Positions 1-54,328 of a DNA stretch of 54,328 nt are shown piece by piece. The notes under the pieces are model-generated. The model made no database searches and was not told the origin of the DNA. It saw nothing but the letters and a program-made list of their open reading frames with translations. Position 1 is the stretch's first letter; each line of letters opens with the position of its first letter. This DNA is from a virus. The position numbers and the translations under genes were made by a program. The DNA is taken from the IMG/VR virus record IMGVR_UViG_3300021602_000009, positions 1-54,328 of that record; one strand, 5' to 3'.

Positions 1-2339
1 AGTTTGACAATGGAATGTTGGATAAAGAAACCTTTGAAGATTTAAAGACACGGTACAAGTACTATATTCCGTTACGTGGATTTGACAAAGAAATAGCAGA
101 GGACCGTTACGATTACAGTCCTGATATGGGAACGCACTTTGTGGCACCACTTATCAAAGCCAAAGGACGTACATCACGTCCCGAAACTCCGTTTGCTTAT
201 ATTTTCTCTATGAATCACAGTGCCATTACCCAAAGCAATAAAAACAACCTGAACCAGGCATGGGTACGGTTGGCACGACAGGATAAATCCGGCACGTTGA
301 TACTTAAACAAAGCTGGTATAAGAAAGTAGGCGAAACGGACGAAGGACAACCGATATGGGAACAACAAAGCCCTGAATGGAATGCCGATCCTACGCAATA
401 CGGAATGAACATACAGAAGTTTGAAGAAGATATGGCAGCATTGGCAGAAAAAGGCGAAGCCGTGCAGAAACGCGGTAAACTGAACATTGGACTATTTGTA
501 AAACCAAAGCAAGCCAAACAGCACGAACTCCACGTTTACGAAAACGGAACGGAGCATGTGGTATATATAAATGCCAATCCGAAAGTGGCACGAGCCATAA
601 ACGGAGATAACCGTGTAGAAGCCGGAGCATTCTTTGATGGTTTATCCATGGTGAACCGATGGATGGCCGCTAACTTTACGTCAAGAAATCCGTTATTTAT
701 GGTAACGAACTTTGAACGTGATATAACCTTTGCCACTACCACGCTGGGAGTAAAAGAAGGAATTGTGTATCAGGCGCATTTTGTGGGTAACGTACCACAT
801 GCAGTAAAAGCCATTACCAACGTTATAGCCGGAAAAGGTGAGGTAAAAACAAAATACGACAAGTATGCCGAAGAATTTATTCTAAACGGAGGAAAGACCG
901 GCTACACGCATATTGTTGAAATTAAAAGCGTACAGAAACGTATAGAAGAAGAAATAAAAAGCGGAAAAGTACACGAACCCGGATTTGTGTTCAAAGCCTT
1001 TGAGTTAGGAAACTTAGTAGCGGAAAATACAACCCGCCTTGCTACTTACATTACTTCGCGAGAAGCAGGACGAGGAATACATGAATCCATCAGCAATGCC
1101 AAAGAAGTAACCGTAAATTTCAACCGAAAAGGCAGTGGAGCTATGGGAGCTGATGCCATGCGTAAATCATTCTTATTTTTCAACGTGGCGGTACAGGCAC
1201 TGGATAATATAACAGGAATAGCCAAAAAGCATCCGTATAAATTAGCTGCATTATTAGCTTCGTTTGTAGCCAGTGGATTATTAGCCCCAATCTTAGCCGG
1301 ATTACTCGGAGGTGATGAAGCCGAAGAAGCGTACAACAATCTTTCGGACTACGACCGACAAAACAACTGGTGTATATGGACCGGAAGCGGATTTTTGAAA
1401 TGGGCATTACCACAGGAGTTGCGTGTATTCCATGCATTAGGAGATAATGTATATCGTCATACGCAGGGCAAAGTAACCAATACCGAATTGGCAGTAAATA
1501 CCATGATAGGACTTACCGACTTATTGCCGGTGAACCCAATGGGAGCTATGAACAGTGAAGATAAGAAGTGGAAAATGGTTGCCAACTCGGTAACACCCGA
1601 TGTGATAAAACCATTTATGCAATTAGCACTCAATGTTACCTATACCGGTGGCAGTGCCTACAATCCGTTTGCCAATGATGCAGATCCCGGATTTGTACAA
1701 GCCAGCAAGAATAAAAAGGGAGAACCGTTTGCACCAGCCGTATTGGTATGGGCAGCACAGCAAACCGATAACCTTACCGGTGGTGATGGAGTAAAGCCGG
1801 GAGCTGTTAGTCCAAACCCTGATATTATCAATCACCTTATGCGCGGTTATATGGGTGGACTTTATACCATAGCCATAAAATCGGTAGATACTGGAGATAA
1901 GCTGATAGAAGGTAAAGACGTAAAACTACGTGATACGCCAATAAGTACACTTTATACAAGTAAAGATGACATCATGGAAAATAACTCCAGAATGCGCAAA
2001 GAATACAACGAAGTGAAAGCAGAAATCAATGACGAAAAGCATTATGTGAGTAAATATAAAAGCGGTGCCATGGATATTTACCGACAAACCGGTGATCTGA
2101 GTAAAACGGCAGAATATACTACTAAAATGCAAGCGTTATCCACGCAGAAGTTTATTGTACTAAAACAGTTGACCAATGGAATAACCAAACTGGAAGGCGA
2201 AATAGAAGATGCACCAAACGGAGAAGAACTACAGAAACGCGCCAATGAACTGAAGGGTTTTGTTATACGGATAAATAAAGCTAATGCGCCGGAAGAGATT
2301 AAAACAATTATGACGGAGTTAGAGAAATCTGCTAAATAA
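1..2339 (+). CDS. Giant polyvalent protein, C-terminal part (continues from 41690-54328)
   Basis: This is the last part of the gene that begins at 41690 and crosses the circle junction. The reading frame is already open at base 3, before the first ATG at 15, and matches the frame at the window end, so that ATG is internal. The segment from that methionine is 774 aa (residues about 4176-4949). It resembles the LPD38-type region at the C-terminus of phage polyvalent proteins: a long alpha-helical stretch with conserved Arg and Asn (ATYITSREAGRG, VNFNRKGSGAMG) followed by a hydrophobic segment (LAALLASFVASGLLAPILAG) and a charged coiled C-terminal tail. Its function is not known; the hydrophobic segment could act at the membrane during DNA entry. 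A hairpin terminator follows directly. The family assignment is from memory of the pattern. Confidence 0.85.
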   Translation, partial: FDNGMLDKETFEDLKTRYKYYIPLRGFDKEIAEDRYDYSPDMGTHFVAPLIKAKGRTSRPETPFAYIFSMNHSAITQSNKNNLNQAWVRLARQDKSGTLILKQSWYKKVGETDEGQPIWEQQSPEWNADPTQYGMNIQKFEEDMAALAEKGEAVQKRGKLNIGLFVKPKQAKQHELHVYENGTEHVVYINANPKVARAINGDNRVEAGAFFDGLSMVNRWMAANFTSRNPLFMVTNFERDITFATTTLGVKEGIVYQAHFVGNVPHAVKAITNVIAGKGEVKTKYDKYAEEFILNGGKTGYTHIVEIKSVQKRIEEEIKSGKVHEPGFVFKAFELGNLVAENTTRLATYITSREAGRGIHESISNAKEVTVNFNRKGSGAMGADAMRKSFLFFNVAVQALDNITGIAKKHPYKLAALLASFVASGLLAPILAGLLGGDEAEEAYNNLSDYDRQNNWCIWTGSGFLKWALPQELRVFHALGDNVYRHTQGKVTNTELAVNTMIGLTDLLPVNPMGAMNSEDKKWKMVANSVTPDVIKPFMQLALNVTYTGGSAYNPFANDADPGFVQASKNKKGEPFAPAVLVWAAQQTDNLTGGDGVKPGAVSPNPDIINHLMRGYMGGLYTIAIKSVDTGDKLIEGKDVKLRDTPISTLYTSKDDIMENNSRMRKEYNEVKAEINDEKHYVSKYKSGAMDIYRQTGDLSKTAEYTTKMQALSTQKFIVLKQLTNGITKLEGEIEDAPNGEELQKRANELKGFVIRINKANAPEEIKTIMTELEKSAK

Positions 2340-2358
2340 AATTATTTTAATAGAATAA

Positions 2359-2388
2359 CACTATAATTAAATTTATAGTGCTATTTTT
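2359..2388 (+). terminator. Rho-independent terminator after the giant gene
   Basis: An 8-bp perfect stem (CACTATAA at 2359-2366 with TTATAGTG at 2373-2380, loop of 6) is followed by CTATTTTT. It lies 20 bases after the stop codon of the giant gene and probably ends the late transcript. Confidence 0.65.
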
Positions 2389-2389
2389 A

Positions 2390-3072
2390 ATAGTTTCGAG
2401 CATTTCCATAAGCGCAACAGAGCACATTCGGGGAAAATCGAAAAACAATCCGATGGAATAATAAAGTTGATTGGGGTTTAATCCGAAGAAAATTTCAACA
2501 CTTTCGCAGTTTGGCGTGGAAATATGCATACTATTATTCTGCATATTTACATTTTCATTGTTCGTTGGCATTTATGAATGAAAATATAAATGAATAAAAA
2601 GAAGAAAGGCTATCCTTCCCCATCCGCGCCAACGAACAAATTATAACACAAGTGTCATAACCCACAGGGGAAAGATAGCCCATTATCCTTGCAGAAAACA
2701 TGCAACCTATAGCCATAAAAATGGCTATGACATAATTGTGTTTTATAAAATATCCGTTGGCGTTGGATTCTGCAAACATACAATAATAATTTAAAATCGC
2801 AATAGAAAAATAGAAATATTTTGTAATAAAGTTTTGATATGTAGGGTTTTGGTTGCATTTGTAGGAAAAATCAGACATATTAAGAAAAAGAAAGTCATCA
2901 ATCGAAAAGCTGCTTAGTGTGGTGATTAGCAGCGAATCAATTAATGACTTCTTATATTTTAATTCAACAATCACCACAAAGTTGAACAGGATATGTATGT
3001 ATTTCTTTGCAAATGTAGGAAATAAAATGCAATAAATACATAAAATGTCGGATAAATACGACATTTTATGAT
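2390..3072. other. Non-coding region with interleaved inverted repeats
   Basis: No convincing gene is seen; the reading frames here are A+T-rich and lack protein-like composition. The region holds several inverted repeats: AAATATGCA 2520-2528 with 2540-2548; TGTTCGTTGGC 2559-2569 with 2628-2638; a 14-bp imperfect pair 2608-2621 with 2667-2680, which crosses the previous pair so that the two are either alternatives or a pseudoknot; a 10-bp pair TGTGGTGATT around 2917-2926 with its complement near 2969-2978; and a 12-bp perfect hairpin 3039-3050 with 3059-3070. This could be a structured RNA, an origin or a packaging-related site; nothing here decides. Confidence 0.5.
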
Positions 3073-3109
3073 AAAAAACAGCTTGTCAAAATCTGACAAG
3101 CTGTTTTTT
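3073..3109. terminator. Strong bidirectional terminator
   Basis: A 16-bp perfect stem (A6 plus CAGCTTGTCA at 3073-3088, complement plus T6 at 3094-3109, loop of 5) gives a T-tract on both strands. It separates the late genes on the plus strand from the leftward accessory operon. Confidence 0.85.
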
Positions 3110-3226
3110 ATTTTATTGTTGCGGTTTGCAATTAATCCAGAAAATATTTGCAGCGAGAATTTTAGTATCAGTGGACCTGATTGGCTCAATACTACCCCTA
3201 AGTGTTACGTTATTCTCTTTCAAATG

Positions 3227-3514
3227 TCAGTAGAGTGTTTGTTCGGAGCGGATTCCGGTTTGTTCGAGTATGGATTTAATCGTATTTTCGGGAGCATTGT
3301 ACAGGTCAATGGCATATTCGATGGTGGCGGTTGTGAAATGGTTGCTTTTAAGTGTAATTTTGTTATCGGTAAGTACACGGAATATGGTAGCCTGTGAAAT
3401 ATCCAAGTCAGCAGCAATAATCCGAACACTTGTACCACCAGTGTACAGTTCGATAATTTGTTCGTTACGTTTTATTTTTTTGAGTGCAGCTTCGGCACGT
3501 TGTTTTTTGTTCAT
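3227..3514 (-). CDS. Small helix-turn-helix DNA-binding protein
   Basis: A 95-aa basic protein. Residues about 20-52 (ELYTGGTSVRIIAADLDISQ followed by ATIFRVL) fit a homeodomain/resolvase-type helix-turn-helix with a recognition helix ending near residue 50. No catalytic domain is present, so it is more likely a regulator or small DNA-binding factor than a recombinase. It is the most downstream gene of the leftward accessory block. A typical Bacteroidetes promoter lies upstream at 3675-3705, but a hairpin terminator sits between promoter and gene, so expression may depend on read-through. The target is unknown. Confidence 0.6.
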   Translation of the reverse strand: MNKKQRAEAALKKIKRNEQIIELYTGGTSVRIIAADLDISQATIFRVLTDNKITLKSNHFTTATIEYAIDLYNAPENTIKSILEQTGIRSEQTLY

Positions 3515-3532
3515 GGTATAAATAGTTTAAGA

Positions 3533-3570
3533 AACCCCTCCGCTTCGCTCGTCCCCTTAAAAAGGGGACA
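3533..3570 (+). repeat. Palindromic repeat, family A (CCCCTCCGCTTCGCTCG type), copy 1
   Basis: The copy begins AACCCCTCCGCTTCGCTCG and ends with a small hairpin of CCCCTT and AAGGGG. Near-identical copies lie at 19191-19227, 32733-32770, 35420-35457, 38794-38831 and 51536-51572, all in the same orientation. Confidence 0.85.
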
Positions 3571-3574
3571 ACTA

Positions 3575-3620
3575 AGAAAAAATGGCGAAACCGGAGCTTC
3601 GCCATTTAGTACAATTTTTT
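3575..3620. terminator. Bidirectional hairpin terminator or attenuator
   Basis: A 9-bp perfect stem, AATGGCGAA 3581-3589 with TTCGCCATT 3598-3606, has a T-run on both sides (TTTTTT on each strand). On the minus strand it lies about 60-70 bases downstream of the expected start of the promoter at 3675-3705, so it either ends a short RNA or attenuates the gene at 3227-3514. Confidence 0.7.
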
Positions 3621-3674
3621 GAAAAGCAAATCACAATTTTAGTGACTTAATCTACCATAGTAGAAATTATGCTG

Positions 3675-3705
3675 CAAATATAAAGCATGTTTTTGAATAA
3701 ACAAA
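3675..3705 (-). promoter_or_regulatory. Bacteroidetes-type promoter, leftward
   Basis: On the minus strand TTTG (3702-3705) and TATATTTG (3675-3682) are separated by exactly 19 bases, matching the Bacteroidetes housekeeping promoter (-33 TTTG, -7 TAnnTTTG). It points at the gene 3227-3514, with a hairpin terminator in between. Confidence 0.65.
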
Positions 3706-3721
3706 CGTTTTTGAAAGAAAA

Positions 3722-3964
3722 TCACAAGAAAACTATCGGAATTGAATTAAAATAATCCCAGCGCATTCTGGAAAACATAAAAGCTTGTTCTTCAGTTTTA
3801 AATTTATACACACGTTTAATATACTTAGATTTTCCAGTAGAGTAACCAATGTGATAGAGTGGATGAAAAAAGTTATTGTTTTCAATAGAAATAAACGAAT
3901 CAGGATGCTTTTTGAACTTCTTTTTGAGTTTGCGAGGGAGTTTGAGGAAGCGCGGGATTTTCAT
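3722..3964 (-). CDS. Small basic protein of unknown function
   Basis: An 80-aa protein, strongly basic in its first 25 residues (PRFLKLPRKLKKKFKKHPDS), followed by an aromatic-rich region (YHIGYSTGKSKYIKRVYKF, then EEQAFMFSRMRWDYF). The basic start suggests nucleic-acid or membrane contact, but no family is recognised. It lies in the leftward operon downstream of RusA, and its composition is typical of small accessory phage proteins. The opposite-strand frame over the same region lacks these features and was left out. Confidence 0.5.
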   Translation of the reverse strand: MKIPRFLKLPRKLKKKFKKHPDSFISIENNNFFHPLYHIGYSTGKSKYIKRVYKFKTEEQAFMFSRMRWDYFNSIPIVFL

Positions 3965-4003
3965 TGTTTTAATTTTTAGAATTATAATAACTAAAACATA
4001 ATC

Positions 4004-4189
4004 TTATTGATAGATACAAAAATTTAAAATAACAAGTACACAACCATGAAAAGGAGCTTGATTATCAGTATTTATAAGAAAACCAAATCCTTGAAACGCT
4101 TCTGATATGCACCAACTTGAATTAAATTTACAATTCTTCGTTTTTATTAGTTTAGTAAAATACTTTATATCTTTATATCTGTTATTCAT
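4004..4189 (-). CDS. Small hypothetical protein downstream of rusA
   Basis: A 61-aa reading frame whose start lies 5 bases after the RusA stop codon, in the same direction, as expected in a compact operon. It starts with a basic stretch (MNNRYKDIKYFTKLIKTKN) and ends with a hydrophobic one (GCVLVILNFCIYQ). No family is recognised. Spacing is the main argument for it; the composition alone does not separate it from chance. Confidence 0.35.
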   Translation of the reverse strand: MNNRYKDIKYFTKLIKTKNCKFNSSWCISEAFQGFGFLINTDNQAPFHGCVLVILNFCIYQ

Positions 4190-4193
4190 AATT

Positions 4194-4526
4194 TTATTTT
4201 TTAAAAGTTTTCAATTCAAATTCAAAGAATTCATTTCCTTTGGTTACAATTTCGGTATCTACAATGGCACGGCGGATAAGTTTATCATTAAAGCCGTACT
4301 TTTTAGAAAGAATATCCTGTAAGGGTTTCACCGGGTTATCCCAATCAGATAGTGTGGAGCTAAACCCGAACTTAAAGTATATTTCGAACGGTGGGTCAGG
4401 AATAACGATTTTGCGTGGCAATAACCAAAGCAGTTTCGTTTGGTATGCTTTGTATTCGTCCGTTTTGTATCGTTTACCTTTCCACGCTTCGTTTACGGAA
4501 AGCGGTTTTTCGTTTAGTCTGGGCAT
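4194..4526 (-). CDS. rusA: RusA-like Holliday junction resolvase
   Basis: A 110-aa protein, about the usual size for RusA (about 120 aa). RusA is a dimeric endonuclease that cuts Holliday junctions symmetrically; phages use it to resolve recombination intermediates before packaging. The N-terminus has the family pattern PLSVNEAWKGKRYKTDEYKA, and the middle has the acidic metal-binding cluster SDWDNPVKPLQDIL followed by NDKLIRRAIVDTE, with Asp residues spaced as in the active site. The start lies 3 bases after the stop of the recombinase gene upstream, so the two are probably co-transcribed. Confidence 0.85.
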   Translation of the reverse strand: MPRLNEKPLSVNEAWKGKRYKTDEYKAYQTKLLWLLPRKIVIPDPPFEIYFKFGFSSTLSDWDNPVKPLQDILSKKYGFNDKLIRRAIVDTEIVTKGNEFFEFELKTFKK

Positions 4527-4529
4527 GAG

Positions 4530-5378
4530 TTATACACGTTGAGAACAGATATTGATATTATTGATAGGCGAAAATACACGGCTAATGGTATTAGTTGATA
4601 AATGCGTGTAAATCTGCGTGGTTTTTTGCGATTTATGTCCGGCAATTTTCTGCACCATAAATAAATCTGTACCCGCTTCGACCATATGCGTAAAAGCACA
4701 ATGCCGGAGTAAGTGCGGATAAATGCGTTTTTTGATATTTGCTTTACGTGCTAACTTTTTGAGCGTAGTACCCACACTTGTTTCGGAATACTGCGCGTCG
4801 AACTGACCATTTAAAACATAGATTTTGGATTTATATTCTTCCCAATATTTTTCGAGCAAAGGAATAATAATCTCCGGCAACATAACCTGGCGATCCTTTC
4901 CACCTTTGGCATCAATCACATTAATAATCATACGGCTGCGGTCTATGTTTTCCCATTTCAGGTTGAGCAGTTCCGAAATACGCAAACCAGTACTGTACAG
5001 CAACGACAATACAACTTTGTGCTTAGTATTATCGCACACGTCGAACAGCATCTGAATTTCCTCCTGGCTGAAAACAATGGGCAGTTTCGTACTTTTACGC
5101 GGATAAGGTACGTTATCCAGTTTCCGCGGTTGGTGCCCAACTTCATTGTAGAAAAACTTTATAGCACACAATGCAGCCCGGTGCGAAGCTGAATTTTTAA
5201 TCTGTAACAAATAACTTTCAATCTGTTTCGCTGATATTTCGGAGGGTTTTGTAGCTGCCTTTTCGTGATACTTCAAAAACTTATCAATTTGCGCCACATA
5301 ACTTTCCTCTGTATTATGCGAATACTTCCGAAGCTGTATTGCTTTGGAAAGTTGGTTTAAATAGTTTCCGATATTCAT
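4530..5378 (-). CDS. XerD/IntI-like tyrosine recombinase beside the cassette array
   Basis: A 282-aa tyrosine recombinase. Residues 1-95 form the SAM-like core-binding domain; the catalytic domain shows Arg133 (STGLRISELL), Lys161 (GGKDRQV), His222 and Arg225 (YPHLLRHC), His248 (AGHKSQKTT) and the nucleophile Tyr257 (IYTHLS), so all key residues are present. The C-terminal tail after the tyrosine (RVFSPINN) recalls the SPLD tail of integron integrases and their relatives. It lacks the extra helical insertion that defines canonical IntI: the stretch between Lys161 and His222 is of Xer length. The start codon is 53 bases from the first GTTAGGTG core site of the cassette array, which mimics an intI-attI layout. 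It may serve the cassettes, another inversion or resolution reaction, or be a chance neighbour. Confidence 0.85.
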   Translation of the reverse strand: MNIGNYLNQLSKAIQLRKYSHNTEESYVAQIDKFLKYHEKAATKPSEISAKQIESYLLQIKNSASHRAALCAIKFFYNEVGHQPRKLDNVPYPRKSTKLPIVFSQEEIQMLFDVCDNTKHKVVLSLLYSTGLRISELLNLKWENIDRSRMIINVIDAKGGKDRQVMLPEIIIPLLEKYWEEYKSKIYVLNGQFDAQYSETSVGTTLKKLARKANIKKRIYPHLLRHCAFTHMVEAGTDLFMVQKIAGHKSQKTTQIYTHLSTNTISRVFSPINNINICSQRV

Positions 5379-5430
5379 TGTATAAATAGTTTAAAGTTAG
5401 TTAGTTGTGGAGTGGTGGGGATAGATATGA

Positions 5431-5439
5431 GTTAGGTGC
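5431..5439. promoter_or_regulatory. attI-like core site at the left end of the cassette array
   Basis: GTTAGGTGC fits the integron core GTTRRRY. Its first eight bases are complementary to CACCTAAC at 6169-6176, as expected if both were joined in one attC site when cassette 1 was a free circle. No attC-like palindrome lies to its left, which makes this the array boundary next to the recombinase. Confidence 0.6.
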
Positions 5440-5441
5440 AA

Positions 5442-5460
5442 TTGTTTTGTTTAAATTAAA
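5442..5460. repeat. Inverted repeat flanking cassette 1, left arm
   Basis: CAATTGTTTTGTTTAAATT at 5442-5460 pairs with AATTTAAACAAAACAACTG at 6139-6157 with one mismatch in 19. In a circular cassette the two arms would lie just outside the core sites and lengthen the attC hairpin. Confidence 0.7.
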
Positions 5461-6109
5461 AAGCCAACGCACTCTGCAAATTTTCCAAATTTGTAAAAGG
5501 TTTAGTCCATTGCTCTGCCATAGCTTTTGCAATACCTTCAAAGGTTTTACTTCTCATTTTACCTCTTATCTCAACAGGCATTTTAGCACACTCATATTCC
5601 CATTTACTTGTCTTTTTTACTTTACCGTTTGCATAAGTTAATGTTACAAATTCGCCTTTATCTACAATATCAGTAGGTACTAATTTCGGTAAATTTTTAA
5701 GCCATAAGCAAGTAGGTTTTTTGTTCTTATGCCCAAATTGATATGGCTCAATTATTTGGTCTGGCTTTCTGTATTTACTACTCATTACTCCTATCGGGTT
5801 TTCAATTGCTATTTTCGGTATATTACAATTAACCAATGCCATAAAAAAATCAATACCTTGTTGCTGTCTACCATCGGCTATTTTCTTTTTAAAATGAGCA
5901 GCACCACTAACAGCCAGGTGCGTACAAGGCGGGAAAAATATCCCCATGTCCCAACCCATATTTATAACTTCAAATATATCTTGTTGGTAATGCCATTCGG
6001 GGTGTCCTCCGCTACATTCTTGTATATCACAACTAAATGCTTCGTGTCCTAATTTTCGTAACTCTTTGGTTACCGCTTGTGATTCTTCACATCCTACTAA
6101 AATTCTCAT
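5456..6109 (-). CDS. DNA cytosine C5 methyltransferase (cassette 1)
   Basis: A 217-aa short C5-type DNA methyltransferase that would transfer a methyl group from S-adenosylmethionine to cytosine. It begins with the SAM-binding motif I in the phage form (MRILVGCEESQAV), then CDIQECSGGHPEWH, the catalytic Pro-Cys motif IV (FFPPCTHLAVSG) and motif VI (AIENP). At this length it has little room for a target-recognition domain, as is usual for this phage subfamily; its specificity cannot be read. It is the only gene of cassette 1 (5432-6239), enclosed by a GTTAGGTG core and an attC-like site. The likely role is protection of phage DNA from restriction. Confidence 0.85.
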   Translation of the reverse strand: MRILVGCEESQAVTKELRKLGHEAFSCDIQECSGGHPEWHYQQDIFEVINMGWDMGIFFPPCTHLAVSGAAHFKKKIADGRQQQGIDFFMALVNCNIPKIAIENPIGVMSSKYRKPDQIIEPYQFGHKNKKPTCLWLKNLPKLVPTDIVDKGEFVTLTYANGKVKKTSKWEYECAKMPVEIRGKMRSKTFEGIAKAMAEQWTKPFTNLENLQSALAF

Positions 6110-6138
6110 AATTATATTTTTAAAATCCTCCCTTTTTT

Positions 6139-6157
6139 TAATTTAAACAAAACAACT
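6139..6157. repeat. Inverted repeat flanking cassette 1, right arm
   Basis: Partner of the arm at 5442-5460 (18 of 19 bases complementary). It lies between the methyltransferase start codon and the attC-like site. Confidence 0.7.
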
Positions 6158-6169
6158 GTTCGCTTCGCC

Positions 6170-6247
6170 ACCTAACAGCACCTAATGTCAAGCGGCACAA
6201 ACTAACCGATTATTGCCGCCAGCCATTAGCTGCAAAACGTTATAAGC
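6170..6247. repeat. attC-like recombination site 1
   Basis: R''-type core ACCTAAC (6170-6176, fits RYYYAAC) and R'-type core GTTATAAGC (6239-6247) enclose a folded palindrome: CTAATG 6182-6187 with CATTAG 6224-6229 and GCGGCA 6192-6197 with TGCCGC 6214-6219, with small internal loops and unpaired bases as in attC hairpins. R'' matches the front of cassette 1 at 5431; R' matches the end of cassette 2 at 7089. Confidence 0.75.
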
Positions 6248-6285
6248 AAGTGCTACATTCGTGCTAAATTGAAAGTTCATTGCTC

Positions 6286-7056
6286 TTAATCCGTTTTAAT
6301 AATTTTTTCTTCCCAACGCTCTTTGAGTTTTTCAAACTCATTAAGGTTTTTTTCTACCAAAACAACTGTTCTGTCATTTTCAACACCAATTGCAGTTGTA
6401 CCGCTTCCTGCTGTAAAGTCTAAAACTACATCACCTTTTTTTGTATAGGTTTCAATGATGTATCTACAAAGGTCTTTTGGTTTCTGTGTTTTGTGCCAAG
6501 TCTTACCTTCGCTTTCAGCAGTCTTAAAATATTGAACGCTTCGTGGGTATCTTAGTCCATCACTTTTAACTTCAACTTGTTCAAAACTTCCATACACATC
6601 ATTTTCTGTTTGTTGTTTTCTAACACCTTTATTGTAAGCAGTACCTTCTGTCATTTGTGGGTAATAAACAGGTGTTCCTTTGCAAAACACAATAATATCT
6701 TCGTGAGCAACCAATGGTCTTTTTTTAGCGTTTAGAAATCCTGTTGCTTTTGATTTTTCCCACACCCAAGTATATTTAAACATTTTGGGGTTGCTCATTA
6801 TCAAAGCACTTGTAAATGGTTGCTGTGCGTGAAATACTATTGCTGTATTTTGTTTTGCAATCCTAATTACTTGCTCCCACATTTTATCAAATGGTATTAC
6901 TTCATCCCAACTGCATTGTGTAGTCCCAAAAGGTAAATCACAATAAATTAGGTCTATACTTTCATTTTTAAGTTTTGGTAAAAAATCAAGTGCATCTTCG
7001 TTAAAGATGTTTAATTTCCCCTCGCTCAAAAAATTATTAAAACTACTATTCTGCAT
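6286..7056 (-). CDS. Site-specific DNA adenine/N4-cytosine methyltransferase (cassette 2)
   Basis: A 256-aa amino-methyltransferase. The catalytic motif IV comes first (YCDLPFGTTQ, a DPPY variant) and the SAM-binding motif I last (VVLDFTAGSGTTAIG), which is the beta-class order found in many phage and restriction-modification adenine methylases. The region between them (about residues 100-195) should hold target recognition. It would modify N6 of adenine or N4 of cytosine; which one cannot be told. No restriction gene lies nearby, so it is an orphan enzyme. It fills cassette 2 (6240-7151) alone, bounded by complementary core sites GTTATAAGC and GCTTATAAC. Confidence 0.9.
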   Translation of the reverse strand: MQNSSFNNFLSEGKLNIFNEDALDFLPKLKNESIDLIYCDLPFGTTQCSWDEVIPFDKMWEQVIRIAKQNTAIVFHAQQPFTSALIMSNPKMFKYTWVWEKSKATGFLNAKKRPLVAHEDIIVFCKGTPVYYPQMTEGTAYNKGVRKQQTENDVYGSFEQVEVKSDGLRYPRSVQYFKTAESEGKTWHKTQKPKDLCRYIIETYTKKGDVVLDFTAGSGTTAIGVENDRTVVLVEKNLNEFEKLKERWEEKIIKTD

Positions 7057-7088
7057 AATTCAAAGTTTATCGTTTTTAATCCGCACCA

Positions 7089-7158
7089 GCTTATAACACC
7101 ACCTATACGCAAGTTTTGTGAAAAACAAAACCTGACGTATAGCTGTAAACGTTAGGTG
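7089..7158. repeat. attC-like recombination site 2
   Basis: R'' core GCTTATAAC (7089-7097) is the exact complement of GTTATAAGC at 6239-6247, at the other end of the same cassette. R' core is GTTAGGTG (7151-7158). Between them CTATACG 7103-7109 pairs with CGTATAG 7136-7142, and GTTTTGT 7113-7119 with ACAAAAC 7125-7131, giving a compact 70-base attC-type hairpin with an internal loop. Confidence 0.8.
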
Positions 7159-7243
7159 TAAGCGTGAAAAAAAGAAAAAGAAAACATTGATATAGAATTA
7201 TTAGCACAAATTGTAAAAGTACAAACAAATTAACATTAAATCC

Positions 7244-7579
7244 ATGAAAGTAAAAGACATTAATTATTACGTGAAATTCATTTTTTCCTCTCTTGACGGA
7301 CAGTTTTGTTTATCGACAACTGACTTAGAAGTTCTGAAACTCATTAAATCAGAAAAGACAAACGAATCCAAGAGAAATTATACAATTGGCGACATTGTCT
7401 ATTTCGACTCAAACGAAGAAAGAAACCAAAAATTAAAAGTAACCGATGTTAGAATCAGACGATTAGTTGATGACACCGAAAATCTTAAATACGGATTTGA
7501 TTCTTCTGACTGTGTAAACATGTTTGGCGAAAATAAAGAAGCACTATTCATTATTCACGTCACTATAGAAAAGATCTAA
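7244..7579 (+). CDS. Unknown cassette protein (cassette 3, first gene)
   Basis: A 111-aa soluble, charged protein with no signal peptide or recognisable motif. It has a beta-rich pattern with a KRNYTIGDIVYFDSNEER stretch near residue 50. It lies in cassette 3 (7152-8509) in the plus direction, opposite to the methyltransferases, and shares the cassette with the lipoprotein gene downstream, 244 bases away. The base composition is more A+T-rich than the phage late genes, which fits separate acquisition. The function is unknown. Confidence 0.55.
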   Translation: MKVKDINYYVKFIFSSLDGQFCLSTTDLEVLKLIKSEKTNESKRNYTIGDIVYFDSNEERNQKLKVTDVRIRRLVDDTENLKYGFDSSDCVNMFGENKEALFIIHVTIEKI

Positions 7580-7823
7580 CGAATCGTTGATTTCTTTTCG
7601 TTCGACTTTTAAAACATTGACAATATAACTCAAAAGAATATGAGAGAATCTTAGGTTATCATAACCGCATTTTGACTTGATTTCGTTGATATGAAAATTA
7701 AATGTTTTACCGTTGAAAGACATAGTATTTATTAGGTTGACCTTACGACCTAAAGGTTTAAATTGTAAGAAAATAAAAGATTTAAAAATAAAATGAATTG
7801 TAAAATAAATTAAAAATAATGTT

Positions 7824-8321
7824 ATGAAAAAAGTCGTAAAGAACAAATTTATTTTAATTAGCTTGATTAGTTTAGGCTATTTATTGACGTCATGTGGAAC
7901 TTTAAATGTGTATGTAAACCAGAGTTCAACATATTCCAAGAAAAATCCAATTACGATTAATCAATCTTCAGATGATCAAAGTGGAACATTAGGAGAATTA
8001 CAATTTCTTTTACAGTCTAATGGCTACAAATTAATGTCTTATGGTGCCGCTAAAAAAGCTCTAAACTTAGACACAGAAGCTCATAGCAGCACTTTTCATG
8101 GAGAAATTACAAATTCAACAACATTTAAGTCTGTATATGTTTTAAATTTAAATTATACTTATTACTGGGATTCATTCTATTATGCATATAGAAGTTTCTC
8201 ATCTACTATAACTGATTTGAGAACAGGTGAAATAATTATGACAGCTAATTTTAGAGGTGATAAAAGTTGTCGTGCAGTTCTAACCGAATTAGTTGATAAA
8301 ATGAATTCAGTTATATTATAA
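7824..8321 (+). CDS. Predicted lipoprotein (cassette 3, second gene)
   Basis: A 165-aa protein with a clear lipoprotein signal: basic start (MKKVVKNK), hydrophobic core (FILISLISLGYLL) and lipobox LTSC with Cys24 as the lipid-bearing residue, followed by Gly. The mature part is rich in Ser, Thr and Tyr, including an aromatic run (LNYTYYWDSFYYAYRSF). It should be anchored in an envelope membrane. Cassette genes often encode secreted or surface proteins; in a prophage such a protein could change surface traits or block superinfection, but this is inference. No family is recognised. Confidence 0.75.
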   Translation: MKKVVKNKFILISLISLGYLLTSCGTLNVYVNQSSTYSKKNPITINQSSDDQSGTLGELQFLLQSNGYKLMSYGAAKKALNLDTEAHSSTFHGEITNSTTFKSVYVLNLNYTYYWDSFYYAYRSFSSTITDLRTGEIIMTANFRGDKSCRAVLTELVDKMNSVIL

Positions 8322-8381
8322 TAATTAACACGAAAAGGTATCAAATCATTGGTGAATTAAACGTAAAGACTAAAACGCCTA

Positions 8382-8515
8382 ACACCTAACACACGCCTAT
8401 GTGCTTTGGCGGCTGACGTGCATTTAGCGGTCTTTGCTCCCGCATTCACTTTGTCGTTCCACGACAGCGAATGCTCCCGCAAACCGCCAAATGCCCATAG
8501 CCTCGGTCGTTAGGC
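8382..8515. repeat. attC-like recombination site 3 (long form)
   Basis: R'' core ACACCTAAC (8382-8390) is the exact complement of the front of cassette 3, GTTAGGTGT (7151-7159). R' core is GTTAGGC (8509-8515). The 134-base site folds on itself: CTATG 8397-8401 with CATAG 8496-8500, the 8-bp TTTGGCGG 8405-8412 with CCGCCAAA 8484-8491, and an inner GCATTC...GAATGC stem. The length is like the long repeats of chromosomal integrons. Confidence 0.8.
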
Positions 8516-8520
8516 GTAAT

Positions 8521-8730
8521 TTACCACAACTTAACTGTGATAGTCGCACATAATAGGCATAACGAAAATCCATTTTTTCCGTAAGCGAAGTATATAATTG
8601 GAAAATGTCTATATCCTTCTTTTGAAAGGTGTCCAAACTTATAATCAAATTTAAAACTACGCCTGACATCGGCTAAAACTTCATTGCCGTTTTCGTGCTT
8701 ATTCATAGCTTTGTAATCTCTTTCATCCAT
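8521..8730 (-). CDS. Small unknown protein (cassette 4)
   Basis: A 69-aa protein starting MDERDYKAMNKHENGNEVLA; the rest is aromatic and ends with Cys-rich CLLCATITVKLW. No family is recognised, though the N-terminus resembles starts of small Bacteroidetes proteins. It fills cassette 4 (8510-8787), and its 5' end lies inside the left arm and loop of attC-like site 4, so either the gene and the recombination site share sequence or the annotated start is too far upstream. Downstream of residue 21 it is free of the site. Confidence 0.45.
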   Translation of the reverse strand: MDERDYKAMNKHENGNEVLADVRRSFKFDYKFGHLSKEGYRHFPIIYFAYGKNGFSLCLLCATITVKLW

Positions 8731-8794
8731 TTTTGTAATTTGAGAAGTTTCTGTGTTTTAATCGGCAACGCAGTTTAGCCGTGTCCGTTATGGC
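8659..8794. repeat. attC-like recombination site 4 (right end of the array)
   Basis: A degenerate R'' core ACGCCTGAC (8659-8667) matches the complement of the cassette 4 front GTTAGGCGT (8509-8517) at 8 of 9 bases. The R'-like core is GTTATGGC (8787-8794). GGCTAAA 8671-8677 pairs with TTTAGCC 8774-8780 and TTGCCG 8684-8689 with CGGCAA 8763-8768, separated by a TTCA/CGCA-type internal loop. No further cassette is seen to the right. Confidence 0.6.
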
Positions 8795-8800
8795 AGCAAT

Positions 8801-9079
8801 TTACACCACCTCATATTTACTCAATCGTTTCTCCAGTTCGGCAATACGTTTTTCCTTTTTATCAGCCCAGATGCGGTAGTTTACCGTCATAGCTTTTATT
8901 TGGATAAGTAAGCGGTCGATTTTATTCAGTGCAATTTTGAGTGGAGAGGAAAACTGACCGTTTTCAGGATCGTGAATCTGTTTGTGCAGAACAATGTGTA
9001 GTTGTTGCGGTGCAGATGGTTTTGTTTCCATAATCATAAATTCAGGAAACATGGTCTGTTGAATGGCGTTGTTTTGCAT
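8801..9079 (-). CDS. Hypothetical protein with C-terminal coiled coil
   Basis: A 92-aa protein. The N-terminal third is rich in Gln, Met and Pro; residues about 60-90 (NYRIWADKKEKRIAELEKRL) form a probable coiled coil. The start lies 2 bases after the stop of the zinc-finger gene upstream, so both belong to the leftward operon that starts near 10465. It is the last operon gene before the cassette array. No family is recognised and no catalytic motif is visible. Confidence 0.55.
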   Translation of the reverse strand: MQNNAIQQTMFPEFMIMETKPSAPQQLHIVLHKQIHDPENGQFSSPLKIALNKIDRLLIQIKAMTVNYRIWADKKEKRIAELEKRLSKYEVV

Positions 9080-9081
9080 GA

Positions 9082-9267
9082 TTACTTAAATTTAGATTGT
9101 TTGTATAGTCTGTTTTTTCGTTGACTGGTAGTATGCCATGCGTTACAGTCTTTGCAGTAATACATGTTGCGTTCGCTGCGTACCGTATTGCCTTTTCGCC
9201 TTTTAATCCGCGACCGGCACAATACGCCAATAGCTCCGTATTTGTTATGACTTACTTTGTCGCACAT
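9082..9267 (-). CDS. Small zinc-finger protein
   Basis: A protein of 61 aa from the second ATG (71 aa from the ATG at 9297, which would increase the overlap with the rhomboid gene). One Cys lies in CRSRIKRRKG and a Cys pair with His in YYCKDCNAWH, a pattern common in small phage proteins that bind one zinc ion and probably nucleic acid. The protein is strongly basic. The shorter start is preferred because it limits the overlap with the upstream rhomboid gene to 23 bases. The role is unknown. Confidence 0.6.
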   Translation of the reverse strand: MCDKVSHNKYGAIGVLCRSRIKRRKGNTVRSERNMYYCKDCNAWHTTSQRKNRLYKQSKFK

Positions 9268-9745
9268 GGTATAGAAAATAACCCGAAACAAAACCACCTA
9301 CCAAACAAATAAGGTGAAGCAAAGCAGCACTGTCGGGACGTAAAAAACTAAGTATCAGGTTAGCAGCAATCAGTATCAGGTTTATGATTACAGAACTTAA
9401 TCGTTTAAACAGAATTACGCTACTTTGGATAAAATGCAGGTATAACCCCAACATGACATACACCATTCCGCTGGCACCCACTACCGTAAGCGAATAACTG
9501 CACACCCACGAAGCACCCGAAGCCAACCCAATGATAAGCAATGCCAACACCACCGGACGAATATACAGGCGAAGCAATCGGAATAACGACCAGAAAGCAA
9601 AACTATTCAGCAATAAGTGCCAAACAGAAGCGTGTTGAAACATGTAGCTGAAATGCGTCCACCACGGAGAATGAGCAGAATAACCCAGCTCAGTGCCAAA
9701 ACAGCCGAATGTAACGGAAAATAGGATTAGAAAAGCATAGTTCAT
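9245..9745 (-). CDS. Rhomboid-family intramembrane serine protease
   Basis: A 166-aa integral membrane protein with about five to six hydrophobic segments. It carries the rhomboid signature: HASVWHLLLNS (the His-x3-His-x3-Asn motif of helix 2), the catalytic serine in VVGASGMVYVM (GASG, helix 4) and a helix-6 histidine followed by glycines (LLHLICLVGGFVSG), which would complete the Ser-His dyad. Rhomboids cleave transmembrane segments of other proteins. At 166 aa it is a minimal form. It sits between a HAD phosphatase gene (2 bases upstream) and a zinc-finger gene. Its target in a phage is not known; trimming of a host or phage membrane protein during infection or lysogeny is possible. Confidence 0.75.
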   Translation of the reverse strand: MNYAFLILFSVTFGCFGTELGYSAHSPWWTHFSYMFQHASVWHLLLNSFAFWSLFRLLRLYIRPVVLALLIIGLASGASWVCSYSLTVVGASGMVYVMLGLYLHFIQSSVILFKRLSSVIINLILIAANLILSFLRPDSAALLHLICLVGGFVSGYFLYHVRQSKS

Positions 9746-9747
9746 AC

Positions 9748-10113
9748 TTACAAATTTGCAAAATGATTAGATTCTGACTGTTCCACTGCCGACAATACGC
9801 GTTCCCAGCCGGAGAAACCCTCCATATTATGATCGTCGATATACATGTGAGCATATACTTTTCGTGAATTACTACCGTATTTTTCAGTGTTCACCGGATT
9901 ATTGTCGTTGATGCGATGAAACTTAATGCCGGTATGAATCAGAAAATTGATAGCCTTAAGCAGTTCGGCACCATCACGGCTGGTCCATATAATAATGTAG
10001 TGACCATTATCGTACAGTTGGTTGATTACTTCCTTTGAATTGGGCAATAGCTCACCAATAGCAGGGAATTTATTGTGGACGATAGTTCCGTCGAAGTCGA
10101 TAGCAAGAATCAT
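9748..10113 (-). CDS. HAD-superfamily phosphatase
   Basis: A 121-aa small HAD hydrolase. Motif I is DFDGTI (residues 6-11, nucleophile Asp6 and acid Asp8), motif II is WTSRDG (Thr and Ser near residue 43), and the C-terminal acidic motif is MYIDDHNMEG. There is no cap domain, so it probably acts on large or exposed phosphates. It resembles small HAD proteins of Bacteroidetes and phages whose substrates are not known; a nucleotide or nucleic-acid phosphate is possible. It lies 2 bases from the rhomboid gene and 2 bases from the HTH gene, in one leftward operon. Confidence 0.8.
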   Translation of the reverse strand: MILAIDFDGTIVHNKFPAIGELLPNSKEVINQLYDNGHYIIIWTSRDGAELLKAINFLIHTGIKFHRINDNNPVNTEKYGSNSRKVYAHMYIDDHNMEGFSGWERVLSAVEQSESNHFANL

Positions 10114-10114
10114 A

Positions 10115-10465
10115 TTAGTTGCGATTTTGAATTAGTTGACTGGATTTATTGGAGCGTTTAATTTGGAGTTGCTGGCTGACTGCATATCTTATTGTTCGTT
10201 CACTTACACAAACGCTCGGTTGATTTTCGTAGGCAAACCAGATAGAAGCCTGAACATTTTGAGACTGGAGAAAGTGTAAGCGGAAGATGCTGTAAATTTT
10301 ATCCGCGTTACGGAATTTTGCCCGGTTTGCGGTATAAATAATGTTTCTTACCCGGCGAAGCGACAATTTAGTTGGCAGAGGTCTTTGGCTTATTTCCCGG
10401 AACGTGAGATGTTCCTCATTCCATAATCTGAATATCTCTTCGTCTCTTTCTGTATTGTATTTCAT
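10115..10465 (-). CDS. Helix-turn-helix protein, first gene of the leftward operon
   Basis: A 116-aa basic protein. Residues 3-45 (NTERDEEIFRLWNEEHLTFR, EISQRPLPTKLSLRRVRNII) look like a helix-turn-helix of the sigma-70-region-4 or Myb type, in which E-I-S-x-R and the R-R-V-R helix contact DNA. A second helical region with SERTIRYAVSQQLQIKR could be another DNA-binding unit. As first gene behind a divergent promoter region facing the scaffold gene, it is a candidate regulator of that switch. No exact family is recognised. Confidence 0.55.
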   Translation of the reverse strand: MKYNTERDEEIFRLWNEEHLTFREISQRPLPTKLSLRRVRNIIYTANRAKFRNADKIYSIFRLHFLQSQNVQASIWFAYENQPSVCVSERTIRYAVSQQLQIKRSNKSSQLIQNRN

Positions 10466-10497
10466 ACGATTTAAACTAAATAGAAGGATTAATGCGA

Positions 10498-10529
10498 CAA
10501 ATGTAGGAATTTAATTTTAGTTTTGCAAA
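10498..10529 (-). promoter_or_regulatory. Bacteroidetes-type promoter, leftward operon
   Basis: On the minus strand TTTG (10526-10529 region) and TACATTTG (10498-10505) are separated by 20 bases, fitting the -33/-7 consensus. It lies 33 bases upstream of the HTH gene start at 10465 and overlaps the 16-base motif shared with 33228-33243. Confidence 0.55.
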
Positions 10530-10537
10530 CGTGGTCA
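10522..10537. promoter_or_regulatory. Shared 16-base motif at divergent intergenic region (copy 1)
   Basis: TTTGCAAACGTGGTCA occurs here and again exactly at 33228-33243. Both copies lie between a leftward gene and the first gene of a rightward structural block (scaffold here, portal there). It contains the palindrome TTTGCAAA. It may be a late-gene operator or activator site. Confidence 0.45.
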
Positions 10538-10607
10538 CGAAATATTTTATAATTTTTTTTTATTTGTATTCGATTTTATTAGCGAAAAGCAAATACAAAC
10601 ACAAATT

Positions 10608-11432
10608 ATGGAAACTACAGAAGAAAAAATGCCACCTATTCCAGCCGTTGAAACCACAGCAGAGGGCGAAGCAGGCGCAGTTCACGAAGAAATGCAGACA
10701 CAACCCACAGGACGTGACGCATTTATGGGACGATACAAAACCGCTTATCCCGAAAAGCAGGAAGACCCCAGCGAAGACGAACTGTACGAACATGCTAACA
10801 AAGGCTGGAGCGAACGCGACGAATATGAAGGTAAATACGGACATCTGAACTCACTAAATGAAACCCTTGCAGCAAATATCAGTGAATATCCACAATTTGC
10901 ACAATTTGTAGCAATGGTAGCCAACGGAGCAAATCCGTGGTTTGCACTCGGTAGCTGTATTGGTCCTAATGCCGACAAGTTGGACGAAGAATCGCAGAAG
11001 CAATTTGAGAACGGAAAGGCAGAATACAATAAACGTATTGAGCAGGTGAAAGGTAACTTTGATAATTATACCAAAGACCTGAAAGCCTACGGAGAAGCCA
11101 ACGGACTGACACCCGAACAAGTTGATGAACTTGACGACAAAATAATGGAGATAGCCGATGCCTTTGCCGACCGTGACATTCCGACTGAAGTAATTGACAT
11201 TGTATTTAAAGGAATGGACTACGACAACGAGAACGCAGCCCGTGAAGAAGCTGCTAAACTTGCCGGAAAGAATGCCGCCATTGACGAAATGAAAGGTAAA
11301 AACGCTAAGAAAAGCGCATTACCCGATCTGACCGGAAATCGAAGCAACAAAACACCGGGTGCCGGAATTTCAAAAAACTTTGCACCGAAAGTTCAAAACA
11401 TTCAGGACGCACTGACGGAAAAGGACATTTAG
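10608..11432 (+). CDS. Scaffolding protein
   Basis: A 274-aa acidic, Gln/Glu/Lys-rich helical protein directly before the major capsid gene, which is the normal place for a podovirus scaffold. The N-terminal 40 residues are disordered and acidic; residues 45-200 are charged helices (GYYE-type repeats are absent); the C-terminus (KNAKKSALPDLTGNRSNKTPG, then FAPKVQNIQDALTEKDI) is basic then helical, as expected for the capsid-binding tail of scaffolds. It would direct shell assembly and leave the prohead. The call rests on position, length and composition; no sequence motif is diagnostic. Confidence 0.7.
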   Translation: METTEEKMPPIPAVETTAEGEAGAVHEEMQTQPTGRDAFMGRYKTAYPEKQEDPSEDELYEHANKGWSERDEYEGKYGHLNSLNETLAANISEYPQFAQFVAMVANGANPWFALGSCIGPNADKLDEESQKQFENGKAEYNKRIEQVKGNFDNYTKDLKAYGEANGLTPEQVDELDDKIMEIADAFADRDIPTEVIDIVFKGMDYDNENAAREEAAKLAGKNAAIDEMKGKNAKKSALPDLTGNRSNKTPGAGISKNFAPKVQNIQDALTEKDI

Positions 11433-11492
11433 TCGGCAGTAAGCAGTAAGCAGTAAGCAGTAAGCAGTAGCAGTAAGCAGTAGCAGTAAATA
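11433..11492 (+). repeat. Heptamer repeat tract (AGTAAGC type)
   Basis: About eight units of period 7 (AGTAAGC with variants) fill the space between scaffold and capsid genes. Related tracts lie at 29690-29712, 31846-31915, 32573-32600, 32690-32730, 35358-35416 and 38833-38885 and inside coding sequences. Confidence 0.85.
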
Positions 11493-11519
11493 AATTTTAA
11501 TAATTAAAAACAATAAGGT

Positions 11520-12857
11520 ATGAAAAAGTATTTTGGAATTTGGAAATCGAGCGGATTAGTCATGATGATTCTCATGGCATTATGCTCACTAATGGGAGTT
11601 CACGGTATGCCAGTAATGACAGCCGATGTAACTTATGGAGAAGCAATATCGTTTCAGCAGGCATTTGCGGATGCACCTGAAATAGTAAAAGCTGTAATCG
11701 AAAGAGAAGTAGTAGTGATTAAGCCACACTTAACGCCACTTTATACTCTGGGAAGTAAACACGCAAAAGTAAGTGATGCTAAATCGCGCATTATTCATTA
11801 TGACGAGATGGAAGCCAGTCCGCTAAGCACTAAAGTAGGCACAGCTTACACAGGAAGCGGACAGATTCAGGATGCCATTAATTTTGCCGACAATGCATTA
11901 ATTGCTATCAATGAAACCGTATTCTTCAAAGGAATTAATGGTTATCTGGAAGACGGAACTACAGTGGACGGTTGGTTTGCTGCGGTAGTAGTGGATAAAG
12001 ATAATACAGGTAAACCTATCATTAAACCTATCAACGGTAAACTGAATAGTTCAACGCCGAATACTATTCCATCATTGGCACTGAATACCGTAGTATTACG
12101 TGGTTTGCGTACCGGTTCGGAAACACAGATCAGAACAGCACCATTAGTAGCAACTCCAGTACAGAAAACCCAATACATGCAAAAATCAATTATGGAGACG
12201 AAGGAAACTACCGACTTCATTTTGAATCAGGAAATTGCAGACGTAAAATGGGGAAAAACTGAAATTACCGATTTTGCCATTTTTGAACATAAACTAACGG
12301 CCGAAACCGATATTTTGATTGGTAAGAAACGCAAGTTGAACATTGCCAATAAATATAACGACAACTCACCCGAAGAAACATTCTTCCAGGAAGGACTTTG
12401 GTGGCAAGCTGGTAAAGATCATTCACTCCCAACAGCAGCAGTGAAAGGTGACTTGATTAGCATGATGAAAACTATATTTGTGGGAAATGCTTCCTCTAAT
12501 ACAAAAATCCTGTTTGCAGGAGCTGATATTGTGGAAACATTGAGCAAAGTAGATTACGATCAGGTGATTTATCCGGGCAAACCCGCACAAGTATTCGGAT
12601 TGGACGTACAGCAAATTATTTACGGACAATATAAATTGCTTATTTGCTCCGAACCAGCCTTTGACGATTTGCAAATGCCGGGTTACGGATTGGTAATTGA
12701 CGATGCGTATTTGTACAAATATACCCGTGGTTGGCAAACCATTAATCTGGATAACGAAAAACTGGGTATCTCAGCAACTCAAAGTCAGATTATTATTGAC
12801 AACTTTGGCTATGTGCTGAAAAACGCCAAAGCCCACACCCGCGTGAAACTCGTGTAA
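11520..12857 (+). CDS. Major capsid protein with hydrophobic N-terminal extension
   Basis: A 445-aa protein following the scaffold gene, with length and beta-rich composition of an HK97-fold shell protein. The middle shows a TPLYTLGSKHAKVSD-type start of the capsid body and the C-terminal half a typical pattern (FAGADIVETLSK, DVQQIIYGQYKLLICSEPAF, YLKNAKAHTRVKLV). The first 33 residues are unusual: a basic start and a hydrophobic core (SGLVMMILMALCSLMGVHG) like a signal peptide, then MPVMTADVTYGEA. Either it is a cleaved N-terminal extension, or translation starts at Met30 or Met33. The first ATG is preferred because AAGG precedes it at a suitable distance. No prohead protease is visible. Confidence 0.8.
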   Translation: MKKYFGIWKSSGLVMMILMALCSLMGVHGMPVMTADVTYGEAISFQQAFADAPEIVKAVIEREVVVIKPHLTPLYTLGSKHAKVSDAKSRIIHYDEMEASPLSTKVGTAYTGSGQIQDAINFADNALIAINETVFFKGINGYLEDGTTVDGWFAAVVVDKDNTGKPIIKPINGKLNSSTPNTIPSLALNTVVLRGLRTGSETQIRTAPLVATPVQKTQYMQKSIMETKETTDFILNQEIADVKWGKTEITDFAIFEHKLTAETDILIGKKRKLNIANKYNDNSPEETFFQEGLWWQAGKDHSLPTAAVKGDLISMMKTIFVGNASSNTKILFAGADIVETLSKVDYDQVIYPGKPAQVFGLDVQQIIYGQYKLLICSEPAFDDLQMPGYGLVIDDAYLYKYTRGWQTINLDNEKLGISATQSQIIIDNFGYVLKNAKAHTRVKLV

Positions 12858-12867
12858 GCAAAAACCA

Positions 12868-12903
12868 AAAGCAGAGATGTAAATAACCTTACGTCTCTGC
12901 TTT
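12868..12903 (+). terminator. Hairpin after the capsid gene
   Basis: A 15-bp stem with one G-U pair (12868-12882 with 12889-12903, loop ATAACC) ends in TTTAATAT. It may reduce transcription of downstream genes relative to capsid, or act as a 3' stabiliser of the capsid message. Confidence 0.6.
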
Positions 12904-12917
12904 AATATCATAATACG

Positions 12918-13553
12918 ATGAAAATGTATAAAATGCAAACGATAGGACAGGAACATACGATTCCGGTACCTATGAACGGAGAAAACCGTTATATCAAGTT
13001 TATCAAAGTGGCTGCGAATAATCCTTTTGCGTATTACAGCACGGACGATGCAGCAGTTCAGAAAGCCATTGAAGGCAGTAAAATGTTTGAAAGTGGGGAA
13101 ATTGCGAAGATGGGAGAAGAAACAGAGTTGCCAGTAGGCAGTGAGCAGTCGGCAGAAGAACCCCCAACCCCTAAAGGGGAAAAACAGTTGACAGTTGACA
13201 GTGAGCAGACGGCAGATAACAACCCAGAATTGGAAGAACAAATTATCGCTGTAGGTGGAGAACAGGAGCAGTTGCCAGTAGGCAGTGAACAGTCGGAAGA
13301 AGAACCCCTAACCCCTGAAGGGGAAAATCAGTCAACCGACGACAGTCAACCGACGACCGACGAAAACCCAGAACCGGGAGTGAAAGCAACTGAATACCCT
13401 GATGTAACTACCTTTCAGCAAGCTAAAGAGATATTGAGTTCAGAACCTTATAAGGTTGCAAAAATCGTTATCAGTACTCCACCGAAAATTTTGAAGAAAG
13501 CTGCAGAATTAGGCGTATTATTTCCAAACCTGAAAGCAGTTGCGGTACAATAA
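12918..13553 (+). CDS. Virion-associated protein carrying in-frame repeat insertions
   Basis: A 211-aa acidic protein between capsid and connector genes. Residues 1-65 (IPVPMNGENRYIKFIKVAAN, then NPFAYYSTDDAAVQKAIE) and 160-211 (TTFQQAKEILSSEPYKVAKI, then STPPKILKKAAELGVLFPNL) look like two folded ends. The middle, about 70-150, is low complexity: ELPVGSEQSAEEPPTPKGEK recurs in varied form twice. At DNA level this middle part consists of heptamer repeats and two copies of the CCCCTAA(C)CCCCT-AGGGG palindrome, inserted in frame. A head-completion or decoration role is likely from the position, but no family is recognised. Confidence 0.6.
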   Translation: MKMYKMQTIGQEHTIPVPMNGENRYIKFIKVAANNPFAYYSTDDAAVQKAIEGSKMFESGEIAKMGEETELPVGSEQSAEEPPTPKGEKQLTVDSEQTADNNPELEEQIIAVGGEQEQLPVGSEQSEEEPLTPEGENQSTDDSQPTTDENPEPGVKATEYPDVTTFQQAKEILSSEPYKVAKIVISTPPKILKKAAELGVLFPNLKAVAVQ

Positions 13554-13576
13554 AATAAACTATTTAAGATTTAATG

Positions 13577-13613
13577 AAAAGCGGGATTGAGATGATTAAT
13601 CTCGCTTTTTTTT
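13577..13613 (+). terminator. Rho-independent terminator
   Basis: An 8-bp stem GCGGGATT with AATCTCGC (one G-U pair), flanked by AAAA and followed by eight T. It lies between the virion-protein gene and the connector gene. Confidence 0.8.
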
Positions 13614-13629
13614 CAAAAATACAATCAAC

Positions 13630-14295
13630 ATGACAAAAGCGGATTTCATATCACTTGTATTGCGAATACTCAACGAAGCCGACGCAAGTATAGACGGAAC
13701 AACACTCGTGGGAGCAGATATGACCAATATATCCACTTATGTTGAAAAACTCTATCCGGTAGCTTATCGCCGAAGCGTGAAATTATTTCCCCGAAACTGG
13801 TATGCAGCCAAAACAGTAAGTACTCCCACAGTAACAGCCAATGTACCCGACGGGACGGGTTACTACATATTACCCGGTGATTACCTGGAACTTATAAGTT
13901 TTAAGATGCAGGGATGGAAAACAGCCTGCATGACAGCACCCGAAGAAACCCCACAACTAAATAAGAAACAAAGTAACGAATATCTGCGTGGCACAGTTCA
14001 ACGTCCGGTATGCATACTACGAATGATACCGGTAACAACAATAGTTGCACCGATAACCACCACGATTAAAAAAGTATTGTATTACTACTCCCTTCCACGC
14101 ACATCGGATGCAGCAACACATGTAGTAGAACAATTTATATACATACCCAATGTAGATACATTGGGAAGTACAGTAGATGTATCAGACGCAGGAATAATGG
14201 CACTGGCTTACCTTACAGCATCGACAGTATTGATAAGCGTTGAAAAAACAGTACAAGCACAAGCAATAGAAGCAAAAATACCCGAATTAATATAA
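13630..14295 (+). CDS. Head-to-tail connector (adaptor) protein
   Basis: A 221-aa protein right after the head genes. It starts with a helical segment (KADFISLVLRILNEADASID) and has a beta-rich centre (GYYILPGDYLELISFKMQGW), the pattern of podovirus adaptor proteins such as T7 gp11 and P22 gp4, which attach below the portal and receive the tail. About 200 aa is the usual size. The C-terminus is helical and Ala-rich. The tail fibre gene starts 6 bases after it, so both are co-transcribed. The call rests on position and fold pattern. Confidence 0.65.
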   Translation: MTKADFISLVLRILNEADASIDGTTLVGADMTNISTYVEKLYPVAYRRSVKLFPRNWYAAKTVSTPTVTANVPDGTGYYILPGDYLELISFKMQGWKTACMTAPEETPQLNKKQSNEYLRGTVQRPVCILRMIPVTTIVAPITTTIKKVLYYYSLPRTSDAATHVVEQFIYIPNVDTLGSTVDVSDAGIMALAYLTASTVLISVEKTVQAQAIEAKIPELI

Positions 14296-14300
14296 GCATT

Positions 14301-17300
14301 ATGGAAATACTAACATCATTAAAAACGCCTGTAAATACTTTAGCAGATTTATATTCAAATTTCAAAGATGGAGGAGAATCCGGTTGGTTTACGTTTGCCG
14401 GTACCGATGCTAAATTTTATTTTTGGAATGGTGAAAAATGGAAGGAATTGATTTATACCACCATTACTGAAGATACGAATAATGAAGGACAGTATTATTA
14501 CGCAGGACTGATTGATGGATTATCAGGTACGTTTCATCTGATAAATTACTATAATTATAATAATGCGTTGGTGCGCGTATTGCATCATGTACAAACAAAT
14601 CAGGTATTTTACCGTGGCGAAACACTTGTTTCAATATGGGAAACTCCTGACATAAGCATTGCATCGCCAACCGAATCGGACGTAGTTGTAATTAATGAAT
14701 TGCAACGGTACCAAAACGAGCAACAGCGAAAGACCAATGAATTAGAACGGATTGATGCTGAATTAAACAGAGAAACACAAGAAGGAGAGCGACAAACTAC
14801 ATTTACGGAAAATGAATCAGAACGTCAATCAACCTTTGAAGAAAATGAGAATACCCGGCAAGAAAACGAAAATACCCGCATTAATACCGAACAGGACCGT
14901 GTAAGCGCAGAAGGAGCCAGAGTAATCGCTGAAAATTCACGGGAAGAAAATACAGAAACAGCTATACAAAATGCTGAAAACGCAACAAGCTCAGCCAACG
15001 CAGCAGCCGCAGCAGCTCCGAAAACTATCACACTGATATCTATTACCACCCTGCCTTCAGCAAGTAGTCATTCGGTTGGAGACAAAGCATATCAACTATC
15101 AGATAAAAAAATATATACTATTAGCAATACAGGTGATGAGTGGGTGGATGAGGTAACGCCACGGGAAGTTGACCGGTTTATTTTTAATGATGTAGAGTAC
15201 CAATTTTCAAATAATCAACTTATTCATACCGATAATGGTATAGTTTCAATTGCCCGAACTTCCGGAAACGGAGCTGCCGGCACGGATGATACTTATACCA
15301 TCACTTTTACCAATGGAACAACAACTACTTTCGTAGTGCATAACGGTAGTAATGGTACTAACGGAAATAACGGTAAAGGAATTACTTCAATTACCCGCAC
15401 AAGTGGCACAGGCGCAGCCGGAACTACCGACACCTATACGATTACATTTACTGATTCAAGTACTACTACATTTCAGGTAGTGAATGGAGCGAATGGAACG
15501 GGTGCAACTGTGGAAAATGTAAGAAGTCAAAACCCTGCAAAAGTACCCAGCAGTAAGTTGATGGATGATGAATTGAATAAGAAAGCTGTTTTTAATGTAA
15601 CTACAGAAGTTCCTTTATCAGCAGGCCAATATTATACAGCCACTACAGCCAGAGCTGCTGTGCCTACCGGAGTGAAGAAATTAGGATTGGAGATTACTTA
15701 TGCAACCAGTGCAGGTGTGTGGGTGAGTGAGAAGTTTGTGGGGAGTGATGTGGCAAATTGGAATGATTTTGGTTTTTGGTCAGATATGTTTGTAAAACAA
15801 ATATCGCTACAAAGCAAAAACTTATTCAATAAAGCTACGGCTGCATTAGGAACTCTCACGAATGGCATTTTTGCAGCAGGTGGAACGAGTTGGTATGCAT
15901 CTGATTTTATACCTGTGACTGCAAGTACAAATGTTTTTGCACCAAGTGGATGCACGGTTTACCAGTACGATTCCGCAAAAAATTACATTGCAGGTTCATC
16001 ATCATCTCCAAGTGCATATTTTACAACACAAGCTACTTGTGCTTATTTAAGGGTTTCGATTTTCTACACAGTTTTAAATACTTTTCAGATTGAATATGGA
16101 ACAACATCTTCAAGTTATGCTGCTTATTCAAGAATAGTCAGATGTTCATCTATTGGCAATGAAACTGTTGTTGTTTTTAAACCAGACACTACTGATAGTG
16201 ATTTATTGGCTTTATTTAATAGCTATTATACTAAAACTGAAATTATTGCATTAAAACCAAATACAGTTGTAACTCAAAGCAAAAACTTATTCAATAAAGC
16301 TACGGCTGCATTAGGAACTCTCACGAATGGCATTTTTGCAGCAGGTGGAACGAGTTGGTATGCATCTGATTTTATACCTGTGACTGCAAGTACAAATGTT
16401 TTTGCACCAAGTGGATGCACGGTTTACCAGTACGATTCCGCAAAAAATTACATTGCAGGTTCATCATCATCTCCAAGTGCATATTTTACAACACAAGCTA
16501 CTTGTGCTTATTTAAGGGTTTCGATTTTCTACACAGTTTTAAATACTTTTCAGATTGAATATGGAACAACATCTTCAAGTTATGCTGCTTATTCAAGAAT
16601 AGTCAGATGTTCATCTATTGGCAATGAAACTGTTGTTGTTTTTAAACCAGACACTACTGATAGTGATTTATTGGCTTTATTTAATCCGAAATTATATGGC
16701 AAAAATTATCTAGCTATTGGAGATAGCGTTACAGCTGCACTGAATTATCAAGTTAAGGTAGCAAATTCATTAGGTATGAATTTGACAACACATGCATTAG
16801 GTGGTATTGGTATAGTGGCAATGGTTGATGGTGCAACTGATATTGCTGCATTAACTCCTACTGATTTGGTTGGAATTGATATAATTACATTTTTTGGAGG
16901 TTTAAATGACAGAGGGTTAGCAGATGGAGTAGTTACGGACTTATATCCAACTCAAAATACTTTGGCAGGTAAGTATAATTATGCCTTAAATAAATTATAT
17001 ACACTTGCTAATTCTGCTGGCAATACTACTTTAAATATAGTAGCAATTGCACCCTATAAATGTGGCAAATATGGTTGGATAGATGCAGATGGAGATGATG
17101 AATATCCAATTGGTTCAGGACGTAATTTATTAACCCAAGTTCAGATATTAGAAAAAGTATGTGAACGTAAAGGTGTACCTTTAATTAATTTATATAAGAA
17201 TTCTGGAATCAATGAATTCACATGGAATATTTACGGCGGTTCTAACTCTGCGACTAATCAATATACTTATATTGGCGAATTTGCCTCAATTGAATTATTG

Positions 17301-17486
17301 CCATCAGGGACTTTAAATCAAGCTGCAAGAGTCGTCGGAGTTGCTTATGCATATATCCACAATGGAACGCAATGGGTTTATGGTTCTAATCCTTATCCAT
17401 GGAATGCTGACCAATTACATTTATCGGAAGCCGGTCATGCTAGAATTGCAAGTATTATATCATCAAATTTGAAAACAATAATATAA
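14301..17486 (+). CDS. Tail fibre with SGNH/GDSL esterase domain and a duplicated segment
   Basis: A 1061-aa receptor-binding protein. Residues 1-120 are the particle-binding head; 130-235 are a trimeric coiled coil (QRYQNEQQRKTNELERIDAE and onward); 330-405 hold two copies of a DTYTITFTDG-like motif with short collagen-like GSNGTNGNNGKG; 504-640 and 659-795 are two identical 137-residue copies. From about residue 800 comes an SGNH hydrolase: AIGDSVTAA with the catalytic Ser near 809, FFGGLNDRG with the Asn-Asp block near 869, and DQLHLSEAGH with Asp1037 and His1040. Such esterases remove acetyl or other ester groups from surface polysaccharides at the receptor. The exact duplication is described among the findings. 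Confidence 0.85.
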   Translation: MEILTSLKTPVNTLADLYSNFKDGGESGWFTFAGTDAKFYFWNGEKWKELIYTTITEDTNNEGQYYYAGLIDGLSGTFHLINYYNYNNALVRVLHHVQTNQVFYRGETLVSIWETPDISIASPTESDVVVINELQRYQNEQQRKTNELERIDAELNRETQEGERQTTFTENESERQSTFEENENTRQENENTRINTEQDRVSAEGARVIAENSREENTETAIQNAENATSSANAAAAAAPKTITLISITTLPSASSHSVGDKAYQLSDKKIYTISNTGDEWVDEVTPREVDRFIFNDVEYQFSNNQLIHTDNGIVSIARTSGNGAAGTDDTYTITFTNGTTTTFVVHNGSNGTNGNNGKGITSITRTSGTGAAGTTDTYTITFTDSSTTTFQVVNGANGTGATVENVRSQNPAKVPSSKLMDDELNKKAVFNVTTEVPLSAGQYYTATTARAAVPTGVKKLGLEITYATSAGVWVSEKFVGSDVANWNDFGFWSDMFVKQISLQSKNLFNKATAALGTLTNGIFAAGGTSWYASDFIPVTASTNVFAPSGCTVYQYDSAKNYIAGSSSSPSAYFTTQATCAYLRVSIFYTVLNTFQIEYGTTSSSYAAYSRIVRCSSIGNETVVVFKPDTTDSDLLALFNSYYTKTEIIALKPNTVVTQSKNLFNKATAALGTLTNGIFAAGGTSWYASDFIPVTASTNVFAPSGCTVYQYDSAKNYIAGSSSSPSAYFTTQATCAYLRVSIFYTVLNTFQIEYGTTSSSYAAYSRIVRCSSIGNETVVVFKPDTTDSDLLALFNPKLYGKNYLAIGDSVTAALNYQVKVANSLGMNLTTHALGGIGIVAMVDGATDIAALTPTDLVGIDIITFFGGLNDRGLADGVVTDLYPTQNTLAGKYNYALNKLYTLANSAGNTTLNIVAIAPYKCGKYGWIDADGDDEYPIGSGRNLLTQVQILEKVCERKGVPLINLYKNSGINEFTWNIYGGSNSATNQYTYIGEFASIELLPSGTLNQAARVVGVAYAYIHNGTQWVYGSNPYPWNADQLHLSEAGHARIASIISSNLKTII
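15810..16220 (+). repeat. Perfect 411-bp tandem duplication in the tail fibre, copy 1
   Basis: Bases 15810-16220 recur at 16275-16685 (offset 465 bp, in frame). Only 54 bp separate the copies. No base difference was seen between them. Confidence 0.9.
16275..16685 (+). repeat. Perfect 411-bp tandem duplication in the tail fibre, copy 2
   Basis: Second copy of 15810-16220. It is followed at once by the SGNH hydrolase domain. Confidence 0.9.
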
Positions 17487-17513
17487 GACCGATAACACTT
17501 TAATTAGTAACTT

Positions 17514-17909
17514 ATGTGCCAGGAACTTGAAAAGCAAATGCAGGAAATGCTTAAAGGAAGCAAACCAACTATAACCACTAAAGCAATAAATATTCTGGCT
17601 ATGGATATCGACAAAAAATTTGCCAACGTAGATGTAAAGTTGGATAACATTTTAGAACTTCTAAAAACAAACAAAGCCGATACCGATAAAAGAATAGATA
17701 AGTTACAAACAGAATCGACAGAGCGATGTGCAGCGCATAAGGTAGAGCTAACTAAGAAATTAAAAGAGCTTGACAAAGATGTGGAAACTATCAACTACTT
17801 CACTAATCACCCAAAAATTCTGAAAACTATTGCAGTGGCTATTTTAGCTATAGCTGCATTTGCACTTGGACATTCTAATTTGTTGGACATACTAAAATTT
17901 ATAAAATGA
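17514..17909 (+). CDS. Membrane-anchored coiled-coil protein, holin-like region
   Basis: A 131-aa protein. Residues 1-95 are charged helices, probably a coiled coil (FANVDVKLDNILELLKTNKA, then ELTKKLKELDKDVET); residues 103-122 (ILKTIAVAILAIAAFALGH) form one membrane segment, with a short basic tail. The stop codon overlaps the start of the next gene (ATGA), which also encodes a small membrane protein, and an endolysin gene follows, so it belongs to the lysis cassette. It may be a holin partner or anti-holin; the sequence alone does not decide. Confidence 0.6.
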   Translation: MCQELEKQMQEMLKGSKPTITTKAINILAMDIDKKFANVDVKLDNILELLKTNKADTDKRIDKLQTESTERCAAHKVELTKKLKELDKDVETINYFTNHPKILKTIAVAILAIAAFALGHSNLLDILKFIK

Positions 17910-18073
17910 AAAATTGGAAAACATCACTCGTAGGACTTGCAATCATTATTGCAGGTATCGTAGTTTTCATTCGGACGAATGACTACACGCAGGCAGGAGC
18001 TGCCATATTGGTTGGCACAGGGTTCTTATTTTCTAAAGATAACAATGTGACCGGAGGCACTAAAGCAGTATGA
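17906..18073 (+). CDS. Small holin-like membrane protein
   Basis: A 55-aa protein. It starts MKNWKTSLVGLAIIIAGIVV and has two hydrophobic stretches (residues 8-23 and 32-45: AGAAILVGTGFLFSK) separated by a polar turn, ending in a polar tail. Both ends overlap neighbours: its ATG overlaps the stop of the gene before (ATGA), and its stop overlaps the endolysin start (ATGA). Translational coupling and position make it the best holin candidate, the protein that opens the inner membrane to time lysis. Holins share little sequence, so the call rests on context. Confidence 0.65.
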   Translation: MKNWKTSLVGLAIIIAGIVVFIRTNDYTQAGAAILVGTGFLFSKDNNVTGGTKAV

Positions 18074-18525
18074 GCAAAATAGACACACTTCACCCGCTGA
18101 TCCGTGAAGAAGTCAGGGCATTGGTAAATAAAATCAATACCGAAATTCTGAAAAGTAACGTGAAAATGGTAGTTACTCAGGGTTTACGCACATTTGCTGA
18201 GCAGGATGCACTATATAAACAAGTTCCGAAAGTAACCAACGCCAAAGGTGGTCAATCAATCCACAACTATGGACTTGCTTTTGATTTTTGCTTAGCTGAA
18301 GCCGGAAAAACTATTTGGGACGTGGCCAAAGATTTTGACGGTGATAAGGTGGCTGACTGGATGGAAGTGGTAAAGGTTTTTAAAGATGCCGGTTATACCT
18401 GGGGTGGAGATTTCCGAAGCATACATGATGCTCCGCATTTCGAAAAAACATTTGGCCATACATGGCAGCAGCTCCTTGAGATTAAAAACGCAGGTAAAAC
18501 CGAAAACGGATATGTGGTATTATGA
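18070..18525 (+). CDS. Endolysin, M15-family L-alanyl-D-glutamate peptidase
   Basis: A 151-aa peptidase of the VanY/CwlK type that cuts the peptide part of peptidoglycan. The zinc and catalytic motifs are visible: QSIHNYGLAFDF (His and Asp of SxHxxGxAxD, around residues 64-74), YTWGGDF, and DAPHFE with the second zinc His. There is no signal peptide, so it needs the holin to reach the wall. Length fits phage enzymes that lack a separate wall-binding domain. Its start overlaps the stop of the holin-like gene. Confidence 0.9.
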   Translation: MSKIDTLHPLIREEVRALVNKINTEILKSNVKMVVTQGLRTFAEQDALYKQVPKVTNAKGGQSIHNYGLAFDFCLAEAGKTIWDVAKDFDGDKVADWMEVVKVFKDAGYTWGGDFRSIHDAPHFEKTFGHTWQQLLEIKNAGKTENGYVVL

Positions 18526-18571
18526 CTTATGAAGATTACATAATTGAAATACAACTCACTTTTAATTTAGC

Positions 18572-19177
18572 ATGGGTATGATACAACTAATTAAAGCATT
18601 TTGGAAGCCGGTACTTGTGCTACTGGTGGTAATAATATTGTCAGATTGGATTTGGAATAATTATAATAAACCTAATCCACCAACCACCGGCAAAACATAT
18701 ACTCAGGCTGACATTGAAAATGCCAAAGCCCGCGTAATTGATTCTATTTACGATGAAGTGGATTATGACAGCATTGCCATATTTCAGGCTGGAAAGGATG
18801 CTAAAGCTGCCGAATCTATAGCGTTACGATCCAGGGAACAATCTTATAAAAAAGGTTATGAACGGTGGAAGCATATAACGGATAGTTTGCTACTGGTGAC
18901 TAAAATAGACAGTGGTTGTAAAAAGATAGTAAAATCACAACAAAATCAGATTGATTCGCTGAATGGTGTTGTTGAAACTGTAGGACAGGAAGCCGAGAAT
19001 TACTCACGTAGATTGTATTTTTCGGAAAAGCAAAACGAGAAAAAAGATAGTATTATTACCCGAAGAGATAAAACCATTGATAGGATTGAAAATGAACGAT
19101 CCGATAATCAGTGCTATAAAAACTGGTTTGATAGCCGACCTTTTTGGAAGTGGGTGCATAATCCGAAATGCAGGTAA
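18572..19177 (+). CDS. Spanin-like membrane-anchored protein
   Basis: A 201-aa protein with one N-terminal membrane segment (residues 13-28, VLVLLVVIILSDWIW) and a long charged, helical periplasmic part (residues 50-180), including the coiled-coil stretch DSLNGVVETVGQEAEN. This layout is that of inner-membrane spanins, which link the inner to the outer membrane and complete lysis. It follows the endolysin gene. No outer-membrane lipoprotein partner was found inside or overlapping it, so the function stays provisional. Confidence 0.6.
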   Translation: MGMIQLIKAFWKPVLVLLVVIILSDWIWNNYNKPNPPTTGKTYTQADIENAKARVIDSIYDEVDYDSIAIFQAGKDAKAAESIALRSREQSYKKGYERWKHITDSLLLVTKIDSGCKKIVKSQQNQIDSLNGVVETVGQEAENYSRRLYFSEKQNEKKDSIITRRDKTIDRIENERSDNQCYKNWFDSRPFWKWVHNPKCR

Positions 19178-19190
19178 TAAATATAAGAAA

Positions 19191-19227
19191 GCCCTCCGCT
19201 TCGCTCGTCCCCTTTGTGAAAGGGGAC
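19191..19227 (+). repeat. Palindromic repeat, family A, copy 2
   Basis: GCCCTCCGCTTCGCTCG followed by CCCCTTTGTGAAAGGGG. It ends about 40 bases before the tmRNA acceptor segment. Confidence 0.8.
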
Positions 19228-19261
19228 ATTTACGAAGGAATGAGATATGAGTATTTAATAA

Positions 19262-19573
19262 GATAAACAGGTTCGTTGAAATTTTAGAGAAAGTTTGTTT
19301 GGACAGGGGTTCGACTCCCCTCACTTCCACATCATGCCAGTTACATGTTAGCTAACCCGTCGCTTTAGTACGGTGCTAAACTCACTCAAATTGCCTTTAG
19401 ATAGTATCGAAAAGGATTTCGAAAGTTTAGCAAACCGGGGGTGTTTGGTTTTGACAGCAGATAAGTAGATTTAATGGAGAACTTGCAAGCCAATAAACGG
19501 CAAAACAATCAGAATGTTTAACCCATCACTAAGAGTGGCGGTATAACAGCCCGCAGGGAGCTAAATCCCTGCA
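19262..19573 (+). ncRNA. ssrA: Candidate circularly permuted tmRNA (two-piece ssrA)
   Basis: The 3' half of a tmRNA lies upstream of its 5' half. The acceptor segment has a P2 strand (CAGGTTC 19268-19274, AAATTT 19279-19284), T-arm AGGGG-TTCGACT-CCCCT (19305-19321) and acceptor strand CACTTCC (19322-19328) with discriminator A; CCA is not encoded. After a 107-base intervening segment the 5' half begins GGGGGTG (19437-19443), which pairs with CACTTCC over seven positions (two G-U), followed by the D-arm-like TTTGGTTTTGACAGC. Its AGATTT (19467-19472) and GAACTTG (19479-19485) pair with the two P2 strands upstream. A tag frame from GGC 19499 reads GKTIRMFNPSLRVAV then TAA (19544-19546); a 7-bp hairpin follows (19553-19572). 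tmRNA rescues stalled ribosomes. A frame starting at GCC 19489 ends earlier and is an alternative. Confidence 0.72.
19330..19436 (+). other. Intervening segment of the permuted tmRNA
   Basis: These 107 bases join the mature 3' end to the mature 5' end and should be cut out by RNase processing. They contain two hairpins: GTTAGC/GCTAAAC with inner CCGT/ACGG (about 19347-19381), and TCGAAA/TTTCGA with loop AGGA (about 19407-19422). No gene is seen here. Confidence 0.6.
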
Positions 19574-19624
19574 TTGTTTGAAGAATTTTAAAACAAAAAT
19601 ATAAACCAATTAAAAAACACGAGT

Positions 19625-20059
19625 ATGATACACTTTTTTCAAAACGCAAATGCGTGGGTGATAGGCGAAACCCCGATGTCGTTTGTACCAATTGCAGCCT
19701 ATTTTATGGAAAACTCTGACAACGTAGTGCAGAGTGTGAATCTCATTCCGATGAGTAAGAATTCGAATTTGCCAACATTTAGTGCTGTAAAAATTTCAAG
19801 CATTGCAAAAAATGAAGATGGCGAACTGTACGAAAGCGTAGCAGAATTTGCAACCGCAGTAGCCGGTTATTTTGCCACTTCTACCAATCCGGCTTACGTG
19901 AAAGGTAATCCGTTCACGTATGCTGATTTTACGGAAGAGCAATTGGCAGCATTGAAAGGTGAACCAGGATTATTTTCAGTAGCAATTCCATGGTGTGATG
20001 ATTTTAATGCACTACAAGCTGCTCTTATTGAAGCAGGATTAATGCAAGTAGAAGAATAA
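19625..20059 (+). CDS. Hypothetical phage structural-type protein
   Basis: A 144-aa acidic protein. The N-terminus is hydrophobic but without a clear signal peptide (MIHFFQNANAWVIGETPMSF). Residues 108-120 (FTYADFTEEQLAALKG) match a motif common in tail-fibre and baseplate proteins of phages, in which it precedes collagen-like repeats; here only the motif is present. It lies directly behind the tmRNA and before a strong terminator, at the end of the lysis block. A tail-fibre accessory role is possible but not shown. Confidence 0.55.
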   Translation: MIHFFQNANAWVIGETPMSFVPIAAYFMENSDNVVQSVNLIPMSKNSNLPTFSAVKISSIAKNEDGELYESVAEFATAVAGYFATSTNPAYVKGNPFTYADFTEEQLAALKGEPGLFSVAIPWCDDFNALQAALIEAGLMQVEE

Positions 20060-20097
20060 GCATAGTTTTTTCATAGTATTAGATTTAAGGTTAACGC

Positions 20098-20134
20098 GGA
20101 AGCTCTCGTTGTGATAACGCGAGCTTTCTTTTTT
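20098..20134 (+). terminator. Rho-independent terminator before terL
   Basis: A stem of GAAGCTC-T-CGTT with AACG-C-GAGCTTTC (one mismatch, loop GTGAT) is followed by TTTTTT. It shows that the reading frame upstream of the terL ATG at 20180 is not translated. Confidence 0.8.
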
Positions 20135-20135
20135 A

Positions 20136-20164
20136 GACCCCCTCTAACTCCCCCAAGGGGGAGG
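20136..20164 (+). repeat. Palindromic repeat, family C (CCCCCT-AGGGGG type)
   Basis: ACCCCCTCTAACTCCCCCAAGGGGGAGG, with related copies at about 13160-13181, 13305-13327, 22282-22304 and 44304-44333. Confidence 0.7.
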
Positions 20165-20179
20165 ATAAGAAAAATAAGA

Positions 20180-22279
20180 ATGAACATTGAGCAGATAATA
20201 ATAGAAAATGCGAAACGTAATGCTGCTAAGAAGCACGATTACGATCCGGTGTCGGGATTGAACTGTTACGGTGAGCGATTTGTGCTTACGGTACCGGAGA
20301 AGAACCCGCGCACATTTTATTTGCCTATAGAAATGAAAAACCTGAAAGCAGTAAAACTACTTCAAAAGCACGGAAGCATAACTGCAACGCTGAGAGCGCA
20401 ATTTAATAACCAAAAACCCAATCAGGCGCAAATAGATTACTTCTGGATGAAGATTTGCGAAGAACGTTATACATACGATTTTGAATTTTTCGCCATATCC
20501 TGCGTAACCATACGCGATAAAGAAACAGCCGATACTATAAAACTACAGCTCAACCCGGCACAGCGCATGTTGCTGGAAGTATTCGAAGATCAGCGTAAAG
20601 CAGGCATACAAATAACGGTGCAAGTACTCAAAGCCAAGCAAATGGGATTCAGTACGCTGACGCAAATGTATATGAAGTGGATTCAGATAATACACAAGCT
20701 CAACTGGAACAGCGTAGTGTGCGCTCATACCCGCGATGCAGCCATTAATGTGCGAAGTATGTATCAACGTTCCATTGACAGCATGATGGCTATAAACGGG
20801 CAGAAAATAAGCATGAAGGGATTCGGTACCACGCAGAACATGAAAGAAGTGCCGGAGCGAGGTTGTTTGATTACCGTAGGATTTGCCACCGAGCCTGACA
20901 GTGTGCGAAGTCAGGACGTGAAGATGGTGCATTTTTCGGAAGAAGCCTTTTATCCTTCCACTGACAATAATAACCCCGAACTATTAGAAGCAGGTATAAT
21001 ATCATCTTCAACAACAGGACCGTTTACAATGATAGTGCGCGAAAGTACGGCCAATGGAGTGGGGGATTTCTTTTACGAGCAATGGCAGAAAGCCAAGAAA
21101 CAAGAAACAGCCTTTGAACCGGTATTCGCACCCTGGTTTATGATACGGTTATACGAAACACAATTCGACGGCAGCTATTACCTACACAATGGCCGAAAGA
21201 AAAAAGGAACAGTAGCCGATTTTGTTGGTACGCTGGACGAATACGAGTGGAATTTGTGGAATAACCATACCAAAGATAAAATTTGTACGCTGGAGAACCT
21301 GAACTGGCGCAGAATGAAAGCAGCGACCATGCCGAGCGAAAGCAAAATGAAGCAGGAATACCCAAGCGACGATATAGAAGCATTTCAGGACAGCGGAAGC
21401 CCGGTATTTAAAGCCGAAGATGTGGAAGCTATGCGCCCTGATTGCCGATTGCCCGATGTGGTTGGAACACTTGCTTCACTTTGTCCACCCGAACTAGCAC
21501 TGACCGAACCACACCGCCGGAGCGAAATACTCAAAGAGTTGCGGTTTGTGAAAGACGAAGCAGCCACCGAAGCCGTATTGCACGGAGACGCTAAACAACG
21601 CCTGAACCGTGGAATAAACAAACTGCATGTGTGGGAAATGCCCGACAAAGAAATAAAAATAAGTAACCGGTACCTGGTAGTATTCGATCCACAGAAAGGA
21701 GTGAGCGAAAGTGCCGACTACGGAGTTATAAAAGTATTGGACCGTTACTGGATGATGTATGGCGAAAAGCCTGAAATAGTAGCCATGTTTTACGGACACA
21801 TTGATAAGGACGTGACAATATGGATAGCTGCACAAATTGCCAAGTGGTATAATAACGCCTTGTTGGTGGTAGAAAGTAATACCTACGATAGCGACAACAA
21901 AGAAGATCAGACCGAATATATATTTGAAACTATAAAAGAGTATTACGACAATCTGTATAGCCGTACCCCAGCCGAAAAAGTACGCGAAGGAGCACCAATA
22001 CGTTACGGATTCAATACCAACCGAAGTACGAAACCCATGATAATAGCCAATTTTAAAGCTATACTTCGCGAACAGGGATATATAGAACGTGACGAGGAAA
22101 CGCTAAACGAAGCACGAGTGTACGAAGAAAAGAAAGACGGAACTACAGGAGCCAAGCATGGCAAACATGATGACCGGTTGATGGCAACAATGATTTTGAT
22201 TACTATCTGTTTTCAAATGCCAATACCTGCGGAAATAAAAGCAGCTCAGACCGGACATGTGAAGCGGACAGCGTGGTAA
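20180..22279 (+). CDS. terL: Terminase large subunit
   Basis: A 699-aa DNA-packaging motor. The ATPase part has a Walker A-like loop in the variant form KAKQMGFSTLTQ (residues about 157-168) and Walker B with catalytic Glu in DVKMVHFSEEAF (about 250). The nuclease part has acidic residues in LVVFDPQKGVSESADYG (about 498), VVESNTYDSD (about 570) and GKHDDRLMAT (about 665), the usual RNase H-like set that cuts concatemers. The start at 20180 is chosen because 69 upstream codons-bases of open frame overlap a terminator and a palindromic repeat. It stands apart from portal, which lies 11 kb downstream. Confidence 0.9.
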   Translation: MNIEQIIIENAKRNAAKKHDYDPVSGLNCYGERFVLTVPEKNPRTFYLPIEMKNLKAVKLLQKHGSITATLRAQFNNQKPNQAQIDYFWMKICEERYTYDFEFFAISCVTIRDKETADTIKLQLNPAQRMLLEVFEDQRKAGIQITVQVLKAKQMGFSTLTQMYMKWIQIIHKLNWNSVVCAHTRDAAINVRSMYQRSIDSMMAINGQKISMKGFGTTQNMKEVPERGCLITVGFATEPDSVRSQDVKMVHFSEEAFYPSTDNNNPELLEAGIISSSTTGPFTMIVRESTANGVGDFFYEQWQKAKKQETAFEPVFAPWFMIRLYETQFDGSYYLHNGRKKKGTVADFVGTLDEYEWNLWNNHTKDKICTLENLNWRRMKAATMPSESKMKQEYPSDDIEAFQDSGSPVFKAEDVEAMRPDCRLPDVVGTLASLCPPELALTEPHRRSEILKELRFVKDEAATEAVLHGDAKQRLNRGINKLHVWEMPDKEIKISNRYLVVFDPQKGVSESADYGVIKVLDRYWMMYGEKPEIVAMFYGHIDKDVTIWIAAQIAKWYNNALLVVESNTYDSDNKEDQTEYIFETIKEYYDNLYSRTPAEKVREGAPIRYGFNTNRSTKPMIIANFKAILREQGYIERDEETLNEARVYEEKKDGTTGAKHGKHDDRLMATMILITICFQMPIPAEIKAAQTGHVKRTAW

Positions 22280-22281
22280 GA

Positions 22282-22304
22282 CCCCCCAACCCCTAAAGGG
22301 GAGT
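22282..22304 (+). repeat. Palindromic repeat, family C
   Basis: ACCCCCCAACCCCTAAAGGGG directly after the terL stop codon. The gene at 22318 is convergent with terL. Confidence 0.7.
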
Positions 22305-22317
22305 AAGAAGTTTGTAG

Positions 22318-22584
22318 TTAGCGTGGAGACCTGATATATTTATGGACAACTTTAAGTGCTTTCTCGGGAGTGTAGTTTTTACGCAAATACATAAGAAATT
22401 CAGAAAGTTCCTTTTCACGTTTTTTATTTTCCCAAGCATATACAAATGCAGTGGAGTTGACACGATAAATATGTTTAGATTTACAGTGATCACATTCAGT
22501 ACAGTTGAAATAATCTTCCGTATCGAAAAGTTTATCACAATCCGAACACCACATTTTTTGTTTTTTATCTTCTTCGCGTGACAT
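22318..22584 (-). CDS. Zinc-ribbon protein
   Basis: An 88-aa protein with four cysteines in two pairs, MWCSDCDKLF and FNCTECDHCKSK, spaced as a zinc ribbon. The C-terminal half is basic and helical (REKELSEFLMYLRKNYTPEK). It lies at the end of the lysogeny block, downstream of the integrase, and converges with terL. Small zinc-ribbon proteins in phages often bind nucleic acid or act as accessory factors; the actual role is unknown. Confidence 0.65.
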   Translation of the reverse strand: MSREEDKKQKMWCSDCDKLFDTEDYFNCTECDHCKSKHIYRVNSTAFVYAWENKKREKELSEFLMYLRKNYTPEKALKVVHKYIRSPR

Positions 22585-22638
22585 ACATTTAAAGTTTGTA
22601 GGATAATGGCTACAAAGTAAATTAAAATGTATGAAATA

Positions 22639-23910
22639 TCATGCTTTTTTCGTGGGTTTTTTATTCAGCAGGAAATCAATCACTTTCCGATTAGCTTCCG
22701 AAACCTTGTTGATATTGACTTTTGTGTTGCGGTTGGTATAAATTCCAGCCATGCCGGGAGTGGTTCGACCTTGCGCTAAATCAATAATAGGATCGGGAAC
22801 GTCGAGTTCTCCGGCAATGGTAGCCCACGAATGCCGTGCCCAATAACACGAAACAAAAGAAAGTACCAGTTTCAGGTTATCATTCATGCGCCGTTGTAGG
22901 TTGCGGTAATCGTCGGTGGTATAAGTATCGAGGAACGAAAGCAGGTATTTTTTACCCGGATAACGTTTGATAATTTCCATAGCTTCCGGTTCGATACGGA
23001 TAATAACCGGTTCGTTAGTTTTATCGCGCATAATCGAAAGCTGATCATTCCGAATATCCGCACGGGTAAGAAACAAAATATCCTTCACATTCATTCCACA
23101 CAGGAAAAAGGACAAGAAAAACAAATCAATGTATTTTTTCACGTCAGGAAATTCGGAAGTATGTTTTTTGCTCATTTCCTTTAGTTCAGCCTTGAATACA
23201 TCCATGTCGAGATTATACATGTATTGCAGGTCCTTAATCGTAACGTTTCGATGTTTGGTTTTGCTGCGCTTGATTTTAAACCTGCGGAACGGATAAAGGT
23301 CATACCCAATTAAATCGTGGTCAATAGCATCATTAAAAATAGTACGGATAGCGCGCATGTACACGCCACGTCCATTTACGCTCATTCCTGTTGATTCGCA
23401 GTAAGTATCAAAGTCTTTGAGCCAACCCACAGTAATGTCGGAAATATAAAATGTTTCCAAATTGACAAACGCACCCACTTTGACCAGCATTTGCGTATAT
23501 TGTGAGCGGGAAGAAGAAGCACGAAACTTAGCAGCGTAATTGTTGGTATAGGTTGAGAAATGCAGTTTCCTGCGCTCGTCCTTATCTAATTCCTCGTAAC
23601 CTTCGTCGCCAGATTCAATAAAGCGTTTTATTTCGGTGCCGGTTTTGAATTTAGTACGAAGTAAGCCACGCAGTTGCAAATCCTCCAGTACATTTTGTGT
23701 GTATGCCAATTTGTCGGCCACTACGTTATTCATCATCACCACACGAGGAACGCCCACAATTTTTCCAGATACAAAGTTTTCTTTTGGAACTTCAATACCG
23801 GTAGCAACATAAAATGCTTGTCGGTGAAAATTGAAGCGTATTTTCACCGGATATTTTCCGTTTGCTTTTTCTCGTCGTGATTCCAGCACGACCGTTATTT
23901 TCATATCCAT
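22639..23910 (-). CDS. int: Phage integrase (tyrosine recombinase, arm-domain type)
   Basis: A 423-aa integrase from the ATG at 23910 (461 aa if translation starts at 24024). It has an N-terminal arm-binding domain (MKITVVLESRREKANGKYPV), a SAM-like core-binding domain (about residues 115-215) and a catalytic domain. The first Arg is replaced, as often in Bacteroidetes integrases (FLCGMNVKDILFL), the His-x-x-Arg box is partly degenerate (YWARHSWATIAGE) and Tyr lies in MAGIYTNRN. The extra 38 N-terminal codons are repeat-like and overlap probable arm sites, so the shorter start is preferred. The tRNA-Pro-derived attP core lies 190 bases upstream of the start, the usual layout for phage integration. 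Confidence 0.85.
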   Translation of the reverse strand: MDMKITVVLESRREKANGKYPVKIRFNFHRQAFYVATGIEVPKENFVSGKIVGVPRVVMMNNVVADKLAYTQNVLEDLQLRGLLRTKFKTGTEIKRFIESGDEGYEELDKDERRKLHFSTYTNNYAAKFRASSSRSQYTQMLVKVGAFVNLETFYISDITVGWLKDFDTYCESTGMSVNGRGVYMRAIRTIFNDAIDHDLIGYDLYPFRRFKIKRSKTKHRNVTIKDLQYMYNLDMDVFKAELKEMSKKHTSEFPDVKKYIDLFFLSFFLCGMNVKDILFLTRADIRNDQLSIMRDKTNEPVIIRIEPEAMEIIKRYPGKKYLLSFLDTYTTDDYRNLQRRMNDNLKLVLSFVSCYWARHSWATIAGELDVPDPIIDLAQGRTTPGMAGIYTNRNTKVNINKVSEANRKVIDFLLNKKPTKKA

Positions 23911-24257
23911 GTGATTGTGGTTTGTTTGAAAATTGTACAAAACATTTGACGCATTGTGTCGCAAAGTTTCGTGTTTTTGCACATTGTATTGAAAATTGTT
24001 TGAAAATGGCTTTTTAGTAGACATAAAAAAAGTGATTTAGAGTTGCACATTAAAAAATGTAATCAACTGAAAATCACTTATAAAAGTATTCTTTTTTGTT
24101 TTGTCGGGGTAGCGGGATTCGAACCCACGACCCCCTGCTCCCAAAGCGAAAAACAACAAAGTTTTTATGTTGATTATCAGTTGTATATGTTTGTGGCGTG
24201 TGTGATTTTCAATAAACTGTACAATACACAGTGTGTGTTTTGAAAATAGATTGAAAA
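23911..24257. promoter_or_regulatory. attP: attP region with repeated arm-type motifs
   Basis: The tRNA-derived core (24103-24148) is flanked by copies of a TTGAAAAT-like motif: GTTTGAAAATTG near 23925, TTGAAAATTG and TTTGAAAATGG near 23985-24006, CTGAAAATC near 24067, the inverted form GATTTTCAAT near 24207, and TTGAAAATAG with TTGAAAATC near 24238-24257. Such repeats are likely arm sites for the integrase. Confidence 0.55.
24103..24148 (-). other. attP core: 3' part of tRNA-Pro(TGG)
   Basis: Read on the minus strand the 46 bases run from the anticodon loop (CTTTGGGA, anticodon TGG) through the variable loop and T-arm (GTGGG-TTCGAAT-CCCGC) to the acceptor end TACCCCGAC. No 5' half is present, so this is not a tRNA gene but the identity block that restores the host tRNA-Pro gene after integration. 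Confidence 0.85.
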
Positions 24258-24530
24258 TCATCGTGCCTGGTAAAGTTCGTTTACTTTACGTTCTAATTCT
24301 TTAAATCGTGCTTCGGCAGAAAGCTGTTCTTCAGTCTCTCCAAAGAGATAGGCCACCGAAACGCCGTAATACTGCGCAATAAGTACAATCTGATCAGCCT
24401 TCATCTGTGTTTTGCCAGTTAGATAATCATTCAGCGCATCACGCCCCACATGCAAGTACTTAGCCAGCTCCAGTTTTTTAGTCCTTCGGGCTTTTATCAG
24501 CAATTGTATTTGATTAGTTAGAGTACTCAT
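24258..24530 (-). CDS. XRE-family helix-turn-helix regulator
   Basis: A 90-aa protein. Residues 10-65 form an XRE helix-turn-helix (LELAKYLHVGRDALNDYLTG, then MKADQIVLIAQYYGVSVAYL), followed by LFGETEEQLSAE and a short charged coiled coil likely used to dimerise. The start overlaps the stop of the upstream membrane-protein gene by 4 bases, so both are co-translated. Its place between integrase and repressor suggests control of lysogeny or of the integrase. Confidence 0.8.
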   Translation of the reverse strand: MSTLTNQIQLLIKARRTKKLELAKYLHVGRDALNDYLTGKTQMKADQIVLIAQYYGVSVAYLFGETEEQLSAEARFKELERKVNELYQAR

Positions 24531-25141
24531 AGATTGTTATTTTTGAGTTTAAATCCAATAGTTTTTAAATCATCTAATTCAAGATTATATAAAATTGGCT
24601 CTCCACCTTTTTCAGCCATAGTAAAGTAATATGTATCATCTTCTCCTTTTTCAATGTATTTAAATACACAACCTGAATCATCGGTTAATTCATTATTGAC
24701 AAATATGGATTCTTGTTTATCTATAATTTCGTTTGTTTTTGAAGAATCATTTTTATAAAATAAAGCAACTGGAATAGCAGGAATATATATAGATGCAAAT
24801 ACAATGGTTGCTATTATCTGGACAGTCAAAACTTTTGCTTCATCTGCATTAAAATCAGTCGTCCATAATGCAGTCATTGAAAAATACGCTAAATGTATAA
24901 CTATAAAAATAGTAAGTATTTTTCCAAATAGATTTTTACATAATGGCATGATTAACATGTTGTACATTTGAGCAATTCCAATAATTAAAGCCAAATCACC
25001 TATACCAATTAAAATAATAAAAAACCACCACCAGTGTGTCATCCAAGAAAATAATAACATCAATATAAAATATACAACACATCCAATTAAGTCATATAAT
25101 ATTGCAATTCCTATTGTTGTGAAAAATGATTTTACACCCAT
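24527..25141 (-). CDS. Membrane protein within the lysogeny block
   Basis: A 204-aa protein with four probable membrane segments in residues 1-130 (for example AILYDLIGCVVYFILMLLFS, then WWWFFIILIGIGDLALIIGI) and a soluble C-terminal part (residues 140-204) rich in Asp and Glu. It is transcribed with the repressor gene (2-base gap) and the XRE gene (4-base overlap), so it should be made in the lysogen. Prophages often express membrane proteins from this place to block superinfection; that role here is inference. No family is recognised. Confidence 0.65.
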   Translation of the reverse strand: MGVKSFFTTIGIAILYDLIGCVVYFILMLLFSWMTHWWWFFIILIGIGDLALIIGIAQMYNMLIMPLCKNLFGKILTIFIVIHLAYFSMTALWTTDFNADEAKVLTVQIIATIVFASIYIPAIPVALFYKNDSSKTNEIIDKQESIFVNNELTDDSGCVFKYIEKGEDDTYYFTMAEKGGEPILYNLELDDLKTIGFKLKNNNL

Positions 25142-25143
25142 AA

Positions 25144-25515
25144 TTATTTCTCCGGTTCTGCTGCTGTTAATACTCCATTATTTTCTTTATATGGCTTACT
25201 TTTAAGTTGTGTATTTTCTTTTTTAAGTTCGTAATTTTCAATAGCAAGTTTTTCAATTCGTTCAAGTAAAAAGTTGTTATCAACAAACTTCACATCAAGT
25301 AGACTTTCGTCTTTTTTAATCATTTCGCCATTCCCAGTTACAAGCCATTCTGCATTTATATCAGAATAAGTGTAGAGTATCTTCGCAACTTTATCAGATC
25401 CGACATCTTTTACTTTATCTAAAAATCCATTAGCTACACCAATTTCGATACAAAACTTTCGTACACTAACTTGTTTGTAATCAATAATTTGTTTAATTCT
25501 ATCAATTATATTCAT
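25144..25515 (-). CDS. CI-like phage repressor
   Basis: A 123-aa protein with an N-terminal helix-turn-helix (DYKQVSVRKFCIEIGVANGF, then KVAKILYTYSDINAEWLVTG NG) of the Bacteroidetes prophage repressor type; the phrase DINAEWLVTG is typical of it. Residues 75-105 form a coiled coil (ERIEKLAIENYELKKENTQL) for dimerisation. There is no peptidase domain, so induction must differ from the RecA-stimulated self-cleavage of lambda CI. It faces the early promoter at 25545-25575 and probably represses it. Confidence 0.8.
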   Translation of the reverse strand: MNIIDRIKQIIDYKQVSVRKFCIEIGVANGFLDKVKDVGSDKVAKILYTYSDINAEWLVTGNGEMIKKDESLLDVKFVDNNFLLERIEKLAIENYELKKENTQLKSKPYKENNGVLTAAEPEK

Positions 25516-25544
25516 AATTAATTTGAAAATAATCTACAAAATTG

Positions 25545-25575
25545 TTTGATATTATGAAAATACTCTATATATTTG
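25545..25575 (+). promoter_or_regulatory. Bacteroidetes-type early promoter
   Basis: TTTG (25545-25548) and TATATTTG (25568-25575) are 19 bases apart, a full match to the Bacteroidetes -33/-7 consensus. It lies 69 bases before the first early gene and 30 bases from the repressor start, so it is the likely main switch promoter. Confidence 0.8.
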
Positions 25576-25643
25576 CACCGATAATTAATTATAACGAAAC
25601 AGTATAATAAAAAGTAACCAACAAAGATATATATAATATTAAT

Positions 25644-25859
25644 ATGGAAACAACAAAGCGCGTTAAAGTTGTGAGAAAACCCTCATTAATTGACACATTA
25701 AAAACATTACCTCTCGGAATACCTCATTTATTCAGTACCCGCGATTTCAAAATACAGTCTGCCCGAAATGCCATAGCCGGTTTGCGTAAACTGAAAATGG
25801 AATTTATCATTACTGAAGAAGATATGGTAAGTGAATATAAAGTTACCCGCCTGAAATAA
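25644..25859 (+). CDS. First early-operon protein, small and basic
   Basis: A 71-aa protein, strongly basic at its start (METTKRVKVVRKPSLIDTLK) and ending EEDMVSEYKVTRLK. The central helix FKIQSARNAIAGLRKLKMEF suggests DNA binding, and small proteins in this Cro-like place often act as transcription factors, but no helix-turn-helix is clear. It is the first gene after the strong early promoter and divergent from the repressor. Confidence 0.6.
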   Translation: METTKRVKVVRKPSLIDTLKTLPLGIPHLFSTRDFKIQSARNAIAGLRKLKMEFIITEEDMVSEYKVTRLK

Positions 25860-25881
25860 ATTTCACCGAAATAACTGATTT

Positions 25882-26571
25882 ATGGAAACAAGTGTAGTAT
25901 TAAGTCGTAAAATGGGGAATTATGCAATTACCCAGCGTACCAGCGATGGTTATTTCGATGGTAATGCATTGTTGGCACAATGGAATGCAGACGAGAACAA
26001 TACAAGGAGAAGATTAGACGATTTTCTTTCGTATAAATCAACACAGGAATTTATAGAAGAAATATCAAAAAGCCAAAGGGGAAATTTCGCCAAAGGTGAT
26101 AATCAAATAGTTACACGACAAAAGGGAAGAATTACCATGAATGGACGAACGCACGATAAAGTATGGATGCACCCTTATCTGTTTATTGATTTTGCTATGT
26201 GGGTAAATCCAACCTTTAAAGTGACAGTAATTCAGTTTGTATATGACGAATTAATCAAACAACGTAATGAAGCCGGTGATGCTTATCGCGAAATGTCGGT
26301 AGCTGTAGCAAAGATTACTCAAAAATCGGAACTCCCACTTGCCATAACTAAAGTAGCACAGGCAATGAACTATATATGTTTTGGAATGCACGAAAAAGAT
26401 ATACGTAACCGGAAAGGCGAATTAGAAATGAAAGAATTGGTAGAGCTTGAAAAAGAAATAACCTTACTAATCAATGTATCGTTTATACGCGACTTTCATA
26501 CGCTGATTGAATACCTCAGAGATAAACACCGGACAAAGTATTATCAACGTCCGGAAGTTTTTAATCAATAA
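25882..26571 (+). CDS. KilA-N domain protein
   Basis: A 229-aa protein with an N-terminal KilA-N domain: GYFDGNALLAQWNADENNTR, RRLDDFLSYKSTQEFIEEIS, and the family hallmark VWMHPYLFIDFAMWVNPTFK followed by FVYDELI (about residues 95-130). KilA-N domains bind DNA and are common in the early regions of temperate phages, where they act as antirepressors or toxins to the host. The C-terminal half is helical and may be a variable effector part. It is an early gene right behind the promoter region. Confidence 0.85.
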   Translation: METSVVLSRKMGNYAITQRTSDGYFDGNALLAQWNADENNTRRRLDDFLSYKSTQEFIEEISKSQRGNFAKGDNQIVTRQKGRITMNGRTHDKVWMHPYLFIDFAMWVNPTFKVTVIQFVYDELIKQRNEAGDAYREMSVAVAKITQKSELPLAITKVAQAMNYICFGMHEKDIRNRKGELEMKELVELEKEITLLINVSFIRDFHTLIEYLRDKHRTKYYQRPEVFNQ

Positions 26572-26661
26572 ATAGAAGCCTTGAGAAAGCCATCGACGTA
26601 ATCCAAAAGCCAACCACGGAGTAGGTAATACCATCTACTCCGCCAAAAGCCATTAAACACC

Positions 26662-26859
26662 ATGACCGATACAAAACCCAATGTAGACCCCACCGGGCAA
26701 TACAGCATAGCCAATACAGCTAAACACCTGAATGTAGGAGTGCGAAGCATACAACGCTGGGTAAAGGATGGACGCATGAAAGCCAAAACCCGCAAGATAG
26801 ACAGTAAACGCTATATAAGCGGACTTGAAATAATCAAAGCATGGAATTCAATGTATTAA
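26662..26859 (+). CDS. Excisionase-like helix-turn-helix protein
   Basis: A 65-aa protein with a MerR-type/excisionase helix-turn-helix: YSIANTAKHLNVGVRSIQRW followed by VKDGRMKAK and a wing strand KRYISGLEIIKAW. This is the form of many phage Xis proteins and early regulators. It lies in the early operon rather than beside the integrase. The next gene in the operon starts 20 bases after its stop. Confidence 0.7.
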   Translation: MTDTKPNVDPTGQYSIANTAKHLNVGVRSIQRWVKDGRMKAKTRKIDSKRYISGLEIIKAWNSMY

Positions 26860-26879
26860 CCCCAAAAATAAACGACAAC

Positions 26880-27077
26880 ATGAAGTACCTGATCACCAAA
26901 ACAGTAGTGCTGTATGACAACGGCGACCAACGCAACCTAAAGTGGCATATACCTACTGACGACTTAGAAGTTACCCGAAAACAATTGCAAGAAGAACTTC
27001 AATGCAAGAAGATTTCCTTCACGTATGAAGACCTGACGCAAAAGTTTGAAATACCCGCAGAACCAACCCAAAAATAA
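26880..27077 (+). CDS. Small early protein, unknown
   Basis: A 65-aa protein from the ATG at 26880 (an upstream ATG at 26841 would overlap the previous gene). It is beta-rich at the start (MKYLITKTVVLYDNGDQRNL) and helical afterwards, with one Cys. It is the typical size and spacing of early-operon genes. No family is recognised. Confidence 0.5.
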   Translation: MKYLITKTVVLYDNGDQRNLKWHIPTDDLEVTRKQLQEELQCKKISFTYEDLTQKFEIPAEPTQK

Positions 27078-27084
27078 TACAATT

Positions 27085-27234
27085 ATGCTAAAACCTATTG
27101 GCAGCCACATAACGCTGCAACAAGACCCGCCGTTGCGGTTATTCCGCCTGAACTACTGTTACGAACCCGAAGAAGACCAACCACACCTGCTTCACATGAA
27201 AGTGCTTAACTGGCACGTGGAAATACATTGGTAA
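27085..27234 (+). CDS. Very small early protein, unknown
   Basis: A 49-aa frame starting MLKPIGSHITLQQDPPLRLF and ending VLNWHVEIHW, 7 bases after the preceding stop codon. An earlier ATG in the same frame overlaps the previous gene. Only compact spacing supports it. Confidence 0.4.
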   Translation: MLKPIGSHITLQQDPPLRLFRLNYCYEPEEDQPHLLHMKVLNWHVEIHW

Positions 27235-27236
27235 GT

Positions 27237-27521
27237 ATGATAACGATTGAACTTCACTACCAGTACTCCGAATTGGATAAAAAGCACAATTTCGGGATAG
27301 TGACACAGCCGGATATGCCGGGAGCATATAAAAGCTACGTGCAATGGATATGGTTTCATGTGGGCCGACAACTTGCCAGAACAAACAAAGAAACTTACGT
27401 GATATATCCGTACAAAGTAGGCAAACTGAAAAAGGCATACAAATACTGCAACGATGCAGAACGACAAGGAACAATGATAGCTAACCGTATAAAAATGATA
27501 CTTAAAAACAGCAAAGTATAA
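27237..27521 (+). CDS. Small early protein, unknown
   Basis: A 94-aa basic protein starting at ATG 27237 (MITIELHYQYSELDKKHNFG). It has aromatic clusters (VQWIWFHVGRQLA) and a basic helical end (KLKKAYKYCNDAERQGTMIA), which suggests nucleic-acid binding. It is part of the closely packed early operon. No family is recognised. Confidence 0.55.
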   Translation: MITIELHYQYSELDKKHNFGIVTQPDMPGAYKSYVQWIWFHVGRQLARTNKETYVIYPYKVGKLKKAYKYCNDAERQGTMIANRIKMILKNSKV

Positions 27522-27527
27522 CGCGAT

Positions 27528-27749
27528 ATGCAACAATTCATCAATGTAAAAATAGGCGATCAGGTAAAACTCAATAAAACCATGTTTACCTGCATGAAAA
27601 CCACAGAAAGTTTTCAGTGTGGATTATGTGGGTTTAAAACGCAAACCGAACGCTGTCCGCAGGGAAAATCCCGTCCGGCATGTTTTTCCAGCGAACGCAC
27701 AGACCGTAAAAGTGTATATTTTCTTAAATCTAAAATAGAAACTCAATGA
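27528..27749 (+). CDS. Small cysteine-rich early protein
   Basis: A 73-aa protein with five cysteines, including CGLCGFKT and ERCPQGKSRPACF, that could bind one zinc ion. It is basic and probably contacts nucleic acid. Its stop overlaps the start of the next gene by 4 bases (ATGA). The role is unknown. Confidence 0.6.
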   Translation: MQQFINVKIGDQVKLNKTMFTCMKTTESFQCGLCGFKTQTERCPQGKSRPACFSSERTDRKSVYFLKSKIETQ

Positions 27750-27940
27750 AAACACTCAAACGTATCAAACGCTTTCTGAAAAAAGTATTCAGAAAAGTAC
27801 TAAAATCTTCCGATCCGCTATCGGTACTCCGCGAAGATACCTACAGTAACGAAGAACTGGACGAAATGAGCGGACGTATGCACCGCCGACAATATGCAGA
27901 ACAGCAGGGAATAGAAACCGATTTTAAACGACTGGACTAA
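27746..27940 (+). CDS. Small early protein with basic N-terminus
   Basis: A 64-aa protein starting MKTLKRIKRFLKKVFRKVLK, an amphipathic basic helix, followed by an acidic half ending DFKRLD. Both ends overlap neighbours by 1-4 bases, which supports real translation. The amphipathic helix could bind membranes or nucleic acid. No family is recognised. Confidence 0.6.
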   Translation: MKTLKRIKRFLKKVFRKVLKSSDPLSVLREDTYSNEELDEMSGRMHRRQYAEQQGIETDFKRLD

Positions 27941-28089
27941 TGGAAGACCCCAAAACCATACTCCTTTGCTCATTAGCAGCAGTAGGAATAATAGTAGTAA
28001 TACTTGTGATAGGTGCATGTAAAGCAGCCGGAAACTCCGACCGCAAGGAAGACCAAATATGGAACAACAAACGCGATTATGAAAGCTGA
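27940..28089 (+). CDS. 49-residue single-pass membrane protein
   Basis: A 49-aa protein: short polar start (MEDPKT), one membrane segment (ILLCSLAAVGIIVVILVIG), then Ala-Cys-Lys and a charged tail ending RDYES. Its ATG overlaps the stop of the preceding gene (TAATG) and its end overlaps the start of the next gene (ATG at 28079), so it is embedded in a translationally coupled chain. The role is unknown; small membrane proteins of early operons often act on host envelope functions. Confidence 0.6.
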   Translation: MEDPKTILLCSLAAVGIIVVILVIGACKAAGNSDRKEDQIWNNKRDYES

Positions 28090-28609
28090 ACCCAAAATAA
28101 AACGCTACCGCTTAGGCATTAGTCAACGGTTCCTGAAAGGACACCCACGCGCAGGAGAAGAAACGTTTTTCGTAGGAAAAATTCAAAAAGCCCTTGGATG
28201 TCCTGATTGTGAAAGACGGGATTGTCATTGGTGTATGCGAAAAACCCGAACACCAAAAATACATACCATACGCGGGAATTACTCACTATGGAAAAAGCGC
28301 ATGGCAGAAGTACAAGAAGGACGTGCAGTGATAGAACTGTACTACTGGCAGGGAAAACCCTACAACAGCAATCAGATTGTATTTGCTGAATTGGATAAGG
28401 ATTCAGGTTGCGGTTTGCAGGAACTTTCATTTATAAACAATGAATTTCAAAGACCTTGTGTATTTGGAAGTGGATATGCAGTGAGAAATACAATAAATGA
28501 ACTTGCAAAAAACGACAGCTTACAAATAGAAGATTTCAAAGCATGGTTTAAAGGGTACGACCTGAGCAAACCAATGGCAATAATTCACTTTACCAAATTA
28601 AGATATTGA
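28079..28609 (+). CDS. Conserved early protein with Cys4 cluster, possibly ASCH-like
   Basis: A 176-aa protein from ATG 28079. It contains CPDCERRDCHWC (a zinc-binding cluster, about residues 39-50) and then KIHTIRGNYSLWKKRMAEVQ and AVIELYYWQGKPYNSNQIVF, a beta-barrel pattern that recalls ASCH/PUA-like RNA-binding domains in Bacteroidetes phages. The C-terminal part (NNEFQRPCVFGSGYAVRNTI) is helical. The ASCH assignment is tentative, based on remembered sequence pattern. It overlaps the small membrane protein gene by 11 bases. Confidence 0.55.
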   Translation: MKAEPKIKRYRLGISQRFLKGHPRAGEETFFVGKIQKALGCPDCERRDCHWCMRKTRTPKIHTIRGNYSLWKKRMAEVQEGRAVIELYYWQGKPYNSNQIVFAELDKDSGCGLQELSFINNEFQRPCVFGSGYAVRNTINELAKNDSLQIEDFKAWFKGYDLSKPMAIIHFTKLRY

Positions 28610-28614
28610 AAACT

Positions 28615-28857
28615 ATGTGGACAACAAATTACAAACGAAACGACACCGGAGCGATAGTGGAAGCCACGCACGACTTCGGGAATGATGTAACAGTAGTTAC
28701 TTCATTTGAAACCAACCAAAGCGAATTACGCCACGGTAAAATTACAATAGGCGACCCAAACGAGATTAATCCCGAACTGCATGCCTATTTCAAATACCTG
28801 TCGAACATCGACGGAGAAGTTAACCCAATAATTAAAAACGAAGAAGACAATGATTAA
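28615..28857 (+). CDS. Small early protein, unknown
   Basis: An 80-aa acidic protein from ATG 28615 (a TTG nine bases upstream is an alternative). It begins MWTTNYKRNDTGAIVEATHD and ends in an acidic NEEDND. Its end overlaps the start of the next gene by 8 bases. No family is recognised. Confidence 0.5.
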   Translation: MWTTNYKRNDTGAIVEATHDFGNDVTVVTSFETNQSELRHGKITIGDPNEINPELHAYFKYLSNIDGEVNPIIKNEEDND

Positions 28858-29347
28858 ATTTTATGAAGCGGTAGTTAAGTACGACCGCATGGGCGAAGAA
28901 GGAACCCCAAAGAAAGTGACCGAACAATACCTGCTTGATGCAGTGAGCATCGGTGAAACAGAGAAACTACTTATTGCTGAACTTGAAGGAATGGGAGAAA
29001 TTGACATTACCAGCATTAAGCTAAGTAAGTATTGTGAGTTTATTCCGTACAATATACTAACCGGTGCAGTAGTAACCGGAGAAAATCAGATCACAATTGA
29101 TTCTGACGAAACAGAAGACGACCATAAATACTTTGACGTGAAACTTTCTTTCATTACGCTGGACGAAATGAAAGGTAAGGAAAAGAAAACCGCGTTTCGC
29201 TACATTACCAAAGCATCGAGCGTGGAAGCAGCTGGAAAAACAGTGAAGTTGTTTATGGCAGGATCATTAGCCGATTGGGAAATAAATAATATCATTGAAA
29301 CCAAGATTGTTGACGTGCTACTGTATAACCGTGAACCAGTTGTATAA
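28850..29347 (+). CDS. DUF4494-like protein
   Basis: A 165-aa protein with the pattern of DUF4494: an N-terminal FYEAVVKYDRM with PKKVTEQYLLDAVSIGETEK, and a central FDVKLSFITLDEMKGKEKKT followed by VDVLLYNREPVV. DUF4494 occurs in Bacteroidetes genomes and phages; its function is not known. It lies in the middle of the early operon, behind a gene it overlaps by 8 bases. This family supports the host assignment. Confidence 0.7.
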   Translation: MIKFYEAVVKYDRMGEEGTPKKVTEQYLLDAVSIGETEKLLIAELEGMGEIDITSIKLSKYCEFIPYNILTGAVVTGENQITIDSDETEDDHKYFDVKLSFITLDEMKGKEKKTAFRYITKASSVEAAGKTVKLFMAGSLADWEINNIIETKIVDVLLYNREPVV

Positions 29348-29349
29348 CC

Positions 29350-29694
29350 GTGTCTAAGCAATATACAGCCGTAATCCGCACCGCTGACGAACTCAATAAG
29401 TTGTACAAGGACGCATTATCATCTCTTCAACTTCCGGCAAGCTGGAAGTTGGAGGGATATAATACACTTCGCCTTACAACAGAACCCGATAGCGAAATCC
29501 AAAGTGTAGGCGCACTGTTTTTAGATACCAACACACGGGGTATTGAAGTAAAACGCTACCGACTGTATTTCCACACCTACACCGAAAGATTAGGATTGGT
29601 TGAGAAGTCGGTGGTTGACTTTGGTAAGTTTGCTTACAAGTGCCTGGTAAATAACCGTACAGTGGAGCAGATGAATCAGTATTTAGGGCAGTAG
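29350..29694 (+). CDS. Early protein with GTG start, unknown
   Basis: A 114-aa protein starting at a GTG two bases after the preceding stop codon, the best start for this frame. It is mixed alpha/beta with VEKSVVDFGKFAYKCLVNNR near the end. No family is recognised. A short heptamer repeat tract (GCAGTAG/GTAGGTA) overlaps its last codons and the following gap. Confidence 0.5.
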   Translation: MSKQYTAVIRTADELNKLYKDALSSLQLPASWKLEGYNTLRLTTEPDSEIQSVGALFLDTNTRGIEVKRYRLYFHTYTERLGLVEKSVVDFGKFAYKCLVNNRTVEQMNQYLGQ

Positions 29695-29712
29695 GCAGTA
29701 GGTAGTAGGTAG

Positions 29713-29940
29713 ATGAAAGCAACCACCATGAAAGATCAGCAACGCGAACGCAAAACGCGAACTGAAGGAGTAAATATAGTAAAATGCAAAGGACGGAATC
29801 ATTATGTGGTTTGTCAGATGCAGGATATTGGTAGCCGGTACGGAACAAGACGAGGACTATGTGCTATAAAACAATTTACCGAGCGCAAACTTGCTGATGC
29901 CTACTGGGAGCAAATAAAGAACGGAAATGCAGGTACTTGA
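29713..29940 (+). CDS. Small basic early protein
   Basis: A 75-aa basic protein. KCKGRNHYVVCQMQDIGSRY and GTRRGLCAIKQFTERKLADA suggest a compact beta fold with helical end, in style like the small single-domain nucleic-acid binding proteins of phages. The next gene overlaps its end by 14 bases. No family is recognised. Confidence 0.5.
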   Translation: MKATTMKDQQRERKTRTEGVNIVKCKGRNHYVVCQMQDIGSRYGTRRGLCAIKQFTERKLADAYWEQIKNGNAGT

Positions 29941-30121
29941 CATAATCCTCCAGATACAAGCGGAGAAAAAAGGCAAACGCCATCCAGAACATGCCACGGT
30001 GCGCGAAGTGACCGACATATACCCCGAAGCTAAAGCGGAGATTGACGAACTGGAACGCACCGGAGTAATCAGATTAGGACCAACAATACACGGACACTAT
30101 ATTGAAGTAATTAATAATTAA
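29927..30121 (+). CDS. Small early protein, winged-helix-like
   Basis: A 64-aa protein. VLDIILQIQAEKKGKRHPEH and AKAEIDELERTGVIRLGPTI followed by GHYIEVI resemble a short winged helix (two helices, then a beta wing), of the type seen in transcription or replication accessory factors. The start overlaps the preceding gene. The call is by pattern only. Confidence 0.5.
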   Translation: MQVLDIILQIQAEKKGKRHPEHATVREVTDIYPEAKAEIDELERTGVIRLGPTIHGHYIEVINN

Positions 30122-30137
30122 TAATTAACAATTAATA

Positions 30138-30392
30138 ATGAAACCAGAACCCTTAGTAATAGAATCAGGCTGTTACAAAATATGTGTAACGCCAATGATT
30201 GAATTTCTCACCAAAAAGCCGGTAGTCAGAATTGAATGTATTGAAGATGATACAAATGCGATGGATGATGAAGGTTATTGGATAGAAGAACACGAATCGG
30301 CAATGTACACATTCAGCGATGTTGCGGAACTGGATAAGTTTATTTCGAAATTACAGGAAGCACGTATATTTATTCAACCCGAAACCACATGA
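30138..30392 (+). CDS. Small acidic early protein, unknown
   Basis: An 84-aa protein with a beta-rich first half (LVIESGCYKICVTPMIEFLT) and acidic middle (CIEDDTNAMDDEGYWIEEHE). Its stop overlaps the start of the DUF4406-like gene by 4 bases (ATGA). No family is recognised. Confidence 0.55.
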   Translation: MKPEPLVIESGCYKICVTPMIEFLTKKPVVRIECIEDDTNAMDDEGYWIEEHESAMYTFSDVAELDKFISKLQEARIFIQPETT

Positions 30393-30712
30393 AATCAATC
30401 TATATCTGCATACCTATGCCGGTGAGCATCGAACTGCATCAGCGCAATAAAGCCTATCTGTTGCAGTGCGCTTTCGAGAAAGAAGGCTATATGGTAATTA
30501 ATCCCTTTGAATTGCGGGATCAGTTGGAGAAAAGCTTTCATCATGTGGCTGCACGTGAACCAATGCCGGAAGAATATAAGAGGGAACACATGAATAACGT
30601 GGAGTTTTGCCGTGAAATATTTCTGTGTAAAGGATGGGCAGATGATGCCGACTGTATGAACGAAGTAGACCAGGCTATCAGGCATGGATTGACATTTAGA
30701 TTTGAAAAATAA
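30389..30712 (+). CDS. DUF4406-like protein (nucleoside deoxyribosyltransferase fold)
   Basis: A 107-aa protein with the DUF4406 plan: beta strand IYICIPMPVSI, a helix with HQRNKAYLLQCAFEKEGYMV, INPFEL, and the conserved LCKGWADDADCMNEVDQAI at the end, in which the Trp-Asp/Glu cluster forms the nucleotide pocket. Relatives split the sugar-base bond of nucleotides, so a role in nucleotide metabolism or in removing nucleotide signals is possible. The activity is not shown. Confidence 0.65.
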   Translation: MKSIYICIPMPVSIELHQRNKAYLLQCAFEKEGYMVINPFELRDQLEKSFHHVAAREPMPEEYKREHMNNVEFCREIFLCKGWADDADCMNEVDQAIRHGLTFRFEK

Positions 30713-30714
30713 GT

Positions 30715-31101
30715 ATGGAACTATATATAGAACGTGAACGCCCTGTGCGTAATATGCAAAATGGACGGTTTTTGCCCGGATTTATACCCCACAATAAAGG
30801 TAAACGCTGGGACGAATGGATGAGTAAACCGATGCGGGAAAAACGCAAAAAAGAACTTGCAGAAAGTCTGAAAAAATGTGATCACTCTAAATGTGGCGGT
30901 CATAATGCTAAAATGATAGTGGGAATACAAAACGGTAGATTTATAGGTCCGTTTCACGGATCAATGAAGGCAGCAGATTATGCAGGATGTTTTCCTGAGC
31001 AAATACGCAATGTATGCAAAGGAAAAGGATATACCGCAGGTAGTATAAAATGGTTTTACGAGGAAGATTTTGAGAAATGGATTAAGGAGATAAAAGAATA
31101 A
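30715..31101 (+). CDS. NUMOD-like DNA-binding protein
   Basis: A 128-aa basic protein. Residues 15-30 (NMQNGRFLPGFIPHNKGKRW) and 69-110 (GIQNGRFIGPFHGSMKAADY, then CFPEQIRNVCKGKGYTAGS IKWFYEED) match the NUMOD-type repeats that are usually the DNA-binding arms of homing endonucleases; no HNH or GIY-YIG nuclease domain is present. It may bind DNA on its own, or be a remnant of a homing enzyme. It stands 2 bases from the DUF4406-like gene. Confidence 0.6.
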   Translation: MELYIERERPVRNMQNGRFLPGFIPHNKGKRWDEWMSKPMREKRKKELAESLKKCDHSKCGGHNAKMIVGIQNGRFIGPFHGSMKAADYAGCFPEQIRNVCKGKGYTAGSIKWFYEEDFEKWIKEIKE

Positions 31102-31107
31102 ACTAAT

Positions 31108-31302
31108 ATGATAATAACATATATAGCACCTATACACAATTGGATGCATGCAGTTGTAGAATTAGAGGAAAAAGTAGTTCCTAAAATAGGTGACAAAATT
31201 TATATTCAAGATATAGGTGATAGTTTTAGACAAGTTGAAAAAATTGTACAAAACTATTTAGGAAGAGATACAACCATATTTCTTATCAAACCTATAAAGT
31301 AA
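31108..31302 (+). CDS. Small early protein, unknown
   Basis: A 64-aa beta-rich protein (NWMHAVVELEEKVVPKIGDK, then IYIQDIGDSFRQVEKIVQNY), likely a small beta-barrel. It lies 6 bases after the NUMOD-like gene and 3 bases before the replication-initiator-like gene, so it is translated with them. No family is recognised. Confidence 0.55.
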   Translation: MIITYIAPIHNWMHAVVELEEKVVPKIGDKIYIQDIGDSFRQVEKIVQNYLGRDTTIFLIKPIK

Positions 31303-31305
31303 TAA

Positions 31306-32307
31306 GTGTTCGACAAAATAACCATACGAGCCACTGTAAGTGCTGAAGAGTGTGTGCATTTGGCACAGCTTCATCACTTACATGTATGGACTAATGACGT
31401 AGGTACACAAGTTGAGTATCGAAGTTCGGAATATGGCAAGTTAAGTGGCATTGACGTACAGATAAAGAATAACAAACTAACGCTGAAATGCAGTCTGCAT
31501 AAATTCTGGGAACTTCGAAACTTTGGTAAGTTACGAAACGATACGCTATTCAGCATATCCGAAGCAAAGGCAGCCTTTGAAATGTTGCTGTTCGAAAACG
31601 GATTGGTGCATAAACGTGTGCGTATAGCTTATTTTGAAATAGGACTGAATATGAATGTAACGCTCGATCCGTTGAGTTTTATTGAACTGATACAGTTTAT
31701 TTCGTTCAAAGATAAGATTTGGTTTGTAGATGCAAACTACCGCATAAACAGACAGAAAACCACCGAGAAGTACAAGGATATACGAAAGTACTATAAGATA
31801 TACGATAAGAGTTGGGAGACAGAGGAGAAGAGAAGAAGCAGTAAAAAGTCGGTAGTCGGTAGTGGGCAGTCGGTAGAAAGCGGTAAGCAGCAAGCAGTAA
31901 GCGGTAAGCAGAAAGAGTATATACTTAGGATTGAAACGGTGTATAAACGACATAATGAACGGTCGGATAAGTTTATGAGTGACGACAATCTAAGGCGGTT
32001 GGTGAACCGGTTCTGGGTAGATTGGAAAGACCTCTTTTTTTTGCGCCAGGTACGAGCCTATAAGGGCGCACGTAAGAGCGAAGTGGAACGTGCCCGGATA
32101 ATTATAAATGAAGGGGCAGAGGAGTACTTACAACGCATGAAAGAGGAGCTAAAGCAGAAAAGAATCACGGAAAAGCAATTTCGCACCATAAGGGAGTTTA
32201 TCCGCGATTATGACGAGAGAGACCCACGATTCCGTATTATCGTTTCACAGCAGGAAAAAGAGTATAACTCATTGATACAAAGAGTATATGACCATTGTAA
32301 AACATAA
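31306..32307 (+). CDS. Replication initiator-like protein with in-frame repeat insertion
   Basis: A 333-aa protein, GTG start. Residues 1-110 (VEYRSSEYGKLSGIDVQIKN, then LTLKCSLHKFWELRNFGKLR) resemble the N-terminal part of gene II/CRI-type replication initiators of Bacteroidetes phages and plasmids, and the helical C-terminal half (RRLVNRFWVDWKDLFFLRQV) fits. No clear catalytic Tyr or HUH motif could be pinned down, so it may be an initiator that only binds DNA. Residues about 182-203 (VVGSGQSVESGKQQAVSGKQ) are an in-frame insertion of heptamer repeats that splits the protein in two. It closes the early operon. Confidence 0.5.
   Translation: MFDKITIRATVSAEECVHLAQLHHLHVWTNDVGTQVEYRSSEYGKLSGIDVQIKNNKLTLKCSLHKFWELRNFGKLRNDTLFSISEAKAAFEMLLFENGLVHKRVRIAYFEIGLNMNVTLDPLSFIELIQFISFKDKIWFVDANYRINRQKTTEKYKDIRKYYKIYDKSWETEEKRRSSKKSVVGSGQSVESGKQQAVSGKQKEYILRIETVYKRHNERSDKFMSDDNLRRLVNRFWVDWKDLFFLRQVRAYKGARKSEVERARIIINEGAEEYLQRMKEELKQKRITEKQFRTIREFIRDYDERDPRFRIIVSQQEKEYNSLIQRVYDHCKT
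31846..31915 (+). repeat. Heptamer repeats inside the replication initiator gene
   Basis: About ten units of period 7 (GTAGTCG/GGTAAGC/GCAGTAA variants), read in frame and with no stop codon. The encoded Ser/Gly/Gln stretch has no fold of its own. Confidence 0.75.
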
Positions 32308-32400
32308 TGCCTATATGGGCATATATAACACTGTAATAATCAGCATAATATAAAACAGTTTGTATTTGCTACATTGAAAATCAATAGTTTATAGAAATTA

Positions 32401-32428
32401 ATGGCTACTTTATAGTAGCCATTTTTTT
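32401..32428 (+). terminator. Terminator of the early operon
   Basis: A 9-bp perfect stem ATGGCTACT (32401-32409) with AGTAGCCAT (32414-32422), loop TTAT, followed by seven T. Confidence 0.85.
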
Positions 32429-32507
32429 GTTCCGACCTTATCTAAAACCTTTAATTGCTCCAATAAAAATTATAGATGAAATTCAATTGTTGGTAGCTTG
32501 TCCTATA

Positions 32508-32551
32508 CCTCCCGAAAGGAGGCGGATTCGCAGAATACGCCTTTCGGGAGG
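32508..32551. repeat. Long palindrome (CCTCCCGAAAG type)
   Basis: CCTCCCGAAAGGAGGCG (32508-32524) pairs with CGCCTTTCGGGAGG (32538-32551) with a 3-base bulge. It is a G+C-rich hairpin in an A+T-rich gap and was seen once only; its role is unknown. Confidence 0.75.
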
Positions 32552-32732
32552 AAACTGTTTGTTTTTGATAGCAGTAAGCAGTAAGCGGTAAGCAGTAAGA
32601 AAAAGAAATAGATTGATTATGAATGATTTACAGAGAATTGAAGAATAGGAATAAATAGTGAATTATCTAAAGTAGAGGGAAATAGATATTAGTAGGTAGT
32701 TTGTAGTAGGTAGTTTATAGTAGGTAGTAAGA

Positions 32733-32770
32733 AACCCCTCCGCTTCGCTCGTCCCCTTCTTCGAGGGGAC
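32733..32770 (+). repeat. Palindromic repeat, family A, copy 3
   Basis: AACCCCTCCGCTTCGCTCG with the CCCCTTCTTCGAGGGG hairpin; heptamer repeats (GTAGGTA) precede it directly. Confidence 0.85.
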
Positions 32771-32826
32771 ATAATAAAAAAAGCAACCGGTTGAAGTTGC
32801 TTTGAATATTTATAAATTCTATCTTA

Positions 32827-33159
32827 TCAGAACATGGAGTTGATTTTGTCCTGTGCTTCTTTGAGGGTGTTGATAGCTTCGAGGGATTTTTCATCCAGTC
32901 CGAGTTTTGCTTCTGTTTGTTTGGAGAGTACAAACGGAAGGAGTTTGGGGAACATGGTCATGTAGAACTCCAGCTTTTGTTCCGGTTGCAATGTTTTCAG
33001 TACATCGTCCATTTGTTCGCTTCCTTTGTTGAGGAAGTCGATAACCCATTGTTTCAGCTCCACCGTTGTTTTGTTGGGAGTTCCTTTGGCACGTCCTCCG
33101 GTTTTCTTTTTCTTCTTCGGTTCTTCGGGTTTTTGTTCCGGGATTTTCTTTATATCCAT
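32827..33159 (-). CDS. Small DNA-binding protein, possible terminase small subunit
   Basis: A 110-aa protein. It starts with a disordered, very basic stretch (PKKKKKTGGRAKGTPNKTTV), where GRAKGTPNKTT is the hallmark of many small phage and plasmid proteins (DUF5681-like) and of some terminase small subunits. The rest is helical (ELKQWVIDFLNKGSEQMDDV, then LQPEQKLEFYMTMFPKLLPF), ending with an EDI-like acidic tail. It is divergent from portal and could be the missing terminase small subunit, but no direct proof is visible. Confidence 0.6.
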   Translation of the reverse strand: MDIKKIPEQKPEEPKKKKKTGGRAKGTPNKTTVELKQWVIDFLNKGSEQMDDVLKTLQPEQKLEFYMTMFPKLLPFVLSKQTEAKLGLDEKSLEAINTLKEAQDKINSMF

Positions 33160-33227
33160 AGCAGTTGCGGTTTATAATTTACAAAATTCAGTAAGAAAAG
33201 CGAAACGAAAAACATCGACATGCAAGA

Positions 33228-33243
33228 TTTGCAAACGTGGTCA
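33228..33243. promoter_or_regulatory. Shared 16-base motif at divergent intergenic region (copy 2)
   Basis: TTTGCAAACGTGGTCA, identical to 10522-10537. It lies between the small basic protein gene (minus) and portal (plus). Confidence 0.45.
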
Positions 33244-33291
33244 TTAAAAAACAACGGTTTTTTGTTTTTTTGATACTCATTTGACAAAGCC

Positions 33292-35358
33292 ATGCCCACG
33301 AACAAACGAACCATAGAGATATACCGCAGGAAGTACGGTAAAACAGCAACAGAAGCGCGAAACAAACAGCGCACGAGCAGCAGTTACGGAGACAGTATGG
33401 CACGAAAACCCAACTTGTTGATGTCAGCTTACAATTGCTGGAACAGTATGAGCGATTTACGCACACAGATGCGCCGGAACGAAGAGTTTGTATATGGGGA
33501 CCAATGGAGCGACCGGGTATATGACCAGAAAAATAAACGCTCCGTAACCGAGCGAACCTTACTCACCGAACAAGGACTGCAACCCAGCCAGTACAACATT
33601 ATCCGCAATGTGCTGCGTACCACATCAGGTATATGGAGCAACAACAAAGTGCTTCCGGTAGTAGTGGCACAAAAAGATGAAAACCAAACAGAAAGCGAAG
33701 TACTGACAGCTACTTTACACACCATATTTCGCAAAGACGAATTGTGGAAACTCTTTGTCAGCCAAGTAACACAACTTCAGATAACAGGCATATCCGCCGT
33801 AAAATCACATTGGGCAAACCGGGACGGACAAAGCGACCTGGCAAACGATTACGTTGATCCTTTCGCATTTTTCGTGGATAACACGATGAAAGACCCACGC
33901 TACAAAGACTGTTCGATAGTTGGTTGCTATTGGGATTTGAGCATTGACGACATTGTGGGACTGTTCAGCAACGGAAACAAAGAACGTGCAGCCATTATAC
34001 GTTCCATTTATTCCGGCATAAAAGACGAAGATCGTTTATACTCAATGGTGCAGACCTTCACCGACCAGCGGATGGAGAAAGATTTTCTGGTACCGGGAGT
34101 AGAAGCGTATGGATTAGGACGGGTGATTGAAGTATGGCGCAAAGAAAGTGCCGAATGTTTCTGGATTCACGATTACCTGAGTGGAGAATATTACCCGGAC
34201 TTTGACGTAACCGAAAGCGAACTCAAACAGATACTTGCCCAGCGCAAAGCCGAACAGGCAGCAATGGGAGTAATGCCCGAAGATATGATGCTGATAGATT
34301 GGGAATGGGGTACAAGTAACTACTGGAAGTATTATTACCTCACACCGGTAGGCGAAGTGCTGAAAGAAGGTAAAAACCCATTCTGGCACGAAAAACCCCC
34401 TTTCACCTTTGAACTGCATGATTTTTATGTAGGTAAAATTTATCCATTCGTGAAAGATCTGATTGATACGCAGAAACAAATCAACAAGTTATCGGCCATA
34501 TCCGAATTGTTGTCGAAATTCTCCGCTAAGTCGCTGATGTTTATGCCAACGGATCAGATTGATGATGAGAACGGTTACGGACTGGATTATATTGAGGATA
34601 AAATGACTGATTACGATGCAGTGATTCCTTACAAACCCAAAGCGGGAGTTTCGGGTCCAAATTATGTGAACACCGTGGCGCAGGCATTTACTCCGCTAAA
34701 CGTGGTAAACATGTACCTGAAACTAAGCGAAAACGTTTCGGGCGTATTTGGAGCATTGCAAGGCGCACAACCCACCGCGGGAACTCCGGCACAGATGTAT
34801 GCACAGCAAAGCCAAAATTCAGCCGTAAGCCTTACAGGATTATTTGAGAGCGTAAACAGTTTCTTTAAACGGGTAGCAACCATGAACGTGCAACTTATGC
34901 AGCAATTCTACACGGATAAACGCTATGTATTCGATCAGAAATCAGGGAAGCGATTATTGTGGGACCCTGAACGGGTAAAGAACGTGGAGCATGAAGTAAC
35001 AGTAGGCGAACAAACCGATACACCCGCTTACCGATTGATGGTGAATGATCTGTTATTCCAGCTCAAACAATACGACACAACGAATATGCTTGATTTGCGG
35101 GGAATGATTGAAGCAGGTAATTTGCCGTTTAAGGAATCGTTGCTGAATTATCTGAACAAACGGGAGCAGGAAGTACAACAAGCACAACTACAAACCCCTC
35201 CCCCTGCGGGTACTCCCCTTCAAGGAATGGGAGATCAGGGAGGATTGCCAGCAGATTTACAACAACAATTGGGACAATATCAATTCTCGCCACAGCTGAT
35301 GGCACAGTTTGCTCAACTGCCACCGGAAGTGCAGAAACAGATAATTGAGGGGAATTAG
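33292..35358 (+). CDS. Portal protein
   Basis: A 688-aa portal of the P22/podovirus type, which forms the ring through which DNA enters and leaves the head. It shows the pattern of this family: WNSMSDLRTQMRRNEEFVYG DQW at residues 50-70, QYNIIRNVLRTTSGIWSNNK, VDPFAFFVDNTMKDPRYKDC, and a long helical C-terminal part from residue 480 rich in Gln (QAQLQTPPPAGTPLQGMGDQ). The last named stretch includes an in-frame copy of a palindromic repeat (CCCCTCCCCCTGCGGG). A size near 700 aa is usual. Confidence 0.85.
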   Translation: MPTNKRTIEIYRRKYGKTATEARNKQRTSSSYGDSMARKPNLLMSAYNCWNSMSDLRTQMRRNEEFVYGDQWSDRVYDQKNKRSVTERTLLTEQGLQPSQYNIIRNVLRTTSGIWSNNKVLPVVVAQKDENQTESEVLTATLHTIFRKDELWKLFVSQVTQLQITGISAVKSHWANRDGQSDLANDYVDPFAFFVDNTMKDPRYKDCSIVGCYWDLSIDDIVGLFSNGNKERAAIIRSIYSGIKDEDRLYSMVQTFTDQRMEKDFLVPGVEAYGLGRVIEVWRKESAECFWIHDYLSGEYYPDFDVTESELKQILAQRKAEQAAMGVMPEDMMLIDWEWGTSNYWKYYYLTPVGEVLKEGKNPFWHEKPPFTFELHDFYVGKIYPFVKDLIDTQKQINKLSAISELLSKFSAKSLMFMPTDQIDDENGYGLDYIEDKMTDYDAVIPYKPKAGVSGPNYVNTVAQAFTPLNVVNMYLKLSENVSGVFGALQGAQPTAGTPAQMYAQQSQNSAVSLTGLFESVNSFFKRVATMNVQLMQQFYTDKRYVFDQKSGKRLLWDPERVKNVEHEVTVGEQTDTPAYRLMVNDLLFQLKQYDTTNMLDLRGMIEAGNLPFKESLLNYLNKREQEVQQAQLQTPPPAGTPLQGMGDQGGLPADLQQQLGQYQFSPQLMAQFAQLPPEVQKQIIEGN
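35198..35222 (+). repeat. Palindromic repeat, family B (CCCCTCCCCCTGCGGG type), in frame in portal
   Basis: The copy encodes TPPPAGTPLQ in portal. Further copies are at about 40487-40530 and 40557-40590 (non-coding) and 44024-44052 (in frame in the giant gene, TPPPSGTPL). Confidence 0.75.
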
Positions 35359-35416
35359 TAGGTAGTAGGTAGTAGGTAGTAGGTAGTAGGTAGTAGGTAG
35401 TAGGTAGTAGGTAGTA
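35358..35416 (+). repeat. Heptamer repeat tract (GTAGGTA type)
   Basis: Eight near-perfect units of period 7 directly after the portal stop codon, running into a family A palindromic repeat. Confidence 0.9.
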
Positions 35417-35419
35417 AGA

Positions 35420-35457
35420 AACCCCTCCGCTTTGCTCGTCCCCTTCTTCGAGGGGAC
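35420..35457 (+). repeat. Palindromic repeat, family A, copy 4
   Basis: AACCCCTCCGCTTTGCTCG with the CCCCTTCTTCGAGGGG hairpin, 20 bases before the next gene. Confidence 0.85.
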
Positions 35458-35476
35458 ATTTGAAAGAAAATATAAT

Positions 35477-38400
35477 ATGAAGAAACAGATTGACATACAC
35501 GGATTAAGTACAACGTCGCTATATAAGGACGGTGAGTATTTGTCGTTGGTAAACCTGCGGAAAAAGAACGGCGTACTGAAACCGGTAACACCCAGAAAAG
35601 TGGTGAATACGTTGGAAGATATCTACAGTTATCTGTTTCAACATAATTTGCCACAAAGCGATGTACCAAACTTATTAGGAGTGCGTGACGGACATGTTTA
35701 TCTGATAGGAGTTACAGAACCGTTTACCACAGTAGAACTTACCGAGGTAGATGAATTTAAAAGCATGACCCAATTGGGAAATCTGGTGAATGTGCTTGAT
35801 AAGAATGGACTAAAAACGTTATTCTGGCAAAATGGAGCATACAATGTATATGATATTGCTTTTGGAGGAAGTCAGACCGATAGTTTGTTAGGTCCGGTAA
35901 AGGTTGATTTGAAAGTTGATGGAAGAAATGAAAATGGAGTACGGAGGGTTGATTATTTTGAAAGTGATTCGGTAGTATACGGACAAGTTGATTATGCCGA
36001 TTGGAGTTTGAAAGTTCATGTAGCTGAGCGTAAAAACTTTGCTATCGGAATGTTCGCTAAAGCATTATCAGAAACAAAAAATCTTGGATACATACATGGA
36101 TATATTTTAGCCTGTACTGCTATAGAATTATTTGATGGCTCATATATACTTCAGAGCAATCCTGTATTGCTTGGATCTGCTTTTGTAAAAGATGGGTATT
36201 TCAATGTAAATTCAAATGGAGTTGTATTATCATGGGATTCTCCCGAAGGAAGAAATCCTATATTCATACCAAACTACGATAATAATACTCCAGATGGGAA
36301 TTATATGGATAGTATGAATGTATATGACTTTGACCATCAAACCCCGGAAACATATTCTCCATATCCAAACTTATTTGCTTATGCAAACAACTATTATTCA
36401 GCAGGACGTATGAGTGCTGGCAAAATGGTTTCATATATATCTTCAAATGAATTAAAATTCAAAGTTAATACCAATATAGATGAAAATTACAGAAATCTTA
36501 TAAAATCTGTATCTGTATTTATTTCAAGTGAAATTTCAATGTATAAAATGGATTCTCCTGATAATACAATTGAAAGATGGAATACAACATCAACAACATA
36601 TCCAGAAAACTTTTTCCCAAAATATAAGGATAACTCAGATATAATAAAAGAAATATCTAATAACCAACAATTCTACAAGGTTCATGAAATTGCTTTTGAT
36701 GATATAAAAACAACTACCGAGAACGATGGTTGGGTAACAATCGACCTAAAAGGAAAATTAGGCGAAAACCTGAAAAATCAGGAGCCGTTGCCGGTGGATA
36801 ACTTCACGCACCACGACATGGTACCAAACGGTCAATTTGTATACAACAATAAGTTGCATGTGTGGGACTACAAACAAGAACTGTTTCACGGTTGGCCGTT
36901 GAATTATTTCTATGCCAATCAGGGAGTAGGACAATTCCCCGCTATACACGTACATAATGCGTACAACAGACAATGCTGGGTACGGGTGAAAATTAAAACA
37001 GAAACAGGCATTTCGGAAGTAGTGCGAATAATGAGTGGAACAAGCGACGAGGATATGTATTCTACCAACGGCATACTATCCTATCCAGATTCACGAGCCA
37101 CGGAAATGACTATTTACGAAAAATACCAATACGAAACAAGTGGTGGCGGTACCATTCATAACTATACAGTTGTAGCACAAAAAACATTCAAGCTAACGGC
37201 CAGTGACGATCAGAATTTTGCGTATTACATAGCACCCGATTTAAAACCCATTGCATTAGACAGCATTGCAACTGAAATAGCTGCACCAACGGAGCTAAAC
37301 CGCACGCAGATTTACCGTAACGGACTGAAAGTTTCGCAGGTGAACAATCCTTTTTATTATCCGGCTGATCAAACGCACACCGTGGGCACCGGGATAATAC
37401 GCAATGTGGCAACCAACGCCATGCGAATGAGTGACGGACAATTCGGACAATACCCGCTATATGTATTTACCACAGAGGGCGAATATTCTTTTGACACCGG
37501 AACAACCATAGCCTATAACCGGCAATCTCCGGCAAGTATGGTAGTTGCGGTTAGTGATATAGTATGTCCGACACCTTACGGAGTAGTATTTGTGGGAAAA
37601 CGTGGCGTTTACCTGATACAAGGACAAACAGTGGAATACCTGAGCGCACAACTGGAACAACTAAGCCCTGCATTGAATATAGGAGCGAATCAGGTAAATT
37701 TCTGGGAATTTATAACCACGCTCAAAGAAATACTGTACGACAGTTTGCAGAATGAATTGATATTCGTAAACGATACGAACCGAAACTTTGTATTCAACAT
37801 TGATGCAAAAATGTGGTACCGTAGCACGGAGAAGATTGATTATGCAGTGCAGAATACATCGCCGGAGCTGATGGTTTCAGCACAAAAGGAAATAGTACAC
37901 ACTTCGGACGATATTAAAGTACCCGCTTATAGCATTCCGGCATATTGGAGCGAAATAAACGCAGAAGTAGGAGATATTTTCCCATTAATCGGGGTAGATT
38001 GTGTTGTTGCCAAAATATTGGAAGCAGGAGACGTGGGTTACGAAGCAGGAATTAGAAAAGCCTATATTATGGGGGCAACTTTATCACCCGGAACGTGGAG
38101 TGATGCAGTTGCTTATAACTTTATGGGATTAATTGTACCAAATTCACTTGTAATTGGAAAAATAGTACAAGGCGGATTGTCGTTTCCAACCACCGGATCG
38201 TATTGGTCCGTAAGTTCTCATTTGACAAACGGAATAAGTTGGAGTTGCGATAGCAATTCGCTTCAAGAAACAAACAAAAGTACGCTATTGCCTTATTTTA
38301 GTTATGCAGTGGTACAAAACCCGAAACAATGGGTTGCACAGGTAGATGTTCCGGCAGTGTATTACGAAGATGGAGAAATTGAAATCGTTGAAACATTGAA

Positions 38401-38791
38401 GGACTTCTCACAACAAGAAAGCAATGCCGTTGCGGTGGAGCTGATTACCCGTCCGATGTATAACGAGACAGACGAACAAAAACACCTGCAACGAATGATA
38501 CTAAGAGGATTGTATTTTGGAATGAATACCGACAACTCCGAAAGTAAACCGTTCATTTCGCTTTACGGGAGCAATGATGGGTTGAACTGCATAATGTTGC
38601 GGGGATTTGCAATGCCGGATGGTAACGACAAACAGGGACGGGATTACAAGGACTTTGATTTGGGACTGATGGCACAAACAGCATTCAGAACTTATGTACT
38701 TGCCTACAGCGCAGAACTGGAAGCAGACAGTCAGATTGATGGGATAGATATGGAGGTGAGTGTGAATTATAAGAATGAGAAAATGCGTTGA
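35477..38791 (+). CDS. Large beta-rich tail protein (tail tube/hub candidate)
   Basis: A 1104-aa protein from ATG 35477 (an upstream ATG at 35432 lies in the repeat and is not credible). The N-terminus (KKQIDIHGLSTTSLYKDGEY LSL) and VLKPVTPRKVVNT resemble the tail-hub proteins of Bacteroidetes podoviruses. The rest is beta-rich with many aromatic residues and no membrane segment or enzyme motif. By position after portal and before the internal proteins it should be the tail tube B or stabilising tail protein (T7 gp12, P22 gp10 type). It ends MEVSVNYKNEKMR. Confidence 0.6.
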   Translation: MKKQIDIHGLSTTSLYKDGEYLSLVNLRKKNGVLKPVTPRKVVNTLEDIYSYLFQHNLPQSDVPNLLGVRDGHVYLIGVTEPFTTVELTEVDEFKSMTQLGNLVNVLDKNGLKTLFWQNGAYNVYDIAFGGSQTDSLLGPVKVDLKVDGRNENGVRRVDYFESDSVVYGQVDYADWSLKVHVAERKNFAIGMFAKALSETKNLGYIHGYILACTAIELFDGSYILQSNPVLLGSAFVKDGYFNVNSNGVVLSWDSPEGRNPIFIPNYDNNTPDGNYMDSMNVYDFDHQTPETYSPYPNLFAYANNYYSAGRMSAGKMVSYISSNELKFKVNTNIDENYRNLIKSVSVFISSEISMYKMDSPDNTIERWNTTSTTYPENFFPKYKDNSDIIKEISNNQQFYKVHEIAFDDIKTTTENDGWVTIDLKGKLGENLKNQEPLPVDNFTHHDMVPNGQFVYNNKLHVWDYKQELFHGWPLNYFYANQGVGQFPAIHVHNAYNRQCWVRVKIKTETGISEVVRIMSGTSDEDMYSTNGILSYPDSRATEMTIYEKYQYETSGGGTIHNYTVVAQKTFKLTASDDQNFAYYIAPDLKPIALDSIATEIAAPTELNRTQIYRNGLKVSQVNNPFYYPADQTHTVGTGIIRNVATNAMRMSDGQFGQYPLYVFTTEGEYSFDTGTTIAYNRQSPASMVVAVSDIVCPTPYGVVFVGKRGVYLIQGQTVEYLSAQLEQLSPALNIGANQVNFWEFITTLKEILYDSLQNELIFVNDTNRNFVFNIDAKMWYRSTEKIDYAVQNTSPELMVSAQKEIVHTSDDIKVPAYSIPAYWSEINAEVGDIFPLIGVDCVVAKILEAGDVGYEAGIRKAYIMGATLSPGTWSDAVAYNFMGLIVPNSLVIGKIVQGGLSFPTTGSYWSVSSHLTNGISWSCDSNSLQETNKSTLLPYFSYAVVQNPKQWVAQVDVPAVYYEDGEIEIVETLKDFSQQESNAVAVELITRPMYNETDEQKHLQRMILRGLYFGMNTDNSESKPFISLYGSNDGLNCIMLRGFAMPDGNDKQGRDYKDFDLGLMAQTAFRTYVLAYSAELEADSQIDGIDMEVSVNYKNEKMR

Positions 38792-38793
38792 AA

Positions 38794-38831
38794 AACCCCT
38801 CCGCTTCGCTCGTCCCCTTCTTCGAGGGGAC
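38794..38831 (+). repeat. Palindromic repeat, family A, copy 5
   Basis: AACCCCTCCGCTTCGCTCG with the CCCCTTCTTCGAGGGG hairpin right after the tail-protein stop codon, followed by degenerate GTAGGTA and GTAAATA repeats to about 38885. Confidence 0.85.
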
Positions 38832-38910
38832 ATTAGTAGGTAGTAGGTAGTTAGTAGTTAGTAGTAAGAGATAGTAAATAGTAAATGAAAAAATAGTAAA
38901 TAAAAAAGAT

Positions 38911-39555
38911 ATGTTACCGTATTTACCAATGATAGCTTCGCTTGTTTCCAGTGGATATGGAGCGATAAAGGAAGGACAGCAACGTGCAGAAATGGCACAG
39001 GAACGTCAGAAATGGAATGCCGATAATGAATCACTGTACAATCAGGATTATTACGGTGATTATACCCAGCGTGCCGATGCACAGAATGTAATCAGGCAAA
39101 TGCGCGACCAGATTAAAAGTCAGGATAAGATTGACCAGAATGTGGCTGCGGTAACAGGAGAAAGTCCCGAAGCAATTAATGCCGGAAAAGAACGCCGGAA
39201 TAAAGCTATGACCGATGTGTATGCCAATTTAGGAGCAATGGGAGCAAACTACAAAGAACGTGCGAAAGACCGCTATATAGGACGCAAACAAGCCATGCAA
39301 GGAATGGAATACGACACGATGAACCAGAATGCAGGAAGTTCAAACAACTTGCTGTATAACGGACTTAGCAGTCTGGGGGAAACGGATTGGGCAAGCGTAG
39401 TTGGTGGTGGTAAGTCGGCAGTCGGCAGTAATGCAGACGGTAGTCATCATGACGGATTTGATACAAAAACAGGTATTCCATGGAGAAGTACTTCAATTAA
39501 GCCGGAAAAAGACATGACGCAAGTATCTTCATACGTGAATACAAAACCGTGGTAA
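38911..39555 (+). CDS. Internal virion (ejection) protein
   Basis: A 214-aa protein of the internal-protein type: a short hydrophobic start (LPYLPMIASLVSSGYGAIKE), then long amphipathic helices rich in Gln, Asn, Met and Arg (GQQRAEMAQERQKWNADNES), a pattern like T7 gp14 and P22 gp7. Such proteins leave the head with the DNA and help form the channel through the envelope. Its end contains a short Gly/Ser region with AVGSNADGSHHD, in which the heptamer repeats GTCGGCA are visible. Confidence 0.65.
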   Translation: MLPYLPMIASLVSSGYGAIKEGQQRAEMAQERQKWNADNESLYNQDYYGDYTQRADAQNVIRQMRDQIKSQDKIDQNVAAVTGESPEAINAGKERRNKAMTDVYANLGAMGANYKERAKDRYIGRKQAMQGMEYDTMNQNAGSSNNLLYNGLSSLGETDWASVVGGGKSAVGSNADGSHHDGFDTKTGIPWRSTSIKPEKDMTQVSSYVNTKPW

Positions 39556-39572
39556 CAATTAATAAAAACCCT

Positions 39573-39971
39573 ATGAAAGAACTATTGAGACGATTACAGA
39601 AGCAAATTACCGTATGGTTGGCAATACAGAAGTTGATGGTTGCGGTTAAGCTGTGCGCGAAAGTGCATAAGTTTGAAAGCAGAAATTGTGATAATCACCG
39701 TAAAGTACGTGCATGTGTTGGACTTATTGAGATGAATGTTCTCAACAAAAAAACAAAACAGGTAGAAATCAAGCAACGGTTATGGATAGTAACGCTTCGG
39801 AACTTTCAGAAGATGAAACGCAAAGGATGGTTACCAAAATACATGCGCTTTGATGAATACGGACGCAAATCGTTTTATGTGAGCAATCCGAACCGTACAT
39901 ACGCACAAGAGCAACAAGTACGCTTGTTTGCCAAAATAAAATACAAAGAACACTTAAAAGAGCAACCATGA
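39573..39971 (+). CDS. Basic protein of the ejection block, unknown
   Basis: A 132-aa strongly basic protein from ATG 39573 (a GTG at 39549 overlaps the previous gene). Its N-terminus is helical and hydrophobic (ELLRRLQKQITVWLAIQKLM) and the rest basic, with Cys residues at KLCAKVHK, NCDNHRK and ACVG. Its stop overlaps the start of the next gene (ATGA). The position suggests an internal or DNA-associated protein. No family is recognised. Confidence 0.55.
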   Translation: MKELLRRLQKQITVWLAIQKLMVAVKLCAKVHKFESRNCDNHRKVRACVGLIEMNVLNKKTKQVEIKQRLWIVTLRNFQKMKRKGWLPKYMRFDEYGRKSFYVSNPNRTYAQEQQVRLFAKIKYKEHLKEQP

Positions 39972-40483
39972 CAGTAATTTATCTATATACCCACGATTCG
40001 CTTCAAAAAGCGGTGAAGTTAGAAACTTCGCTACTGGCAGAGCGCAGACGTGTACAATTTAAAGACGGCACAAGCGAAGAAATGCTTGACGACCTGGTGA
40101 TGGACGAAGAATACGACGTGATGTTCCGCAAATTGTTTCTGGAAGCACACGCCGATGTACTCTCGCATATTTCGGTGAATTACCTGATGGACACACCAAC
40201 AGACCTTTCGCCCATGCTGAATGAATTCCAGGACTTTAGTCAGGACCGTGACTTTACGATATGGATGAACATGCACGAAGACTGGCCGAAACAATACCGG
40301 AAAAGTGTAGATATAAAATTGCAACAATACCTGACTGATTATATTTGCTACCGGTGGTTAGAAACAAAAAGCCCGAACGATGCACTGACATTCCGTAGTC
40401 GGTTAGAACCCACGATAGACGATGTGAAGAGTTTGTTGATTAGGAAGACGGTGCCGTTGAAACGATGGCCGAGTTTTCCGTGA
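39968..40483 (+). CDS. Hypothetical protein of the ejection block
   Basis: A 171-aa acidic, helical protein (TVIYLYTHDSLQKAVKLETS, then LVMDEEYDVMFRKLFLEAHA and LQQYLTDYICYRWLETKSPN). Its start overlaps the stop of the preceding basic protein by 4 bases, so they are translated together and could interact by charge. No family is recognised. Confidence 0.6.
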   Translation: MTVIYLYTHDSLQKAVKLETSLLAERRRVQFKDGTSEEMLDDLVMDEEYDVMFRKLFLEAHADVLSHISVNYLMDTPTDLSPMLNEFQDFSQDRDFTIWMNMHEDWPKQYRKSVDIKLQQYLTDYICYRWLETKSPNDALTFRSRLEPTIDDVKSLLIRKTVPLKRWPSFP

Positions 40484-40486
40484 CCC

Positions 40487-40592
40487 CTCCGAACCCTTCC
40501 CCCTTCGGGTACTTCCATTGAAAAGGGAAGATTTTGGAGAACAAGAAATATAAACCCTACCCCCTGCGGGTACTCCCCTTTAAAAGTGGAGA
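40487..40592 (+). repeat. Two palindromic repeats, family B
   Basis: Two copies (about 40487-40530, degenerate, and 40557-40590) of CCCCT/CCCCTGCGGGTACTCCCCTT fill the gap before the next gene. A reading frame runs through them, but its start at TTG 40534 is not credible. Confidence 0.7.
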
Positions 40593-40608
40593 TTTAAAAA
40601 TAAGTACC

Positions 40609-41679
40609 ATGCCAAACACAGCAGATATATACCAGCAACAACTACAAGCACAGCAGCAAAATAACAGCGCACTTGCCGACCAGTACAAGTCGCAGGCAGA
40701 CGCTATACAAAATCAACTGAGTACATTACCCGGTTTCGATTCTAAGAAAGCATGGCAGGATTACCAGACAGGCGGAAAACCGATGCTGGAAGCGATAATG
40801 AGTAATTATCAGAAGCCTGTACCAACGCTAACGCCCGAACAAGAACAAAAAGCGAAGTATGGATCAGCCTTAACCGATACAATGAGCACATTGGCAGAGA
40901 TGTTTGCAAGCGGACAAGGTGCCATGGTGCGTAACCGTGCCAATGATCCAACCAGCACTCAAACCACCAATGCGCGACTGCAAGCCTTACAGGACAAATA
41001 CAAAAATGACCTGATGCAGTACAACCATATAAACTCCAATGTACAACTGCAAGATTGGGGACAAGCCCGACAAGATGCGAAGTACGAAAGCGAAAAACAG
41101 TACAACAATCTGTTTGCACAACTGAAACAAGCACGAGCACAGGAAGCAGCAGCCCGAAAAGCAGCAGAAACAGCGCAGAAGGAGGGAATTGATTATGGAT
41201 TGAAGAAAGACGCGCAGGATGAAACCAAAAACTATCATAACAAATCGCTATCCATTGAGCAACAGAAAGCAAATAAGGAGAAAACGGATAAGTTTTCAGG
41301 AATTATTATAAATGCTCATCCTTCAGACCCAAAAGGACAGATTGATGAAACAGGTAACAAAGTAATTCAATATCATTTGACAAAACCCGCTATACAAAAC
41401 ATAGCCGGTACAGCACAACAAGATGCTGAATTCATGGCACAAGATACAGATAAGAATTCCCCATTGTACGGTAAAATAATGGTTGATAAGCAAAGTATAC
41501 TTGGAGTACCAACAAAAGGACTTACTACCGATGAAGAATTGGCACGAATGTATAGAAAATATCGATATGATAAAGGTTTTGCGCCAAAAACAGAAGCAAT
41601 ACAAACACCATATTTATTACCGGAATTAAAGAACATAGGGAAACAACAGGGAAAAGGAAAAACAATATCTAATTTCTAA
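40609..41679 (+). CDS. Internal virion protein with long coiled coil
   Basis: A 356-aa protein from ATG 40609. The first two-thirds are helical and Gln/Ala/Lys-rich (QQQLQAQQQNNSALADQYKS, then LKQARAQEAAARKAAETAQK), typical of podovirus ejection proteins; the last third is a mixed domain (AGTAQQDAEFMAQDTDKNSP, then LTTDEELARMYRKYRYDKGF). It directly precedes the giant gene and should be part of the set delivered into the cell. The start is chosen after the palindromic repeats. Confidence 0.65.
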   Translation: MPNTADIYQQQLQAQQQNNSALADQYKSQADAIQNQLSTLPGFDSKKAWQDYQTGGKPMLEAIMSNYQKPVPTLTPEQEQKAKYGSALTDTMSTLAEMFASGQGAMVRNRANDPTSTQTTNARLQALQDKYKNDLMQYNHINSNVQLQDWGQARQDAKYESEKQYNNLFAQLKQARAQEAAARKAAETAQKEGIDYGLKKDAQDETKNYHNKSLSIEQQKANKEKTDKFSGIIINAHPSDPKGQIDETGNKVIQYHLTKPAIQNIAGTAQQDAEFMAQDTDKNSPLYGKIMVDKQSILGVPTKGLTTDEELARMYRKYRYDKGFAPKTEAIQTPYLLPELKNIGKQQGKGKTISNF

Positions 41680-41689
41680 ACAATAAGCT

Positions 41690-44600
41690 ATGCCAACGAA
41701 CGACAAAGTACAAGCATTATACGACCAACTAACTACTGACGGTTACAATTTAGGTGATTACAATACATTTGCCACAAAGTTAGACAATCCTGAAAAAGTA
41801 AAATCACTTTATGAAGGAATAACCAAAGACGGCTATAATGTTGGTGATTTTGATACTTTCAGTTCAAAGATAGGAAGTGCGCCCATGACACGGCCACAAG
41901 AACAAAGCTACGCACTTACTCCCGAAATTAAACAAGGGATTGATATTGGCAATGGTGGAAGCGTGAAAGATGCACAGGGAAATGTATCGACACCATATCC
42001 AAGAAAAGGGACGATAGATTCAACTTCAATAAATACACCGAGCGTGGAAATTCCAGCAAGTGAACTTCCACAAGATAATAATCGAATTGTAATACCTACG
42101 CTTGATTATGGAGTTAAGCCATTACAAAACGATGCTATAAAACCATTACAGGATTACCAACCTATAAAACTTGCAACACAAAAAGAAGCAATTAATCCAA
42201 CCAATAACCCAAAAATAGACGTAAATAAACCTGCACAGGTAAAATCACGTAATTGGGATCAACGTATTTTGGACAGTGCAATACAATCAGTAAACTCATT
42301 AGGAGGTGGAGTTGAAGGCGCAATAGGTGATTATTATCAGAAGATGCAGGATATTTGGGGATTTGATTGGATGGGAAAACTTGCGGACAAATTTAGTTTA
42401 GCTTCAGCCGAAGTCAACGAAGGAGCAAAAGATTTCAAAAAAAACAATCCAGAAGAAGGACTTCCCGAAATGATTGGAGGTATTTTACCAATGGCAGCAG
42501 CTACAGTAGCCGATGTATATACCGGTGGAGCGTTAACCCCTGCCATAATGGGAACATTTGGAGTAAGTGGTTATGGTGATGGTATTCGGATGTATGACGA
42601 CATAAAATCAGCCAATGGCGAACAAGGAGACGATTTAGCGCGAACCGGTGCAGGATTAGGATATTCAGCCGTGATGCTGGGTACTATGAACGCACTCACT
42701 AAATTTGGAGTAGGAGGAGTTCAGAAACTTGCCAAAAGTGCAGTACTTCCCGAAATAATCAGCAATGTATTCAAATCAAGCCCTAAAGCCTTTGAAGGAG
42801 GAGCAAAAGAACTATTTGAAGCATACGCCAAAGCACAACCAAGTATTGCCGGTCAACTTTTGAAGAACGGAGTACACAGTGTAGCCACAATGGAAGGAAT
42901 GGAACTTTCAAAAATGGGAATTAATGCGCTTATCGGACAAAAACAAACCCTGAAAGACTGGACAAATACAGCCACAAGTGCTGCTGTTTCAGGACTTTTA
43001 TTTACAGCCGTTGCACCTTTCTCTATCAAATATGCCAACGATGCCAATTTAGCACGTATAATGGCACAGAAAGAAGTTACCATAGCAATGGACGGTAAGA
43101 ATCCGATAGAACTTATTCCAACCAAAAACGGAATGCAAGGACGTACACCGGACAATAAACTGGTAAAAGTAACACCGGAAATGGAAAACAATTCATTTAC
43201 CATTGAATCTAACCATTTTATTGATTTATTGAAGCAATTCAAACAAAGTAAAACGGTTGATCCAAACTTAGAACGCAATGTATTCTCCAATCGTGTAGCC
43301 GGAGTATTGAAAAACTTCATTACCGATAAAGGAAATATACAAGTTGCGGTAGATGAGCAGGGAAATAAACTATATATTTCGGGAAAAGACGAAAATGGCA
43401 ATTTGATTGGAGTAAATGGAAGTGGTGAAGTCCAGCCTATACCAGAAAATGCAAAGATTGAATCAGCACCAGTTGGAGATGTTCACGAATCCATAATGGC
43501 TGAATATGATAAGCAGCAGAAAAATGGGGACAAAAGGGACAACAGCGACGTTTTACAAAACGCATTGCCCGACGGTACTGATAATATGGAAAGTATAGTG
43601 AACCCCACTATACCCGAAGACATAGACCCTATCAATCCAACTTCGCATGTACAAGTTGGAATTGAAACCTTACAAACTCAACAGGCAATGGAAAAGGCGT
43701 TGGAAGGTATGGATTTTACTTTTGACCCGAAAGTGGCAGAATTAGACCCGCAAGAACAACACGCCATTTTATTACAAGTATTGGAAGATGAAAAACTGAG
43801 CGATGAACAAAAACAATCCATATCCGATTATTTAAACAGTGTTGCGGTAAGCAAACAGTTACATGCACAAAGGCAAATAGCCAGAAACAATCAACTACAG
43901 TTTGTCAATGATGAATTACGCGGTAGTGTAAATCAAAAGACCGGCACGTTGGTAAGAGCAAACATAAAAGGAGATGAAAATGCACAAAATGTGTTTGTAA
44001 CAGGTGGATTAGCCATAAAAACAACCCCTCCCCCTTCGGGTACTCCCCTTGAAACAAGTGGAGAATTGAGAGAGTTTGAAGTTGACCCTGAAAATTCTGA
44101 CGAAACAATTTTTTATAAAACCGGAAGAAAAAACGCTAACGGCACACCCGAAGTATTACCCACTACTATTGACAATTTGGAAGTAGTGGACCAATCTGAT
44201 TTAGAACAAACCATAAGCGAAACACAGGCAGCGTGGAATGACCATTTCCAAAAACAAGATAATGGAATAGATGCTGCGGTACAAGAATACTTTGCACCAA
44301 CGACCTCCCCTAACCCCTCCCAAGGAGGGGAACAAAACCAAGACCCATTGCAAGGAATTTCCAGCGGTGATACGGTGAACTACATTGATGATAATGGCGA
44401 CCAACAAAGCGGAATTATTCAGATTGATCCGGTATTAAGGCAAGAAGGGAAAGTATTTATTAATGATGAGGAGTGGCCGATGGAGAATGTGTTACCAAAA
44501 CAAAGCCAAGAGCCAAGTGCCAAGAGCCAAGATTCTGTGGACAATGGTGACGTTGCGGACAATAAGCAACAACCAACTTCACAATATCCCGAATTACAAG

Positions 44601-47600
44601 ATGGTACGCCTGATTTCAATAACATGACCGATGAACAGGTTATCAACTATACTCGTGAAACCAAAGGAGAAGAAGCAGCAAACGCCTTAGTTCAACGACA
44701 AGTAAAACGCCTACAAGGACAAATATCCGAAAATCAACGTGCTACAGCCAAGCACACCGAAGATACAAACAAACTACTTGCAAAGAGTAAAACAATGCAA
44801 GAGGACAACGCTATTGAAGCCAAACAAGCAGCCAAAGCTATAGCATTGAAAGAAGAATTTACTACTTTGAGTACTAAGTTAGCAGAAATGCAAACCTATT
44901 TACCGAAAGTAGAAGCACCTGCACCGGTTGAAACTCCACAACAAGCACCGAAATTACGCCCTGAAATTGCTCAACTGCAAAAAGAAGAAGCGGAACGGAA
45001 AGCGAAAGAAGAAGCAGTAAGCAGTAAGCAGTCAGCAGTCAGCAGTGAAGAACCAAAACCTATTGAAAGTGCAATAAATGATGAGAATCCAGCAATTTCA
45101 GGAGAAAAGAACAAAATAAATACCCCATTCCAACAACGCCAAAACAATTTGGGCGATTACGTTGACATGGAAGATTATATCCTTAGAGCAATAGCCGGAG
45201 GATTGAAATTCAAATGGAAAACGGACGGAGTAAAAAAAGGCATGGCCGATGAATTAGGATTTGGAGATAAAGTAGGAGAAAGACGAAATTATTTAAACCT
45301 GATTGACGAAAAGAACGGAATTACCCCACAAGACTTTGCTCACAACATTTGGAATGAGTATGGAGAAGATGGCAACGCAGGAGAAATACCCGGAGTTCGG
45401 AATATGACCGACCAGGACATACTGAATTTAGTGCATGATGTATTACGTGCTACCAAGAGCAATACAAGCGCATTGGAACAAGCCGAAGCCAAACGGAATA
45501 ATTTTGAACTAACCCCCGAAGATTACGGAATTTATGATAGCCTTACTCCACAAGAAATCAATTATCTGGAACAAATACCCGATGATATATTGGAATCTTA
45601 TTTGGGAATTACTAACTTTACGCCCGAACAATTAGATTATGTAACTAATTTACAAAACGAATATGGCAAAACTAACGACCAATCAGCGAATTCAAGCCCA
45701 AGTGAACGCAATCAAGGACTTGAGAGCGAAGAATCAATCCAATCTGGACAAAGCAATAGACAAGAGGTTGTCGAACAAAAATTCTTGACAGAAAAGGAGT
45801 TTATAAAACAATACCTTTTAGATTATATTGATAAAAACGGAATTTCAGAACAAGATTTTGAAGATTCAGATTCGTATGATGATATTTTCAACGAAGCATC
45901 TGACACTTATCCTGAATATATTACCGAACTTAAAAATACAGGTAAGCTGCAAGAATGGTTTGATAGCGCAAAATTGGGTGATAAAATTTCCATACGAAAA
46001 GGAACTGAAACAGCAGGTTTTGAAGTAAATGATTTTGTTGATACTAATAAAGAAAAAAACGATTCCAAAGCAAAGCGAGAAGAAGAAAAGAAAGCAGAAC
46101 AAGAAAGATTATTTAAAAGTATTGGGATTGATAAAAAGTCAAACAACCAACCTAAAGAACCAGTTTTATCTCAACCTCAACTCGATACCCAAGAACTCGA
46201 TACCTACATAGCCGAACAAGACCACAATACCAACCCTACTGACAAACAGAAGGAAACAGGCATTTACCCGAAAGCCCGTGTAAACCTACAGCACCACAAT
46301 ATAACCATTGAAACGCTGAAAGGTACCGAACGTTCAGGGATTGACGAAGGCGGTCAGAAATGGAGCGTAACCATGCAAAATCACTACGGTGAGTTAGATG
46401 GTACAGTTGGTTATGATAATGATCCGATTGATGTGTTTATTGGTCCGAATCCAAAACAAGGGGAAATCTTTGTTGTGGATCAGATTTTGCCCGATGGTTC
46501 ATTCGATGAATCAAAGGTAATGTTAGGTTTTGACAGTGCCGAAGAAGCCAAGGCAGCTTATATGAGTAATTATTCCGAAGGATGGGACGGTTTTGGCTCA
46601 ATTACTCCTGCCGGTGATAACTTCAAGGCATGGTTGTATGATGGCAAGAAACAAAAGAAACCTTTTGCAGAATATGTGGGGACACCGAAGGCGGTTGAAA
46701 CTTCCGGGGACAATGGAGATGTTGCAGACAATAAAACACAACTCACCCCTTCCGAACGTTACGACAATGCCACAACACCCGAAGAACGCCACGCGGCAGC
46801 GGTGGAGATAGTGCAAGCGTTGGAAAAGACCTTGCATGTAGGCACAACACCGGCACAGGTATTGAAAAGTACCGACGAGTTTATGTCAACGCTCAAAACG
46901 CATATATCCGATGCTGAATACCAAAAAGCAGAGCAATACCTTGCCAGCGGACAAAAATTAGCTGCGGTACGTTTAGGCGGAAAGATACTGATAAACATGG
47001 AGCATAACTTCGATGCCAAAGTATTGACCGAATCGTACATGCACGAAACAGCACACAAAGCCTTTGATGTAGCGTTTCGTGGTGAAGATTTAAGCAACCT
47101 CGACATACCAAACATTCAGGATTATATCCCTTCTGTATATTGGGGCGAAGATAACGCCATGAAAGCCACGGAAGTAGTAGCGCATTATGTAGAAGAATTA
47201 TTGAATAAATATACTCCAGAACAGATAAAAAATGGAGAAATAGACTTATCTTTGTTGAACGAAGATGTGCAATATATTGTTACCAAAACATTAAACAAAC
47301 TTACCAATGGAAAAATTGATAGTATCGGACAAGAACGGTTCAATGACCTTAGAAGTATATCCGCAAGTGATAGAGGAATACAAGCGGACGGACACAGCGG
47401 GAAAAACGATGTGGGAGAAACTGGAGATAGTAAACCAGATAACGGAAAGCCTGGGACTGAGCCAAGGTTCACCAACGGAAAAATAATATCCAAAACAAAA
47501 ACACCAATTGGAACGGAAGTAAAAGTAAAATATAAAACTCCAATAGGTGCAGAAACAAAGATATTCTATACCGATGGCGAAATACCAATGACGTTTAATA

Positions 47601-50600
47601 CAGAAGCGGACATTGACAAATTTAAAGAATCTTTAAGCGGACAAGTACAAAGTGAAATTAAGCCTGAAACCGAACGCGAAAGAATCCTACGTGAAAAGTT
47701 AGACAAACTTCGTGGTAAATTAGGAATCAATGAAAAACCGGAATATAAAATATCCGAACCTACAGGAAAACTCGATGATACTGGACAACTCGTTTCAGAC
47801 AACATATCAATCGGGAAAGACATCCCGCAAGGAGAAACCTTTGCAGAATGGCAAAAAAGCAAACTCCCTGAATGGACGGACTATGCGCTCCAAATAGTAA
47901 ATAAAGTAGCCAATAAGCAATATCTGGAACAAATGGATTTGCAGGATTTGGCAACCATTTACAATGCTGCGGTTAGAAATAATTATCAAGGGTGGGAACA
48001 AAGTGACATAAACGATGTTGTTTCTATACTTGTTCATAACAATATATTCAGGGTAAGAGATGAAGCAGAACGCAAAAGATATGAAAATATCTACCGTGCG
48101 ATTAAAAACCTTCAACCTGAATTCAAACGCCTTGACAGCGAAACAACCGATTTAGCCCTTGACATTACGGAAATGTTGTTTGAGGACGGTGATGTATCGT
48201 TCCCTGATTATTCGGCGCGGATGATTGAAGCCATGGGCGAAGGAATCAAACCGTATTTAAGCGGATTTTATGAACTTTCGAGAGTAAGCGTACCACAAGA
48301 AGGCATGACACCGGCTGCGGAAGTAGCCAATTTCGATATTAAAAACTTTAATCACAAAGAATATGTATCTAATCGACCAAGAAACAGCCAACCAAATAGC
48401 ACTCCAGCCAATGAAGTACGACCAGATGCAGACCTTATTCCAGTCAACGGAGCCGGAAGCGGAAGCATGGGAAGCAGAAGCCCGAAAAGTGGTGGAAAAA
48501 CAGTCGGACAGCCAAGTGGCAAGAGCCGTGGTGATTTACAGCCCACTTTATTTGGAGAACAAAGCGATAACGAATTATTGCCAACAGAATCCGCAGTTGA
48601 GAAACCAGCTACCGGAGATACTGACGGCAGAGGAAATGGCATTGATAGCCCAGAAAGACATCTTTTTGACGGAGGAACAAGTGAATCAGGTCATCAAGAT
48701 AACGTTGGATTACCAGAAACGTTTAAAGAGCGCACAGCCCGAAAAATAATAGAACAGCGAAACGCTGAATATATTCCGGTACAACTCATGGACGAAGCCA
48801 ACGTGCGTGAAACATTGCCGTTATTACTTCCCGAACAACAAGACGACGTATTAAAAGCCGAAAACCGTTTCTTTGGTGAGCAACACAAAACAAACGAAGC
48901 AGCGCACGGAAAAGGTATGTTATTTACCAATGGCACCGGCACCGGAAAAACCTACACCGGATTAGGCATTGCCAAACGCTTCGACAAGCAAGGAAAGAAA
49001 AACATACTTATTGTAGTACCCAGCGAAGCCAAAATAGGTGATTGGGTACAGGACGGTCAGAATATAGGACTATCCATTACTCCGCTTACTTCCACCAAAG
49101 ATGCCGGACAAAACGCAGTCATTACCACGTATGCCAATTTCAGAGCCAATGACGCGCTGAAGGATCGTGATTTTGATTTGGTCATGTACGACGAAAGCCA
49201 CCGATTGATGGAAGAAAAAAGCGGTGCCACTTCAAGTACCACCAATGCACACTACGGACATTCAAATGTATCGGAATGGCAAGCGTTTAACCGGTTACAA
49301 TCCATCAATCCGGCTTATCAGGAAATTGAAGCGTTGTATGAACAAATACGCACAGCAAGGGACAAAAGACCGTTGGAAGAAAAAGTACTTCAACTGCAAA
49401 AAGCCTATAATCAAAACGTAAAACTGGTATTACAGGAACGCGCCAAACGTGCTTATGAAAACACGAAAGTAGTATTTTTGAGTGCCACACCGTTCAAAGG
49501 ACATTTCAACCTGAAATATGCTAACGGTTCGCTGTTCGATTGGGGCAATGAAACCATTACCAACGGACGCGGCAGCCGTGTAAATCCAGAAGCACAATTC
49601 TATCTAAATAACTTTGGCAGTGCTTACGAATGGAAGTTCCATCGTTTGCAAAAGAAACAAAACTCCAATGCCGAAGCCGTGGCGATGCAGGAAATTGAAT
49701 TCTCACAGCGATTAATGGCACAAGGGGCAATGAGTGGCCGAGCAATTGAAAGCGATAAGGATTATTCGCGTGAATTCCCATTGGTAGCGTTGGACAAAGC
49801 CGAAGTATTTAATCAGGCATTAAACGAAATCTATTCGGACGAATTCGGAGAACTGAGCGAAGCAGCGCACAAAGTATTCAACGATTACAACTACACCACC
49901 AAGCTGTTTGAATCGCTCAAAGCATCTATGAACATACAGCGCATTCAGGATCATTTGGATTTAGGACGTAAAGTAATAGTTTTCCACCGCCGGAAGCAAG
50001 CCAATGTATTACCACCGTTTCAGTCGATATTAGACCAGACACGCCAATTGGCAGACCAATATGTTTCGGAAGCAGTAGAAACCAACGATATAGCCAAAAA
50101 GGCAGAGTTGATACACAAAGCCAATGAAATGCGGAAGAAGTCAGAACAGTTTGAAACAAAATACGCTGACTTACTGACATACGAACAAACATTGAACTAT
50201 GATCCGTCCATTACGCAGATAAACGAAGCATTCCCCGGACAAGTAGTAAGCATGAATGGTGATACGCCCAAAAAAGACAAATCGAAGAACGTAGCCCTGT
50301 TTAATGACGACAATTCGGGAAAGAACATTATCGTGGTACAGGAAGAAGCCGGAAAAGAAGGTATTTCGTTACACGATACGACAGGAAAACACCAGCGGGT
50401 ACTCATTAGTCTTTCGTTACCTATTTCGAGCACCACAGCCCTGCAAATTGAGGGACGGCCATATCGTATCGGTAATGAATCGGACGCAATCTTTGAATAT
50501 CCGTTGTTAGGATTAGATCAGGAAATATCCGATTTTGGACAGAAGATAAACAAAAAGCTATCCACTACCGAAAATTTAGCCATTGGCGATCAGGCGCGTG

Positions 50601-53600
50601 ATTTGTTGCGGTCGTTTGCCGAAGGCGTATTATTCAATTCAGGAACAGACGCACCGAACTTAAACCAGGGCAAAGGCGGAAAAGAATACGACAAGAAAGC
50701 ACAAGAAACCTTGTCGGAATTCCGCAAAGCCGTATTGGTTTACAATACCAACCAAAAAACCACCGGCAGACGTGACCAACGCGAAGGTACAGACTATTAT
50801 GCCACACCCGAACCGGTAGGACAAAAAATGGTTGATTGGTTAGGACTACAAGCCGGAGAAACAGCAATGGAACCAAGCGCAGGACACGGAGCAATAGCAA
50901 TGTGGTTTCCTGAAAAAGTAAACGTAACCGTAGTTGAGCCAAGTTATAAGCTATTCTCAAAACTGAATGCACGAGCAGGAGGAGGAGGTAGAAAGATGAT
51001 TAATGATATATTCGAGAATTTGAATGTAATCAATAAGTTCAACGGAGTAGCCATGAATCCACCGTTTGGAAGTGGCGGTAAAACAGCCGTGGAGCATGTG
51101 GCCAAAGCATTTGACCATTTACAGAACAACGGACGTATAGTAGCCATTATTCCACAAGGACAGGCCGATGGACGGTTGGACAAATTCCTTGAAGAAAACA
51201 ATAACGCTCACTTAGTAGCTTCGATAAAACTACCTTCAGTAACTTTTGAACAAGCCGGAACGAAAGTAGGGACACGCATTGTGGTGATTGATAGGATTGA
51301 TTTGCCAACGGAATACGCGGTAAGACAAGAAATAAGCAAAGAAGAAACCAACGACATTGTTTCAGGCAAAAGAATTGGTTTTATGTCAAAGGAAGAAAAG
51401 GCAGCAGCTATTGAAAAACGCATGAATGAAATTCGTGCTGAACTTCCACGGACACAGAATATGGATTTGTCGGGAGACAAAAACATTGATGAACTATTCA
51501 ATGAGATTGAGGATTTGAGCGTAGAGCCAAGACAAAACCCCTCCGCTTCGCTCGTCCCCTTAGAAAGGGGACAGTCGGAAGGAGAAGTTGTTGCGGAAAA
51601 TACGAACGAAGGTAAATTACTTCCGGTAGAAGAATTTGTGCATACTCAAACAGGACAAAAGCTGTACAACGTGAAGATAAACGGACGTAGTGACGATTAT
51701 ACCACTATGTCGGATATAGCTAAGAAATTCAATCCTTACAACGCTGGCCGTCCGTGGAATAAATTTTCGAAAGGATTTTTATTTGCTGACAGGAATGATG
51801 CGGTGAAGTTTAAGAATGAAGTGGAAGAAGTGAAGCCGGAATATAAACTTGTAGATGAGAATGATAAAAAGTCATTAAGTCCGTCAGAAAAAACACAAAA
51901 TAAAATTGATTCAAAGTTTCCAACGCCTGAATACAAAATTATAGGCGAAAAAGGCGCAGCTAACCTTGACAAAGCCGAAGAAGCTACTACCAGACTGGAT
52001 AATTTGAAGGTTGCAAGGGAAATGGAGAAAACATTTAACAAACAATCGGAAAAAGATATTAAAGATGGGTGGCTTAATGAAAACTATGCTTTTGTAAGAC
52101 AAACTAAAGATAATAAATTAATACGCCTTGCTACCGGTTGGGAAAAAGGAGTGGATGGATTGTGGAGGTATGAAGTTCCGGACGGAAAATTCTCAAAAAG
52201 AATGCTACAAGAGAAACATGATGGGCAAATGAAACTTTCCGAAGCATGGGAGGACGAACAACTGTTTAAGACATATCCACAATTGAAAGATATTGATGTT
52301 GATATGTTTGTTGGTCGTTTTGCAAAGAAAGGTGGAAGTTTTAATCCTGAAACTAATAAAATAATAATTGCTGCAAACGAAACAGAACAAGCACGTTCAA
52401 TAATGGTGCATGAGATTCAACATACCATACAGCACGAAGAAGGTTTTGCACAGGGTGGAAGTGTAGACATGTTTTCAAATTCAAGAAATAATACAAGAAG
52501 ATTATTTACTGATTTAGATGAAGCATTTGACAAATTAGGATATACTGAATGGCTTAAAAATGCGGACGATGACACGTTTAAGAAAATAATGTCAATTGAT
52601 AAGAATTTTGCAGGTATGTACGTTTTTGCCGAAACCCAAAGCGAAAACGTGAAAAGCAAAATGATTAAGAAATTAGATGAAGCTGATGCAGTAATCAAAG
52701 AAAACGATGCTATTTTTGGAAAACACGGTAGATATGCAGATATAAAAGATACACAACTATATCATAATCTTTCCGGTGAAGTAGAAGCTCGTAATGCTTC
52801 CACCCGAATGAACTTAACCCCTGAAGAACGCCAACAACGTTTACTCAGCGAAACAGCCGACGTAGCACCAGAAGAACAGATTGTATTAATGGACGGATTA
52901 GGAGTAAGCGAAAGCGTACCCGAAAAACCTGAATTTACACCCGAAAAACCCCTTCAACAATACGCCACGGAGATAAACGCTTATAATGAGAAGATAAAAG
53001 CCATTGAGGACCGGAAGCAGGAATTGAAGAAAAAGCGTGATGACAAGACAATAAGCAATGTGGACTTTGAGAAACAAGCACAGCAGTTGAATGTAGAGAA
53101 ATCGCATTTAGTAGAAAAGCTGAAAAGGATTGAAGCGGGGACGAGTAAGCCGGAGGACTTTGAAGAAGTAGGTAGTAGGCAGTCGGCAGTCGGTAGTGAA
53201 GAAAATACAACAGTAAGCAGTAATAAGCAAGCAGCAAGCAGTGAGGGAACAAAACCACCTACTCCACCAACCACAAGTAAGGCTACCAAATTGGCAGCGG
53301 AAGCCGGTGAGAATATATCGGAAAAGTTGCGGGACGAATTAGATTCAAAGATTGGTCGTGGCGAAGGTAAGTTGGCATTCCGTTTACAAGAAGCATATCA
53401 GGATCAGCATTTGGCAGTAAAAGAATTTCAGGAAGTATTGAAAAATAACGGAATGAAGATTACTCCAATGAATGACTGGTATATGCGTGTAACTGCATTG
53501 GGTGGAATGAATGACAGTCAGATGGATTATTACGAGCACCATTTCAATCTTCCTATTATGAAGGAAGTGAACCGCATGGAGAAAATATCTTCTTACCGTG

Positions 53601-54328
53601 ATATTGAAAACTACATGATGCAGAAACATGGATTGGAGCGTAATGAATGGATGAGCCAGGAAGAAGCTAAAAAAGAATTGGACAAAAAATATAACTTTGA
53701 TGAATACGACCAACAGGAAAAGTCATTGAACAAGCAAGCTGAAAAACTGGATGAACAAATAAAGTCAGCAGATGAAAATACTGAAACTGAAAATTTAAAA
53801 AAACAATTGAGTGATGTTTACAAAGAGCTTACTCAACTTGAAAAAAAGAGAAAATTCAGGGAAAAAATGAAAGATGCTGAATTTAATGGCATTAAAAACA
53901 CGTTGGAAGAAGCAGAAGCCAATAAATGGTACGAAAATCAAAAGGAATATATTGATAATTCATTGCAAAACGAAAGCATTACACCGGAAGAATATGAGAA
54001 AAGAGTAAAGAATTTAGATATTATCTTTGAAAAAGGTTACAAAAATAAGTACGAAGCTAAAGACTATTCCGGTATCACTGCCATTGAAGAAGAAACAGGC
54101 ATGCCGGCACAACAATATATTGACGAATTTGAAGCTAAACACGATGTAACCAGGTTTTGGGAACTGATAAACAAAGCCACTAAAAACGCTACACAGACAC
54201 AGTTTGACAATGGAATGTTGGATAAAGAAACCTTTGAAGATTTAAAGACACGGTACAAGTACTATATTCCGTTACGTGGATTTGACAAAGAAATAGCAGA
54301 GGACCGTTACGATTACAGTCCTGATAAC
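41690..54328 (+). CDS. Giant polyvalent protein (runs over the circle junction; 4,949 aa in all)
   Basis: The frame is open from ATG 41690 to the window end and continues at 1-2339; 14,850 bases in total. Domains in order: two short repeats (LYDQLTTDGYNLGDYNTF, residues 10-60); a hydrophobic segment (about 258-300); an inorganic-pyrophosphatase-like domain (about 1517-1665: HYGELDGTVGYDNDPIDVFI); a zincin-like HETAH (1785-1789); an SF2 helicase with GTGTGKT at 2415, DESH at 2501, SATPF and QIEGRPYRIG; an N6-adenine-type methyltransferase with EPSAGHGA and NPPF at 3123; a second zincin HEIQH at 3574 with EGFAQGG and GEVEARN; and the LPD38-like C-terminus. The layout is that of polyvalent proteins such as P1 DarB, which are packaged and injected to protect phage DNA from restriction. 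The helicase-methyltransferase order supports this; the rest is inferred. Confidence 0.85.
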   Translation, partial: MPTNDKVQALYDQLTTDGYNLGDYNTFATKLDNPEKVKSLYEGITKDGYNVGDFDTFSSKIGSAPMTRPQEQSYALTPEIKQGIDIGNGGSVKDAQGNVSTPYPRKGTIDSTSINTPSVEIPASELPQDNNRIVIPTLDYGVKPLQNDAIKPLQDYQPIKLATQKEAINPTNNPKIDVNKPAQVKSRNWDQRILDSAIQSVNSLGGGVEGAIGDYYQKMQDIWGFDWMGKLADKFSLASAEVNEGAKDFKKNNPEEGLPEMIGGILPMAAATVADVYTGGALTPAIMGTFGVSGYGDGIRMYDDIKSANGEQGDDLARTGAGLGYSAVMLGTMNALTKFGVGGVQKLAKSAVLPEIISNVFKSSPKAFEGGAKELFEAYAKAQPSIAGQLLKNGVHSVATMEGMELSKMGINALIGQKQTLKDWTNTATSAAVSGLLFTAVAPFSIKYANDANLARIMAQKEVTIAMDGKNPIELIPTKNGMQGRTPDNKLVKVTPEMENNSFTIESNHFIDLLKQFKQSKTVDPNLERNVFSNRVAGVLKNFITDKGNIQVAVDEQGNKLYISGKDENGNLIGVNGSGEVQPIPENAKIESAPVGDVHESIMAEYDKQQKNGDKRDNSDVLQNALPDGTDNMESIVNPTIPEDIDPINPTSHVQVGIETLQTQQAMEKALEGMDFTFDPKVAELDPQEQHAILLQVLEDEKLSDEQKQSISDYLNSVAVSKQLHAQRQIARNNQLQFVNDELRGSVNQKTGTLVRANIKGDENAQNVFVTGGLAIKTTPPPSGTPLETSGELREFEVDPENSDETIFYKTGRKNANGTPEVLPTTIDNLEVVDQSDLEQTISETQAAWNDHFQKQDNGIDAAVQEYFAPTTSPNPSQGGEQNQDPLQGISSGDTVNYIDDNGDQQSGIIQIDPVLRQEGKVFINDEEWPMENVLPKQSQEPSAKSQDSVDNGDVADNKQQPTSQYPELQDGTPDFNNMTDEQVINYTRETKGEEAANALVQRQVKRLQGQISENQRATAKHTEDTNKLLAKSKTMQEDNAIEAKQAAKAIALKEEFTTLSTKLAEMQTYLPKVEAPAPVETPQQAPKLRPEIAQLQKEEAERKAKEEAVSSKQSAVSSEEPKPIESAINDENPAISGEKNKINTPFQQRQNNLGDYVDMEDYILRAIAGGLKFKWKTDGVKKGMADELGFGDKVGERRNYLNLIDEKNGITPQDFAHNIWNEYGEDGNAGEIPGVRNMTDQDILNLVHDVLRATKSNTSALEQAEAKRNNFELTPEDYGIYDSLTPQEINYLEQIPDDILESYLGITNFTPEQLDYVTNLQNEYGKTNDQSANSSPSERNQGLESEESIQSGQSNRQEVVEQKFLTEKEFIKQYLLDYIDKNGISEQDFEDSDSYDDIFNEASDTYPEYITELKNTGKLQEWFDSAKLGDKISIRKGTETAGFEVNDFVDTNKEKNDSKAKREEEKKAEQERLFKSIGIDKKSNNQPKEPVLSQPQLDTQELDTYIAEQDHNTNPTDKQKETGIYPKARVNLQHHNITIETLKGTERSGIDEGGQKWSVTMQNHYGELDGTVGYDNDPIDVFIGPNPKQGEIFVVDQILPDGSFDESKVMLGFDSAEEAKAAYMSNYSEGWDGFGSITPAGDNFKAWLYDGKKQKKPFAEYVGTPKAVETSGDNGDVADNKTQLTPSERYDNATTPEERHAAAVEIVQALEKTLHVGTTPAQVLKSTDEFMSTLKTHISDAEYQKAEQYLASGQKLAAVRLGGKILINMEHNFDAKVLTESYMHETAHKAFDVAFRGEDLSNLDIPNIQDYIPSVYWGEDNAMKATEVVAHYVEELLNKYTPEQIKNGEIDLSLLNEDVQYIVTKTLNKLTNGKIDSIGQERFNDLRSISASDRGIQADGHSGKNDVGETGDSKPDNGKPGTEPRFTNGKIISKTKTPIGTEVKVKYKTPIGAETKIFYTDGEIPMTFNTEADIDKFKESLSGQVQSEIKPETERERILREKLDKLRGKLGINEKPEYKISEPTGKLDDTGQLVSDNISIGKDIPQGETFAEWQKSKLPEWTDYALQIVNKVANKQYLEQMDLQDLATIYNAAVRNNYQGWEQSDINDVVSILVHNNIFRVRDEAERKRYENIYRAIKNLQPEFKRLDSETTDLALDITEMLFEDGDVSFPDYSARMIEAMGEGIKPYLSGFYELSRVSVPQEGMTPAAEVANFDIKNFNHKEYVSNRPRNSQPNSTPANEVRPDADLIPVNGAGSGSMGSRSPKSGGKTVGQPSGKSRGDLQPTLFGEQSDNELLPTESAVEKPATGDTDGRGNGIDSPERHLFDGGTSESGHQDNVGLPETFKERTARKIIEQRNAEYIPVQLMDEANVRETLPLLLPEQQDDVLKAENRFFGEQHKTNEAAHGKGMLFTNGTGTGKTYTGLGIAKRFDKQGKKNILIVVPSEAKIGDWVQDGQNIGLSITPLTSTKDAGQNAVITTYANFRANDALKDRDFDLVMYDESHRLMEEKSGATSSTTNAHYGHSNVSEWQAFNRLQSINPAYQEIEALYEQIRTARDKRPLEEKVLQLQKAYNQNVKLVLQERAKRAYENTKVVFLSATPFKGHFNLKYANGSLFDWGNETITNGRGSRVNPEAQFYLNNFGSAYEWKFHRLQKKQNSNAEAVAMQEIEFSQRLMAQGAMSGRAIESDKDYSREFPLVALDKAEVFNQALNEIYSDEFGELSEAAHKVFNDYNYTTKLFESLKASMNIQRIQDHLDLGRKVIVFHRRKQANVLPPFQSILDQTRQLADQYVSEAVETNDIAKKAELIHKANEMRKKSEQFETKYADLLTYEQTLNYDPSITQINEAFPGQVVSMNGDTPKKDKSKNVALFNDDNSGKNIIVVQEEAGKEGISLHDTTGKHQRVLISLSLPISSTTALQIEGRPYRIGNESDAIFEYPLLGLDQEISDFGQKINKKLSTTENLAIGDQARDLLRSFAEGVLFNSGTDAPNLNQGKGGKEYDKKAQETLSEFRKAVLVYNTNQKTTGRRDQREGTDYYATPEPVGQKMVDWLGLQAGETAMEPSAGHGAIAMWFPEKVNVTVVEPSYKLFSKLNARAGGGGRKMINDIFENLNVINKFNGVAMNPPFGSGGKTAVEHVAKAFDHLQNNGRIVAIIPQGQADGRLDKFLEENNNAHLVASIKLPSVTFEQAGTKVGTRIVVIDRIDLPTEYAVRQEISKEETNDIVSGKRIGFMSKEEKAAAIEKRMNEIRAELPRTQNMDLSGDKNIDELFNEIEDLSVEPRQNPSASLVPLERGQSEGEVVAENTNEGKLLPVEEFVHTQTGQKLYNVKINGRSDDYTTMSDIAKKFNPYNAGRPWNKFSKGFLFADRNDAVKFKNEVEEVKPEYKLVDENDKKSLSPSEKTQNKIDSKFPTPEYKIIGEKGAANLDKAEEATTRLDNLKVAREMEKTFNKQSEKDIKDGWLNENYAFVRQTKDNKLIRLATGWEKGVDGLWRYEVPDGKFSKRMLQEKHDGQMKLSEAWEDEQLFKTYPQLKDIDVDMFVGRFAKKGGSFNPETNKIIIAANETEQARSIMVHEIQHTIQHEEGFAQGGSVDMFSNSRNNTRRLFTDLDEAFDKLGYTEWLKNADDDTFKKIMSIDKNFAGMYVFAETQSENVKSKMIKKLDEADAVIKENDAIFGKHGRYADIKDTQLYHNLSGEVEARNASTRMNLTPEERQQRLLSETADVAPEEQIVLMDGLGVSESVPEKPEFTPEKPLQQYATEINAYNEKIKAIEDRKQELKKKRDDKTISNVDFEKQAQQLNVEKSHLVEKLKRIEAGTSKPEDFEEVGSRQSAVGSEENTTVSSNKQAASSEGTKPPTPPTTSKATKLAAEAGENISEKLRDELDSKIGRGEGKLAFRLQEAYQDQHLAVKEFQEVLKNNGMKITPMNDWYMRVTALGGMNDSQMDYYEHHFNLPIMKEVNRMEKISSYRDIENYMMQKHGLERNEWMSQEEAKKELDKKYNFDEYDQQEKSLNKQAEKLDEQIKSADENTETENLKKQLSDVYKELTQLEKKRKFREKMKDAEFNGIKNTLEEAEANKWYENQKEYIDNSLQNESITPEEYEKRVKNLDIIFEKGYKNKYEAKDYSGITAIEEETGMPAQQYIDEFEAKHDVTRFWELINKATKNATQTQFDNGMLDKETFEDLKTRYKYYIPLRGFDKEIAEDRYDYSPDN
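45011..45053 (+). repeat. Heptamer repeats in frame in the giant gene
   Basis: About six units (AGTAAGC, AGTCAGC) encode EEAVSSKQSAVSSEE. A similar tract at 44507-44534 has the period-7 unit AGCCAAG, and another at about 53166-53250 encodes EVGSRQSAVGSEE and a Ser/Gln-rich stretch. Confidence 0.8.
48363..48749 (+). CDS. Overlapping gene in another frame inside the giant gene (candidate)
   Basis: A 128-aa frame (+1 relative to the giant gene) with an ATG and a protein-like sequence: MYLIDQETANQIALQPMKYD, a central helix EAEAWEAEARKVVEKQSDSQ, and ILTAEEMALIAQKDIFLTEE near the end. It lies over the linker before the helicase, where the giant frame is Gly/Ser/Pro-rich and unstructured. Frame 0 is closed by a stop codon at 48324, so it is a separate start, not a simple frameshift extension. 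Both frames are free of stops over 128 codons. It may be a real embedded gene or the trace of an older gene; the sequence alone does not decide. Confidence 0.4.
   Translation: MYLIDQETANQIALQPMKYDQMQTLFQSTEPEAEAWEAEARKVVEKQSDSQVARAVVIYSPLYLENKAITNYCQQNPQLRNQLPEILTAEEMALIAQKDIFLTEEQVNQVIKITLDYQKRLKSAQPEK
51536..51572 (+). repeat. Palindromic repeat, family A, copy 6, in frame in the giant gene
   Basis: AACCCCTCCGCTTCGCTCG with CCCCTTAGAAAGGGG; it encodes QNPSASLVPLERGQ in the giant protein between the methyltransferase and the second zincin. The intergenic copies elsewhere are 85-95 percent like it. Confidence 0.85.
54201..54326 (+). repeat. Terminal redundancy (copy of bases 1-126)
   Basis: Bases 54201-54326 equal 1-126; the last two bases (AC) differ from positions 127-128 (TG). 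This is the overlap left by assembling a circle (or a terminally redundant, permuted genome). The unit length is about 54,200 bp. Confidence 0.95.

Follow-up and report, generated by a model that had tools for sequence, protein, structure and literature searches.

Between an endolysin gene and the gene of the large terminase subunit, the window (the whole stretch of DNA analysed here, IMG/VR virus record IMGVR_UViG_3300021602_000009, 54,328 bp) harbours a circularly permuted tmRNA gene, in which the T-arm and the 3' acceptor strand are encoded upstream of the 5' acceptor strand. ARAGORN reports a single RNA gene in the window, a permuted tmRNA at 19240-19637 whose tag is GKTIRMFNPSLRVAV. In cmscan the Rfam family RF04321 (tmRNA_permuted) matches 19271-19546 with 54.9 bits (E 4.9e-8, cut-off 47) and is the sole family above its cut-off across the entire 54 kb; a relaxed Rfam search of the tmRNA region returned nothing named beyond tmRNA families and chance matches. 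A preliminary description, made without database searches, had read the segment as a phage-encoded circularly permuted tmRNA. This claim holds, the Rfam check and the permuted-mode ARAGORN check both being positive, and the acceptor, T-arm, P2 and D-region parts which it had named are all present at the positions listed here.

4530-5378, minus strand: tyrosine integrase
18070-18525, plus strand: M15 peptidase endolysin gene (Pfam PF13539, PHROG endolysin)
18572-19177: short hypothetical protein with a membrane-anchor-like start, upstream of the tmRNA
19265-19304, plus strand: part of the acceptor piece, comprising the 3'-side P2 strand and the linker as far as GGAC, pairing with 19467-19485
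19305-19321, plus strand: T-arm, AGGGG-TTCGACT-CCCCT, with the canonical T-loop TTCGACT (ARAGORN, RF04321 and sequence)
19322-19329, plus strand: 3' acceptor strand CACTTCC (19322-19328), then discriminator A19329; 7/7 pairing with 19437-19443
19330-19436, plus strand: intervening segment (spacer) between the two pieces, 107 nt
19351-19373, plus strand: conserved element of the intervening segment, consensus GCTAACCCGTCGCGTTAGTACGG, window copy GCTAACCCGTCGCTTTAGTACGG; present in 21 genes
19374-19432, plus strand: second hairpin of the intervening segment, TGCTAAACT...AGTTTAGCA; compensatory change in the related contig L057, absent from some family members
19437-19458, plus strand: 5' acceptor strand GGGGGTG (19437-19443) and D region TTTGGTTTTGACAGC (19444-19458)
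19467-19485, plus strand: 5'-side P2 strands, with a pairing preference for their own partners
19499-19546, plus strand: tag frame GKTIRMFNPSLRVAV and stop (ARAGORN); open tag in 21/21 members
19553-19572, plus strand: 3' hairpin GCAGGGA/TCCCTGC; compensatory changes in L057
19625-20059: hypothetical protein, downstream of the tmRNA
20111-22279, plus strand: terminase large subunit gene, true start probably the ATG at 20180
22639-24024, minus strand: tyrosine integrase, 3 kb from the tmRNA
24107-24145, minus strand: att-like remnant next to the preceding integrase, consisting of the 3' part of a tRNA gene that by eye resembles tRNA-Pro
33292-35358: P22-type portal
41690-54328: giant open frame (4,213 codons or more) that is still open at the end of the record

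Two of the seven acceptor pairs are G-U, one of them being G3-U70. G3-U70 is the AlaRS determinant. No CCA is encoded after A19329. P2 is made up of CAGGTTC (19268-19274) pairing with GAACTTG (19479-19485) and of AAATTT (19279-19284) pairing with AGATTT (19467-19472). The gap from P2 to the tag amounts to only about 13 nt and no clear pseudoknot PK1 was seen on inspection of the sequence. The predicted cut points, A19329 and G19437, agree with the cuts that had been postulated, an agreement inferred from the sequence without any RNA data. What the preliminary description had overlooked is the conserved RNA element within the 107-nt intervening segment, which is common to 21 genes. The hairpin at 19553-19572 is likely to represent the end of the coding piece or a terminator. 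Folding of the single sequence was uninformative (z -1.48; acceptor stem not recovered), and no SmpB gene was found in the window.

Genomic surroundings of the gene

Judged by its gene content, the window is likely a temperate tailed phage. The tRNA-gene remnant at 24107-24145 probably constitutes its attachment site, and ssrA is therefore not the attachment site; the refutation which had been put forward, namely that the segment merely mirrors a host ssrA integration site, thus fails. For the stretch from 41.7 to 54.3 kb, stop-codon recoding was considered and ruled out, as this stretch is a single frame under table 11. A further frame, at 15-2339, has matches to large polyvalent/DarB-like families and could possibly form one gene with the frame at 41690-54328 if the genome is circular. 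A palindromic CCCCCTCTAACTCCCCCAAGGGGGAG element at 20135-20165 overlaps the listed start of the terminase gene, and is also found just upstream of the tmRNA in L057 (91.7% over 48 nt). In the Bacteroides phages PQ571277, PQ571269 and PQ571263 the terminase homologue is annotated as "tail spike protein", probably a misannotation.

A related phage (L043, portal 53% identical at the amino acid level) does not carry its tmRNA before the terminase; there, the flanking genes are homologues of those at 39968 and 40534 in the window. Other family members described below adjoin helicase-, methylase-, KilA-N-, tail- or lysis-like genes as judged by eye. For eight terminase relatives (59-71% amino acid identity) no tmRNA above the cut-off is present in the fetched DNA or, where searched, in the whole records; the tmRNA gene is therefore dispensable. 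From the variety of neighbours together with the relatives lacking the gene we conclude that it is a movable accessory rather than a fixed part of a module. A role late in infection, as suggested for a copy placed with the lysis genes, is conjectural; relatives have quite different neighbour genes.

A family of permuted genes

Viral contigs were scanned with the 5' signature GTGTTTGGTTTTGACAG and with a motif recurring in several spacers, which yielded 19 relatives of the window gene, and genome contigs provided one more (L057). With the window gene included, the family comprises at least 21 phage-type permuted tmRNA genes. The window, L057 and 14 of the 19 spacer-element-bearing viral relatives score above the RF04321 cut-off; ARAGORN overlooks about half of the family and RF04321 about a quarter.

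The acceptor helix which spans the spacer forms 7/7 pairs in all 21 members, and the T-arm adjoins the 3' acceptor strand in every one of them, though it was not included in the acceptor search criteria. Acceptor positions 5 to 7 change jointly (GTG/CAC, ATG/CAT, CTG/CAG, CGG/CCG, GAG/CTC, AAG/CTT). Covariation was evaluated in an alignment of 19 rows (A1) with 500 shuffles and slid registers as controls. Paired cells account for 99.0% of this alignment compared to a shuffled mean of 85.4; double-sided changes are seen in 46 cells compared to 10.7, and the covariation score is 0.347 compared to 0.079; none of the 500 shuffles reaches these values and all slid registers collapse. The acceptor strands 19322-19328/19437-19443 are paired in 100% of cells in the 19 sequences with two pairs double-changed, all five T-stem pairs covary, and G3-U70 is an invariant U-G in 19/19 (columns 25/54), from which charging is inferred. 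For P2, the duplex of each strand with its own partner has a mean of -16.7 kcal/mol versus -13.5 kcal/mol for swapped partners (20 members, Wilcoxon p 5e-5), and L057 shows the compensatory change from GAACTTG/CAGGTTC to GAATTTA/TAAGTTC. The covariation over 19 aligned sequences and the own-partner preference of P2 exclude a chance origin of the arrangement.

An open tag frame of 9-15 residues is present in 21/21 members, with G or D as first codon and A or V at the end; the tags terminate in -VAV, -AVA, -MAV or -LAA. It has to be mentioned that an A or V at the end had been required by the filter; in nearly all members a single frame qualified.

Some further genes were encountered during the scans. 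On the reverse strand of L024, at about 1104-1484, a permuted tmRNA with the tag GARTEMAIAA lies within a cluster of 11 tRNA genes; it carries a CGCCAA-type hairpin after the acceptor and is without the spacer element. Eight viral contigs (L017, L019, L022, L025, L026, L030, L032, L033) contain one-piece-like tmRNA 5' ends of the GGGNGTGTTTGGTTTTGACAG type. Those which were read show unusual long tags, e.g. ...NVINFVPRASVRAYNQMAA, and several of the eight are overlooked by ARAGORN.

Spacer element and T-loop variant

The spacer varies from 45 to 308 nt over the family, the acceptor piece of L021 lying beyond a spacer of 308 nt. All 21 spacers contain a near-invariant element of 23-24 nt, whose consensus is GCTAACCCGTCGCGTTAGTACGG and which is conserved more strictly than the tag or P2. 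In two scans with the 23-nt form, all 18 matched loci turned out to be permuted tmRNA genes; a degenerate 24-nt scan was discarded as its matches were mostly due to chance. The last 23-nt scan left positions 8, 10, 11, 19, 20 and 22 free, and the five new members which it produced all retain the inner stem of the element as CGGT/ACCG (three), CGGC/GCCG or CAGT/ACTG. The window has CCGT/ACGG at this place, and L027, which possesses the 24-nt variant, CGGC/GCCG. Because compensatory changes preserve it in all five of these members and in L027, the inner stem, which covaries across the family, is RNA structure. The outer pairing CTAAC/GTTAG, with its last pair mismatched in 4/19, cannot be judged by covariation since it is almost invariant. 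Outer and inner stems are hard to build together as loops of 0 and 1 nt would result; a pseudoknot, alternative hairpins or a protein site each remain possible for the outer part. The second spacer hairpin changes in L057 from GCTAAAC/GTTTAGC to GCTTAAC/GTTAAGC, which is compensatory. A CGCCAA-loop hairpin directly after A19329 is suggestive in many members but was rejected as a family feature, being too weak in L036, L057, L068 and L069. The most likely role inferred for the element is to direct how the permuted precursor folds or is processed.

The T-loop motif TTCGA is regarded as universal. In L036, L037, L044, L069 and L070, however, it is replaced by GGC[AG]G (GGCRG), the T-stems being intact and covarying. 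The D region reads AG in 5/5 of these members versus GG in 16/16 canonical ones, an association with a probability of 1 in 20,349 by exact count if kinship is ignored. L066 and L069, as well as L023 and L070, have similar tags but different T-loops; the joint change therefore occurred, or was exchanged, more than once. Inferred from the sequences, the variant would fit an exchange of two tertiary contacts, 54-58 and 18-55, while 19-56 is retained, and the two loops appear to co-vary.

Origin, rival explanations and meaning

The pattern GGGNGTGTTTGGTTTTGACAG matched 16 stretches in 84,980 species genomes, all 16 in Bacteroidota; 14 of them are one-piece ssrA according to ARAGORN, one (L050) is uncalled and one, L057, is permuted. 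L057 is a contig of a Bacteroidales MAG and shares 85% identity with the window across 351 nt; the same MAG also contains a one-piece ssrA (151.5 bits) and is the only one of 148 Bacteroidota genomes to pass the RF04321 cut-off. The spacer element was not found in 394 other Bacteroidota genomes. Upstream of five members TAnnTTTG boxes of the Bacteroidota type occur (7 matches versus 1.04 expected); just upstream of the window's own copy there is none. The nearest annotated terminases are those of Bacteroides phages (36-37% amino acid identity), and a search for terminase-bearing prophages, which gave none at E <= 1e-30 in 395 Bacteroidota genomes, was uninformative as the set included no known match. 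Judged by these relatives, the host of the phage likely belongs to the Bacteroidota.

Permuted tmRNAs with spacer removal have been described in alpha- and betaproteobacteria and in cyanobacteria (PMC3968760, PMC11915505). With the lineages covered by RF04321 the phage family shares the gene order, the acceptor, T-arm and P2 pairing, G3-U70 and the tag frame, whereas it differs in its Bacteroidota-type 5' piece, in its spacer of 45-308 nt with a covarying element and, in some members, in the changed T-loop. The one-piece ssrA of Bacteroidota (Flavisolibacter, Paludibacteraceae) is identical in acceptor and D region over 22-24 nt and shares the T-arm flank TGTTTGGAC, yet it is not permuted and has the tags GNTQYAMAA or GNNTVALAA. 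The crAss-like phages Burzaovirus cr7_1 and cr124_1 (NC_055895, NC_055899) already have an annotated permuted tmRNA with the same GTGTTTGGTTTTGACAG block, but without the spacer element and with a different tag, DNVNNIVDYTNVA or GNVNNIVDYTNVA; the earlier statement that no standard permuted tmRNA is known from Bacteroidetes or their phages has to be corrected accordingly. Permuted tmRNAs are common in aquatic phages, and Methylophilales phage Melnitz as well as marine phages possess a two-piece ssrA (PMC9004378). Like the window gene these are complete permuted ssrA genes within a phage; unlike it they are of the alphaproteobacterial type, with control by a glutamine riboswitch reported (PMC9004378). 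The simplest reading of the sequence signatures is that the permutation arose on a Bacteroidota-type one-piece ssrA, is carried by phages and stands apart from the alphaproteobacterial, betaproteobacterial and cyanobacterial lineages. As the shared tRNA-like domain is short, there is no rooted, resolved tree behind this claim. For the spacer element, the T-loop variant and the Bacteroidota-phage lineage no report was found in the literature searched; the tmRNA database may list some members. What is new is the Bacteroidota-phage lineage with its spacer element, while permuted tmRNA in phages, including the crAss-like Burzaovirus, was already known.

Gene anatomy, covariation, intact tag frame and family are shown. 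That the gene encodes a functional two-piece tmRNA of a Bacteroidota phage, derived from a Bacteroidota-type one-piece ssrA lineage, is likely; transcription, cutting, charging, tagging and the role of the spacer are inferred from established tmRNA biology without RNA data. In a single precursor transcript, host RNase P would cleave in front of G19437, and the end at A19329 would be matured by RNase Z or exonucleases and by CCA addition. These steps would set free the 107-nt spacer, and the acceptor and P2 helices would keep the two pieces together. Alanine would be attached by host AlaRS via G3-U70, and host SmpB would deliver the RNA to stalled ribosomes, where GKTIRMFNPSLRVAV would be added and the ribosomes freed. 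The phage might gain extra rescue capacity, a tag of its own or resistance to the loss of host tmRNA, each of which is possible.

Transfer of the gene from one of the established permuted lineages (alphaproteobacterial, betaproteobacterial or cyanobacterial) with later acquisition of Bacteroidota-like letters could be supported by the abundance of permuted tmRNAs in aquatic phages (PMC9004378) and by the T-arm block of the window, which also matches the cyanophages S-CAM1 and S-CAM3. We consider it unlikely, however, as the 5' signature GGGNGTGTTTGGTTTTGACAG is present, among the genomes scanned, in those of Bacteroidota only, whereas cyanophage copies carry GGTTTCGAC and lack the element, the spacer of S-CAM1 comprising only 4 nt (TCAT). 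Similarly unlikely is a decoy whose tRNA-like domain titrates SmpB or AlaRS and thus blocks host trans-translation, the tag being irrelevant. Such a role has been proposed for phage DS6A (PMC4131195), and the altered T-loop of some members and the absence of SmpB from the window would be consistent with it. The DS6A-type tmRNA, however, is tRNA-like only and has no tag frame, while P2 is preserved and 21/21 members of the family retain an open tag with A or V as its last residue; the family thus does not correspond to that type.

Improbable, too, is the spacer as the main product, i.e. a small structured RNA with a role of its own released on cutting. In its favour, the 23-nt element is conserved more strictly than tag or P2 and has a covarying inner stem, and the window contains a second covarying spacer hairpin. 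Against it, the element occurs only between tmRNA pieces (18/18 loci of the 23-nt scans), and a role in processing fits equally well. A relic of host ssrA acquired at the integration site can be all but excluded. Genomic islands often attach at ssrA (PMC11915505) and an integrase gene lies 3 kb off, but the att-like remnant derives from a tRNA gene and not from ssrA, and the gene is permuted, complete and covarying while host copies are one-piece.

Beyond the preferred reading of a functional two-piece tmRNA, a bolder one is conceivable, though the balance tips slightly against it. It envisages a fourth two-piece tmRNA line, evolved in Bacteroidota phages, with a conserved functional spacer RNA (either acting in processing or folding, or released as a small RNA) and, in part of the line, co-evolution of T-loop GGCRG with the D-loop change from GG to AG, giving a tRNA-like elbow that lacks two of the usual contacts, U54-A58 and G18-psi55. 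A separate phage lineage with a strictly conserved spacer element allows asking how the permutation of a structured-RNA gene arises, how it persists and what the spacer does. The tags of the family permit testing whether phages redirect ribosome rescue, and the exchange in T-loop and D-loop is a natural experiment on the elbow contacts that are indispensable to a tRNA-like molecule.
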